A stretch of 64,000 bases of DNA. Source: Zygnema cylindricum (lineage: Eukaryota > Streptophyta > Zygnematophyceae > Zygnematales > Zygnemataceae). Shown piece by piece: positions 1 through 64,000 of the stretch. The position numbers and the translations under genes are program-made. The notes beneath the pieces were generated by a model that was given only the letters and a program-made list of their open reading frames with translations, was not told the origin of the DNA and ran no database searches. Numbering within the stretch: position 1 is the first letter of the stretch; each line of letters opens with the position of its first letter. The stretch spans positions 1-64,000 of the forward strand of contig JBBHKE010002816.1 in assembly GCA_037447655.1 (NCBI GenBank), read 5' to 3'.

Positions 1-988
1 AACTTCTCTCTCCAACTCTCAAACTTGTCGCAGTAACTGAGAAATTGGAGAGGAAGCTAGAGCTATGGCTACCTAGGCTATCTAGAGGTTTACGGGATAT
101 AAATATTAGTTTATTTATAATTTAGAATATATTTACTAAAATATATGTGCCGCCTCCAGGAATTGATCCTAGAACCTGCCGGCCAGTAATCAGCCGGTAG
201 CCGGTAGTTCTAACCGTTAACTCTAGAGATAATGATACATTCTATGCAGATTGATAATTAATTAAACATTGACACGTAGAATAGTTCATTTAACTGAAAT
301 AGTTTTACGGGAGACATAGATCCAGTAATGTAAAAGTACGGATTACGGTACGTATACGAAAGTAATACCGCGCATTTATTTCTTTACCGAAACGAATATC
401 GCACATGTATTTATTACGGCTACGATTAAATGTAAATTTAATCGGACGGCCGAAATTAAACGCCAAGATCGCAAAAGAGAATTTCAGCGGTTTTTTATCA
501 TCGCCACATCGGATGACACCTGGCGGAATGACATTGGATCGCGGCATCTCCGAGGATTAAGGGAGCGAATCCAGAGATACCGCGTGTCGACATTTAGGCC
601 ATGTCGTACAGTATCCGTACATAAAGAACACACACAGCTGTACTTTTGTGTACGGTGGAGTAATCTGATTGGCTCCGTACATCAGTAGATAGAGTCTGTG
701 AGAGAGATAGGACTTAGAAAAATTAGGAGATAGGACCCTCTCTCCCAGAGAGCTTTTATACAAAAGGTCAACTTTGACCCTCCATAACTTACTGCTCAGG
801 GGAGCAAATTCAGAGATTCTTTTTGCTATCGACTCACGGGAGTCTTGCCTTCACAAGGTTTAAGTTCGTCAGGTTTTTTTCTGCCAGGGTGGCAGTTGTT
901 CTTGCTGAAACACAAAGGGGTCAAGGTTAACCTAGAGGCTTTTTGGAAGCTGTCCACTCTGAGGACTTATGGAGGTCTCAGAGTTTCA
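1..988 (+). mobile_element. Copia LTR (copy D), 5' end outside window
   Basis: This is a near-complete LTR in plus orientation. It is an inverted copy of the solo LTR at 1974-3022; by comparison with that copy, about 70 bp of its start lie left of the window. Its 3' end (…GAGTTTCA, 988) abuts coding sequence of the minus-strand copia integrase of element A, so it inserted into that gene. The expected target duplication would begin at 989 (cccat), but its partner is outside the window. A TATA-like stretch (ttttatac) lies near 755. An antisense tRNA-like arm is at 156-172. Whether it is a solo LTR or the end of a longer element cannot be seen. Confidence 0.8.
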
Positions 989-1968
989 CCCATCTCTCAT
1001 AAGGTGTCACTCCTTTTATAGCTGAGGTAATGACTTTATTCTTAATGTAGTTGGCACAGTTCATTGCTTCTGCCGAAAATCTCTTTCCTATTTTTTTGTC
1101 TGCCAACATACTACATGCACTATCTCCTAGTGTTCGATTCAACTTCTCAGCTACCCCATTTTGTTCTGGGTTATATGGTACAGTTTTCTACTGTTTCACT
1201 CCTGCATCTCTCAGATATTCCTCAAACTAGTTAGAGGTATATTCCCCCCCATTATCACTCTTTATCCTCTTATTAGGGGTTTCATGCAACTTCTCACTCC
1301 ATGCTTTATATTCTTTGAAGTAAGTTGATGCTTCAGACTTTGTTTTTAGAAAGTAGACTCTAGAGTATCTAGACCAGTCATCGGTTATTGTCATCATAAA
1401 CCTCTTTCTTCCAACCGAAGGTACTTTTGCTGGTCCCCAAATATCTTTGTGGACCAACTCTAACACTTTCTCACCTCTATATGTGGCAGCTTTGGGAAAG
1501 GGAAGACTGTGAGCCATACCTTGAGCACAACCACTAGAATCATCCACCATTTCATTATCGCCAAACTGAATGCCTTCTACTACCCCAATTATTTTCATTT
1601 CCCTCAACCTATCAAAATGCACATGCCCCAACTGCTTATGCTATATCATCAACTTAGGAACACCAAAATAATAAGTATTATTATTTTCATTACTCAAGTT
1701 AAGCCTAAACATTCCTTGGCTACACTTATCTACCTTGAAGTAAACTTCATCCCTATATTTTGCTGTAAAGACTCATTTTCTACCGAAGGTATCAAACTCT
1801 TTGTCATCTAGCACAGACGTAGAGATAAGATTTTGACTCAGCTGAGGAATGTAGAGTACATCTGAGAATGTAAGTATAGAAGTCTTACCCTCCACTAAGA
1901 CTTTCAGCTTTACTAATCCCACTTGATCTGTACTAACCACTCTCCCCTCCCCATACTCTATTTCTATA
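989..1968 (-). pseudogene. Copia element A: integrase and protease C-terminal part (broken)
   Basis: Read on the minus strand, this continues the pol frame of copia element A after the LTR C insertion. The protease end shows the usual V-L-Y-I-P-x-L-x-x-N-L-I block. A GAG-pre-integrase-like stretch follows, then the integrase core with catalytic D (…HKDIWGP), D (…SDNGGEY) and E (…NGVAEKLNRT). At least two in-frame stops break the core: one after GGEYTSN near 1226, and a second a few codons later. The frame ends at 989, where LTR D was inserted. Reverse transcriptase and RNase H would lie beyond the left edge. It is a dead Ty1/copia pol remnant. Confidence 0.85.
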
Positions 1969-1973
1969 GTAGG

Positions 1974-3022
1974 TGAAACTCTGAGACCTCCATAAGTCCT
2001 CAGAGTGGACAGCTTCCAAGAAGCCTCTAGGATAATCCTGACCCCTTTGTGTTTAAGCAAAAATAACTGCCACCCTGGCAGACAAAAACTCTGACCAACT
2101 TCACCCCTGTGAAGACAAGACTCCCCTGAGTCGATAGCAAAAAGAATCTCTGAATTTGCTCCCCTGAGCAGTAAGTTATGGAGGGTCAAAGTTGACCTTT
2201 TGTACAGAAGCTCTCTGGGAGAGAGGGTCCTATCTTCTAATTTTTCTAAGTCCTATCTCTCTCACAGACTCTATCTACTGATGTACGGAACCAATCAGAA
2301 TTGAGTTCCGTACGCAAAAGTACAGCTGCCGGTGTACTTTATGTACGGACATTGTACGGCATGGCCAAAATGTCGACACATGTCAAATCCGGATTCGGTG
2401 CCATAATCTCCGGAGTTTCCACAATCCAACGGAATTTTGCCACGCGTCATCCGATGTGGCGATGGCCATAAACCGCCGAAATCTTTCTCCGCGATCTCGG
2501 CGCTAATCCCGGCCGTCCGATTAAATTCGGCTTTAATCGTAGCCGTAATAAATACATGCGCGGTATTTGTTTCATTTACGAAACAAATGCGCGGTACTGA
2601 TTTATGTCCGTACCGTAAGTCGTACATTACATATTACTGGATCTATGTATCCCGTAATTAATTCTAGTTAAATGGTTTATCGCTTGTATACATATATAAA
2701 TAATTATCAAACTATATGCTAGGTAACACTACCGCTAGATGAAACGGCAAGGGCTACCGGCTATACTGTGTCTGCCGGCCGGCAGGTACAAGGATCAAAT
2801 CCTGCCGCCGGCACATACATTTTAATTAAATATATAAACCCTAATATAAAATTCCCGTAAACCTCAGGATAGCCAAGGTAGCCATGGCTCTAGCTTCCTC
2901 TCCAATTTCTCAGTGACTGCGACAAGTTTGAGAGTTGGAGAGAGAAGTTAGAGATAGACTGCCTCGACTTCTATATTTCTTTTCAGACCTAGAAAATACT
3001 AATAAAACCATTAGTTTCTACA
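1974..3022 (-). mobile_element. Solo copia LTR (copy C), 1049 bp, with 5-bp target duplication
   Basis: This is a single LTR in minus orientation, beginning TGTAGAAACT at 3022 and ending …GAGTTTCA at 1974. It is flanked by the direct repeat gtagg at 1969-1973 and 3023-3027. It splits the protease codons of copia A: the minus-strand frame resumes cleanly if the LTR and one repeat are ignored. No internal sequence remains, so it is a solo LTR left by recombination. An antisense tRNA-like hairpin is near 2789-2804. Confidence 0.88.
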
Positions 3023-4210
3023 GTAGGGATCTTTCTTAGCTTAGTGATGAGTTCTTTATCACGACACATATGCATGGATGGACCTGAGTCGATAACCCAT
3101 CCTTCATGTGGAGCTTCCCGAATTGCTCCAAGGGCACACTTTTGTCTCCAAGGGATCTCCTTCTCCTCCAGGATCTTGTCAAGAAGAAGCTCCCCATCCT
3201 CCTCAGAGGACTCATCCTCGGTTTCTCCTGTAACTTTTGTAACCACAGGTGCCCTTTTCTTCCCTGTGGAAAAACCCCCTCCACGATTCTCTTGGAGCCT
3301 CAACTTTGACAGCTTGACACAATCTGCGATGAAGTTTCTCGGCTTTTTGCAAAAATGACAAAGACCCTTTGGGGGCCTCGGCCCCCCCAAAATGATCTCT
3401 TTCCCCTTTGAAAGGTTTCTTCGGGTCATTCCCCCATCGATCCCCTCCTGCTGCTAGAGCTTGAATGCTCTTCCCTCCTCTCCTAATCTCCATTGTGTTT
3501 TCCTGCACAAGTATCATCCTGACCACTGTGTTCCATTTCCATGAACTATCAGGCATTTCCTGTACTCGATACACTATGTTCTCAAACTCATCTGGTAACT
3601 TCATGATAAGAGTGTTAACTTTCATTTTCATTGTACCTGTCCACCCGGCACTTTCCATCTCCATATACAAACAAGAAAGATCATTACTGTAATCTAACAT
3701 CTTTCCTCCTTTGTAAGTGTAACTCACTAGCTTTTGCTTAGCCAACTGGAGCTCCTAAATAGTTCCAGCTCTATAAATTTCCACCAAACTCACCCACAAC
3801 TCCTCGGCCTTGTAAATGTGAAGATGAGGAGTGGCTAAAGCTTGAGTGAGGTGCATTAGAATGAAGTTCTTGGCAGCCATGTTTACATCCTCCCACATTT
3901 GAGTATCGTTCTCTGCGGTCTTCACGGTCGCCGCTCCTAGTATTGTGGCAATAAGAGTCAGGGGTGTCTCATTCCCTTTTCCCTTCTCGAACACACTGCT
4001 GTCCCCATCATCTGCCTCCTCCGCTGAGGCAGCCGTTGTTCCAGGAAACCTTACTCCTCCAAATCCTGGTGGAGTTCACGAAAGTGGACGTTTCACTTGT
4101 CCACTGACGATACCCCAATATCGTTTTTCGCACAAAGCTCCCATCATCATAGCTTCCCAATAGATGAACCTAGATCCATTGAAGGTGGGCACCCTAGAGG
4201 GTGGGCCCAT
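3023..4210 (-). pseudogene. Copia element A: gag and start of protease (broken)
   Basis: The minus-strand frame starts at ATG 4210, inside the primer binding site (MGPPSRVP…). It runs through a UBN2-type copia gag, an in-frame stop near 3758, a zinc-knuckle remnant and the protease active-site tract (VIDSGPSMHM). There is at least one further stop near the N terminus and a frameshift around 3210-3430. In the knuckle, C-x2-C-x4-N-x4-C, the expected His is Asn, so RNA binding is probably lost. Gag would form the particle and the aspartic protease would process it. LTR C interrupts the protease at 3023. Confidence 0.85.
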
Positions 4211-4213
4211 AAC
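4200..4213 (-). promoter_or_regulatory. Copia A primer binding site, half initiator-tRNA type
   Basis: The plus strand reads GGTGGGCCCATAAC, identical to the anticodon-arm sequence of plant initiator tRNA-Met as I know it. The element's sense strand is therefore complementary to the tRNA's interior, not its 3' end. It lies two bases from the LTR end, the normal place for a primer site. Its sense strand contains the gag ATG (4208-4210). Confidence 0.7.
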
Positions 4214-4214
4214 G

Positions 4215-5253
4215 TGCAATTCTGTGTCCTCCATTGGACCACAGAATACATGAAGCCTCTAGATAGTATTTAACTAACCCACTTCAAGCCACAACTACTG
4301 CTGTCTTGGAAGGCAAAATGACAGTTTGACTGCACCCCTATTTAGCCTGGATTCCATTGAGTCCGTAGCAAAAAGAATCACTAAAAAAGGCCAACCAGCC
4401 GATAAGTTATGAGGCAGTAAAAATGCCAATTTGTACAAACTTTTAAAGGGAGAGGTGACTACCTACCAAAATTTTCTAAGTCTTGATTCCCTCTAATAAC
4501 TTCTATCTACTGAAGTACGGACCAATCAAATTACTGTACTGTACCAAAAAGTACTACTGCCGGTGTACCTTTTGTACGGCCTATGTACGACAAGGTTATT
4601 AAGCGGACGCGTGTCTGCTTTTCACTCGTCCGTACATTCCTTGGAATTCCTATGACCGAATGTCATCTCTCCACGTGGCTCCAGGTCATGCCACGTCACA
4701 AAACGCCAAAGTGACCACTCCGGGATTCCAGCAATGATGTGCGCCGTTGGATTCGCAGCGAGACGCAATCTTAGCCGTTATAAATACTTGCGGGATATTT
4801 GTTTCCCTGTCAAAAAAAAATGCGTGGTATTCGTTTTGAAAAAGTGTCGTACTTCGTACTTTCATAAAACTGTATCTATGTAAGCCGTATACTGATATAG
4901 TTAAATGAATGTGTTCCTCCTTATAGATATATATATCTACCACATACTATAGCATTTAGCATTGGTCTTAGTCTAACAGAATAAAGCTAACCTGTATCGG
5001 CCAACTTGACGAACCGAAGGTACCGGGATCAAATCCCGGGTCCGTCAGGTACATTTTTAGTAACCTACTAAAAATAATCGCCTATTTGAACTAAGGATGC
5101 CATGGATCAACCTCCCTCTCTATCGTTCAGTGACTACATCAAGTATGGGGGCTAGAGAGAGGAGGTGGAGGCAAGCTGTCCGTCCTTTTTCCTTTTCTTT
5201 TATACTAACCTATTAAACCTAGAAAATACTCTAGAAATGTATTATTTTCAACA
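4215..5253 (-). mobile_element. 5' LTR of copia element A (1039 bp)
   Basis: The LTR begins TGTTGAAAAT at 5253 and ends …GAATTGCA at 4215 on the minus strand. It shares blocks (cctagaaaatact, gtacggaccaatca) with the other copia LTRs here. It is followed by the tRNA-like primer site and gag, so it is the upstream LTR. To its right is gypsy integrase coding sequence, so element A inserted into the gypsy element; ctcca at 5254-5258 is the likely target duplication, with its partner outside the window. An antisense tRNA T-arm-like hairpin is at 5023-5039. Confidence 0.85.
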
Positions 5254-5258
5254 CTCCA

Positions 5259-5835
5259 GCTGGCAAAGGATCGTCAAAAGTCGCAGGCCGACGCTCACCG
5301 GAAGGAAACCGTTTTCAGCGTGGGTGATATTGTTCGCCTTAATATGGCAAACCTCTCCTTACCGGGTTCCCTCTCTAAGAAATTGGCACCGAAATTCACG
5401 CGCCCATTCACAGTAATGTCACGTGTGGGTGAGGTGGCTTATAAGTTGGATATTTCGAAAGAGTGGCATATCCACAATGTCTTCCATGTTTCACTTCTTA
5501 AACCATTTCGCGACCCTGATTCGATGTTTCCTAATCGACGACGGAATACTCCTTTACCACCCGTTCGGGGTACCTCGGACGAGTATGAGGTGGAAGAGAT
5601 CCTTCAGTCGCGCCGCTCTCGGTATTCCAACTCCAGCCAGTATCTGGTGCGTTGGAAGGGCTATAGAGCTGAAGACAACTCTTGGGTGGAAGAGGAGGAT
5701 CTGCATTCCCCTGAGTTATTGCACCGGTTTCAGACGAGTGAGGACACTCGGCGTCACCGGAGGGGCAATCGCATCGGCCGCGGTAAAGGAGCGAATCGGA
5801 GTGTCCCAACCATCGCAATTATATTGGGGACGTAG
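5259..5835 (+). pseudogene. Ty3/gypsy integrase C-terminus with chromodomain (truncated)
   Basis: The frame shows the integrase C-terminal GPY/F-like region (VGDIVRLNMANL…, KLAPKFTRPFTV, AYKLDI…HNVFHVSLLKPF). A chromodomain follows (EVEEILQSRR…QYLVRWKGY…NSWVEEEDL), and then a basic tail and a stop. This is the 3' end of a chromovirus pol. The chromodomain would direct integration to particular chromatin. The 5' part is cut off by copia A at 5258. The frame is open, so this portion may be fairly young. Confidence 0.9.
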
Positions 5836-5969
5836 CGAAAAACGCAACGACGATGTTACCGCACCGCAGCACTCTAGCGGCGCAGCCACCGCAGCGCAGC
5901 ATGGTTACGGTGCCGTCAGAGGAACGCAGCGCCACTGCTGCGCTGTGAGGAAAGCGCAACGGCGCAATT

Positions 5970-7505
5970 GTGTTTCACCACATTGGTGACAACGAACCCT
6001 CGGTTTCGCCGCTGCAGCGTAGTTTTATAAATGTTGGACGTTGCGATACCCTCGCACGCTGTGACGCTTCGCATAGTCCAAACTTGAAACCCTCAACCCT
6101 CTTTGATAAAGCCGCCATCCGCCCTCGCGACCATCCTAGTTCAGGCAGTTTAGAGAGTGCTTCACTCCGCACAACCAGCTTACCTTGGCTTCTAACATTG
6201 CCTGAATTGTCCTACACGACAGCATCCATTGTGTCGTCATTCTCCCCACCACGAAAGAGGAGGAGACTGGTACGTGTGGGGCAAGGAGATGTGCCCCGTC
6301 CTGATAGACTGTTAATGGCGGCGGAGGTTGTGGTAGAGGCAGACTGGAGGAGGGAGGTGGAAGCGGAGCTAGAACCGGAAGAAACAGCCAGTAGCGATTC
6401 AGGGCCGGCGGAGACCAGTGGAGGGGAGGGGTCGGAAAATTCACAAGACCCTGAATACCACCCACTCCAAGAGGGAGATCAAGAGGATGAGGAAGACCAT
6501 GAGCTTGGACGCGGAGGAACCGGAACGGGAACCAACACCTCTGCCAATTGAGGAGCGCGCCTCTGATCTGGAGGTGATGAGGGACGCCAACAAGGAAAGT
6601 ACCGCAGACAAGCAATTGTCTAAAAGCGCAGAAAAGAAGGCGGAAGCACAGTACCCCAGCGGTGACGATGTGTACCTCCTTCGAGGAGATCAAGGGGACA
6701 CAGACGAAGAGAGTGGAAAGGGAGAAGAAGTTCCTGATTACCTCTTTCCACTCCTTATCGACACATGGCATTCGGATCTCACCTTCAGCTTCGCGAAGCG
6801 CTTTTATTGGGATCCAGCGGAGTGTCCCGAGGAGTGGCGTATTGGAAAGCCTGGGGATCATATCCTTATCCCCGCCCACATATCGTCACACCCGGTCTGG
6901 AATTTTATGAGGACAAAGGACCTCATTCACAATCACAAGGGTTATGTGTAGCTTAACCCCCATGCCCTGCCGTTTGTGGGAGTGGTTGAAAATAACTACC
7001 GATACTGGGTGGATGTTCCGGGTTACTTCGCCATTATCACCCGTGGGAAGTCCGCCTCCATGACATCATCTCTCGGGCAGAGGTTACACCTGAGGTACGG
7101 GCACTCAAGCTGGCCCAGAAGAACGCTCTGCAGCAGGCCCGAGCTGCTAGGAAACACGTTTCCTTTAAACTAAGGAAAGTACCGCGGTGGGAACCGGCAG
7201 AGGAAGTGGTGGAAGGGGCACAGCAAGCCGAAGAACCCGAAGCTTCCCAAGTTCCGGCACCCAAAGAACCTACACCGGCGACCATTCCTCCACAACCCGA
7301 GGCACCAGCGGAGGTACTAGAGGAAGGGGAGGACCAAGTTTGGGAGCGAATCACTCGGAGACGCTTAACAGCGGCAGACCATCATATTGCGCTGCTGGAG
7401 ACTCGATGTGAGCAGCTCCAAAGTCAACTTGACACTTTGCGACAGGAACTTGATGAGTACCGTGAGGAGACATACGGCATGCTCCGGCAATTGCAGTTTC
7501 CCTGA
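5970..7505 (+). pseudogene. Extra reading frame between gypsy pol and 3' LTR, unrecognised
   Basis: Long open stretches at 5970-6551, 6418-6951 and 7206-7505 read as one decayed protein with about two frameshifts and stops. Order of features: a basic patch (PPRKRRRLVRVG) that could be a nuclear localisation signal; a strongly acidic region rich in E/D/S; a more globular part with W, Y and P residues (HSDLTFSFAKRFYWDP…); a proline/glutamate linker; and a C-terminal coiled coil of about 50 residues (ALLETRCEQLQSQLDTLRQE). I recognise no family. Its position is that of an additional ORF of the chromovirus. It could also be a captured host gene. GCAGCG-rich low-complexity DNA flanks it on both sides (5850-5960, 7610-7735). 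Confidence 0.5.
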
Positions 7506-7549
7506 GTAAGCAATGTACAACGGGATGGTGAAACCTTAGTGGGAGGCAG

Positions 7550-7990
7550 TGTCACAGGGTTACAAGGTTGAGTACTTAGTGGCTAGAAACTATGCTGCTA
7601 TTGTTGCGGTTTCAGAGCAGCGCAGCTGCGATCCCAGACCAGCGCAACATAGCAACGTAGCAACTTAGTAGTATAGCAAAATGGTAGCGCAACATAGCAG
7701 CGCAGCGTAGCAGTATAGCAACGCCGCGTAATGTAGATTGAACTGTATAGTTCTAGAAGGATATTTTGGGGATGGATCTCGGTTGACCGTGAAGGTCCAC
7801 GTGTACAATTGTATAGTACTAGGTTGACTAGCGGCCAGATAGTTTAAATAGGAAAGCAAACGTAGTGAACAGGGACTCTTTGAGTAGACCTTCGCAGCGA
7901 GCATTCAATTTTGTAATCTTCTCCCGAGTAGTAAAGCGCAACCATTGTTTGTAACTACTGTAACTGCTCTAATTGCTGTGTACTCTTGTT
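7550..7990 (+). mobile_element. Gypsy 3' LTR (probable, partial boundary)
   Basis: A purine-rich run (gggaggcag) is followed by TGTCACAGGG, as expected for a polypurine tract and LTR start. It lies just after the extra reading frame. A TATA-like tttaaata occurs near 7846. The right boundary is not clear: sequence of a non-LTR polyprotein fragment begins near 7995. No second copy is in the window to confirm it. Confidence 0.5.
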
Positions 7991-7994
7991 GTTG

Positions 7995-8823
7995 CTACGA
8001 GGAGATCCTTAGAACTTTCCGCTGTGCACTGTGGTGTTTTGTTCCTTTTACAGGAACAAACTCGAAAAAACATATCAAAACCCTGAGCACCAGATTCCGA
8101 AGGCAAAACGTCGCGAAATAACTCATAAACAGTGCCCGAAGGGACCCCTGCTGAAAGATGTGGAGAAGTCGTAAGAGCTTTTATTAAAGAGTCTCGATCC
8201 AAGAGAAAACACACTGTCGGCTCAAAGGTGTAAATAGAGGGGGACTGAGGGGTAGGAGCTGGTAGATGAAGAGCCCGGAGAATCTCAACCATCGTAGCAG
8301 ACCGAGGAGCAGGATTAAATGGCTGGAGGGCCCGAACCGCTTGAGAGAGCTCACCAACTCGGCCCAAATGAACCGCACGATGATAGGAGGATGGCACATC
8401 TGAAGTCCAAGATGTACGACGTGGCGTGAAGGAAGCACTCGCAATCGATCCGCGTGCTCGGCATGAAGGGCCCTTCAATCCCCTCGAAGGAATCAGCGAC
8501 ATCGAGCCATAGTTTCTCGAGCCCCGCTACCACCGCCACGGCCAGGTAAGACTAGGACCCAAAGTGAAAACATGGAAAGGAGGTGCCAAGGTCCAACATC
8601 CGTGGGATCCGAGAAAATACGGGACAAAGGGAGGTGTAGGGGCGTCCTGTACGATAATCCGCACAGCCATGGGAATCCGCGTGCATAATCGCGGATAGGG
8701 GGGCCCCATATCATAGGCTCCGAGCATGTCTAAATCGCGTACAAATGCCCAATCTTCGCTCGTAGGTCCGGATGGGAGGGAGGTGGAAGGAAGGGTACCA
8801 GGGGAAAGGCCGCTCTGGGCCAA
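7995..8823 (-). pseudogene. Non-LTR-type reverse transcriptase polyprotein, N-terminal fragment
   Basis: Overlapping minus-strand frames give the N-terminal part of a large RT polyprotein type found in mobile elements of plants, algae and cnidarians. Seen are a W-x-LL…RGG…G-x-RE…RC block, then a VGELSQAVRALQ block and an A-L-x-x-x-P tract before the RT core. At least one frameshift, near 8520, joins the pieces. The RT core itself is missing; the gypsy LTR lies where it should continue. Family assignment rests on recalled motif order, so it is tentative. Confidence 0.5.
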
Positions 8824-10527
8824 AAATTGTTGACAACTCTTTGTATGTCAGGCAATACCGGCACCGGTCGCGAAATGGTTATGACACCAACTACATTCTA
8901 TCCGTGTTGAGGCTTCTGTGCGAGGTTTTGGTGGAGAAGGTGAACGAGGGAGAAGGGGCGAGAATACACGGTCGGACATGGTCATTGATTGAGAAGGAGA
9001 AGCATGGGAATTGATACAGGGAGAGGAAGGGGTGAAATAGGATTAGGAAAGGAAACCATGGGAAATAGATGGTGGAAATGGTAGGGGTGGGGGGCTGGTG
9101 GGAGAGGTGGGAGGAAGGTGAGTATTAGTTTTTGGTCGGAGAGGAGAAGAGGAGAGAGAATCAATGTCGAAAAAGAGGGGGGGGGTGGAGAGGAAGGGGA
9201 GGTGGAAAGCGTTTGCTTTGGGGGAGAAATGGGGAGGAATTGCTGCTCGGGAGAGGGATATGAAATGAAATGTGGAGGGAATTGTCGGGCTTTTTTTATT
9301 GTTGTGTGTGTGCGTCTGCGTGTGGTGTTGTTCTTGGCGGGGGGCTTTTGGCGTTGAATGGAGGGGAGGAAGGAGTTTAAGGATTAGTGAAGGGGGTCGC
9401 ACCTATGATTTTGCCCTTGGGCGTGCAGTTGGCAGCGACCGCAGGCCAGATCCGTAGGTACATGGTGACGAGGAGTAGGTCCTGTCGCCTAGGTCAAATC
9501 CCACAAAATTATAGAATTGCAAATACACACGTATCATCGTTTTCATTTATTATATTCAAGGGACGTTGTTATATTTTTTTCAACATCTGGTTGATTGCTT
9601 TGTCTTCTTTATTTCACGGTTTTTCAAATCTTGCCAGCAGGTATGGTTTTGAATATGCACATTTTTTTTTTGGTTACTTCAAATTTGGCAGTCATTTTTG
9701 TACTTTGCACTAAATCTAAACATTGGAATTTGCAAAAAATCTGTCGCCAAAAATAGAGATTGTTGCTTTTTTCAAAGTTGAAATCTGGTAAATTCCATTT
9801 TCATTTGCTCGCTTTAACTTTGACCAGGAGATAAAACCATGGAATACAAAACACAGAAGTACAAGCAGAGAGAAACAAGAGACAAAAATAGAAATAAAAA
9901 ATGACTAAAATAATACAAGTTAGAAATCAAAAACAAAGAGCAACAAGTTTGAAACATCCGAAAGACTCTTCTTTTTTTTGCGGGCGAGGAAAAAACTCAA
10001 TGTTTCATTGTATCGACAATTCATTAAAAAAAATGACATGAAAAACAAAAGAAGAACACAATAATCTCCTCACAAAGGCACTAATTCGAAAAAACTTAAT
10101 TTTTCGGATCCTCTCAAAGCAACTTTTTGCAACTGAACTGGCCGTTCCATGTAGGTCGACCCTATTCTCTATCCGTAAAAACAACTCTAATATATGCCAG
10201 CTTTAATTTCTGCACTATTCAACAGCTCTTGTCGATTTTGCGATCGCAGCTTAAACTAAAACTCTTTAAAACTTTTTAATTCTTTAAGTCTTTTAAGCAC
10301 TTTTTGATTAGGTCCTCTCACTGCCTTTACAGTGAGAGTGACCGAGCGAGACAAGCTTCGGAGAGACAGCACAATATCTACCTTCATAGACAATTTTTTG
10401 TCCATACTTGGAAGCAGAGTGTGTCGAAAGAGTGTTAATTTTTTTTTTTAGCAGTGTGTGCACACCCTTCTTTATGGCTGTCGTCATCTACGGCTGATGG
10501 AAAAAGACAAAAGTCAAGATCACGTGC
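8824..10527. other. No gene recognised; purine-rich tract then AT-rich DNA
   Basis: From 9000 to 9460 the plus strand is G/A-rich (ggggtggag-type runs). Long frames there are low-complexity (P/S/H-rich) and unsupported. From 9500 to 10527 the DNA is AT-rich and lacks convincing frames. This is the 3' flank of the TROL-like gene. Confidence 0.6.
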
Positions 10528-13500
10528 TTAGGGAGGGCTAGGAGTTGGAGATGTAGGAGGCTTCAAATCCGGATACTGCGTCCAACCCTCAAAAAAGGGA
10601 AATAAGTCAATCTCAACCGTCCTCGAAGAGTAGTCAACAAGCCAAATAAGTTAATCGGTTTTGAAGCAATCCTGATTTTGTCTACCCATACCATAAACAG
10701 TATTGGAGCTTTATAAAATATATGTAATGGATTGTCCAAAAATCCAAAAGAAGTGGTACAAACAATTGGAAATATCGAACGTTAGCTGAAATTTAATACA
10801 TCCTGAAAATTAGGAAAAATAATTCCGGCTCCAGTTCATTTTGTGAATTATCAAAAAATATCGTAATGAACTGCGTTGTGGATATTTAAGTGGTATATGC
10901 TTTCTATTTTACATTTTTGGGGTTTAATTTAAAGTACTCACTCATACTCTATTGTTAGCCGTACAGAACGCATACTAAACACTCATTTCGTGTTTAGTAG
11001 ATGTACTGCACAGTTAGTACGTGTTTACTACGAGCACTGTATCGGGTAACAACATACTAGCATACTAGCATTTCCAATTGGTTTTACCATCAACCTTTTT
11101 GTTCCAATACTGTGTTGTTACGGGGATTCTGCAATAACTTTGAAGCACTCACCATGGTATACGGAGAGAGAGGTCTGGGAGGTGGTGGGAAATCTATGGA
11201 GGACGTTTGGACCAGTGGTTCGACTGAAGCACCGTTTTCGGAGACTTCAATAGGAATTTCTCCTTTAGCAATGGCTTCTGCCACCTCCTCTGCCACTTGC
11301 TCCACTCTTTTTGCGGCTGGAGAGTCAGGAAGGAGAGAAGCTCCAATATCCTGCAAGAGGGAGAGAGTGGGAGAGGGAGAGTGAGCAGGGGTATTTTGTT
11401 TTTTGAGTGCCAGAACCATAGGACAAAAATAAAAGCGGAGGGACTGTACAATGTTATAGGTTTTTTTTTATGTCCAAGGTCTTGTAGTTAAAAACTATGA
11501 AGGTTAATAGTTGAAGGGTTGCAGAAAGTGTTAAACTACTGACGGTTTTTTATTGCTGCTTTGATTTTACTGTCTAGAATTTCAAGCTTGGACAGCACAA
11601 TTTTGAACCATAAGCTTCCAGTCTTCCCCTTAAAAAAACTCTGAAGACACCGCAGAGGTGAAGGTTTTGCTATGCATTCAAAATTTGTATTTTGACCTCA
11701 TCCAATAACACGAAATTTGTGCAAATTAATATTGTTTTTTTAAGTACGAACTAAGCAATAAAGTTAATACACAGCTTTTATACATTGTTCTCTGGTTTAT
11801 CCAGAGAAGGAGAAAAACCAGAAAAAAAACTTCAAACACATATTTGTCTACCGATCCATACTAACCTTAATATCGTCTACCAGATCCTTCGGAGCCACCT
11901 TGGTGTCCAGAAAAGTTTTAATATCAGCAATTGTTTTCTTACGGTCCTGCATGTACAAATAACCGAACTTAGTCAGTTTTTTGGAAGGTGCAGGCTTGGC
12001 TGTATCCAATAAAGGCACCTGGTTTTATTTAGCTTTCCATTTCCATTTAAACAGCTAGTCATTGATTCTAATTTGTTAAATTTTAATCAGACAACAAGTC
12101 AGTTGACAACCACACAAATATTTGTTGTTTTTGTGAATTGGAACTGAGACACTGTGAAAGCGCCAAAACCACTTTAAACCATATTAAAAGTTTCAAAATT
12201 TCGTTAAATGTAACTGACTGGATCTCTGTTTTCTTGACAAATTGGAAGACGGATAGGTAATTGGCTTCCCTCTTCCTCTCCTTCTCCTTCTCCCTCTTCT
12301 TCTCCCTCCTCTCTCCCTATCTCCGTCTCCCTCTCCCCTCCCCTTCCCCTTCCCCTTCCCCTTTCCCTTTCCCTTTCCCTTATACAGTGAGCTATTCGCC
12401 AATTTGTTTGGTGATCTGACCAGAAACTTGAACAATATTTGTATTTGGATATATCAGACGTTAACTATAGTGAATGGAATAACACCGTTGACTAAATTAC
12501 AGATCATGATGTGACAAAGAGTTACATTTGGCCACAATATAAATTGCACATTTCAATAGGGACCTTCACTTTCCTTGTTTCTTCAAATTGTTCTTCGTGA
12601 GAAAAATTGGTGACTGCCAACTTCAAGAGAAAATTGCTTACATACACCTTTCATCATAAAAGACCCCATTCAGTTTATAAAAATATTACCTCTGCAAAAA
12701 GAAACTTTTTCAGCGTTAACTGTACTATAGCTGCAGTTCCAAGAAGTTGCATTGCTGCCTCCACCTGTTTTACGTCCAAAATCACCTCTTTCCCCATGGT
12801 TAAAACCACTAATAAATGTTGAAATTACATGAGGTAGAATAAGAAAAACATGACTAACTTCTCACCTCACCTATTTTTGTTCCAACATTACCCCTTTCCC
12901 CATGGTTAAAAACACTCTTATATGGCTATAACACAATACGCCAATGGTGACTGCTCTTTACTCACCGTTATTCTACAGGAAAATGTGCTCTTTTACCAAA
13001 TCATTCAGTTTTCTCTACGATTTCTATTACTGCGCCAGTAAAGTCCATTACAGGGACAGGGAGTTGAAGAGGGAGAGGGAGAGGGAAAGGGTGAGGGCTT
13101 GGGCTCGTATAATTCCTCTATAATACAGTAACAACACAATGCGTGATTACTGTCATTAGTGCCACAGAAATCAGTGATTGTACTGAATACTATACAAAAT
13201 GAACATTTTTCTGTACATTTAGTGCAATTTCTGGAAAACAAACGTCAGTAACGTGTAATTAACTAATTATGCTATTAGACATTAAAATTACATGAGTAGG
13301 AATAAGTAGGAAAAACAAGAGATTATTTGCTCACCTCTGACAGCAAAACTATGGAGGCTCCAGCTGCAGCAGCAACTCCAAGAGAGGCGGGTACAAAACC
13401 TTTAGTTTCCTGTCATATAAATTAAGGAAAAAAAACAGTTGTTAGAATTCAGTCAAAGGAAAAACACAAATGACGATAAACAAGATAAATGCTCAGAACA

Positions 13501-15146
13501 GGAAGCAGTATAAACAGCTTCACAATCAACAACTCAAAGAACAACTTAAACAACAACTCAAACAACTCCACAACAACACTGCAAACAACTTTACGAACAA
13601 ATTATCAAACAAACCTCAACAGATGCTGTAATGGCATCCCGGATAGTTCTAATATCCAACTTGAATGAAGGTCCAGGTTGTTCCCATGGAAGGTCACTTT
13701 CCTGTTCACCCATACATCACATGTCAGCCACCATATCGCAGAAGATAATTTGAAAGTAGCCACTTAAACTAAGGAAAATGGACTCAGAAATACTACACTG
13801 CTACACAAATTCGGTTGCGGCTTTTTTTGACCAAAAATCACAAGATAGTGTAAATAATACTTTTTATGGGAGTTGACTGCAATCGGCCACGTCTCCCTAC
13901 ACTAAATTAATACTATAATTCTAATGTTACATTGACACTAATAACTCTTTTACGTTAAGCGATGGGCAGTAAGCTGTAAATGAAGAAAAAACAAAAATAA
14001 CAGTGATAATAGTAGTAGTAGAAAGTAGTAAGTGCTTTCCATTAAACCAACAACAAAAACAACAAAAAATAAAAAGGCATGGAAGTTATTAATTTGACAG
14101 CCACCTTAAGTCAATTTGACAACAACTTAAAACTCAACCTGAAACAATATACAGGAAGCCCCTCAGAAACATTGGCTGCAAATGAAAGATCATCTTATAA
14201 GAAAAACAACGAAAAGCGAAGCAGAAATGTACAATTATGCCTTGACAATAACTTCATCAACATTTTATTATGCCTTGACAATGACTTCACCAACATTTTG
14301 TGACAAATACAAAAAACAAAATACAATGGCGGCAGTCCACAGAGGAGAAAACAAGTCTTACCTTCCAGCCTCCAGTGCCTTCTGCCCCTCCTTTTATGGC
14401 ATATACTTTTTTAAATCCTGCCTTGCTAAGCACTTTGGCAGCATTCGGTGCAATTCCTCCCAGCCTTCAGAACCACAAAAATCCGCAAAACCATTTGTAA
14501 ATATTAAACATACATCGGTGCAAAAATTAAACATAAACCAGTGCAACTCCACACAACCTTCCAAAACACAAAAATCAACAGAATCTTTTGTACAAATAAC
14601 ACACAAACCGGTGTAAGAACTAAAACGTAAACAACATCCACAAAATTGTTTGCAAAAATGAAACATAAATGGGTGCAATTTCACGCAACCTTCAAGATCA
14701 CAAAAATTCACAGAATCGTTTGTAGAAATCAAACTTAAAAATCATTTCTTCAAACCAAACATAAATCATTTGCTAACATTTGAGCTGGTTTCAGGTCAAA
14801 TTCAATATGATTTACACCAATAATGAGACTTCCCTCTTGAAAACTAAAGATAACATTAATGCATTGTCTAAAAGGTAAAAGATAAAGAAGAGTGAAGGGG
14901 AGAGGGAGAGGCGGAGAGAGGTATCGTGTGTGAGAGCGAGAGACTGGAGAGATGGAGAGAAACGGTGGGAGATAGAAAGTAGAGAGAGAGGGGAAATAAA
15001 GGAAGACAAACAGCAGGGGGAAAGAGAGAGAAAGGAGAGAAGTGAGAAGGTAGGAGTGGGAGAATAAGAGTGAGAGAGAGACGGAGGGTGAAGAGAGATA
15101 AAGAGAGGGAGGGAGGGAGGGAGAGAGAGAGAGGGAGGGAGAGAGA

Positions 15147-15183
<37 letters not shown>

Positions 15184-15290
15184 AGGGAGGGAGGGAGGGA
15201 GGGAGGGAGGGAGGGAGGGAGGGAGGGAGGGAGAGGGAGGGAGAGGGAGAGAGAGGGAGAGAGAGGGAGAGAGAGGGAGAGAGAGAGAGA

Positions 15291-15346
<56 letters not shown>

Positions 15347-16018
15347 AAGGAAGAGAAAGAGAAAATACTTGTCAATGACAACAATGGTAGCATCCGTGCT
15401 GACGCCTTTACTGGAAGACACCAAAGTTGAAAATTCAGGATCAGCAAAGAAAGATCCATCTTCCTCCTCCTTCTCAAACTCCACCAGTAACGCCTTTTTC
15501 TTTACAGACTTGAGAGAGGGAGAACCCACCTCCTTCCTATCCTCCTTACTCCTAATGTCCAATAAAATCACATTCTCCTCTCCTAGAAGCTTCAATGCCT
15601 CCTCTGCCTTCAAATCTCCAGAATATCCCTTTCTCCCAAAGATAAAAAAAAGGGTACCAGGGATAAGTAGAGCTCCAACACCTCCAAAAAGAAGGAGAGG
15701 ATCGATAGAATCCACACTAATTTCGGCTTCTAGGGCTTTGGCGGGTAATGGCGTCACTAAGAAACCGGCAAAGGCAGCCATGGCTGACGAAAATGGAGGA
15801 GGTTGGCAAGCGATGGCTGGAGGAGGAGAATCTGGAGATTCTTTCCAATGCTGTGCTGACACATGGCATGATTTTAAAGATTTAGGTTGGATGGTTTTCT
15901 GGCGGACAACGGAACCAGGAGACTGGCATGTACGGTCACTGTTAGACTGTACGGACTGTACAGACTGTACAGAATGACCAATGCAAGCGGTTAGGGAACA
16001 TGAGTTGACAGCCGCCAT
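10528..16018 (-). CDS. TROL: Thylakoid rhodanese-like protein (TROL-like), 8 exons
   Basis: Exons (minus strand): 16018-15369, 14464-14362, 13701-13615, 13409-13335, 12764-12690, 11946-11866, 11350-11153, 10575-10528. All introns are GT-AG and the lengths join in frame to 438 codons. The product should be a chloroplast thylakoid membrane protein that anchors ferredoxin-NADP reductase. Seen: a Ser/Gln-rich transit-like N-terminus; membrane segments at about 107-128 and 285-303; between them a rhodanese-like domain (LLDIRSKEDRKEVGSPSLK) without the catalytic Cys loop; and a C-terminal FNR-binding-type motif (RPLSPYTM then YPDLKPP). The Pro/Glu-repeat swivel of seed-plant TROL is not evident. 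The start at 16018 has a good context (gccATGG); an upstream in-frame ATG at 16069 is less likely. No breaks are seen. Confidence 0.93.
12270..12381. repeat. CT-rich low-complexity tract in TROL intron 5
   Basis: The plus strand is a pyrimidine tract with (CCCTTT)n- and (CCCCTT)n-type units between exons 5 and 6 of the TROL-like gene. The frame that crosses it is an artefact of the repeat. Confidence 0.85.
15108..15357. repeat. (GA)n/(GGGA)n microsatellite in TROL intron 1
   Basis: About 250 bp of pure and mixed GA and GGGA repeats on the plus strand lie within intron 1 of the TROL-like gene, just downstream (in gene sense) of the exon 1 donor at 15368. GA-rich sequence extends more loosely back to about 14890. 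The long S/L/P-rich frames on the minus strand are artefacts. Confidence 0.95.
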
Positions 16019-16191
16019 GGCTTTCTTCCTCTCGCCCTTCTTCCTTGTCTCGGAATACTTACTAAACACTGAAACACCTTAAGACCTTTCTTTATTGGAG
16101 GTTAGACTCCACCCTTTACTACTGTAACGTCGTCTGGGGTTTCTTCTATTTTAAGGTTAACTTTTTACAAAGTTTCATTTTAAGGCCTTAC

Positions 16192-16197
16192 CTTATC
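16192..16197 (-). promoter_or_regulatory. I-box-like element upstream of TROL
   Basis: The minus strand reads GATAAG(G), the I-box core found in light-regulated plant promoters, about 175 bp upstream of the start codon. It is a short motif and could be chance; its position with two G-boxes adds weight. Confidence 0.4.
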
Positions 16198-16320
16198 TGT
16201 GGCTCTCATGTAAAGGCAATCCCTGCCAAAAGTCACATCAAATTTGGTTAGCTAGGTGCTCTCTTGCTTTGCTCGGTCTGCTTTGTGCTATGCATCCACT
16301 CACCACGAAATCCGGATCTC

Positions 16321-16333
16321 CACGTGGCACGTG
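16321..16333. promoter_or_regulatory. Paired G-boxes upstream of TROL
   Basis: Two palindromic CACGTG hexamers (16321-16326 and 16328-16333) are separated by one base, about 305 bp upstream of the TROL-like start codon. G-boxes bind bZIP/bHLH factors, including light-signalling PIF and HY5 types. The spacing suggests a real site, but function is inferred. Confidence 0.5.
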
Positions 16334-16909
16334 CAAAGCCACAAGTACATCCTCAGCCAATGACATGGCCGCTATTGATGCGTTGTCCGGCAGCCAGGGA
16401 GCTTGTGGCAAGGATGGAAGACACCTGGCAACGAGGGTCAATCCTGTGGTCAGGATCTCCTGTCACTGTGACTCTCTCTACGGCGGTACCACAGTCGCAG
16501 AGTAACTGACCAACAGTGAAGACGTACAGCGTAGATCATTACTGCGATGCAATGTACAGTGGTGCTGTCCTGAACTGACCTGGGAAACAATAAATGTCTA
16601 GTTACATATCGGGACACCAAATTGTGGTTCTCAATAATGGAAGTAAAAGTGAGAAAAACACATCGATAGCTTGAGCTTCTTGATTACTATAAGACAAGAA
16701 AAAAAAAGGTAGCAGGATAGATTAAAAAGCACGATGGTAACCCATCTGAGTCCGGGGGTACAAAGGGGGTGGCATGGCCAAAACTGAAAAACTACAATAA
16801 AAAAAAAACAAATTGAGCGATGGGAACACAAAAAAAAAGAAACAATCTACAAGGAAAATAAAAGCACCCAAACTCAAAATGAAAAGCACGACAACTCAAA
16901 AAACCTAAA

Positions 16910-17841
16910 CTACAACCCCAACCCCAAATCAATTAAATATCTACGAAAAGCAACCACGTAAGTCCTCCCAGCCTGGGGAAGCACGTTGAAGGAGTTCCGA
17001 AACACGGCGACGATCCATAAACCCAACAGCCGATGGGAGGATAATAGAAGCCTGCACTCGCTGTAAAGCCACAGATAAGTGTTGACGATAAAAAGAAGTA
17101 ATGGTTGAGGAAGGAGGGCTCCTAGGTCCTCGGCGCTCGAAAGCTCGTCGAGCATGAGTACGGAGAAACTAGTCCATTGCAACACCCAAACAACCAAAGA
17201 TATCGACCGCCATCGAAATAAAGTCATCCATAGGGTCCCGATAAGTATAATCACGCTCCTTCGACTTAGCGGCATCAAGAGCTGCCACCCCAACATGTCA
17301 AGCCGTCTGACAAACATCTGTAGCCGAAGTAGGATTTACCAAAACAATATCACTGAAGATAAGATGGACACCATCAAGTAAAACAACATCAATCCGACGC
17401 TAAAGAATAATGTGAGAAACCTCGCGACGCACAGAAAAGCCCTCCTTCAAAGTGATACTCGCAACAACGTCTCGAATATTGTCGTGGGCCTAGATCAAAT
17501 CTCCCCCATGGGAGCAACGAAGCAAATGGACACCATCGGACCCTAAGACACGACTACATGCAAAAACAAGAGAGCCCAGTAAGACAGGGTGGGGGAGGCC
17601 AAGGCGAAATTGGAGGGTTGTGGTGAATTGAGCCGGTGAAAATCAGAGAGTGGACAAAATAGGTGTGGCAAAAAGCGAAGGCCCAAAAAAGGTCCACCAC
17701 AAGAGAGAAGATTGGCACGAGAATAATCAAAGGGAAGCACCTTGAGAAGATCGGATTCAATGGTGGCGACAACCCTATCTGAAATGGATTCTTGGACACG
17801 CTCAACCTATTTTGTAACAAGGGTCGAGAAAACTGGCACAT
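16910..17841 (-). pseudogene. Non-LTR-type reverse transcriptase polyprotein, C-terminal fragment
   Basis: A minus-strand reading with frameshifts and stops gives the C-terminal region of the same polyprotein type as 7995-8823. Visible are an H-L-L-R-C-x-H-G-G-D-L segment, an H-D-x-x-R-D-V stretch, a D-V-V-L-x-D-G block, an alanine/lysine-rich helix (VAALDAAKSKERDY) and a final F-Y-R-Q-x-x-S-V-A-L-Q-R-x-Q-A motif. These match the region after the RT core in such elements. Several stops (near 17560, 17490, 17410 and 17170) make it dead. It lies between TROL and the methyltransferase element. Confidence 0.5.
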
Positions 17842-17872
17842 ACACTAGGGCATGGGGAAAAAGAGAACGTGA

Positions 17873-18240
17873 TGTTAGGACGTACAATTTTTTAATCTAA
17901 GTTTATGTTATGTTAGTTCGTAGTCAGTGTGAATTAATTCTGGTCGCGCGACAGTTCACGTATTTCGGTTTTGTTTCGTATAGTTTGTTTTAGTATTTCG
18001 TGCGTATACTTTTCACACGTACACGATTAGATTAGATTTGATTTGTTTTTGTTTCGTTTAAGTTATAGTACTATACGTCGAGAAGTTTCGTTTGGCGAAA
18101 GTTAATTTTGTCGAATAGGACTGAGGAGTATAGCTGAGGAGATCTGCCAATTCCCAATTTGCAAGCGGTAGGAAGAGGAATATCAAGCAAGTTTGTAACA
18201 CACTTCCACACTTCGGCGGTAAGTGGATAAGGCACATTCC
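17873..18240 (+). other. Possible LTR or leader of the methyltransferase retroelement
   Basis: AT-rich sequence starting TGTTAGGACGTACA precedes the methyltransferase frame. It has the look of an LTR or 5' leader (T-rich, with TATA-like tatagtactata near 18065). No matching copy lies downstream of the RNase H, and no standard primer site was found, so this is only a suggestion. Confidence 0.25.
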
Positions 18241-18318
18241 GACCTAATACCTGGATTTAAAAAACGTCTTCAATCAGAGTCTTCGAAGATCATACCTAGT
18301 GAAAATTTTAACAGATAG

Positions 18319-19320
18319 GTGGTGTCATTAACAATTTCGAACTCGAAACTCCGGTTTTTATCTTTGTTTTTGAGAATCAGTTATGAGTTAGAAGCGATTT
18401 TGAAAGAGGGATGTGAAGTAGAAACCTATTCAGTTGTGGAGATCTCACCAGAAGACCGCGCAGTCAACGAACACTGCCTCTACCTGCTCCACCAACTCTA
18501 CCCTCACCAGCTTCTAGTGTCCGCATTCTCAGAGGCCCACCATAGTCTTCCCCAAAACGTCGAAAACATCATGACACCTCATCTGGCGAGTTTCAGAAGA
18601 GTAGATCTGGTGGTGGCAGGATGGCCTTGTCAGGGATACTCCCTAGCAGGAAAAGGAAAAGGGCATCAGGACCGAAGGAGTAAAACATTTTTTATAATGG
18701 TGTAGTTAATATCATGGATACAACAACTCCAAAACACACCAGTGGGGTACGTTTTGGAAAATGTTCCCCTATGAGATGATCGACAAAGACATGTGGCCGA
18801 CAGCTAGAATCACGTTACCCAGATTGTAGTGGCTATATTCGTCTTTGACGCAACACAAATGGGATCTCGGGCACACAGGGTTAGAGCTTATTGGACAATT
18901 TTGATCTCGCTTCCCATACTCAAGAAAATCTTGGAGAAGCAAATGCCACACCCTCACAATTATGTGCAGCAAATCCTTGGGAAAGGGCGTATGGCAACAC
19001 CAATGATAAAAACCAACCGTCTTCCGTTCTTCCGGTGCAACAAGCCAAGAAGTCCACGACGTGCACTTCCTACGTTCGTTTCCTTCCGTCACAGCCACGC
19101 ATATTGGCAAGGAGCAGCGGGGATGATTTATGATAGTGCAACAAAAATCTGGACGACCTCGACAATTGGAGAACGAGAGCAAGCAATGGGATTCCATAAA
19201 GAAACCACGGTCGCACCAAGTATTTTAGACCTCCAGAGGTGCAGCCTAATAGGGTAGGGTATGGATTTAAATGCAATCACATGGGTTCTCAAACATGCCC
19301 TCGCCTCTTCCAGCCTCAAG
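18319..19320 (+). pseudogene. C5-cytosine DNA methyltransferase domain of a retroelement (stops)
   Basis: One reading frame holds the ordered motifs of a C5-DNA methyltransferase, an enzyme that moves a methyl group from S-adenosylmethionine to cytosine. Motif I is degenerate (LSLFLRIS…LEAILKEG…VVEI). Motif IV, with the catalytic Cys, is intact (VAGWPCQGYS). Motif VI (YVLENVP), motif VIII (GSRAHRVRAYWT), a motif IX-like region (EREQAMGF) and motif X (MDLNAITWVL) follow. Four in-frame stops (18703, 18769, 18802 and 19255) break it, with no frameshift. The F-x-G-x-G of motif I is lost (FLRIS). The same frame runs on into a gypsy reverse transcriptase. No gag or protease is seen upstream. It is not a standalone host DNMT, because no CMT/DRM/MET accessory domains are present. 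Confidence 0.85.
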
Positions 19321-19499
19321 TCCCTAGAGTCTAGGTCTATTTACCTTCAAGCTCCTCAGTTGTTAGCCATGCAGGCAACTTTGCTGCTTAAAGGGGTGGG
19401 AGCAAGGAGAAGGAGAAAAAACACATTTCACAACCGCGTGTTTTTCCAAAGGGGGGGGGGCGGTGGTTCAGATGGCGACAGCTTAGCGTAAGTTGTCAG

Positions 19500-21115
19500 C
19501 TGTAGTGTCTTAGCCGAAGAGGTAGAGGCGGATCCACAAGTAGGGTTGGAATTTGACATTAACCTTTGGGGAAGACCACTGAAAACTTGGGCGGATGTTG
19601 AACCACGGAAAATGGATTGGACCCTAGGGCAGCAGATGGACCCTCAGTAGAAGCCGCGGCTCTCCAAACTATTGGCCAAAAATAAATAGGTGTTCTCCTG
19701 GTCAGAAATAGATGTCAGCATCTGCAAAGGAACCCCATTTCGAACGCATTCGATCAATGAGACGGCTACAGTTTGGCAGAAGCAGTATCCTCTCAGTTTC
19801 AAGCATAAGGAATTCATCACAACTAAAGTCAAAACTTTGGTCTTAGCCGGATTGGTTCAAAAAAGTACATGACTCTATGGGTTTGCTTCCCCGATAGTCC
19901 TCCATCCCAAGAAGTACTCGTCTGGGAAAACTTTGGATTTCCGGATGTGTGGAGATTATCGCAAGTTACACACGGCCACCATTTCTTACCGGTATCCGAT
20001 GTCGACCCCGAAAGAGATATTCGACTATCTTGGTGGTGCCACTATCTACTCAACTCTGGACATGAAGAACAGATTTCACCAGATTGTTATAACCAAAGCA
20101 CCGAGAGAGAACAATATTTTGGGCAGACTCTAGACTGTATAAGTGTATTTACATGCCCTTTGAACTGAAAAATGCACCGACCAAATTCCAACGGGCAATG
20201 GACGAAGCTCTCCGGGGAATCAATTGTGCCCACTGCTATATTGATGATGTCATTATCTTCTCCAAAACCTTTGAGGAGCACTTGGAGCATGTATAGATCT
20301 TCCTCCTGACCCTTTAAGCAGTGGACTTGAAATGTTACCTGGGCAAGGGTTTTTTTGGAGTACATAAGATTATTTTTCTTGAACATGAAGTTACTCTTGG
20401 GATAGTGGGCCCCCATATGGTCAAGGTAACAGCCTTTGACGCTTTTCCTCCACCGCAGGACATCTCGTCCCTTCGCACATTCCTGGGTTTGGCCAACTAC
20501 TATCGGCGGTTTGGTCAAGGTAACAGTCTTTGACGCTCTTCCTCCACCGCAAGACATCTCGTCCCTTCGCACATTCCTGGGTTTGGCCAACTACTATCGG
20601 CGGTTTATCCCCGAGTTCAATAGTCACGCCCAGCCTTTCAATCAACTATTGAGAAAATATCAAGAATGGCAGTGGGTCGAAAAGCAACAGATCGCCTTCC
20701 ACTTCTTGAAAGATGCACTGAAGCACCACCCACTGCTGTGGATGCTTGATCACTTGTGGCGTTTCCTCCTTTACACTGGTTGGAGCAGGATTAGATTGGG
20801 AGCAGTTTTGGCTCAAGTAGATGACATCGGAGCTGAATATGTGGTGGCTTACGCCAGCCGGAGCAATAACCGAGCGGAGGGAAATTATAGCAGTTACCAC
20901 AGAGAGCTCTTCGCGGATGTTTGGGCGATCCAGCATTTCTATCCTTACTTGTACGGGGTCCATTTCACATTGATTACCGACCACCAAACCTTGAAATGGA
21001 TCATGGAAAATAGTAAGTTAACCGGCAAACTCGCCAGATGGGTTTTTATCGTGCAAGAATATGATTTCACCGTTGTTCACCGGGAAGGGATGTTCATTCC
21101 TATCTTTACGACCTA
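19500..21115 (+). pseudogene. Ty3/gypsy reverse transcriptase and RNase H (broken), joined to the methyltransferase
   Basis: Downstream of the methyltransferase the same frame gives the N-terminal RT lead-in (LLAKNK…VFSWSEIDVSICKG), then RT blocks (KVKTLVLAGLV, CGDYRKLHTAT, STLDMKNRFHQI). After a frameshift near 20130 come the PFELKNAPTKFQRAMD block and the catalytic YIDDV box. The connection (FLGLANYYRRF) is present twice because of a 94-bp tandem duplication. RNase H follows with D (LLYTGW… position degenerate), E (NYSSYHRELFA) and D (LITDHQTLKW). Stops and frameshifts make it inactive. No integrase follows; the sequence soon passes to the GA repeat and LRR exons. Confidence 0.88.
20419..20606 (+). 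repeat. 94-bp tandem duplication in the RT connection region
   Basis: Two near-identical units of 94 bp lie at 20419-20512 and 20513-20606, differing at a few bases. The length is not a multiple of three, so the duplication shifts the frame. It repeats the codons for the FLGLANYYRRF block. Confidence 0.95.
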
Positions 21116-21328
21116 GCGGGTTTGTAGGCGCTTCTCGAGAGACACCATTGACGATATTAAAGGGAGGCGAGCCAATAACGAGGCCGACCGCATTCGGTGG
21201 TGTATAAGTCGAGGCTACAGTAGATGAACTCGGTTTTGACGAGGGTTAGATTAGGACGAGGTTGGTCACATTTCCTCCTTTGCGGTGTTCACTAGTTCGT
21301 AGGTGTCGTCACCCACCACGAAGTCACG

Positions 21329-21338
21329 NNNNNNNNNN
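21329..21338. other. Assembly gap (10 N)
   Basis: Ten undetermined bases abut a GA microsatellite. The true gap length is unknown. Confidence 0.99.
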
Positions 21339-21370
21339 GAGAGAGAGAGAGAGAGGGAGAGAGAGAGAGA

Positions 21371-21439
<69 letters not shown>
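21339..21439. repeat. (GA)n microsatellite next to the gap
   Basis: About 100 bp of almost pure GA dinucleotide follow the N run. The repeat probably caused the gap. Confidence 0.97.
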
Positions 21440-21441
<2 letters not shown>

Positions 21442-21565
21442 GGGGTTCATGGTCATTTGAATTTGACATACAGACAAGTAAAACAGTATGTAACTTCCAG
21501 GAGATTCACATTCTATACAGCTTGTAGGATACAACTAAAGCACTATCCAAGTTAGGAGGACTTAC

Positions 21566-24500
21566 AGGGAGGCCAAGGTTCCATTCAAACGTGAAACTCC
21601 TTTAGGGAAACGTCCACCCAAAAAGTTGCGACTCAAATCTCTGCCACGACAACTCATGGCCAAATGTCCCCGCCTCATTTCTTTTTTTACAAAAGAAAAA
21701 CCCAAATGATTCATTGCTACATTCAATATCCTTTTTTCTCGCTGCTCTTCCACTCTCCCTCTTTTATACTGTTCCACTTTCCCTCGTTCTTCTCTCTTTC
21801 TCCCTCCCTGTCTCCCTCTCCCATTCCTGTCTGTTGCTCCTTTTTTGCCTCCTTTCTCAAATTGTGGACTACACTCATGCTCTCTGAATTTTCCAGGCAT
21901 GTCACTGCCCGTCAAAAACTAGATCCATGCTTTTTACTGATTCGAGTTAAAATGAAAAAAATCAGAACATGTCTAAGAAAACAATACCGGTGTCAAAACA
22001 TCCAATAAACTACTAAAAGAACAGTTGTAGCATATTTAGCTTGGTTTCGGTCACTGAAAGATTCCATAATTCAGGAGGAATAATGCTGCGGAGTCTGTTG
22101 TCTTGAAGTTGGCTGCAAAAAAATCAAGATATATTCCAATATTAACAGCCTCTGAAATGAAATCAAATGCAGAGTCTAGTGGCGACTTTTGCCATATTGC
22201 TTCGACACTTTATTGCAGGACGGAATACGAATCGGAATCATCATCATGAGATGCTCACTATAAATACCTTGGATTCCCGATAAATCTCACCCGAACTGGA
22301 AAGTGCGATTTGCACAGAGTTAAAGAAGTGATGTAGAGTCTAATGCAATTTAATAGTTGCAAATTGGTTACATTTTCTGAGTGCGGCTGGGTTAAAACTT
22401 TTGCCGCGGCACTATATTTGTGTGAACACGAAACAGTTTAGTACAGCCATTAGTGCCCTTCAAATTAAATCAAAGAAGAAAAAGAAAGATAGGAGCGGAT
22501 GCGCCATGGAATGGCCGTTACACTGGCAATTTTTTGTATTTTTTACATAAGTTTTTCCATGGAAAACGAAGTCTCGATGGTGATTCATCCAACCCAATGA
22601 AGTGAAGATATCCTATGATTGCGATGAAAGGTTTTGAGAAGGTGTATGTTTAGCATTTTCGAAACGAATAAACTTTAGTAAACTATCCCGTTTTTCTGGC
22701 GAAAATGTGAAACATGATTGGAGTCAAAACAGAACAAAGCTACATAGAAGTAGTTTCAAAAATATCTGAATAGCATTGTTCCAATTGCAATTTAACTTTT
22801 TCAGTTCTGGGAGTTTAACGCGCACACTGCATTATACCTTATCTTGTGTTATGTGTATAAACTTCGTTTAGTATTGGGTTCGCACGTTTGTTTTATGGTT
22901 ATAGTGCGTAGGTATGTCTCTAAAAGTCATCTCTACTTCAACAAAGTAAAATTAAAAAGGGTTCACACTAAAAACATAACGCGCACAGTAATTATATGAA
23001 TTCGCACTACTAAAAAGTGCAATGACTACAAGAAGTTCCTCAACCAAACCATAATACAACATTAGTTTACAAAATGAGATTTTAAAGTTAATAAAAACAC
23101 ATAAATAGATGTACCTAAAATTACACCGTAAATCGTTTTTAACGTTAATAACACTAGTTCAAAGTCAGTTTTTTTCGGCCGTTCAACGAGAAAATAGCGT
23201 TAACAATACAAATTAAGTAAGCGGTCCAAAGTTGTCCAGGTCGCTCATACCTACTTCAGAATTGATAACACTAAACACTAAACAAATCCCACACTATATT
23301 TTTCCACAATGATAGTGATTCACGTTTTACCCCGAATCTCTTCCCTCAGGTGCAAGGTCGGGGGCGCGTAAGCAAAACGATCTACCGCAGACTCCAGTTA
23401 GGGCATGTTCCCATGTGTTAAAGTATTGGATTTTTCCTGCGTTTTCCTCAAAAACTTAGCCCGCAACGAGAAAATCTTCAGCCGTATAATAAAATTGTAA
23501 AAACCATAGTACAATATTGCGTCATTTTGAAACTTTAAATGCTTGCTGTCTTTCTCCTTTCGACCCACTGCCACGTCATTCCAGCTCATCTTCAAACTTC
23601 ACCTGAAATCACCTCGTGAGGCGATTTCAGTTGAGGTAACAAGTTATGAACAAATAGGAAAACGTTCTCGCACGCGTTACACGTTTTTGAAAACATTTAT
23701 GCAGTACACAGAGTACCAATAAAAAAAAACATTGTCCATTTCCAACCTGTACGTACTTTTTTCCGTGCAAAAGTCTCGAGCAACGGATGCTATTTTGCAA
23801 AAGCGAAGTCCGTGAAAGCGCCTCTCTCCCTCTACCTCTCACACTATCGTTTCTATCTCGCAATTTTTGGAATAAAACACGACTATAATGGTAGAAAATG
23901 AAAGAGCTCTAAAAAATATTTCTTTTTACTATCTTTGGGCGTAGTTTGATGTAAGGTAGAGTGAAAAAAAACAAAAAATCAAAATCGGGAAACAATGGCG
24001 TAAACTCCTAAAATTAGTGACGCCGATCCTGTCACAAGTGAGCACGACGTTAAAATGTCAGAAAACCTTAGAAATCTACATTGTCACAAAAAATTAGACA
24101 CCGTCGCTATATTGTAAATGTCACCAATTGTCTCGAGTTTTGTAGTCGTCTACAACCGTCACGAATGATATCCCCGTCTATAAGCGTCAAAGTTTAAAGT
24201 AACGATTTCGTTTTCGAACATCGGAACACCGTGAAAAGTACTACAAAAAATCTTCACTCAAAATCAATGTAACAAGACTAAGCTTCCGTTACATGGGAAC
24301 GAACCCTTACTACGCTAAAAAACAATGGCCAAGTACACTAAGGGTACGACCCCATGTAATTGTAACTTACCGATCGTACTTAGTATTCTAGCAAAGATTC
24401 TCTGTATACAATTTTCAAGTGTCCTTAGCGTGTAACAACAAAATTGTTACTTACGGTTGTGACGATTGTACACGTCGACAATGCTCGTGACGAATGTCAA

Positions 24501-27500
24501 CGCCTACAATTTGTTTTGACGCACCTTATTTTTTAAAACTTTTTGGAACGTCGCAAGACACATCGTACTTTTGAGACATTTTGGTAGGTCGCATGTCTTT
24601 GAGTGACATCGTAGACGTACAACCTTCTAGCCATTGCTGAACAAGATGCTTTTGCGTTTGCCTCTCCTGTCTCGTGGCCATGAATGGACATAGAATTCCT
24701 AAGCCCTTTGCAATTTTTTTTTTATTTTTTTGGCAAGTTTATTGAATTCTTCCCAGCCTGACTTTTTCTGCGCACATGCGGGCTTGTTTCGCGCACATGC
24801 GGTCGCCCTCAGTGTCTATCTCTAGTGCCGCAAAGCAGTGAAGTTTGGAGTGAAGGAGAAGCAAGGTGAGCAAGGTGAGAGAGGCGCGAGCAGCAGTGGC
24901 GCCTTTGCAAAATTTTCTCTCGTTTCGTGAAATGGCATTGCAACCTCGAGAGCCCTAGAAAAAAAAATCCGTACAAGATGCAAGCGGAGAAAAAAAAACA
25001 ACCTTGTAATTTTCCTCGTCGTCAAAAACTTTTGACAACTTTTGACACGTGTGAGTGTGATTTTCTATTTCTGAAGCGGTTTTACTTTATTTAAAACGCA
25101 TCGCCAATGTGTTTTAAGATAAGCTTGTAGATGACGTGACAATGGTTCGCATAAACACAAGACGACAACTTGTTGTACATCTTAAGTTCGAAAGTGACGC
25201 AAATTTTACTGTACAATTTTGCGATGCGATTTCTTCGTGTGTTTGTACCTTTAGCAGTACGCCACTAAGTTTTTGAGGAAAACGAAAGAAAAAAACCCAT
25301 ATTTTGCCACATGGGGCCGTACCCTAAACCTGCCGCAATTTAGCAAAATTCGGAGATTTGGTTACCATACCTTACGGTCCAATCAAAGTTGTGGAACACT
25401 CCACATTGGTACTTATCAAAATTGCTAATATGCAAGTTCTGCATTTGTGTCAACGTAATCATGAGCACAAATACATTAGATAATGAGAGGTCGCGAACAA
25501 CATTGCATCACATTGCTCTGATAACATTAGATTTTTTTTCTTAGATTTTGATCCTACTAATTTAGTATTTTCTAACGGTAAACCTCAAGATTTTCAATCC
25601 TTTATCCTTAGTATGGCTACACTCTAATTAGCCGGTAGCAAGTTCTTGACTTCAAGCTAAAAAACATATTTTGCGCTTCCAACACTTTGATACATTTTTT
25701 TTTTCCATGACACCCAACTTCTATGATTTTTTTAGGTTTAGAAACAAGAAGGAAATTTTTTTGCCTCTAAAACAATTAAAATAATTTGTTGGATGAAAGG
25801 AAAAAATTTAGCAACGCAGACAAAATCTCGAAATGTTTGTGCGTTATATGTGTTTGCCATAGGCTACTTAATATCTACCTATTCAAGACTCAAACAAAAC
25901 CTTACATGTCGGACAAAGACTCGAGGTACCCAATTTCACTGGGAATTGGACCGGTGAAGTTATTTGAATGCAACCATCTGCAAGAAGAGCAAGCAATTAC
26001 TAAAACATAAAGATTTTTGTGTTAAAAAATTAGTCTGCCTGAAACGCTAAAAAAAGACAACAAAGCTCTTTTGAGAAAATGTTGACATTAAATAGCGTCG
26101 ACACTTTGAAAACTTTCTGCTTTAAGTAATTTCTGATCATAAAGATAATTTATTTTCCACTACCTCCTTATGTTCCCGAAGAACTTCAGTTGTAAATCCT
26201 CCAGTAAAGCTACTCTATACTGCACATGTATCACATTGACCTGAAGAGACTTGATCCCTCTAAATAAGCCATAGTTGCCAGAAAGTTCTGGCATGAATAA
26301 CTTACAGAACGGCAACGCTTGTAACAAGACTGTTTGTAATGTTGCCGACAAGCAAATTGTTATTCAGCCTCCTGCATTACTCTCTTAGGTGTACCAGAGT
26401 TAGGAATGACTTCAAATCTCTGTGGACACTGACCTTTAGAGAAGGCAAACTTGTAAAATAACATGTCATACTAAGAGATGATACAGATGGTTGTTATAGA
26501 TATAGCGCCTGCGTTAATAAAATAGAGCATGTCTTATAAATAACAGGTGTACTTCAAAACGAGATGAATCCATAACATCCCTGAACTACTAACACTACAG
26601 TAACAACGGACCAAAGCCAACAACTTACAACTCAGTGATTGCAGTGTTCTTCAAACTAGCAGGTAAGGTTCCAGTTAGATAGTTAAAAGATAAGTCCCTG
26701 ATTTTCCAAAAAACAAAATTCACATAAATGTGAGTCCCATTCTAAAACTGAAATTCCTTTCCATAATGGCAAAAATAAGCCCACTTCTGACTCTACCTGT
26801 AGATGGTACACAGACTTTGAGACCTTCAAAGGACAGCTTTCAACAGCAAACATAGAAAAATACTTGTGAGAATTCTGATGAAAAATAAATAACCGCAACA
26901 AACGCATCAGGAACCAGGAACCAGGAACCAAGCAACCAGGAAACAAGAACCATATCCCCAAGGATTTAAAACATTGGCTGAATAAAGATGAATGAAACTG
27001 GTCTGGTATCTTTCGTGTATTTAGATATGTAGAATACATAGAAACATTGAACCCATCAACATGGAATTTTGATTTTTAAAACAATTTGAAGTGCAATGTG
27101 ACAACTTGCAGATAAAAAAAAGCCAACTGCTATGAGAAAGTCTGCAAAACCAAAAAAAAAGCTAAATCTTGAGTGAATTTTGACCCAAGTGAAGCTATAA
27201 CGCAACTTATAAGGCGTCACGGTTATAAATCAGATTCCAAACAAATTACTTCACTTGTGTGACATACAACAGCACTAACTTGGGACGCCAGAAAATAAGT
27301 TACTTGTGGATATCAAATCCTTGGGACACTCAGCTCGTGATCGATTTAGTAAACGTTATAAGTGGAATTCAGTGTTACAAAAAAACACACAATTTTAATC
27401 TTAGGTACTAAACACAATGAGATTCTGAATTCTCAACCCATTCTGGTTAGGGGATACTCGAGATAGCTATATGCAACTCAAAACTCAAATTCGCTAGTTT

Positions 27501-30500
27501 TTTTTGTATTCTTGCAAAAAATTGAACTTACAATGTACCCAGATTTGCAAGACTTCCAATATCGCTAGGAATTTCTCCAGTCAATGAATTACCATGCAGA
27601 TCTCTGGAGTGAAAAAACAAAGCAACGCAACCAAATTCTGTCAAATTTCATTGATACAAACTGCATAAACAACCCACCATCGACGTTGAGTTAAGGTGAA
27701 ACAAATTTACACGGAAAACGTTCCTGGTCACAATCATAACAAAACGCCATTGCATACAAAATCAAATGATTAGTGTTGTACACCATACAAGCCCTAGGAG
27801 ACCAGAACATGACAAATAATTGAAGGTCTAAAACGATTACAAAAACACTTCATGGTTAATTTCACTCGAGAAAACTTCTGGAAAAATGTCAGCAGCTTTT
27901 ATACATAGGTTGGGAATTTTGCTTTTGATCTCTAAGTGGACAATCATCATTCTGAAAAGACAGTTCCAAACAAGAGGTGATAAATATTATAAACGCGACA
28001 AGAAGGAAACAATTCCAATGGACATAAATAAAACCTTCGTGACATGATGTTCAGAAGTATAGACACTTTGACCAGAACTTTGAAAATAGAAATTGCTCAC
28101 AACTCCAACAAGATGCCCTTCTCCAATAAAATGTACTCATACAAAATAAGATTACTAAGAACTCCTACAGAAAAGGAAAAAAAATACGAATTCCAACAGC
28201 CGAGCTTAAAAGTAGACAAAGAACCAAACACTTTACACAATTATTACCACCCCTTGGTATCTGTTGCAAAAAAACAGGCTGGTATGACGTTTTCTCGGTA
28301 AAACTTGACCAAAAAGCTTCAACGGTACAACTATGAAAATTAGATTAATCTGCCTACACTGCAATTGCTGACAAACTTTGTTTGCAGTCAGTTCACGTCA
28401 CATACATTGATATTCCACGACTAAGCAAACACTAGTTCGTCTCAAGTTGTCTTATGTAAATTTCAATGTTGAAACCAAACAGCAAAATATTTATTTTCTA
28501 CAAAAAATAAAACCTTATGCCCCACTAAATTCTTATAAACCCCGTTCATTAAGAAAATGACACTAATGAGCTAGATAGTAAAGCCACACCTCTCCTCAAA
28601 TCAACATAACTAAAGAAACTTACAGATAACTTAAATTCCTCATGTTCGTAATCTCACGAGGCAATGATCCTTCTAGCCCACATTGAGCACAACTACTGTT
28701 TTTGTCGCAGTCCGCAAAATCATCCAAAACAAAAAATTGCTAATGAGTATTAAGTCAATAACACAACAATCTTTTTGAGTTACCAACACAATAAATTTTT
28801 TTGATTATTAACGCAAGAATCGTTTTACGTTATTAACCCAACAATCTTGGTACAACGAAATGAAAAAATTATAGCACAAAGGTGACAGGTTTGAATGACG
28901 AAAATTTGTAAAGTACTGGTACAGCTCACAAAAATCAAAACCGGTTGGTAATGTTGAGTGTCTCATGGAAAAACCAGGTTTGATCTTCTTACAATTAAGA
29001 TAGAAGACAACTGAAACAAGTTCTTTGAATTGGAGAATGGAGTCAAACCATTTTTGCAAACATTGGGAAGTGACACACTATCCTGGGCATTTGGTTTCTA
29101 AACAGCATCTTTTCAAATACAATTCACAATAATTTTTTCATTCAAAGTGGACTTTTACATAATGTTGCAGATGACTGCCATTTAATAAGCATACATGACA
29201 AAAAATGTTGATTGCACTACACCTCCAAATGTAACCACCATACCGTATGCTCAATTACGTTTCGTACATTCAATGACGAAATATGAAGCACCACAGTAGA
29301 AGTCAGACAATTACTAAGTATCATAACTTGGATATTTTTTTCTTACTGGTCACAACACAACACTCCCACAGTGCTTAATTTTATGTTATTATTTGAAGGT
29401 AGTTTTTCAGTCGTTGGGTCAAGTACACACTATCATCCATACGGGGAATTGGGTGGTTCAGAATGAACCTACAAGGTGTGTAAATTTTTAAGATTGGCCA
29501 AAGATACAGGTAGATTTCCGCCAATTAAGTTGGAATCCAAATCCCTGAAGAAAAATAAAGGATATTACTTAATCAATACTGTTTGAATATACCTTCTGGA
29601 TATGCTTCATTACGCTTCATCGATGGCTTCTAGTATTTAGAAGCTAATTCCAAGCAATAGAGTGCCAAAGCAGCAAGATTAACACAGAAAAATGAAAGAG
29701 AAGCCATAGAACAAAGAGTTTCAGCAACACCTGCCATGGTTTATATCATGACCTTTACGAATTTTAGTACTAAATCGCAGGGAAATATTGGATTTACAAG
29801 TAACAAATTGATACCTGCACAAATTGTAATGATTTTTTGGCCTTATAAGCTAAGACGCACAAGATTTTGGGATTAAAAAAAGTAAATAGTAAAGAGTTGC
29901 TATAACGAAACAGTGCTTCACCAGAAGAGCCAGAACCTCACAGATAAGTTAAATTTGTGAATTTGGCCAAATAGTCAAGAATGCCGACAGCAACGTTGTC
30001 TACTGTTCCATCGAAGAAATTGTTATTTGCATCCCTGTACCATGGGAGACTTTTTTGTGAGATATACTTCACTGTTTATTATCAAATCAAATCATGTCCA
30101 AGAAAATCCGCATAGACTTCGTATTCAGCCTGCAAGACAACCGTGTAATACACATTATGTAAACCAATGCACTTTCTAAAACTAAATATGCAATTGTTTG
30201 TTCTTAACTAGGAGGATCTCAATTAGACTGTCATGACTTAAAAATCTTTTGTGAGAAAAACCTGAAATAAGAACAATGCATTAGAAAGGTCATTGGTAAA
30301 AAGTAGAGAAATTTTGCATAAGCCCTGAAAAGAACACACGATCAAGCGCTGCAGGCAAGACTTTAGTTCGTGCTTTATATTTTACTGCATTCCTTTCAAC
30401 ATACTCGACCACCAGATACAATTTTGCCCTGCACACTATCCCTGTCCTTGCTGGATCTCCATGTTTTTCATCTACTTCAGATTTTTCCCATAAATATCCA

Positions 30501-33500
30501 ACCTTCCAAAACAAATACAATATGGGTTTCGCTAAAAATCATTGAAGTATCCTCAGCTGAGAACATTGAATGAATGCAAAAACATAGGTTGCGTGTAATA
30601 ACAATGACAAAAGAGTATATTATGCACTCCTAAAAAAAAAAATCACAAAGAATATATAGCCATCAGGACTTACAAGTATTCGAGGCTTTGTAATCTCGAA
30701 AGGTCAGGTAATACTCCAGTCAAGCCATTCATTTGAATCTCCCTAATTAAATGGAAAGGAAAAGAAAAAACATCGCTTAACTGTCGACATGGATAATCCA
30801 AAAATGAATCTTATAAAAGAATACAAGACTTCGCCCACCAAATCAAAGACCATAAGCGATATAATACATACAGATCTTACATCATAAAAGCAATGAACAT
30901 ATCGCTTACATGTCATATTGCTTTTAGTCGCAATAAAATCACAATGTCCACTGGTAATATGTTTGCTTTATATTTAAAATAGCTTATTCAAATAAGAGCA
31001 TGAAGACTTAGAAACACTCACAAATGTACTAGTTGTGTCAAATTTCCAATACTCTTTGGAATAGCACCTTCCAAAACTTGATCGGCAAGAATGCTTCAAC
31101 CCACCACAAGGAATAACAGCACCAATGAGGAAGAATACAAGGATTTGAAGAAAAACAAACGAACAAGATGCAACAATTGACGTAAACCATTAACATTAGA
31201 ATTTCGTACCGCAGGGTAACTTTCAAGCTTTTCAAGGTTTTCAATATGAAAAGACGATTTCAATTAAAAAATGGTAAGATTTTTGAAAGACAAAATAAAT
31301 GCAATTCTGAAATAACGAAACAAAATCAAAAATTTCCGTATCATTGGATCCTTCAAATGGGGGTCCAAAGCAGACCACTTTTTTTTCTCTTGAGAAATGA
31401 CCATGCATGTAAAAAAAGGGCAAAAAAACCATTTTCGGATGATTATTGAAGGAACAAAATACAATGCCTGTTAATTCTGTTGCTTCCAAAAAGAGAAAAA
31501 CATTGAGAAAGCTTACCATTACCATGGTATTGGTTGCACAAAGAATCATGGTTGCCTATCTGACTGCTAAAGGTTTTCGATATAAAGAAAACAGATTTTT
31601 TATACGGAGTATCTAAAATTGTAGCAGCATAGAATAGACTCGAAAAACAAATTAACAAAATAAAAACACAATTCTATTACCTTAACACCACCCAAATGAG
31701 GTCCATTTTTAGACTCAATTTCCGCTTTGTCGTTTTCCACAAAGCTTTAACCTAACCTTGAATTTGCTCGCGCAGAAATTATTTTAACATTTCTTCCACA
31801 TTAAAACGGATATAAACCAATGTTGTAAATTAGTTCGTTTTAAAGGGAAGGTTGTGGAACAAGGTTTAAAGTACACATACAGAATCTTTAAATTCGTTAA
31901 GTTTCCAATAGTTGATGGAATCTGTCCATGAAGACTTCCAACTTTCAAAATCCTACAAAACGCAATTTCTCGAATGTTGTAACCGTCACACTAAATAATA
32001 ATTGTTTGATTACGAAATAGGAAAACATCCTTCTTATTTTGAAAGCATTGGTTACACTATAATATTGGTAAAGAGCATGAAAAGAGCAAAAGGTTACGAA
32101 TTGTTGTTGTGAGAGCAGCAAATAGTTTTACATCAAAATATAGACAAATGAAACCTATACCTTGAAACCAGATACATTGTAAAAGCTACATATTGTAAGA
32201 AAGGATCGATTCCGTTGATCTGATCCCATAAAAAGTAAATTATGAACAGAAACATAAACGTTGGGTGGATGTGCCATGGAAGCAAGTTTATCATATGTTT
32301 CAACTTTTGCTACAAACATTCCTTGGAAGAATGCAACGCACACATGAAAATCATGCATGTAATGGAATATTTGTACAGTGAAGTTCATTAAATTCAAAAA
32401 AAAATGAGCAAGCACATTTCAACAACAGAGACTCAAATTGAGGATAAAACAGAGAGGAAGAAACTTTTCGCAAAAAGAAACTCGTATTGAAGAGCAGGTT
32501 TATGACCTACAGTGTTTGCAAATTTTTGAGGTCAGCAATACTATCCGAAAGGATGCCATTGTATTGATTTTCAAACGCATCACCGAGTCTACCATTCGAG
32601 TCATAAGTAGCATTTGCAAGTGTAGTTCCATTTGGGTACGACACGTTTTGTGGTGTAACAATCCTGAAAAAACGTGTAAATCAACATCACATGATTAATC
32701 ACAAAGCAGAGATAGGAAAACATCACACTTAGAGCACAAGCTTTTATGTTATCGAAAGATGTTGCCATGATGAAGTAGAAAGCTACCTGCAGACGAGTAT
32801 AATAGATCAATCATACGTAATGCAGATTTGCTTCTGAAAGTCAACTCTAACGGAACAAAATTGTGGTAAATGAAAAATCCAAGTTCATACTTCATATTAA
32901 TTCCGTAGAGACATTAAGCCTGAATGACTCAAGAGCAAAACAAAGCTGACAAATCAAAAAACCTCAGGGATTACAGCATTCTGTTGCCAAACAGGGTTTC
33001 GTCAAGAAATCAGAAATTGAACTTCAAACAATACGCAATCAGCTATTTTTTTCCGAATAAAAAAGAACTACAAACTCGTCAAGAAATCAGAAATTGAACT
33101 TCAAACAATACGCAATCAGCTATTTTTTTCCGAATAAAAAAGAACTACAAACAGTCATTAGTTTCTATGCCTTTGATAGGGCATAGCCTCCGACTTTTCC
33201 AGCCAATGGCGAGAGTCTACACCGTAAAGTAATCATAACCGTCAGATTATAACAGAATCACAAACTTCTTAAGTCGGCTATGCAAACAAAACGAGATGGT
33301 TGTGACTACAATGATAAAATAGGATAGTTGCAGGAAGTAATCGACCTACTATTAGATAAGTTGCAAATAATATTCATTTTAAAGTATAACATACTTGGTT
33401 TAATTAATCTTTATCTTTAATCATAACGACACTTAAGCATTGCTACAGTGATAGCTTTGCTTAAATCTTCAATAGGTTTCCAAATGCTGCACAAGTACAG

Positions 33501-34076
33501 GGCAAAAAATTTCCATCTAGCCATTAACGACTTTCCTCTTTTTTTTAATTCACAATTATCTGCTGCCAGTTTCATGTCATAGCTGTTTCTAAAAAAGAAA
33601 TGAAATGTCACTTTTTGCACTTGTTAGAAGTGCACCAACCGAAACCCACCTACACAATTCTCTTTGACTAACCAATGGATAGATGAAGGTACAAATACCA
33701 AACTCTATAAAAGATTCAATAGAAATACACATACATGTTTTTGGTAAACGTGCATTCGCCATCCCTGCTTCAGCTGAAAACATAGAGCGTTTTAACAGAG
33801 GTAAACAAAGCTTACTTGTTAGTTTTTTATCAAAAGTGTCATGAATACATGAAATTTATCAGGTAAATAAGTTGTGAAACAGAATTCGATTGTGCACATA
33901 TATTTGGCAGCTTTAAGTAGCTAAAAAACTTACAATGAAATAACATTCCCCGACGCATCGCACTTTAAGCCTAGCCAGTTCGCACAGTCATTCGTCTTTT
34001 TCCAAGAAATAAATAAAGTAGGATCCAAAGGGTTAAGTTTTGAAAGAATGTTGATCAAAGCATTTACAAAGAACAG
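21566..34076 (-). CDS. LRR receptor ectodomain, at least 13 exons, 3' end missing
   Basis: Exons seen (minus strand, in gene order): ~34076-33934 (N-terminal cap, SWKKTNDCANWLGLKC), 32663-32511, 31952-31881, 31093-31022, 30742-30674, 30034-29942, 29544-29473, 28695-28624, 27603-27532, 26697-26629, 25977-25906, 22112-22041, 21640-21566. Most are 72 nt (range 69-93 plus two longer) and each codes one leucine-rich repeat (for example DLHGNSLTGEIPSDIGSLANL). Introns are phase 2 with GT-AG ends, except the 22041 donor, which would be GC. This matches plant LRR receptor kinases or receptor-like proteins, which sense ligands at the cell surface. Some repeats are odd (26.2 kb is degenerate and left out). 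No membrane segment or kinase exon was found down to 21.5 kb, where retroelement sequence begins. It is either truncated or a pseudogene. Confidence 0.72.
23400..24307. mobile_element. MITE-like element V in an LRR-gene intron
   Basis: Imperfect inverted ends (AGGGCATGTTCCCATGT on the left, and the reverse complement of its counterpart AGGGTTCGTTCCCATGT on the right) enclose about 0.9 kb of non-coding DNA. A related sequence (gtcaccaattgtc, tagtcgtctacaaccgtcac) recurs at 45.7-47.4 kb. The target duplication was not resolved. Confidence 0.5.
24341..25325. mobile_element. MITE-like element W in an LRR-gene intron
   Basis: Inverted ends AGGGTACGACCCCATGT and (right end, reversed) AGGGTACGGCCCCATGT bound about 985 bp without coding sequence. 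It sits 33 bp from element V. The duplicated target could not be fixed. Confidence 0.55.
26908..26955. repeat. Short minisatellite (CAGGAAC-like)
   Basis: Several tandem 7-8-bp units (caggaac / aaccagg) lie in an LRR-gene intron. Confidence 0.7.
33000..33153. repeat. Perfect 77-bp tandem duplication in LRR-gene intron
   Basis: The 77-bp unit beginning cgtcaagaaatcag occurs twice with no mismatch seen, between the first two LRR exons. The identity points to a recent event or an assembly artefact. Confidence 0.93.
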
Positions 34077-35174
34077 CTCAAAAGAGCATTATTAAATTAG
34101 ACAAGAAAATCGCCTTTTAGGTAGCATAACACAATATCTACAACCTACCAGAAAATATATCTTATTTATCTTTAAACGCACTTACATGACATTGAGTGAT
34201 AACATCCGCTGTTTTAATAAAATATTGGACAACTACGATAAGATGCAGCCGACAGAGTGTTTAAACAATGGGAAATAGAAATAGCAACAAATGAAATGTA
34301 TAACTGACAAAATGGTGTGGTTCGTGTTTAACAACAGCTAAAACAATGTGCACAACTTGTCATATACATGAACAGTATCCTGTTCAAACTGTAGAACAGG
34401 TTTACTTTGCTTTGATCAAAAATCTTGCTGGACAACCAAGTGAACAAATTCATCAAACAGTCCATGTAGCTTCACATCTCCATGTATAAACATTTATCAC
34501 TAACTCTACTAGATATGGTGGGTATTGCACCAACGAATTTAGTTCATGATCTTACTTCATGAAAACTGATCCGATAAAAAGTTTAGTTCAAGTACCAGTC
34601 GTCATTCAAAAACTATATATTTATAATAGATAAATAATAAATTCATCGATCAGAAGTAAAAAGCGAATAGAAACACTTTATTGATCAGGCACAGCATTAA
34701 GGAGTGTAAATGCATTATTCATCAAAAGAATATTGTCAATTCAAAAAATGACGACTTTATCAAAACTGGCACTCTTAGACATTGCACATTGGAGGATGTT
34801 GGAGATTGGACATTGGGCGTTGGATGTTGGACAGAAGAGACTTAATTACGCACAACTACTATTGGAAACTAGACATTGTATGGAGACATCGAAAGGTGGA
34901 CATTAACGGACATACTAACTCAAATTCTCATGATGGTGATGATTAATGATGGTTGACATTAAGAAAATTGCATCTGGCCTTGATCAGTTGTCAAGGTGAT
35001 AGTGGTAAATGGACATTGAAATGTGAAAATGAACATAGCCAAGTTGTACAGGCACCAGATATTCAGCAGTAGAATGAAAAATTTGAAGATTCAGCATTCT
35101 TAACACCTTAAATTTCTGATTAAGAATATTGAAGCAAGAAGCGGCCACATTTTCCAGACATTGCTTTCTGTTAC

Positions 35175-35300
35175 CCTTCATACCTGCTTGGGCTGATTCC
35201 ACTTTGACAGCCTCTGCCCCTTCAATCAGTGTTATAAAGGAAATAAACGACAAGGTAAAATAATACGCCCACAATGCTGGACAGCAGGGACCCCACCTGA
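35175..35300 (-). other. Candidate signal-peptide exon upstream of the LRR gene
   Basis: The minus strand has a hydrophobic stretch (ALWAYYFTLSFISFITLI) followed by EGAEAVKVESAQAG and a GT donor. This has the form of a secretory signal and start of a mature receptor. A similar piece (GIIFKVDSAEA plus GT) is at about 36060-36095, and another (PIIKDKVDADQE) at about 50670-50700. Which, if any, is used by the LRR gene cannot be decided. Confidence 0.3.
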
Positions 35301-35319
35301 AAATGCGCAAAAAAAGGCA

Positions 35320-35460
35320 ATGTGTGACAATATGTGACATTATCCAACAATGTGTTCCATTGTATATGGCGATATGTGACACCCCGACGCACGCTTGATA
35401 ATGTGTGACAATGAGTGACAATGTGTGTCAATTTTTGACAATATGTGACAATGTCAGAAA
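35320..35460. repeat. TGTGACAAT minisatellite
   Basis: Degenerate tandem copies of a 10-bp-like unit (tgtgacaata / gtgacaatgt) occur here. They generate the His/Thr-rich minus-strand frame, which I do not treat as coding. Confidence 0.8.
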
Positions 35461-35740
35461 AAATCTCATTTTATGAAAATGTCAGAAAAACGTTGCTAAG
35501 GAAAACCTAGAGAAAATCCTAAAACTATCATCATTACGGAGCCTTAAGCAGATTGATGCCTGCAATTCCCAACACTGCTGGAAACAGAAAAACCATCTTG
35601 CCAGCAATGCCAGCTACAACACCTGCTGGTGTATCAAATAAAAAAGCATTTCAATGCGATTTTGACCGTTATAGCAAGTAAATAATCCCTAAATTACCGG
35701 GTGAAAAGATTAAAAAAAAAAAAAAGCTCATCGACATATA

Positions 35741-35826
35741 TATAGAGAGGGAGAGAGAGAGAGATAAAGAGAGGGAGAGAGAGAGAGAAAGAGAGGGAGA
35801 GAGAAATAGATGAAGAGAGAGATGAG
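35741..35826. repeat. GA-rich microsatellite
   Basis: Interrupted GAGA/GGGA repeats. Confidence 0.9.
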
Positions 35827-37138
35827 CAGGTAACATTGGGTTTCTTTAATTCACAAAACCAGCAATTTTTGAAAAACAATAATTCTAGCCAAAGCTTCAA
35901 ATTGGCTCATAACTTTTAATCTGAGGTTCTTTACTGAGAAAGGCAGCGAAAAAATACCAGTCTTTCTGGAACCATACCTGGCCACCATGCTGCCACGTGG
36001 CAGATTGAACATCCGTTCTTCCTTTCCTTTCTCCCTAGTTACTGCCTCAGCTGAATCAACTTTAAAAATGATTCCTGCAAAAACTGCAAAACTAAATAAA
36101 CAGCAAAGCCCGATAGGTTTTCTACCTCTCCCTTTCTCTATCCTTTTATTATCGCTCTCGTATAGACACTTTTCACAGTTTCTCCCTGTCTCTCTTTCTC
36201 TGAGGTTTCTCTGACCTAAAAATTAAAAGCACCGTTTTTTCACAAAATTTTAAATTTCCTCGACGCAAGTATAGACTCGAGAAACTGTGCGTTCGGTAGA
36301 TTATCCGTACGAACGCACTGTAAGCCTTCGTACAATGCCTGGTACGGAGCATCTCTCCCCGAAGCAAATCAGCTTCTGACAGGGAAAGTACATAGAAAAT
36401 ATTTGCATTGATTTTGACGGTAAATCGTACACTTTTACTTTGGACCGTACGTATAATAATTCAAAAAATGCGAGAAGTAAGATACGAGACTCTCAAAACG
36501 AGGGCAAAACTTCGATAGCGTGATTACTGATTACGCTATGAGGTGACTCCGTCCTTTAACATTAGGGCATATTCGCCTTCGATTCAATAAGCCGTACTGT
36601 TGCACGTCTCACAAAAGTGTACGGAATATCGGTACAATTTCGTGAGGGCGATAGTGTGGAATTAGAACAAAAATGTACGGTGGTAGTCGGTGGTCAGACA
36701 AAACCAATATGTCCGCCTACCAGAGGTCGCAAACGGTCAACCGAAACCGTGACCGACCGCTAACCGACCGCCCGCGCCGGATCCGGAACGGATTCGGTTT
36801 GCCAAATTTTGGGGGTCGGGCGGTTACGGTCGGTTGATTCACCAGGAAAAAAAAAACGGTCGGTTACGGTCGGTCAACCAAAAAACCAAAAAAAATGAAA
36901 AATTTGTACTGTCCCTATAATCCAACATTCTTGTACTTCACTACTTTGTACTCTTTGGTATCGTGGAAGTTCGTGACATCATGATTAGCGTCGCAAATCT
37001 GACACGGTACTGCAGTAAGCTATTCATTTCGCAAATCAAAGGGAACACGACAAAGCGTCGCAAATCTGACAAGGTAGTACACTATTCATTTCGAAAATCT
37101 TAGGGAACGCGACAAAGCGTCGCAAATCTGACACGGTA

Positions 37139-37695
37139 CACCGCCAATCGATATTAGCGAAGTGTACGCTAATTCCGTCCCGCTTTTTTTTTTTTTTCTC
37201 CAATAGCGTAGCTTATTCAATTTTTTTCTGTACGCCAATTAGGGTTATGTTCCAAGTACCTCACAAAACGAAAGTACGTTGTCGGTTAAATAGTGTGGTG
37301 TACGGTACGTATCAGACCTTACAAAATTATACCTTTTTAAGTGAAAAAGCATATTTAATGAGTTTTAGTAACCGCGCACGCATGAGAATATGCGCTCTCA
37401 AAAGGGGATAAAAGCGGGCTGTAAAATATCACGTTCGCACATATTCGTCCAATAACCACGTTTCACCTGTGTGAAAGTACGATTTGTGTACGATTTGTCA
37501 GATTTTGTGCAAATACCTATATTAGTGTAAGCATGTTTGCGACCAACATTTATTTTTTTCAAAAAACCAAATAAGAATTATTAAACAATTAGAATGTATG
37601 TTTTTTTCAAAAATTTCAAATTCTTAATTAGCGTAAACCACGGTAATTGTTCATATACGCTAAAGAAACTTCTACGCTAATAGCGATTGGCGGTG
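37139..37695. mobile_element. TA-flanked MITE (mariner-like), copy 1
   Basis: The 557-bp element has inverted ends CACCGCCAATCG…CGATTGGCGGTG and is flanked by TA on each side. The hAT copies lacking it (for example near 49310) show the empty site gacacggtagtacac, which proves insertion with TA duplication. There is no coding sequence. Confidence 0.88.
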
Positions 37696-37937
37696 TAGTA
37701 CACTATTCATTTTGCAAATCTTAGGGAACGCGACAAATCGTAATTATTGGCTTATTCATATGTCGTACATTACTGCAAAGTGCTAATAACGCATTTTATA
37801 CCGTGTTTCCACTAATATATCATATTATTATGTCAATGTCATGCGGCATGTAGTAATAATTGGTTAACAAATGAGTGAAAATCAAACTATAACGTGCGAT
37901 ATATATCGCGATAATTTATGTTGGTCCCGGTACGATA

Positions 37938-38020
37938 TATCGAGGAATCTGCTCGATCGATATTCGATATATCGAATATCGCAATTATCACGATATGAAT
38001 TTACCCGATACCCAACACTA
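37938..38020. mobile_element. Half of a palindromic hAT-like MITE (Y family)
   Basis: This matches the inner-to-right half of the reverse complement of the complete element at 61404-61814, ending cccaacacta. The other half is missing. Confidence 0.75.
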
Positions 38021-38322
38021 CTTACATCAACACCACAAAAAAATGCTTAAATCCGATCATTCTTCAACTTCCAAAAATACCTATAGAGTTACCAATTTTA
38101 AGATTTTTTAAAGCTAAAAAAAATCATGGCAAAAAAAGGCAAAAAAAAACACCTTTTACTAAATATTTTTCAAACCCAAATGAGATGTGTATAAATAAAA
38201 CACATAATCTCCAAATAAACATGAAAAACAAAACTAAACCTATTGCCATTTGGCAATGACAAGATTTCCTAAGACCAACAGTGACTCTTAAAAAAAAAAA
38301 AAAAGTTGCTAAGTACACTCAC

Positions 38323-38517
38323 CTCGTACAGGTCGCCCGCTTCCGGATCATCCGGTTCCGTACGGACAGCATCCGGAGACGGCGGTGCCACGTCATCGAC
38401 CGACGGACTACTCTGATCGTTGGGCGCTAGATCCAGACCGTCGGATTGAAGGTATGGATTAAACGAAAGGATCGGAGAAAAATGCTTAAGGATGGCGAAG
38501 TTCAGGCGAACACACAA
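38323..38517 (-). pseudogene. Possible captured or isolated host exon
   Basis: A GC-rich open frame (MCVRLNFAILKHF… then acidic/proline-rich SVDDVAPPSPDAVRTEPDD) ends at a good splice donor (GAG|GTGAGT). Composition differs strongly from the AT-rich DNA on both sides. I do not recognise the protein. It lies inside the hAT block bounded by the 8-bp repeat, so it may be a gene fragment carried by the transposon, or the first exon of a gene disrupted by it. Confidence 0.35.
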
Positions 38518-38785
38518 TAGCCGGCAATTACGGGGAGAAAAAAAACTTTTGTGATCTTCAGCGGGCTTGAAGTCTCGCCCGCCATCGAAAGTTCAAAACG
38601 TGACACTCACCTTGAATCGCTATTAGGGTTAATAGTTTTTTCGCCACTCAAAACATATTTTCCCCGTACACACTTGTCCGATTTTCAATTCGAGACCGCC
38701 AATCGGAAGCTGAGAAAATTATCTTTCAATCGCAACCGTCAGATCCACAATCCGACATGTGTGTAAGCAGAAAAGATGTTTTAAG

Positions 38786-38879
38786 TAGTGTTGGGTATCG
38801 AGGACCTATTGCCGATATTCGATATATATCGAATTTTAGGTATCCGATAATCGATATATCGAATCCATGTACCTAGAAG
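38786..38879. mobile_element. Other half-copy of the Y-family MITE
   Basis: It begins TAGTGTTGGGTATCG and continues as in the reverse complement of 61404-61814 until it is cut by the inner hAT copy at 38880. Confidence 0.75.
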
Positions 38880-39223
38880 CAGAGGTCGCAAACGGTCTAC
38901 CGAAACCGTGACCGACCGTTAACCGACCGCCCACACCGGATCCGGAACGGATTCGGTTGCCAAATTTTGGGGGTCGGGCGGCTACGGTCGGTTGATTCAA
39001 TGGAAAAAAAAACAGTCGGTTACGGTCGGTCAACCAACAAACATAAAAAATGAAAATTTTGTACTGTCCCTATAATCCAACATTCTTGTACTTTGTACTC
39101 TTTGGTATCGTGGAAGTACGTGACATCATGATTAGCGTCGCAAATCTGGCACGGTACTGTAGTAAGCTATTCATTTCGCAAATCTTAGGGAACGCGACAA
39201 AGCGTCGCAAATCTGACACGGTA

Positions 39224-39782
39224 CACCGCCAATCGCTATTAGCGTAGTGTACGCTAATTCCGTCCCGCTTTTTTATATTTTATTCTCCAATAGCGTAGCT
39301 TATTCTATTTTTTTCTGTACACCATTTAGGGTTATGTTCCAAGTACCTCACAAAACGAAAGTACGTTGTCGGTTAAATAGTTTGGTGAACGGTACGTATC
39401 AGACCTTACAAAATTATACCTTTTTAAGTGAAAAAGCATATTTAATGAGTTTTAGTAACCGCGCACGCATGAGAATATGCGCTCTCAAAAGGGGATAAAA
39501 GCGGGCTGTAAAATATCACGTTCGCACATATTCGTCCAATAACCACGTTTCACCTGTGTGAAAGTACGATTTGTGTACGATTTGTCAGATTTTGTGCAAA
39601 TACCTATATTAGTGTAAGCATGTTTGCGACCAACATTTATTTTTTTCAAAAAACCAAATAAGAATTATTAAACAATTAGAATGTATGTTTTTTTCAAAAA
39701 TTTCAAATTCTTAATTAGCGTAAACCACGGTAATTGTTCATATACGCTAAAGAAACTTCTACGCTAATAGCGATTGGCGGTG
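39224..39782. mobile_element. TA-flanked MITE (mariner-like), copy 2
   Basis: This is almost identical to 37139-37695 and at the same place within the other hAT copy, again with TA on both sides. The MITE was therefore present before the hAT sequence was duplicated. Confidence 0.88.
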
Positions 39783-40111
39783 TAGTACACTATTCATTTT
39801 GCAAATCTTAGGGAACGCGACAAATCGTAATTATTGGCTTATTCATATGTCGTACATTACTGCAAAGTGCTAATAACGCATTTTATACCGTGTTTCCACT
39901 AATATATCATATTATTATGTCAATGTCATGCGGCATGTAGTAATAATTGGTTAACAAATGAGTGAAAATCAAACTATAACGTCAATTTCTCACGACTAGT
40001 CTTAATTATTGGCGTACTCACATGTGTCAAACAATAAATCTTTAAATTGAGTTGCTATTATAGTTAGAGAAATTCGACCACAATTCAAACAAAACTTAGT
40101 CATACACTAAA

Positions 40112-42315
40112 ATGGAGAAAAACATCCTCGCTTCCCTTAAAACTACAACCCAAAACGAACTTCGAAAATTAAAAAATGGTGAAATTGCTCAGTATTACAT
40201 AGAGAAAGAAAGCAGGGCCACTTCAAATTGTTGGAAAAAATTTGAGCATGTCTATGAAGTTAGAACATCAAACAAATACATGGTAAAGGAGGCAGGTTTT
40301 GTGGCTTGTAATACATGTTTCATAGTTTATCAATACAAGTCAGCAAACGGTACTTCAACAATCAATACTCACACGTGTTTAGATTCGGCCGACATGGATG
40401 ATTCAAGAGGACTTCTTCGTAAGTTTCTTTCAAAAACGGAGGAGAAAACGAGTGATCGAAAAAAAATTGCGAAAATAGTGGCATTGATGTGTTGTGAGGA
40501 CCTTCGACCATTTTCGATAGTCAACGGTTCAGGTATGATTTATCTTAAATACTATTTAATATGGCTTGAGTGTAAATGTCATTATAACTTGTTTTGTTCA
40601 TAAATTTATAAATTTGAGCTTAGTTTGTCATGATATTGTTTTTTTTTTCTTTCCATAAAAAAATATCATTTCGTTATAAACCTTCTTTATTAATCATGGT
40701 TAGTAGTACTTGTATGATATTTATTTATTTTGTTTTTGTCCCCAAGTTTTTAAGCATTTTGTCAAGCATTATTTGATGTTGGTGTTTTGTCCAACAAAAG
40801 TGTTGACATCGACCAACTACTCCCGTCCATCAATATTGTAAAAAACTGCATTATATCTTCTGCGAAAGATATCCATAGTTCGATCATCCCAAAACTTAGA
40901 GAAAATATTGAAAACAATATTTTTGTCGCATTCACGACCGATCGCTGGACCGAGACAATAAAAAAAACCTCATAAATGTCAATAACCGCTGATTTTATTG
41001 ACAAATAATTTGAACTTCATGCACGGACGCTTCAAGTCGATCATTTTTCGGAGGAAAAACACACTGCGGAAAAGGTTTTAACGGCTTTCAAAAATTGTTT
41101 GACCAATTTTGAAATGTCTTATTTTCATCTTTGCGTTGTCGTGACTGATAGTGGCTCTAACATGTGTGCGACTGAAGGTCTACCGAGTATGTTTACTTGG
41201 ATTCCTTGCGCGGACTATAAAATTGCAACAATTGTGACAACAATCTTGAATAAGAGTGGAACTTCTTAAAAAGGCAAATACAATGTGGAAGTTCCTTATT
41301 TTTTGATCTAATTGACACATGTAAATCATTGGTCACGTTTTTCAAACAGATTAATTTACAAAATCTTTTGAAAAACACTTTAAAACAAGAAAACGCAACG
41401 TGGTGGAATTCTTTGCTCCGAATGCTTAAGAGTATTTACGATGCATTCAATGAGATAGGACCAATCTCTCAAGCAAAAAATAAATTGATAATCTTTGCTT
41501 GTATCGATAAGACTCACCTTACCGAACTTATACGATTTTTGGAAAGGTTCCAAAAAGCAACCCTAAAATTGGAAAAAATTAAAGAATCAACTTTACATTT
41601 GGTTTTGTTTGAACTATTGTATCTCCATAACCATTGTAAGATAAGAAAAACATCTTACAATGACGGTGAAAAAGAATGCCCCGCCGATTCCCTAAACTTG
41701 CAAAAATTGAAACAACTTTTTGTGAAATTTACACTATTGAAGTGGGGCCTTCATGAGTATCATATTGTCGCGGCTCTCTTAGATCCCCGACAAAAACACA
41801 AGCTTGAAATAATTGGGGTATCGAAAACCGAAATTGAAAGCGCAAGGGTCAAACTTCGAGAACTCGCAAACGACCTCGATGATGACGTTGATTTCGGAAG
41901 TCTTCAACGTATCACAAAAAAAATAAAAACATCGCAAAGTAAAGACAGTTTCCACAATTTTTTTGCTGAGAGCGATGAGGAAAATGAGGTTCTTATTACC
42001 ACTGACAAAAAGACGCTCGTTAACGGCGAAATGGAACGTTATTTTGATTTAAAATTAACCAACGACGAAAGATTGAACTTTAACATACTTGAATGGTGGA
42101 AAAAAAAATCAAATGTACGTGCAAAAGATGGAGGATTTCCTATTCTAGCCGGTGTTGCTATATCTATTCTAGCTATTCCGACTTCTAGCTCCATGTCCGA
42201 ATGCAATTTTTCGGATGCTGGGAACAGGATAACAAATAAGAGGAGCTCACTAGCTACTTCAATTGTTAGTGATCTTTTGTGTGTTAGATCCAACCGAGAT
42301 CTTTTAAATGCATAG
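40112..42315 (+). pseudogene. hAT transposase (two exons, three internal stops)
   Basis: Exon 1 (40112-40532) codes a BED-type zinc finger (C-x2-C…H-x-C: CNTCFIVYQY…THTC) and ends at a GT donor. Exon 2 (about 40747-42315) codes the catalytic region (FTTDRWT, VVTDSGSNM, LPSMFTWIPC) and the hAT dimerisation domain near the C-terminus (SMSECNFSDAGNRI). A DNA transposase of this type cuts and pastes the element. In-frame stops near 40974, 41007 and 41268 inactivate it, but the last 328 codons (41329-42315) are open. The minus-strand copy at 52941-59485 aligns through both exons. Confidence 0.88.
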
Positions 42316-43479
42316 TTTTTTATTTTGTTTTGTTTTCTAATTATTGTTATTTTTTTAGCATTAGTTATCACGTTTTTTTTTCCTTTGAAATTTTTGTTGT
42401 ATTTCACAATTTTTATAGTGTTATTTGTTATTTCTTTTTTAAACCGGAGTGCTTATTTTTATCAAAGTACCAAAGCTCCGTATGTATACCAAATTTAGAT
42501 TTATAGATTTTTGTGTAGTTTTAAGTTTGAGGTTGAGAATTTGTATAATAGAGTCGAAAATAGAATGAGGTTATTATTTATTTATTTCTATACTTGATAC
42601 TGCAAAACATTTTTTGTTTTTTTGCTCATCACAATGTTTTTGTCAATTGATTTTCTATGTGAAAACTATGATTTTTTTTTAAACATACATAATTGAAAAT
42701 TTACCTTTTTTGTATAATTCATAACATAGTATTGTAGTCCAAAGAAAAAAAGTCCGAAAATTGTAGCGAAAAAATTAGATTTGCGAGAGAATAAACATTA
42801 ATATAAGGGTTTAAGCATTAATCTAAGAGTTACACGCAAAATTAGGAACAAATCCCTCGAAGAAGGTGACTGTCGAGGAAAAAAAAATATTCGTAAAGGA
42901 AGATTGCATATAGACAAAATAGTAAAAAGAAGAGGTACACTAGCTATTTTTTTGCAAAGGGAGATGTACCACTACACCACTCATTGTTATTAGTATTAAT
43001 AAGTTGCTACTACTTATAGCCGAAAATCACAAAATATAGTTAACAACATTAGTTAAATATGTGGACTATAACCTGCCACAACTCTTTGCATTAAATAGTA
43101 TTATTAATCATAAATTTCTATTTACACTACACTGCGGATCGTAATTAGCGTTATTAACCCTAATTCCGTCACCACGAATTTTGACCCAAAAACCTTAAAA
43201 AAAGTAAATAACTAAAAAAAATTCTTTACATTATTCAAAGTACTCTTTGAATCAGCGTTAACAACTCGAGTATAGTGTCGTTTTAAATAGTGTAGCTAAC
43301 GTACAAAACTCTAACGTATAAACGAAAAAAATACAAAAAATGATTTAATACATGCCGTTATGATGTAACTGCGTTTTCACAAGCCGCGTAGTGCAAACGT
43401 CATAATGAAGTGAAACTATACGTTTTGACATAATGCGTTTTTACAAACCGCGTAGTGAAAACGTCATAATACTTTGTAC

Positions 43480-43735
43480 TTTTGGTATCGTGGAAGTACG
43501 TGATATTATGATTAGCGTCGAAAATCTGACACGGTACAATAGTTACGCTATTCATTTCGCAAATCATAGGGAACGCAACAAAGCGTCGCAAATCTGACAC
43601 GGTAGTTCACTATTCATTTCGAAAATCCTAGGGAACGCGACAAAGCGTCGCAAATCTGACACGGTAGTAAACACTATTCATATCGCAAATCTTAGGCAAC
43701 GCGACAAATCGTAATTATTGGCTTATTCATACGTC
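43480..43735 (+). repeat. hAT subterminal tandem repeats
   Basis: About three to four units of a roughly 65-70-bp repeat (tattcatttcgcaaatc…gcgtcgcaaatctgacacggta) lie inside the 3' end of the hAT copy. Matching units are at 36960-37140, 39120-39224 and 49200-49370. Such subterminal repeats are usual transposase binding sites in hAT elements. Confidence 0.8.
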
Positions 43736-43955
43736 GTACATTAGTTAATTTTGTACCTTTTTTCGGTTACGGGCGGGCACGGTTAGTCGCGAGAAATCAA
43801 GTTTCGGTTAATTTTTATTTTCGTAAACGCCGGTAGATTAACGGTTAACAATTTTGGAGCGTGACATAACCCGGTCTGGCGTCAGTAACTCAAATTTTGA
43901 AAAAAAAAAAACGGTCGGTTTCGATTATGTGAAATTTTGACTTTTGCAACCTTTG

Positions 43956-46900
43956 ATTCAGGGCACCATTTTAGTATACCGATAATTTTTTGTCGTTCAA
44001 AGTTTGATAATAACGATTGGTGGAAATATCGCGATATGGAGATATCTGATAGCCAAAAAAATATCTAATATGCCGGTACTCCCCCAACTTGTTTCACCAA
44101 AGCTACACCGTGAATCGCTTATATGGTATAGAAATTATCGGTAAAAAGAGGCAGTGGATGTTATTTACTCTATAAGGGTTTAACGACCTAATGCCAAATA
44201 ATAGACGTAACATTATCAAAACCTTCAAATTTTTAAACCCATTGAAAAAAACAAATGACAACATTTTTTTCCTCTTTGCAACGTGTTGAGAAAGAGAGGA
44301 GAATGGAGACAGGGGTGGTAGGAGGATAGAGGGAGAGAGAATGACATAGAGAGAGGGATAGAGCGAAAGAGAAATACAAAGAGACATGAAATAGATACAG
44401 AGAAAGAGAAAGAGAGCGAGCGAAAGAGAGAAAAAGAGCGAAAAAAAATACAGAGGGGAGGGGGGGTGGGGAGAAAGGGGGGTAGAAGAGTTAGAAATCT
44501 TAATATTTTATAGTTGACTTCTCCCACACATGGAAAATTGAGCCCAAAAAGATACGAACCTAGGACTTTTAGTTAAAATTGTTAACACTCCGCCACCAAC
44601 CGTCATGTCCGCATAAACCGGTTATACATTGTACGGGTCATGAACTATAATTATGTTGGCTGACATTATATACCTATGTGTTGCATTGTTAATTTGTTAA
44701 CTATATCCACATTGGAAGGATTTTTGAAATATTAAGGTTCACCGAAACTTACGACCACATTTTGTGAATGTGTTAACTACTCGTGTGTCAACCAACATGA
44801 AGCACCCGTCTACCAACTTTGATATCGATACTAAAAAGTCTTTTATACTTTTGTTTTATTTTGGATGGACCGCGGTTTGTTCCTTTAGACGTATGATACT
44901 ACCTGAAACAAACAGAGAGGAAATAGAGGGGGATAGAAAGTAGGGAGGATGAAACACACACAAAATGGAGGAAAAAATTGAGGTAACTAGGGACGGAGGT
45001 AGAGAGGGAGGGAGAGGGAAATAAAAACAAAGAGAGACATAAACATGGAGGGGGAGAGATTAAGAAAAGCGGCATACATCGAGAATGGTAGACACAGGGT
45101 GGTCATCGCTTTTCCTCCTATCTTTGTCTTTGTGAAAAAAATGAAAAAAATAGAGTTATCTCATAATGGACTCTAAATTGGCGTTATTTAGTTTTTACTC
45201 ACTGCTACGTCTTGTTGTGTCATCTTCAAATGGTTACTCTAATTGACTCAAGGGTCGATTTTAGTGAAAGTAACACTTGAGAAATGAATAAAAATATATA
45301 TACGGATGGACCACACGAATGTGACTCCATTGGCACGAATGAGAATACACAATATTTTCTCCCAACTCGTCACGCGCATGTACGAAAATAAATTTTGTAG
45401 AGGTCTCGGACCTCCATTTTTTTTCCATACGTCCTTTGTAAAACTCGATTCCGTCGTCGCCTCTCCCTCTATATCATCCCGCTCTACTCTCCCGCTTATT
45501 CGAATAAAACGTGACAATATTGATATGATATGAAAAAGGCTCTTCAAAATTTTATGTTCACTAACTTGATTGTACCTTGATGGCATGTCGATTGAGAAAA
45601 TTTAATCGAAAGTTTTTTTCCGAAAAAAAACATGAGAATATCGGTACGATATGGAAAAAAGTTATAAAATTCATTTTTTAGCTAATTTTGTGTTGCTTGA
45701 TGACACGTCAATTGAGAAAATATAAAAAAAGAAAACGGGGAAGCCTTGGTGGAAAGTTTTGGTTATAATGATGTCGACGCGGTCACAAATGAGATTGACA
45801 TCACAATGTCACAAAATGGAAAACATATACAATGTCACAAAACCTCGATGTTTACGGTAGTCAATATTTTATAGACGACATCAATCGTTGTAATATTTGT
45901 AGTCCTTTACTACCGTCACAAGTTGCACCCACGCCTACAACCGTCACAATTTAAAGTAACAATTTTATATTTGCACATTGGAACGTTCTTCAAAGTACAC
46001 CGTGTATCACTATTGTTGTCAATGTTTGTTTGCCAATACACGCTTGTCAGATTATGGATGTGATGGTTGAAATTGAAAGGTAACATTATAACCTTATGAA
46101 TGGTTGTCTCCACGTGAAAATTAGACAAGTGTGTACGGAGAAAATATGTTTTAACTTGCGAAAAAAACATTGACACTAATAGCGACACGGAATGCAATAA
46201 ACAATATCTTCTCTAAAATTTAAAGTTATATTTCAAAATTGTGGTTATGTGGGCACACAACTTTAAAAGATGTACCTATGTGTTAAAGTATCAATTATTT
46301 TTTGTTGTTTGTTTGCAAAATTCAATCCACAATGAGAACATATTTTACAGTACGAAAAAATTGTAAACACCACAATATAAAGAACGTCATCTTTATACTT
46401 TTAATGAACTCCAATTTTTGCCTTATTTTGTACTCAATTTGACCTTTTTCTGTTTTCGACCCACGAGAACGTTGTTTCGGCTCATCAAAAAACTTTATAT
46501 CAAAACCATTTCGCGAGGTGATTTTGGTTAAAACACCACTTAAACAACAAAGAGTTATACGTCCGCGCACATGCCACATGAAAGTGGATTTTTTAGCACA
46601 AGGAAGAGTACTGCTATTTTTTTTCTCGCTCGACACGCAAACGTACAAAATTAAGTTTCAAGGGTTTCGTGCCTCCACTTTTATTTATGGGTCCTTTGCA
46701 AAAGTCTACGCAGTCGTCGCCTCTCCTTCTCTATCTCATATTGCCGCTCCTATCTCACACTTTTTAGAATGAAAAAATATGATATTGTTGTAAAATGAAA
46801 GAGCTCTCAAAAAGGGGAAGTAGTTTGATGAGAAGTTGAGTGAGGAAAGACGATATTTTTTTCCGAAAAATCACGTTGTGAAGTCTTAAAGAATTATGTT

Positions 46901-47949
46901 GACGTTGTGACAAACGAGCATGACGTCATAATTTCACAAAACCCTAAAGTTGTACAATGTCACAAAAAATGAGCGTAATCACCTATTACTATTACAGAGG
47001 TCACCAATTGTCGCGAGTTTTGTAGTCGTCTACAACCGTCACAAGTTGTACCCACGTCTATGACCGTCACATTTAAAAGTAACGATTTCATTCTCTCATT
47101 TGAACTCTATGCAAATTGCACCGCTTGTCGTTATTAGTGTTAGCAACTTTAACTCAGTCGCGACTTTTTTTTGGCCAAAAATAAAAAAAAATAGAGTTAA
47201 CAACATTCTTTAAGGACGTGGACTACAACTTGCCACGTCTCCTTGCACTAAAGTAGTACTAATGATTATAATTTCGCATTAACACTAATAAATCTTTAAC
47301 ACTTGTAACGATGAGTGGCGTAGCACTGAGAATCTTCACTAAAATACAAAGCACTACTTCAAATGTATCCGTTACATGGGCACACACTCCTTTATTTCCA
47401 TGTGTTTCACCGTAACTGCTGGACAGCCATGACGGACGTCGCTGAAATGTGAGGTAAAACCTTAAGAGGTGGCGTGTCGAAAGAAACTTGGTGCTTTGCT
47501 GAAGCAGATATTTTTACTGGTCAATGACGGTCAACGGATTGCCTGTCAGATTAGCTCCTCCGAGTTTGCACTCGTGCAATTCCCTTAAAAATTTAAATGT
47601 CTTGTGATAGAAGTTTCCCCCTTGGCAGTTACACCGCGCATCGTTATTAGTGTCAAAGTTTAAATAGTGTGGAAGTAAATATACCGTCATTGACGCTAAT
47701 TAAGTTTTTTTTTTTTTTTTTTTAAAAAGGTGTATTCTAATTTTGGCGTTTATGCTAATTTGGGAACAGCAAAAATGGAATATTCGCTGTACGATTATAT
47801 ACATTAATATATGTATCCGTACAAAAATTTAAAAATCGTACGCCGTCGTGAAATTTAAATATCCGTACATGTAAGACTAATTTACGTGTCAGAACAATCC
47901 CGTTTTTTTAGCGCACGATCCTATGCGTGCGCGTCTGATTTAACTCATT
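43956..47949. other. Non-coding repeats between hAT parts
   Basis: This stretch holds a GA-rich region (44290-44475), pieces related to MITE V (45.7-47.4 kb) and a TIR-like segment (acaccgcgcatcgttattag) near 47630. No convincing gene was found. Confidence 0.6.
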
Positions 47950-48494
47950 TTTTGTATAATTCATAACATAGTATTGTAGTCCAAAGAAAAAAAGTCCGAA
48001 AATTGTAGCGAAAAAATTAGATTTGCGAGAGAATAAACATTAATATAAGGGTTTAAGCATTAATCTAAGAGTTACACGCAAAATTAGGAACAAATCCCTC
48101 GAAGAAGGTGACTGTCGAGGAAAAAAAAATATTCGTAAAGGAAGATTGCATATAGACAAAATAGTAAAAAGAAGAGGTACACTAGCTATTTTTTTGCAAA
48201 GGGAGATGTACCACTACACCACTCATTGTTATTAGTATTAATAAGTTGCTACTACTTATAGCCGAAAATCACAAAATATAGTTAACAACATTATTTAAAT
48301 ACGTGGAATATAATCTGCCACGTCTCCTTGCATTAAATAGTATTATTAATCATAATTTTTTATTTACACTACAGCACGAATCGTAATTAGCGTTATTAAC
48401 GCTAATTCCGTCACCACGGATTTTGACCCAAAAACCTTAAAAAGAGTAAATAAGTCTAAATTTTTCTTTACATTATTCAAGGTAGTCTTTGAAT

Positions 48495-48951
48495 CATAGT
48501 TCAAAAGTAGGCGTTTTTTTATAGGCCTTTTGTAGGCCGCCTTTAGCGTAAGTTGTGTTACGGGCTTTCCATGTGATCTTTTTAGATCGCTACTTTCATC
48601 AGCGACCGTCCGATCGTCCGAATCTGACGATAGTCCTATCGTAAGTTGTGTTATGGGCTTTTCATGTGATCTTCTTAGATCGTTACTTTCATCAACGACC
48701 GTCAGATCGTCCAAATCTGACGGTTTAAATAAAAAGTCGCTCAAAACTCACAGAAAAGGATTTTTTTGTCCGATTTTTTTTTCAAATTTAGACATGACGT
48801 TTAATTCTCTATCGATCCATGTGCAACTCAACCCTGTTACTATTTTATTTCATTTTGTGGCCAATACAATATGGGTCTTAAGGCCATATTGTATATTTTG
48901 CATACAATAGGCATATTGTATGGGCGTACCGTCACCTACTTTTGAACTATG
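48495..48951. mobile_element. hAT-like MITE of 457 bp with empty-site support
   Basis: The inverted ends are CATAGTTCAAAAGTAGG…CCTACTTTTGAACTATG. Flanks are ctttgaat and ctttaaat, an 8-bp duplication with one mismatch. The inner hAT copy (near 43255) shows the uninterrupted site ctttgaatcagcg. Inside is a tandem pair of about 90-bp units (agttgtgtta…gatcgtcc), which gives a repetitive but unsupported frame on the minus strand. Confidence 0.85.
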
Positions 48952-49613
48952 CTTTAAATCAGCGTTAACAACTCTACAGTACTATAGTGCCATTTTAAAT
49001 AGTGTGGCTTACGTACAGAAGTGTACCCTATTAACAGAAAAAATACAAAAAATGATTTAATACATGTCGTTATGATGTACCTGCGTTTTCACAAACCGCG
49101 TAGTGCAAACGTCATAATGACGTGAAACTGTACGTTTTGACAAAATGCATTTTTACAAACCGTGTAGTGAAAACGTTATAATACTTTGTACTCTTTGGTA
49201 TCGTGGAAGTATGTGACATCATGATTAGCGTCGCAAATCTGACACGGTACTGTAGTAAGCTATTTATTTCGCAAATGATAGGGAACGCGACAAAGCGTCG
49301 CAAATCTGACACGGTAGTACACTATTCATTTCGCAAATCTTAGTGAACGCGACAAATCGTAATTATTGGCTTTCATACGTCGTACATTGGTTAATTTTGT
49401 ACTTTTTCGGTTACGGGCGGGCACGGTTAGTCGCGATTCGAGAAATCGAGATTCACTTAATTTTTTTTTTTCGTAAACGCCGGTCGGTTAACGGTTAACA
49501 ATTTTGGAGCGTGAAATAACCCGGTCGGGCGTCGGTTTCTCAGATTTTGAAAAAAAGAAAACGGTCGGTTTCGGTTATGTAAAATTTTGACTTTTGCGAC
49601 CTCTACCGCCTAC

Positions 49614-50492
49614 CGATTAGATAAATATCGAACAGTCAAGATACCGATATTATCGATTGTTGACCGATATAATTTCAGCGATTATTTGCATCCGACTCAT
49701 GTATCGCCATGTATTGTATGGCTCGTACTATCGAACAAAGTAAATTAATGATATAGTTTATAGTTTTAGGGTTAGATTAGTGTTGTTGAACAATGATAAT
49801 GTATTGGAGCTTATAGTAGTCGTTGTAATTCTGGTCACTACATTTTACATTTTGTTTGTAGTTGTTACATTTGTGCACAAAGAAAGTTGATTTTGAAGGC
49901 CAAAAAAACATTAATACTAATAATGATAGGTGATTGACTTTTGTGACAATAGTTCGGGGTAAATGAACAGACTGAATTCCACCCTAGTGTTAGAATATGA
50001 TCTTTTAGCATAGCGCTGGTCACTAAAGCAAGTGTTGGGACAGTTCTGAGTGTTGGTGTCCCATCGACTCACCTACTGAACCTAAACATTGGGCTTATAC
50101 CCTGGTTTAAATTTACCTTAGAGACAATCGATAATAAAAGTAGACTTAGTGCAAATTTCTATCGCAAATATTTTATGATAAGAGACACTTGTCGAGCCGT
50201 AAAAGTCAAGCATACCATCTGAAATTTAAAATGGTACGTGCTTGCTGTTATGCCGTCGTATCAATGAGTGACTTGTTTCTCTTTATGTTATGCTGTTATA
50301 TGTAATAATAATGTAATGTATACATATAATGTATACATATAACAACATAACATGAGAAGAAACTATGTCGACCAAAGTGAAAAGGCTATATCAACTGAAA
50401 TGTGCAATATATCTGTCATGGAAATCCACCATTAGAGAGTTTAAATTTTATTAGGAAAGGACAATGGTGAACCATCGGCATATAAGAAAATG
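49614..50492. other. No gene recognised
   Basis: AT-rich sequence with short atgtatacatat repeats near 50310-50345; no supported frame. Confidence 0.6.
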
Positions 50493-50511
50493 AAAAAGGG
50501 AGAGGGAGAGG

Positions 50512-50555
<44 letters not shown>

Positions 50556-50650
50556 CGAGAGAAGGGAAAGGGGTAGGGAGGGAGGTAGGTAGGGAGGGAG
50601 AGAGAGAGGAAGAGAGAGAGAGAGAGCGAGGGAGAGAGAGAGAGGGGGAT
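50493..50650. repeat. GA-rich microsatellite
   Basis: GAGA/GGGA repeats follow (in minus sense) a small open stretch PIIKDKVDADQE at about 50670-50700. Confidence 0.9.
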
Positions 50651-50998
50651 TCCGTCTTTCTTGATCGGCATCCACTTTATCCTTGATAATGGGCACGATT
50701 CCATATAATGCCTATGCTGAAACTTCCCCAACTTATGTTCTTTACCTCCCAACGAAACAATCAGTTAAAGATTCAACTTCAAAAAAATATTTTTGGTATT
50801 ATTATTTTTATTATTATTTTCATTATTCTCCACTTTTTCCTTTAAAAATTGGGGCGCAAATCCAAATTTAAAACCGTATGCGCCAAGCAATCTTCTTTTT
50901 CCTTTCCCTTTCCTTTTCCTTCTCCTTTCCCTTTTCTTTTTCTTTCCCTTCTCTTATCCCCTCCCTTTCCTTCTCCATTCCCTTTTCAACGACATATC

Positions 50999-51304
50999 TT
51001 ATCGGCCACCATAAGTCTTGGACAAAGGAGCGATATTTGGACCGGCGTGTATCGGATGGAGTGAATGGTAACTTGTTCCTGAATCGCTTTCTTCATTTAT
51101 TGATAAAATTGTTTCATCAACTCCAAGCATAATGTTTTTTGTTTGCCCGAGGTGACGAGTAACTTCGTCCATGTTTGGTCGATATCTCGCGGCTCTTTCC
51201 GTACAAACGGCCGCCACCTTTATCAACATATCCATGGCTTCCTCGTTATAATTTCCCATCCTTGGGTCCACAATAGGACGAACATTTAGTATGTATGGTT
51301 GCAC
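50999..51304 (-). CDS. Terminal exon of a receptor-like kinase (rest not in view)
   Basis: The exon follows a good acceptor (TTTCACAG) at 51305 and codes the end of a protein kinase domain, subdomain XI (RPIVDPRMGNY…AAVCTERAARYRPNMDEV), then a Ser/His-rich tail and a stop. This is the pattern of plant receptor-like kinases. No upstream kinase exon is recognised up to 64000; the expected intron is filled by hAT and copia insertions from 52028. It may be a gene with a very large intron or an orphan fragment. It could belong to the same receptor family as the LRR gene at 21.6-34.1 kb, but it lies upstream of that gene in minus-strand sense and so cannot be its 3' end without rearrangement. Confidence 0.6.
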   Translation of the reverse strand: MQPYILNVRPIVDPRMGNYNEEAMDMLIKVAAVCTERAARYRPNMDEVTRHLGQTKNIMLGVDETILSINEESDSGTSYHSLHPIHAGPNIAPLSKTYGGR

Positions 51305-52027
51305 CTGTGAAAAATTAAAAACAACATTTAGTATGTATTCAAATTCTAAACGTGATAGTGTTTACTATGAGACAAAATTTAGTGTGTAACAACATTTAGT
51401 ATGTGTACGGTTGTTGCTGTAACCAATTGGGATATTTAGGAAGGTTGTGTTCACGGAAAATTAGATAATCGAATTTAACATGTTTTACATTAATATAATA
51501 TAACGCCAATATGGGTACAGCTGATTTGTCGAGAGGATATTCACAGTAATATAGGTAAAAGTACAAATTCTGACAATTCGTACACTGTCGCATACTTTCA
51601 CTCTAATTAATTCCTAACTCTAATTTCGATTTTTTAGGGGTGTAGGCGATACGCGACAAATAAATGTACACTAAAACAGGTACGGGTATGAAATCTTTTA
51701 ATTCACAGGGCAATTTTTCGTGTGATAGAAGATATTTTTAAAAATATCTGTACTTTTATAATTCAAAAGTACATTTTTAGACGAACCGACACGTTCCGTA
51801 CTCCACACTAATAAAAACATACATAAATTAAAATGGTGTACACTAATTGTTCATCTCGTAATTAGCGTACAGGAAAAATTAGTATCGTCTACCCTATTTT
51901 AGGTAAAACCCTCAAAATTTAGGGGCGCCGAATTAGTGTTCAACACGCTAACTACGATCGACGGTGTTGTTTATCAATAACTCTAATTTAGGTTTCTTTC
52001 AGTAATAATTATCCGCTCTACAGAATC
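51305..52027. other. Probable intron sequence, no gene
   Basis: AT-rich DNA upstream (in minus sense) of the kinase exon. A piece of MITE-like sequence (acgatcgacggtg) lies near 51955. Confidence 0.5.
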
Positions 52028-52940
52028 TGACAAACGTACAATTTCACTTCATTATGACATTTCCACTACGCGGTTTGTGAAAACGGAGTTACATTATAAC
52101 GACATGTATTAAATCATTTTTTGTACTTTTGTCGTTAATACGGTACAATTTTGCACGGTGAGACACTGATCGTAAGCCACACTATTTAAAACGGAACTAT
52201 ACTAAAGTTGTTAACGTTGATTAAAAAAGTACCTTAAATAATGTAAAGAAAAATTTAGAGTTATTTACTATTTATAAGGTTTTTGGGTCAGAATTTGTGG
52301 TGACGGAATTAGCGTTAATAACGCTAATTACGATTCGCGGTGAAGTGTTAATGGAAAATTATGATTAATGATACTATTTAATGCAAAGAGACGTGTCAGG
52401 TTATAATCCACGTCTTTAAATAATATTGTTGACTTTATTTTGTGATGTTAATGTTTATTCTCTCGCAAATCTAATTTTTTCGCTGCAATTTTACGGACAG
52501 TTTTTCTTTCGACTACCATACTATGTTATGAATTATGCAAAAAAGGTAAAGTTTTAATTATAAATGTTTACAAAAAAGGTCTTAGTTTTTCACATAGAAA
52601 ATCAATTAGGAAGAAACACATTGTGATGAGCAACAAAAACAAAACGTATTTTGTAGTATCAAATATATGAAAAATAAAATAACAACCTTGTCCTATTTTT
52701 GACTCTATTATACAAATTCTCAACCTCAAACCTAAAAATTACACAAAATATATAAATCTAAATGTGGTGTAAATACTTTGCTTTGGCAATTTGGTAAAAA
52801 TAAACATTCCGGTTTAAGAAAAAAAAAAGATAAACACTATAAAAATTGTGAAAATAAAAAAATATATAAAGAAAAAAATATATATGTATAGCTAATACTA
52901 AAAAAATAGCAATAATTAGAAAACAAAACAAAACAAAAAA

Positions 52941-54085
52941 CTATGCATTTAAAAGATCTCTGTTGGATCTAACACATAAAAGATCATTAACAATTGAAGC
53001 CGCTAGTGCGCTCCTCTCCTTTGTTATCGTGTTCGCGGCATCAGAAAAATTGCATTCCGACATGGAACTAGAAGCCGGAATAGCTAGAATAGATCTAGTA
53101 ACACCGGCTAGAATAGGAAATCCTCCATCTTTTGCACGTACATATGATTTCTTTTTACACCATTGAAGTATGTTAAAGTTCAATCTTTCGTCGTTTGTTA
53201 ATTTTAAATCCAAATAACGTTTCAATTCGTCACTAACGAGCGTTCTTTTGTCGGTGGTAATAAAAACCTCATTTTCGTCATCGCTCTCACCAAAAAAATT
53301 GTGGAAACCGTCCATATTTTGCGATATTTTTTGTTTTTTTGTGATACGTTGAGGACTACCGAAATCAACGTCATCACCTAAGTCGTTAGCAAGTTCTCGA
53401 AGTTTGACCCTTGAGCTTTCAATTTCGGTTTTCAATACCCCAATTATTCAAGCTTTAGTTTTTGTCGGGGATCTAAGAGAGCCGCGATAATATGATACTC
53501 ATGAAGGCCCCACCTTGGTAACGCAAATTTCATAAAAAAATTCTTTCAATTTTTGCAAGTTTGGGGAATCGGTCGGGCATTTTTTTTCACCGTCATTGTA
53601 AGATGTTTTTCTTATCTTACAATGGTTATGCAGAGATGTTTGTTCAAACAAAACCAAATGTAAAGTTGGTTCTTTGAACTTTTCCAACTTTAGGGTCGCT
53701 TCTTGAAACCTTTCAAAAAATCGAATAAGTTCGGCAAGGTGAGGCTTATCAATACAAGCAAAAAGTATCAATTTATTTTTTGCATGAGCCACTGGTCCAA
53801 TCTCATTGAATGCATCGTAAATACTCTTAAGCATTCGGATCAAATAAATCAACCGCGTTTCGTTTTCTTGTTTTAAAGTGTTTTTCAAAAGATTTTGTAA
53901 ATTACTCTATTTAAAAAATGTGAATAATGATTTACACGCATCTATTAGATCAAAGAATTCAAGAACTTCCACATCGTATTTGTATTTTTTGGAAGTTTTG
54001 CTCATGTTCAAAATCGTTGTCATAATTGTAGCAATTTTATGGTCCACGCAAGGTATCCAAGTAAACATACTCGGTATACCTTCAG
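52941..54085 (-). pseudogene. hAT transposase, C-terminal part (copy 2)
   Basis: Minus-strand frames (53888-53499, 53435-52941 and 54116-53907) match the second half of exon 2 of the copy at 40747-42315, ending with the dimerisation region (SMSECNFSDAANTI) and DLLCVRSNRDLL. Stops and frameshifts near 53440-53500 and 53900 break it. It joins 58243-58817 if copia B is ignored. Confidence 0.85.
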
Positions 54086-54090
54086 TCGCA
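54086..54090. repeat. Target duplication of copia B, left copy
   Basis: tcgca; the same five bases flank the right end at 58238-58242. The hAT reading continues across the join. Confidence 0.93.
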
Positions 54091-55231
54091 TGTAATTCTA
54101 TAGGCTCCATTGCCACACAAAATTCGCAGATCGAAAGAAGTTAATCTAGATTGTGCCAACTCCAAGTTAATAAAAACCCAAATGACTGACCCCTTGACAA
54201 TCAAAACCCCAATATAACTTCACCACTGTGAAATAAGACTTTCTGTGTGCTCAGTTCCACCACAGAATGCAAAGTAAGAATATGCGTTTTGGATAACATT
54301 CCCCACTTTTACTTCCCCTTAGAAATGCAACCACCCTAGCAGGCAAACACTTTGACCAACTACACCCCTATATAGCCTAGACTCCCTTGAGTCCACAGTA
54401 AAAAAATCACTGAATTTGGTCAATTGAGTTGATAGTTATGGCCGTCCAAAGTTTGCCTTTTATACAAGATGCTTTCTAGGAGAGGCGACTACCTACCCAA
54501 AACATTCTAAGTCCTAAACCCCTCTCTAAACCCCCCTTAGTAATGAGGTAGTGACCAATCAGAAGACTATACCGTACAAGAAAGTATAGATGCCAGAGTT
54601 CTTTCTGTACAGAGAGTGTACGACGTCGCCATAATGCGACATTTGTCACATCTGGATTTGTTGCCTTCCGTTCCGAAGATTCCGTAAACCCGTGTGATGT
54701 TTCCACGTGTCATCGAGAGTGGCGGAGTCTGCAAACCGCCAAATTGTCCTTTCCGCGAAGCCGGCGCTAACCACGGCCGTCCGATTGATATCGGTATTTA
54801 ATACGGACCGTCGAAGCAAATGTCCGTACTATTTGTTTCGTCTGGTACTTAATAGTACAATATTTTCTATGCAATATAAACCGTAATCTAGTTAAATTGA
54901 AAAAACCTACGTGTACATGTTTAAATACGTATCAAACCCATTATACATTAGCACTAGTCCTATACTAAACGGACAAAGCTACCGGTTGCGGTTGACTTGA
55001 CAGACGGCAGGTACCAAGATCAATTCATAGGTCCGTCAAGTATCTTTTGGTAAATCTACCTAATTCCCCCCTTGTCTTCTCTAGTGAGCTTTAGGCAACC
55101 ATGGCTCTAGCTCGTTATCCTACCTTCAGTGACCACGACAAGTGTGGGGGCTTGGAGTGGAGAGTTAGAGGCAGACTGCCTCTGCTATTTTCAATCCTAA
55201 TACATACCTAGAAAATACTCAAATATCAACA
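54091..55231 (-). mobile_element. 3' LTR of copia element B (1141 bp)
   Basis: On the minus strand it begins TGTTGATATTTG at 55231 and ends …GAATTACA at 54091. It is the same length as the other LTR and highly similar, with several mismatches per 100 bp in the part compared. A purine-rich tract AAAGGGAG (55232-55239, minus) precedes it. Confidence 0.95.
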
Positions 55232-55239
55232 CTCCCTTT

Positions 55240-55750
55240 ATTTTCAAGTCTATTTTCCTTTCAACTCCCACAAACAAATAAACAAAATCTTGCTCCCCTC
55301 CTTTTTTTGTTCTTTTTCCTTTCATAAACTTAAGAGAAATACTCTCGTATTTACAACGGTGCATAAGATGAACCGAAATAATAATTGCATCACACATTTT
55401 ATTTAGCATCCCACTTTTCATAAATCCGAGCCAAGATTTAATCCACATCTCTTTTCCATCCACACTAAATAAATTTCCCTCTTGCAATTCAAACAGCCAG
55501 CCCTATCTCCAATTTGCAACACACACCCAAATGCTAACCCTTTTACATGCACACCTTCATAAATGCCATCACTCCCTTTAGTGATGTCAAACCCATTACC
55601 CCCAAAATTTAAATATTCCTCACTCTCTCCCATCGATTTCTTTCCACTATCACTTTCTATTTTTATTCCCAAAAAATGTTTCTCCTCCCCTACACCTTCC
55701 ATTAAATATTCTTCTTCTCCCCTATCCTTTAAAACCCCCTTTAGATTTAC
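55240..55750 (-). pseudogene. Post-gag reading frames in copia B, unrecognised
   Basis: Minus-strand frames 55702-55418 and 55487-55197 follow the gag stop. They lack protease, integrase or reverse transcriptase signatures. They may be a remnant of deleted pol or a novel stretch. Confidence 0.35.
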
Positions 55751-57092
55751 TTATCCCCTTTCCTCATAATCCGTTGTATTCTCCCCTTCCGACCAGTTTT
55801 GTGTTTCCAAAAAATCTATAAAAATATCCTCAATATTTTGATTTTTCCCTTTTTCACTCATGGACCCTAGATCTGACTTTCTCATCTCTAAGTCATACAC
55901 TCTACACTCCTTGACATCCTCAAGTACCTCCTCTCTCTTTACTTCCCTTATACCTCCAAAAGCACATTGTTGCTTTCGTGGAATTTCTGTGTGCTTTTCT
56001 CTCTTCTCCATTCCACCGATGTAAAAAAACTCCAAAATTTCTTCATCCTCTTTCTCCTCTTCCTCTTCTTCCTCCTCATTCACATACCGACTTCTAAGTT
56101 CTTCCAAACAATAACACTCCTCTATATAGTGACCCGATTTCCTACAAGCGAAACAAACCCATTTTTTCAAAGCTCCCTTTTCTTTTCCTCTCTCTCTCTT
56201 TCCACCAAAGTTCCGATAAGGTTTACCTTTGTCATTCTTCCTCTCATCTTGCTTCCACTCGTCACCGCCATTCCTCACATCATGCTTCCTCGAGTCATCA
56301 CCAGCTGTAAATGCAATCACCTTGTCACTTCCCCGACGAAGCTCCAAAGTGCTTTCCCTCACAAAAATTATCCCCATGGTAATGCTCCAAGTCCATGAGG
56401 AGCCATCCATTCCATGCATACGGTGAATGATATCTTCGTACTCATCTAGAAGCTTCATGATTAGTGTATTAATCTTTCTCTCCTCAGATTCTACATATCC
56501 CGCACTAACAAGCTCAACATATAATACAGCAATATCATTGCAAAACTCTATCATGCTACCGCTTTTATAAACATAGGCCTCTATTGTCTGTTTTACTGAT
56601 TGCTGCCTTTGTATAGTTTCACTCTTATAAAACTAAAATAGTGTTTCCTAGATATCCGAACACTTGGTTACATTTAAAAGAGTGATAGCTATGGACTTAG
56701 ACACATATCTAAGTATGAGATGTTTTGCTATGGTGTTTTTATATTCCCAAATTTTTCTATCATTTTTTTCAGTTTTTGTTCAAATATAGTCCCCACAAGT
56801 GGAACCGTAGCCGAGAGCCTAGCTCCCCTCACTATCGGTGTCCCTTTATCCTTCTCCCTTTTTCCCCCTTCCATGGTAATGATTTTCCATTCACCTTCCG
56901 TTGCATCTTACTCCGGTAGGTTTTCTGGTATGATTCTCCCTATTGAGTTCCTCCAAAGCCCGGTGGCGGACACCTCACTTGTCCCGAAACAATTCCCCAT
57001 AAGTGCTTTTCAAAAAGCAATCCCTCCATCGTGAACTCCCAATAAGTGAAGTTTCTTCCACAAAACATAGGCACCGTAGATGGTGGGCCCAT
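55751..57092 (-). pseudogene. Gag of copia element B (stops and frameshifts in first half)
   Basis: The gag reading begins at ATG 57092 in the primer site (MGPPSTVP…). It runs to a stop at 56940, is disrupted to about 56554, and is then open to 55751. The second half contains the gag core (INTLIMKLLDEYEDIIHRM) and an intact CCHC zinc knuckle (CFACRKSGHYIEEC), followed by a Glu-rich stretch. No protease motif follows. The total internal region is only 1865 bp, too short for pol. Confidence 0.85.
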
Positions 57093-57095
57093 AAC
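57081..57095 (-). promoter_or_regulatory. Copia B primer binding site, half initiator-tRNA type
   Basis: The plus strand reads TGGTGGGCCCATAAC, equal to 15 bases of the plant initiator tRNA-Met anticodon arm. It lies two bases from the end of the upstream LTR and includes the gag ATG (57090-57092) on the sense strand. Confidence 0.72.
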
Positions 57096-57096
57096 A

Positions 57097-58237
57097 TGTA
57101 ATTCTATGGGCTCTATTGCCACACAAAATTCGCAGATCAAAAGAAGCTAATCTAGAAATTGCCGACTCCTAGTTAATAAAAACCCAAATGATTGACCCTT
57201 TGACAATCATAACCTTAATACAGCTTCACCTCTATGAAATAAGACTTTCTGTGTGCTCATTTCCGCCACATAATGCAAAGTTAGAATATGCGTTTTGGAT
57301 AACATTCCCCACTTTTACTTTCCCTTAGAAATGCAGCCACCATAGCAGACAAACAATTTGACCAACCACACCCCTATATAGCGTGGACTCCTCTGAGTCC
57401 ACACCAAAGAAAATCACTGAATTTGGTCAACTGAGTTTATAGTTATGGCTGTCCAAAGTTTGCCTTTTATACAAGATGCTCTCTAGGAGAGGCGGCTACC
57501 TACCCAAAACATTCTAAATCCTAAACCCCTCTCTAAACCCCCCTTGGTACTGAGGTACTGACCAATCACAAGACTGTACCGTACAAGAAAGTACAGATGT
57601 CGAAATACTTTTTGTACGGACAGTGTACGACGTCGCCATAATGCGCCATTTGTCACATCCGGATTTGTTGCTTTCCGTTCCGAAGATTCCGTAAACCCGT
57701 GTGATGTTGCCACGTGTCATCGAGAGTGGCGGAGTCCGCAAACCGCCAAATTGTCCTTTCCGCGAAGCCGGCGCTAACCACGGCCGTCAGATTGATATCG
57801 GTATTTAATACGGACCGTCGAAGCAAATGTCCGTACTATTTGTTTCGTCCGGTACTTAATAGTACAATATTTAAATGCCCTATAAACCGTAATCTAGTTA
57901 AATTGAAAAAACCTATGTGTACATGTTTAAATACGTATCAAACCCATTATACATTAGCACTAGTCCTATACTAAACGGACAAAGCTACCGGTTGCGGTTT
58001 ACTTGACAAACGACAGGTACTAGGATCAAATCCTAGGTCCGTCAAGTACCTTTTGGTAAATCCACCTAATTCCCCCTTTGTCTTCTCTAGTGAGCTTTAG
58101 GTAGCCATGGCTGTAGCTCGTTATCCTGCCTTTAGTGACGACGACAAGTGTGGAGGCTTGGAGAGGAGAGTTAGAGGCAGACTTCCTCTGCTATTTTCAA
58201 TCCTAATACATACCTAAAAAATACTCAAATATCAACA
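57097..58237 (-). mobile_element. 5' LTR of copia element B (1141 bp)
   Basis: Its bounds are exact from the TSD and the partner LTR. It carries a TATA-like box (minus sense TATAAAAGG near 57465-57472). On the antisense (plus) strand it holds a tRNA-like fold at 57975-58042. Confidence 0.95.
57975..58042 (+). other. tRNA-like fold within a copia LTR (antisense)
   Basis: The plus strand can form an acceptor-like stem (ACGGAC 57975-57980 with GTCCGT 58037-58042), an anticodon-arm-like hairpin (GTTT, 7-nt loop, AAAC; 57997-58011) and a T-arm (CTAGG, 7-nt loop ATCAAAT, CCTAG; 58020-58036). The T-arm is next to the acceptor strand, as in tRNA. The D-arm is poor. Equivalent T-arm hairpins occur in the other LTRs. 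Confidence 0.45.
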
Positions 58238-58242
58238 TCGCA

Positions 58243-59485
58243 CACATGGTAGAGCCATTGTCGCTCACAACAACGCAACTATTTGCAAAAACATCAAAAT
58301 TGGACAATTCAATATTGGTCAAACAATATTTGAAAGCCGTTAAAACATTTTCCGCGGTTTGTTTTTCCTTCGGAAAATGGTCGACTTGAAGCGTCCGAGC
58401 ATGAAGTTTAAATTCTTTGTCAATGTGCCAAAACATCAAAATTGGACAATTCAAAATTGGTCAAACAATTTTTGAAAGCCGTTAAAACATTTTCCGCGGT
58501 ATGTTTTTCCTCCGGAAAATGGTCGACTTGAAGCGTCCGAGCATGAAGTTTAAATTCTTTTTCAATAAAATGAGTCGTTACTAACATGAATGAGGTTCTT
58601 TTTATTTTCTCGGTCTAGAGATTGGTCGTAAATGCGACGAAAATGTTGTTATCAATATTTTCTTTAAGTTTTGGGATGATCAAACTACGAATATCTTTGG
58701 CAAAAGATATAATGTTGTTTTTTACGTCATTGGCAGACGGGAGTAGTTGGTTAATGTCAACACTTTTGTTGGACGAAACACCAACATCAAATAATGCTTG
58801 ACAAAATGCTTGAAAACCTAGGAACAAAAAAAAAGAATAAGAAAATAGCATACAATTATTAACCATGATCAATAAATAAGGTTTATATCAAAATAACATC
58901 ATGACAAACCAAAAAATAATAAAAAAATAAAAATAAGCGTAGGAATATAAATTATAGGTAAGAAAATAGTAATGAAGCTCAATAATATAAATTTATTAAT
59001 AAAAACAAGTTATAATGACATATACATTAACGCCATCCTAAATGGAATTCAAAATAAATCATACCTGAACCGTCGACCATCGAAAATGGTCGAAGGTCCT
59101 CGCAACACATCAACGCCACCATTTTCGCAATTTTTTTTCGGTCACTCGTTTTCGCCTCCGTTTTTGAAAGAAAATTACGAATAATTCTTCTAAAACTTTC
59201 CATGTCGCCCAAAGCTAAACATGTGTGAGTGTTAATTGTTGAAGTACTGTTTGTTGACTTGAATTGATAAATCACGAAACATGTATTATAAGCCACTAAC
59301 CCTCCCCCCTGTACTATGTTTTTGTTTGATGTTTTAGTTTCATAGACATGTTCAAATTTTTTCCAACAACTTGAAGTGGCCCTGCATTCTTTCACTAGGT
59401 AATACTGAGCAGTTTCACCATTTTTATATTTTTGAAGCTGGTTTTGGATTGTAGTTTTAAGAGAAGCGAGATTGCTTTTGTCCAT
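58243..59485 (-). pseudogene. hAT transposase, N-terminal part (copy 2)
   Basis: Exon 1 (59485-59065) codes the BED zinc finger and has the same length (421 nt) as in the plus-strand copy. Exon 2 begins at about 58817 and runs to the copia B insertion at 58243. A 143-bp tandem duplication (58287-58429 and 58430-58572) and stops break the frame. Confidence 0.85.
58287..58572. repeat. 143-bp tandem duplication in hAT transposase
   Basis: Two units beginning aaaacatcaaaattgg, with few differences. The period is not a multiple of three. Confidence 0.92.
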
Positions 59486-59940
59486 TTTGGTGTATGACTA
59501 GGTTTTGTTTGAATTGTGGTCAAGTTTTCTTAACTTAAATAGCATTCCAATTTATCGATTTATTGTTTGAAACATGTGAGTAAGCTATTAATTAGGATTT
59601 GTCTTGGGAAATTGACGTAATAATTTGATTTCCGCTGATTTATTAACTAATAATGATTACATATCGAGTGACATTGACATAATAATATGATATATTTGTG
59701 GAAATGCGGTATAAAACGCATAATTAGCACTTTGCAATAATGTACGATGTATGAGTAAGGGTGACTTTCCATCAGGCGAAAAGTGGCGTAGTTTACATAA
59801 TTTCGCGACCCTGCGTACCAAATTGTACCGCCTATTTTGTTTTTATACGAAAAACAACATTACAGAGAATCTTTCCGATACTCTCCGAAATTCTTGGAAT
59901 ACTGGCCGTCGGATGTTCATCTGCGAGGAGTTCGCTTCAT

Positions 59941-59998
59941 TTTTTTCTGTAACTGTCAACCCACCTAGAGGTGGTGGGTTGGCAGTTACAGAAAAAAA
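59941..59998. repeat. Long hairpin in hAT leader insertion
   Basis: CTGTAACTGTCAACCCACC pairs with the downstream GGTGGGTTGGCAGTTACAG (one mismatch), extended by T/A runs. It lies in sequence not shared with the other hAT copies (about 59755-60450). Confidence 0.85.
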
Positions 59999-61033
59999 AT
60001 AGTGACACGTTGGACGATTAAGCACGTGTCATGATGGAAAACCAACGAAAAATCTTAAGATTTGCACATGACACGCGGTTTCCAAAATACAACCGAAAAT
60101 AAAAACGAAATTTTGTAACATTCCCTCGTCACGCTATTTTCGGTAACTTTTGTTCGTCACACTATTTCTCTCAAAGGACTTTCGTTATGTTCGAAAACTG
60201 AAACCCTAAAAAATGAGCTGGCGTACAGACTGGCGTCTGCAAAAAGTATAAAACTTTTGTCGTATGATTACTTCGTATGCAGGTACATGGTACGCAAGTC
60301 AAGATTTGAACTTAAGTTTGCCGGTGCTAAAAATTTGAAAGATATTCAATATCGGATCGTAGCCTGCGTGGCGCCAGTCAATTTAGAACACGTGCCTTAC
60401 AGACTCTACGTGATGGAACATCGACTCAATCGACCCGGTCTGTAGAGTTTGCCGTACAAACCATAAACCAATAATTACGATCTGTCGCGTTATATTGATA
60501 TAATAATTTGACATATTTTTGGAAACACCGCATAAAGTGCATAATTAACACTTTACAATACATTACGATTTGTGACCCTTATCTTTTTGTAAGATTCGCG
60601 AAATAAATAGTGTTGGTACCGTGTGAGATTTACGACGCTAATCATGATGCCACGTACTTCCACGATACGAAAAGTACAAAGAATCATAATGTTGGAAAAA
60701 AAAAGTTTTTGGTTTTTTGTTTGACCGAATGTAACCGACTGTAACCGACCGACCCCCAAAATTTGGCAACCGAATCCGTTCCGGATCCAGCGCGGGCGGT
60801 CGGTTAACGGTCGGTCACGGTTTCGGTTGACCGTTTGCGACCTCTGTTACTAGGGATGTACATCGAACAAAAAATGACGCTATTCGAAACAGGTGCAAAA
60901 AGGTCGGTACAGGCCTCGGGAAAAAAGAAAAATGATAGTGTATCGTACGATACAGAAAATATTTCCTCAGTAATCGCACCAATACGATTCTCTCTATGCA
61001 AATTTTCGATACCGAAAACGTGTAAAATTTTCC

Positions 61034-61161
61034 ATGCCAACGGTCGAGATGAAGTTTGCAGGAGAGACCGTGGTTGTACGGCTGCGCTCCATCGGCTCAT
61101 CCAACGCCTGCTTTTGGGTGATGAACGTACTTTTTGAAACCGACGCGACGACCCGCGAATC
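61034..61161 (+). other. Small GC-rich open stretch ending at a splice donor, unrecognised
   Basis: ATG at 61034 opens a frame (MPTVEMKFAGETVVVRLRSI…) with coding-like composition that ends at TC|GTGAGT. It could be a short exon or a captured gene piece between the hAT copy and a MITE. No family is recognised. Confidence 0.3.
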
Positions 61162-61403
61162 GTGAGTGGCAACGGACATGCCGCTGTGCGCCTGGCGTGG
61201 CTGCCGCTGGTAACGGTTGTCGGGCCCCGACGCAAACGTCTATTGCGCGTGCACACTTCTCCGATTTTCGATTAAACACCGCCAATCTGAAAGTGAGAAT
61301 CTTATACTTCAATCGCGACCGTCTAACAATCCAGCAAGTGTGTACGGGGAAAAGATGTTTTAAGTGGCGAAAAAAAACATTAACAGTGTAATAGACTAAT
61401 AGG

Positions 61404-61814
61404 TAGTGTTGGGTATCGGGTAGTTTCATATCGCGATAATTTCGCTATTCGATATATCGAATATCGATCGAACAGATTCCTCGATATATCGTACCGGGAC
61501 CAACATAAATTATCGCGATATATATCGCAAAAATTGCTTGTCCGTACAGTGAGAGTACGGAAAACTGTACGGAAAATCGTACGGATATTCCCCCCCCCCC
61601 CCCCCCCCCGGCGCGCGGGGGGGGGGGGGGGGGGGGGGGGGGGTTTGAAAAAAAAAATTAAAATTTTCATTTTCGATATATTGTCGATACGATATATCGG
61701 CGATATATCGCGATATTTCGATAATCGATATATCGAAGCGATATATCGATTATCGGGTACCTAAAATTCGGTACATATCGAATATCGGCAAGTGGTCCTC
61801 GATACCCAACACTA
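61404..61814. mobile_element. Complete palindromic hAT-like MITE (Y family, 411 bp)
   Basis: Ends TAGTGTTGGGTATCG…CGATACCCAACACTA are flanked by the perfect 8-bp repeat ctaatagg (61396-61403 and 61815-61822). The interior is rich in gatatatcg palindromes and contains a poly-C run followed by a poly-G run (about 61590-61643). Non-coding. Confidence 0.92.
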
Positions 61815-61846
61815 CTAATAGGTATAGCCTAGTGTGTAAGGAGGGC

Positions 61847-62399
61847 CAGAGGTCGCAAAAGTCAAAATTTCCGATAAGCGAAACCGACATTTTTTTTTTT
61901 CAAAATTTCAACACCCGAAACCCGGCCGCGTTATGTCACGCTCCTAAATTGTTACCAGATGTCGCAATCGGGTACCCGAACCCGTACCCGACCGTTACCC
62001 GACCGCCCGCTTCGGATCCGGAAGGGATTCGGGTGCCAAATTTTGGGGGCCAGCCGGATTCGGGCGGGTGATTCACAAAAAAAAATAAAAAAATCGGGTA
62101 CGGTGGAAAAAAAATGAAGGTTTTGTACTGCCATACTATCCAACATTGTTGCACTTTGTACTCTTGGTATCGTTGAAGGTATAAGGGAGATGTACCACTA
62201 AGTACTTATTTGAGTACGAGCGGGTACGGGCAGTCGCGAGACATTGAGTTTCGGTTAACTTTTATTTCGGTAAACGCGTATCGGGTAACGGCTAACAATT
62301 TAGGAGCGTGACATAACCCGGTCGGGTATCAGGTGTTCAGATTTTGAAAAAAAAAATGTCTGTTTCGGGTATCTAAAATTTTGACTTTTGCGACCTTTG
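61847..62399. mobile_element. Non-autonomous hAT relative
   Basis: Inverted ends of about 24 bp (CAGAGGTCGCAAAAGTCAAAATTT and the matching right end) enclose 553 bp related to the hAT subterminal region. No clean 8-bp duplication was seen. Sequence from 62160-62290 recurs inverted at 62405-62550. Confidence 0.65.
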
Positions 62400-62550
62400 A
62401 TTATTACCCGGTACGTGTTACGAGTTTACGAAGAAAAAGTTAACCGAAACTCGATTTCCAACGATTACCCGTACACACCCATACCCCAATAAGTACAAAA
62501 TTAGTGGTACATCTCCCTTTATACCTTCCACGATACCAAGAGTGTAAAGT

Positions 62551-63265
62551 ACAATAGTGGTGGATAGTATGGACACAACATTACCCTATTCTATACATTT
62601 CGCATCACTACCCAATCTACGGGCACTTGTATAAATTTTACTCATTACTCATCCTGTATTGCTGAAACGCTATATCGAATATCCCATGTTGTGTTACATC
62701 GCGATACAAAATTGCAAACGACTACAATATTGTAGTAAAAGTTTTTTTCTAATGTTTTCCTCAAACAACTAAGCGCCGTACCGATAAAACCTACCGCCGT
62801 ACAAATAACGGAAAAAAATTGAAGTACAATTTGCGTCAGCTTCAAACGAAGAATATACTACATTTTGTGGTCTTGTGTTTCTAGACCCACGACCACGTCA
62901 TGCCACGTCATTTTCATGCTTTACCTTGAAATGTATTGAAGATGAGTTTCAAAGTAAAGTATTACCAGAACAGAAATACGAAATTAAGTTTGAACGTTTT
63001 AAATGATTTCAAAAGTTTTCGACGAAAAGAAACTGTTTTTTTTTTGTTTTTGTCAGTTTGCATCCAGTACGTTTTTTCTTTTGCTGGTGTCTCAAGAATT
63101 CAATGTCATTTCACAATAAGCGGACAGGAGAGGCAAAAGGCAAAGGCATCTTCTTCAACCATTAGCAACACAGGGCTCGAACGCTGTACGTTTACAATGT
63201 CACGATCAAACATTGTAACATCACAAGCAGTTTCAAAAATTACGGCGACAACATAGATTGTAGTT
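62551..63265. other. No gene recognised
   Basis: AT-rich DNA with a weak resemblance to MITE V-type sequence; the 106-codon plus-strand frame at 62936 has no recognisable domain. Confidence 0.55.
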
Positions 63266-64000
63266 TGTTGAAATTTATGTATTTTCTAGGTCTGTATTGG
63301 AAAAATAAATAGAGTGTTGGAAAAAGGTAATTAATAGTTCACTTTTGTATTTTAGTTAGAATGTAAAGAGAGAGAAAGAGAGGACCAAAGGCAGGCCATG
63401 ATTGCTGCGTCATTTAGAAGGAGGCAGAATGAATTAGAAGGTATTTTACTAGTTTAACCAAAATAGTGTTTCTGGCCGGATTTCAACCGGGGTCTGCAGA
63501 ATGCTATGTAGACCTACACCTTATCTATTAAGGCACTAACGAAACGACACACATGATATGTTTTACACATAGATATATATTGATCTAAAGGACTAATTTG
63601 CAGCAGACTAACGAAAACGCGCATTAATCAATTCATGCATGGAAGCGAATCGAAGCCGTATAAATACAACTGATCGGATGGCCACCTTACAGCCACCACC
63701 CACAATAAGCTTACGGCAGCCTTTGGGGATAGCCTCACGTGGTGCCACTTGGCGCCACATTATTTGATATCGGAGAAGATGGGAGGAGGAACCATGGCTC
63801 CCGATTTGGCAGATGTCACCTTATAGACCATGTCGTACAATGGCCGTACAATAAGTACATCGCCCATCGTACCTTCTTGTACTATATAGTGTTCCTATTG
63901 GACTAGGGTGTAGTAGTAGGTAGTTGTGAGTAGGCAGACCAAGACTTAGGGATATTTAGGTACCTCTCTCTAAGAGAGCTTGTAACTATAAAGGTCATCT
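63266..64000 (+). mobile_element. Start of another copia LTR (copy E), cut by window end
   Basis: It starts TGTTGAAATTTATG and shares the TATTTTCTAGGT block near its start with the other copia LTRs. A TATA-like box (actataaagg) lies near 63985. A tRNA-like arm (antisense CCGGTTGAAATCCGG) is at about 63475-63492. Confidence 0.75.

Follow-up and report, generated by a model that had tools for sequence, protein, structure and literature searches.

The window, a 64,000-nucleotide stretch of the Zygnema cylindricum genome, carries on its forward strand the surviving part of a retrotransposon (18113..21098), delimited by DNA similarity to other genomic copies and composed of the end of an upstream ORF, a methyltransferase (MTase), a reverse transcriptase (RT) and an RNase H. 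The edges of this similarity lie at ~18113-18142 on the left and ~21089-21098 on the right. All features described below are on the same (+) strand. The codon at 18145..18147 occupies the boundary between a gag-/protease-like ORF and the MTase-pol ORF; it is TAG in most other copies and is no longer a stop here. It is followed by an MTase-RT polyprotein read in a single frame with stops (18148..20109), which was defined by tblastn with the open frame of another genomic copy, L035. Residues 1-668 of L035 match this interval as one piece, with 61.5% identity and no frame change. The DNMT3-type cytosine-5 MTase domain (18349..19302) is recognized by Pfam DNA_methylase (E = 4.1e-10, scored on the read-through translation of the window with X put at stops) and can be aligned over its full length to the MTase domain of L035 (318 residues). 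The interval separating it from the RT domain is a linker (19303..19611). The Ty3/gypsy RT (19612..20512) is split here between two frames: it follows the MTase frame to 20109 and then a second frame from 20093 to 20512, whose piece matches RVT_1 (E = 2.7e-9). A 94-base tandem duplication, 97% identical (20418..20605; found by repeat search), covers the RT/RNase H border of the window copy, and the retroviral-type RNase H (20487..21089; RT_RNaseH E = 1.3e-29, RT_RNaseH_2 E = 7.1e-26) lies in the third frame.

The frame of position 18319 reads, in order, AGWPCQGYSLAG, ENV, MGSRAHRVRAYWT and a motif-X-like end, blocks that we take to be the correspondingly named C5-methyltransferase motifs. It then continues into the RT blocks VFSWSEIDV, MCGDYRKLH and IYSTLDMKNRFHQI. 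Eight stops interrupt it between 18319 and 20133. An earlier note on this DNA had described C5-methyltransferase motifs running in one frame into a gypsy RT with only stop codons in the way; this is borne out, with the frame starting at 18148 rather than at 18319. Neither an integrase downstream of the RNase H nor a match anywhere in the window to three upstream-ORF queries was found by tblastn (E 0.01), and what the window contains is accordingly the middle part of the element alone. An Rfam scan of the window gave nothing at the gathering threshold. The window copy is decayed and truncated, with MTase, RT and RNase H remaining.

The best match of the MTase is DNMT3A, both by profile and by predicted fold, the model predicting a DNMT3-like structure. 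Its motifs occur in the unrearranged order found in the DNMT3 family, with PCQ where DNMT3A has PCN. A scan of bacterial contigs gave 31 pattern matches, none of which was confirmed as a relative. Two weak relatives (23-25% identical) were seen in viral contigs.

The assembly to which the window belongs (352.8 Mb, 2689 contigs) was searched with the DNA of 18319-20133. The search yielded 711 candidates, of which 40 were scored, all matching; those other than the window itself are 74-79% identical to the query. Thirty-nine of the 40 cross the MTase-RT junction, extending from query base 984 or lower (inside the MTase) to at least base 1500 (deep in the RT), while the remaining one stops at base 1379, near the RT start. 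A chance juxtaposition is rejected by this count. Nothing beyond the decay of the window copy speaks for a DNMT gene fragment having landed in frame beside a gypsy RT, whereas joint frames are open in other copies and the same join is found in proteins of other organisms (see below); we consider such an accident to have practically no chance of being the explanation.

With the metagenomic relative P0044 as protein query, 8978 candidates came up; 31 were scored and yielded 39 match rows, two of which span residues 31-1488 without a stop. Intact copies, for which the earlier note proposed to search, are present: two open frames of 1520 and 1525 codons run from MTase to integrase, and they substantiate its proposal that an element made an MTase-RT polyprotein. 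Both hold MTase, RT, RNase H, integrase zinc finger and integrase core (Pfam); a PHD finger falls just under the Pfam cut-off. The L035 matches are RVT_1 at 601-763, RNase H at 851-955, Integrase_H2C2 at 1090-1146 and rve at 1166-1259, and the position of the integrase after the RT is the Ty3/gypsy Pol order. Assignment to the DIRS/tyrosine-recombinase class is ruled out by rve and Integrase_H2C2, no tyrosine recombinase family being among the Pfam matches of L035 or L036.

The two open copies differ at ~6% of bases. In this single pair dN/dS (NG86) is 0.13 for the MTase and 0.09 for RT-RNase H, so that on one pair of copies the MTase is conserved much like the RT. The stretch matching the window linker has a value of 0.57, the short N-terminal part 0.32 and the rest 0.14. 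In favour of a captured host gene fragment that does nothing for the element one can cite that the copies nearest the window are decayed (no ORF in L001-L030 exceeds 479 codons) and that most long P0044 matches contain stops. The MTase dN/dS of 0.13, the catalytic motifs retained in both open copies and the presence of the domain in many related polyproteins, at either of two positions, argue against such a passenger, which we regard as very improbable.

Three further copies, C895, C1515 and C1920, were picked because their protein match started at the RT. As candidate relatives devoid of the enzyme they were rejected: an MTase is present in all three, in a frame that differs from that of their own RT. 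The open MTase frame of C895, 448 codons long, overlaps an RT frame that is open too. C895 and C1515 are near copies of each other and form a divergent subfamily, where the difference between MTase and RT frames would demand additional recoding, a change of frame or independent translation of the two parts. An MTase-RT unit is supported by the 39 matches and a joint frame by the open copies; these three copies depart from the joint frame. The fusion of MTase and RT is genuine, a design that a retrotransposon family conserves.

The order of the whole element, combined from several copies, is repeat A, gag-/protease-like ORF, UAG, MTase, RT, RNase H, integrase, repeat B, A, B. Copy C1769, assembled from pieces L052, L037 and L053 (contig 12601-15810 was left out), starts at its left end with a repeat A of 1.18 kb. 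Right of MTase-pol come a purine run and a B-A-B series, made of repeat B (~0.2 kb), the second A and a further B. It measures 12.4 kb end to end, has the termini TGTC and GACA and is flanked by AATT on both sides. Two characters of Ty3/gypsy elements, long direct terminal repeats and a brief target duplication, are both present, the duplication in C1769. Repeat A lies at both sides also in C1374; in substitutions per site the two A repeats are 0.035 apart in C1769 and 0.021 apart in C1374. The second A of C1374 may come from another insertion. The arrangement of B followed by the second A recurs in L038 and L044. In the three copies whose left side was read, the left A has no B behind it. No target duplication was visible by eye in C1374 and C544, whose right sides look rearranged, and a repeat search found no terminal repeats in the decayed copies L031-L034; such repeats were seen only in younger copies. 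The repeats follow the split direct repeat plan of DIRS-like elements, yet in an element with an integrase. No boundary was found between MTase and RT: the repeats sit at the outer ends and, with 39 of 40 matches crossing the junction, neither an LTR between the two domains nor their occurrence in unrelated contexts, the two observations that the earlier note regarded as fatal to a fusion, was encountered.

Pfam detected no gag domain in the upstream ORF. In C1515 this ORF has 847 codons, matches Asp_protease_2 below the cut-off (E = 0.0081) and resembles the start of P0046 (E = 1.7e-16), whose own match to a protease model is also below the cut-off; in L043 it has 716 codons and no Pfam match. 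We name it gag-/protease-like because of the resemblance between C1515 and P0046 and of these sub-cut-off protease matches.

The copies that were read have the upstream ORF in frame with MTase-pol, a single codon lying between the two. The boundary was surveyed in 41 loci, ten others having been excluded beforehand (duplicates, flanks, viral). In the 33 that could be aligned the boundary codon is TAG (26 loci), TAA (1), CAG (2), AAG (2) or TAC (1), the window copy having a non-stop codon. L049, outside that alignment, has TAG by pattern. CAA TTC follows the TAG in most copies, including the divergent C895/C1515 subfamily. A codon comparison of 28 decayed copies, from which close copies and those not covering the boundary were left out, gave identities to the reference of 75% for TAG, 96% for CAA and 96% for TTC; across the 83 codons around the boundary the mean was 34% and the median 15%. 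CAA and TTC are among the five best kept of these codons and TAG is in the top quarter. The pattern TAGCAATTCCCNATTTC, chosen from copies that had already been seen, has 266 exact matches in the genome versus 1 for the reversed control.

The tobamovirus read-through signal is UAG CAA UUA, from which the context of the boundary UAG differs only in the last (sixth) base after the stop. We predict from these sequence features that the UAG is a programmed leaky stop and that MTase, RT and integrase would be made only as a minor read-through product. An alternative is that UAG is an ordinary end of the upstream ORF and that MTase-pol has a translation of its own, by reinitiation, from an internal start or after splicing. 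The match to the tobamovirus signal is only partial, and RNA folding after the UAG gave a strong structure in just one of six copies (z = -4.0; -1.7 to +0.2 in the other five), so that a fold common to the copies is absent among those folded; in C895, moreover, MTase and RT ORFs are also separate and in different frames. Separate translation leaves unexplained, however, why the two ORFs are in the same frame a single codon apart in the copies read and why CAA, TTC and, to a lesser degree, TAG stand out in conservation. We therefore judge it unlikely, although it deserves to be kept in mind.

Three protein searches provided relatives P0001-P0102. Their named sources are Marchantia polymorpha, Calypogeia fissa, Sphagnum troendelagicum, Klebsormidium nitens and Closterium sp. 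NIES-53 and NIES-54. Domain order was judged by matches to five L035 domains. The order MTase-RT-RNase H-integrase occurs in P0044, P0063 (K. nitens), P0071, P0084 and P0085 (Closterium), among others, and a PHD-like finger sometimes ends these polyproteins. A second order, RT-RNase H-MTase-integrase, is found for instance in P0074, P0076, P0080, P0090 and P0091, mostly with a PHD finger. Sixty-three rows match the MTase only and are uninformative on domain order. The earlier note had called capture of such enzymes rare; this looks too strong, as a single search returned 43 proteins, Marchantia and Closterium included.

The position of the enzyme follows its phylogeny. A 42-row MTase tree, from which P0100, P0102 and the DNMT3A fragment had been removed, contains 32 rows of known position: 11 with the MTase before RT and 21 with it after RNase H or (5 pieces without RT) directly before integrase. 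MTase position splits this tree at one branch (support 100/99), and none of 500 shuffles did as well. In an RT tree of 24 rows the position needs one change only; P0101 is an outlier there (branch 2.2-2.5). A 45-row MTase tree omitted short rows and most rows of unknown position but included P0100, P0102 and the DNMT3A fragment. Here the MTase-before-RT side (support 93/94) also takes in P0100 and DNMT3A, whose branches measure 2.5 and 3.1 changes per column, respectively. A 46-row MTase tree without outgroup was built from 46 of 73 rows, namely P0036 and the rows with at least 240 MTase residues. For the rows that it shares with its RT counterpart the branching is concordant: host copies first, P0044/P0045 next and P0046 after them, with K. 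nitens and P0062 outside. P0063 is too short for the 45-row and 42-row trees and is present in the 46-row MTase tree and in the RT trees; the K. nitens rows stand among related rows for both domains, in trees that lack a secure outgroup. The window and C1920 swap places among the closest host copies between the 46-row MTase tree and its RT counterpart. These phylogenies fit a long joint descent of enzyme and RT. They do not establish a single capture because there is no good outgroup and DNMT3A and P0100 lie inside one group.

Cytosine methylation is a means of transposon silencing in many hosts. This host logic is reversed by an element in which a DNMT3-type methyltransferase is encoded and kept under conservation. 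We read the locus as a decayed, truncated copy of a Ty3/gypsy family with a DNMT3-type MTase ahead of RT in one Pol frame, whose enzyme likely methylates the element's own new DNA, a reading to which we give slightly better than an even chance. Low-rate read-through of the UAG would yield MTase only within Pol and would keep its quantity as low as that of RT and integrase. The enzyme would be packed into the particle with these two proteins and would work on the double-stranded cDNA either ahead of integration or during it; the new copy would then be methylated on arrival. This might let it escape a response to unmethylated foreign DNA, or might set a chosen chromatin state in which the copy is quiet and tolerated. 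The available part of PMC5890265 considers, among other options, that the element is shielded from a reaction against unmethylated DNA and that the host itself profits.

The composition of the copies bears on a related possibility, in which the enzyme methylates the element, host silencing then keeps it quiet and selection acts through reduced damage to the host. The same anatomy and selection data would suit such self-restraint, and the host-benefit option raised in that discussion (PMC5890265, as far as available) is in line with it. The open copies have CpG observed/expected ratios of 0.63 and 0.62 and the window copy one of 0.67, compared with 0.94 for the whole window and 0.83 at 22-34 kb, and a low value is expected if copies are methylated, but codon use may also account for it. 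In three young copies CG sites show more C-to-T changes than CHH sites do, and in two of the three the same clearly holds for CHG sites; the deamination pattern is mixed, since transversions rise too. These data do not separate self-restraint from protection of the cDNA, and we hold self-restraint to be rather unlikely, though with a real chance of being correct. A substrate other than the final DNA, namely RNA or an RNA:DNA hybrid such as the element transcript, has in its favour that the MTase adjoins RT in Pol. RNA methylation has also been raised for a LINE-type enzyme, and the K. nitens gypsy enzyme left yeast DNA unmethylated (both from the sections available of PMC5890265). We consider this third option quite unlikely.

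Taken more broadly, the DNMT3-bearing gypsy elements may be one old superfamily with two fixed architectures, under selection in streptophyte algae, bryophytes and other eukaryotes, whose enzyme would be rationed here by a leaky UAG, made only with the replication machinery, as a retrotransposon self-modification system; we advance this tentatively, at somewhat less than even probability. A literature search that covered few subscription papers found no published account of the UAG boundary, nor papers on bryophyte copies or on the second architecture (MTase between RNase H and integrase). As far as we found, three features appear to be new: the boundary read as a leaky stop, the occurrence in bryophytes and Closterium, and the second enzyme position. 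The bryophyte polyproteins with the enzyme bear on the statement, in the accessible part of PMC6338049, that methylase-encoding transposons are absent from land plants such as tracheophytes. The role of the enzyme in retrotransposition, a question posed in the available text of PMC5890265, becomes directly testable because there are open copies, a signal of selection, a predicted UAG dosage switch and two enzyme positions.

Retrotransposon Dnmt3 enzymes were described by de Mendoza and others in 2018, in the Pol ORF of a K. nitens gypsy element and in Symbiodinium DIRS elements (available part of PMC5890265). The same source reports selection on them (Ka/Ks under 0.2) and, in yeast, de novo CG methylation by the DIRS enzyme and none by the K. 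nitens gypsy enzyme, a result that the authors call inconclusive. Some DNMT3s were placed in retrotransposons of streptophytes and dinoflagellates in 2025 (PMC12344493, consulted in part), and plant DNMT3 genes are the subject of Yaari 2019 (PMC6453930, likewise), whose consulted passages do not deal with enzymes carried by retrotransposons. The suggestion that the order of enzyme before RT might be undescribed does not stand: K. nitens protein KFL_009030040 (P0063) has the arrangement MTase-RT-RNase H-integrase, and a Dnmt3 within the Pol ORF is documented in the portion of PMC5890265 at hand.

Four known systems come closest to the host family. SymbioDIRS-Dnmt3 of Symbiodinium shares a Dnmt3-type enzyme within the Pol polyprotein but belongs to the DIRS class (PMC5890265, in part), whereas the host family has an rve integrase and, in one copy, a target duplication. 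P0074, P0076, P0080, P0090, P0091 and others have the enzyme family and gypsy set of the host element, yet their MTase lies between RNase H and integrase and they form a separate group in both MTase and RT trees. The Marchantia, Calypogeia, Sphagnum and Closterium proteins (P0051, P0058, P0048, P0007, P0085) carry an MTase of the same family as the host element; in P0058 and P0085 RT follows it, as in the host, while some bryophyte and Closterium entries, such as P0051, end after the MTase. KnitGypsy-Dnmt3, like the host family, combines the gypsy domains with a Dnmt3-type enzyme located in Pol. Its repeats are as in DIRS and its domains as in gypsy (Fig. 4 legend of PMC5890265, seen in part), comparable to the A1 ... 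B1-A2-B2 arrangement of C1769. The enzyme is ahead of RT (P0063) and under purifying selection, as is the host MTase (0.13). Enzyme identity of P0063 is 33% to the window and 42% to the open copy. The two differ at the boundary: in P0063 a protease-like stretch, recognized by eye, runs into the MTase without a stop, whereas in most host copies a TAG stands between them.

A PHD-like zinc finger closes the C-terminal end of Pol, 3' of the integrase core, in the two copies of the methyltransferase-bearing gypsy family whose Pol frame is open (L035, positions 5716-5850, and the equivalent site in L036). The Pfam PHD matches, with E values of 0.0044 in L035 and 0.00024 in L036, are both below the Pfam cut-off. 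This finger might steer the element's integration towards marked chromatin. The divergent subfamily, represented by copies C895 (L049) and C1515 (L050), shares with most other copies of the family the boundary TAG CAATTC, in which the TAG codon parts the gag-protease-like ORF from methyltransferase-pol. The methyltransferase and RT of C895 are encoded in overlapping frames and not in one frame.

The window carries parts of other transposons. Copia-type pieces in inverted arrangement are found in its positions 1-4000, with inverted arms of 419 nt at 461-879 and 2084-2502; segment 1973-3022 is 95% identical to part of L034, another stretch of this genome. The end of another gypsy element, with a Tf2-1-type SH3 domain and a chromodomain, lies at 5209-5835. 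Two related hAT-type stretches (39838-42404 and 52852-59759; Dimer_Tnp_hAT E 5.6e-16) have opposite orientations and are 85-88% complementary. A short interspersed repeat occurs at 43746-43957, 49392-49604 and 62175-62401, and with ~80% similarity also at positions 4-235 of L044, in the flank of another element copy. A long minus-strand ORF (14750-16078), which contains a CT-rich simple repeat in its interior, had no match in a Pfam search; by eye, its N-terminal part looks like a host protein.

Among database proteins, one set of gypsy polyproteins that carry a DNMT follows a second architecture, in which the methyltransferase sits between RNase H and integrase, the domain order being read from matches to the L035 domains (P0074, P0076, P0080, P0082, P0083, P0086, P0087, P0089-P0091, P0093 and P0095-P0097). 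Most of these RT-RNase H-methyltransferase-integrase polyproteins also have a C-terminal PHD-like finger. The 1608-residue protein P0100 combines a cytosine methyltransferase (PF00145) with a Dam-type adenine methyltransferase (PF05869); the gypsy enzymes are very distant from it.
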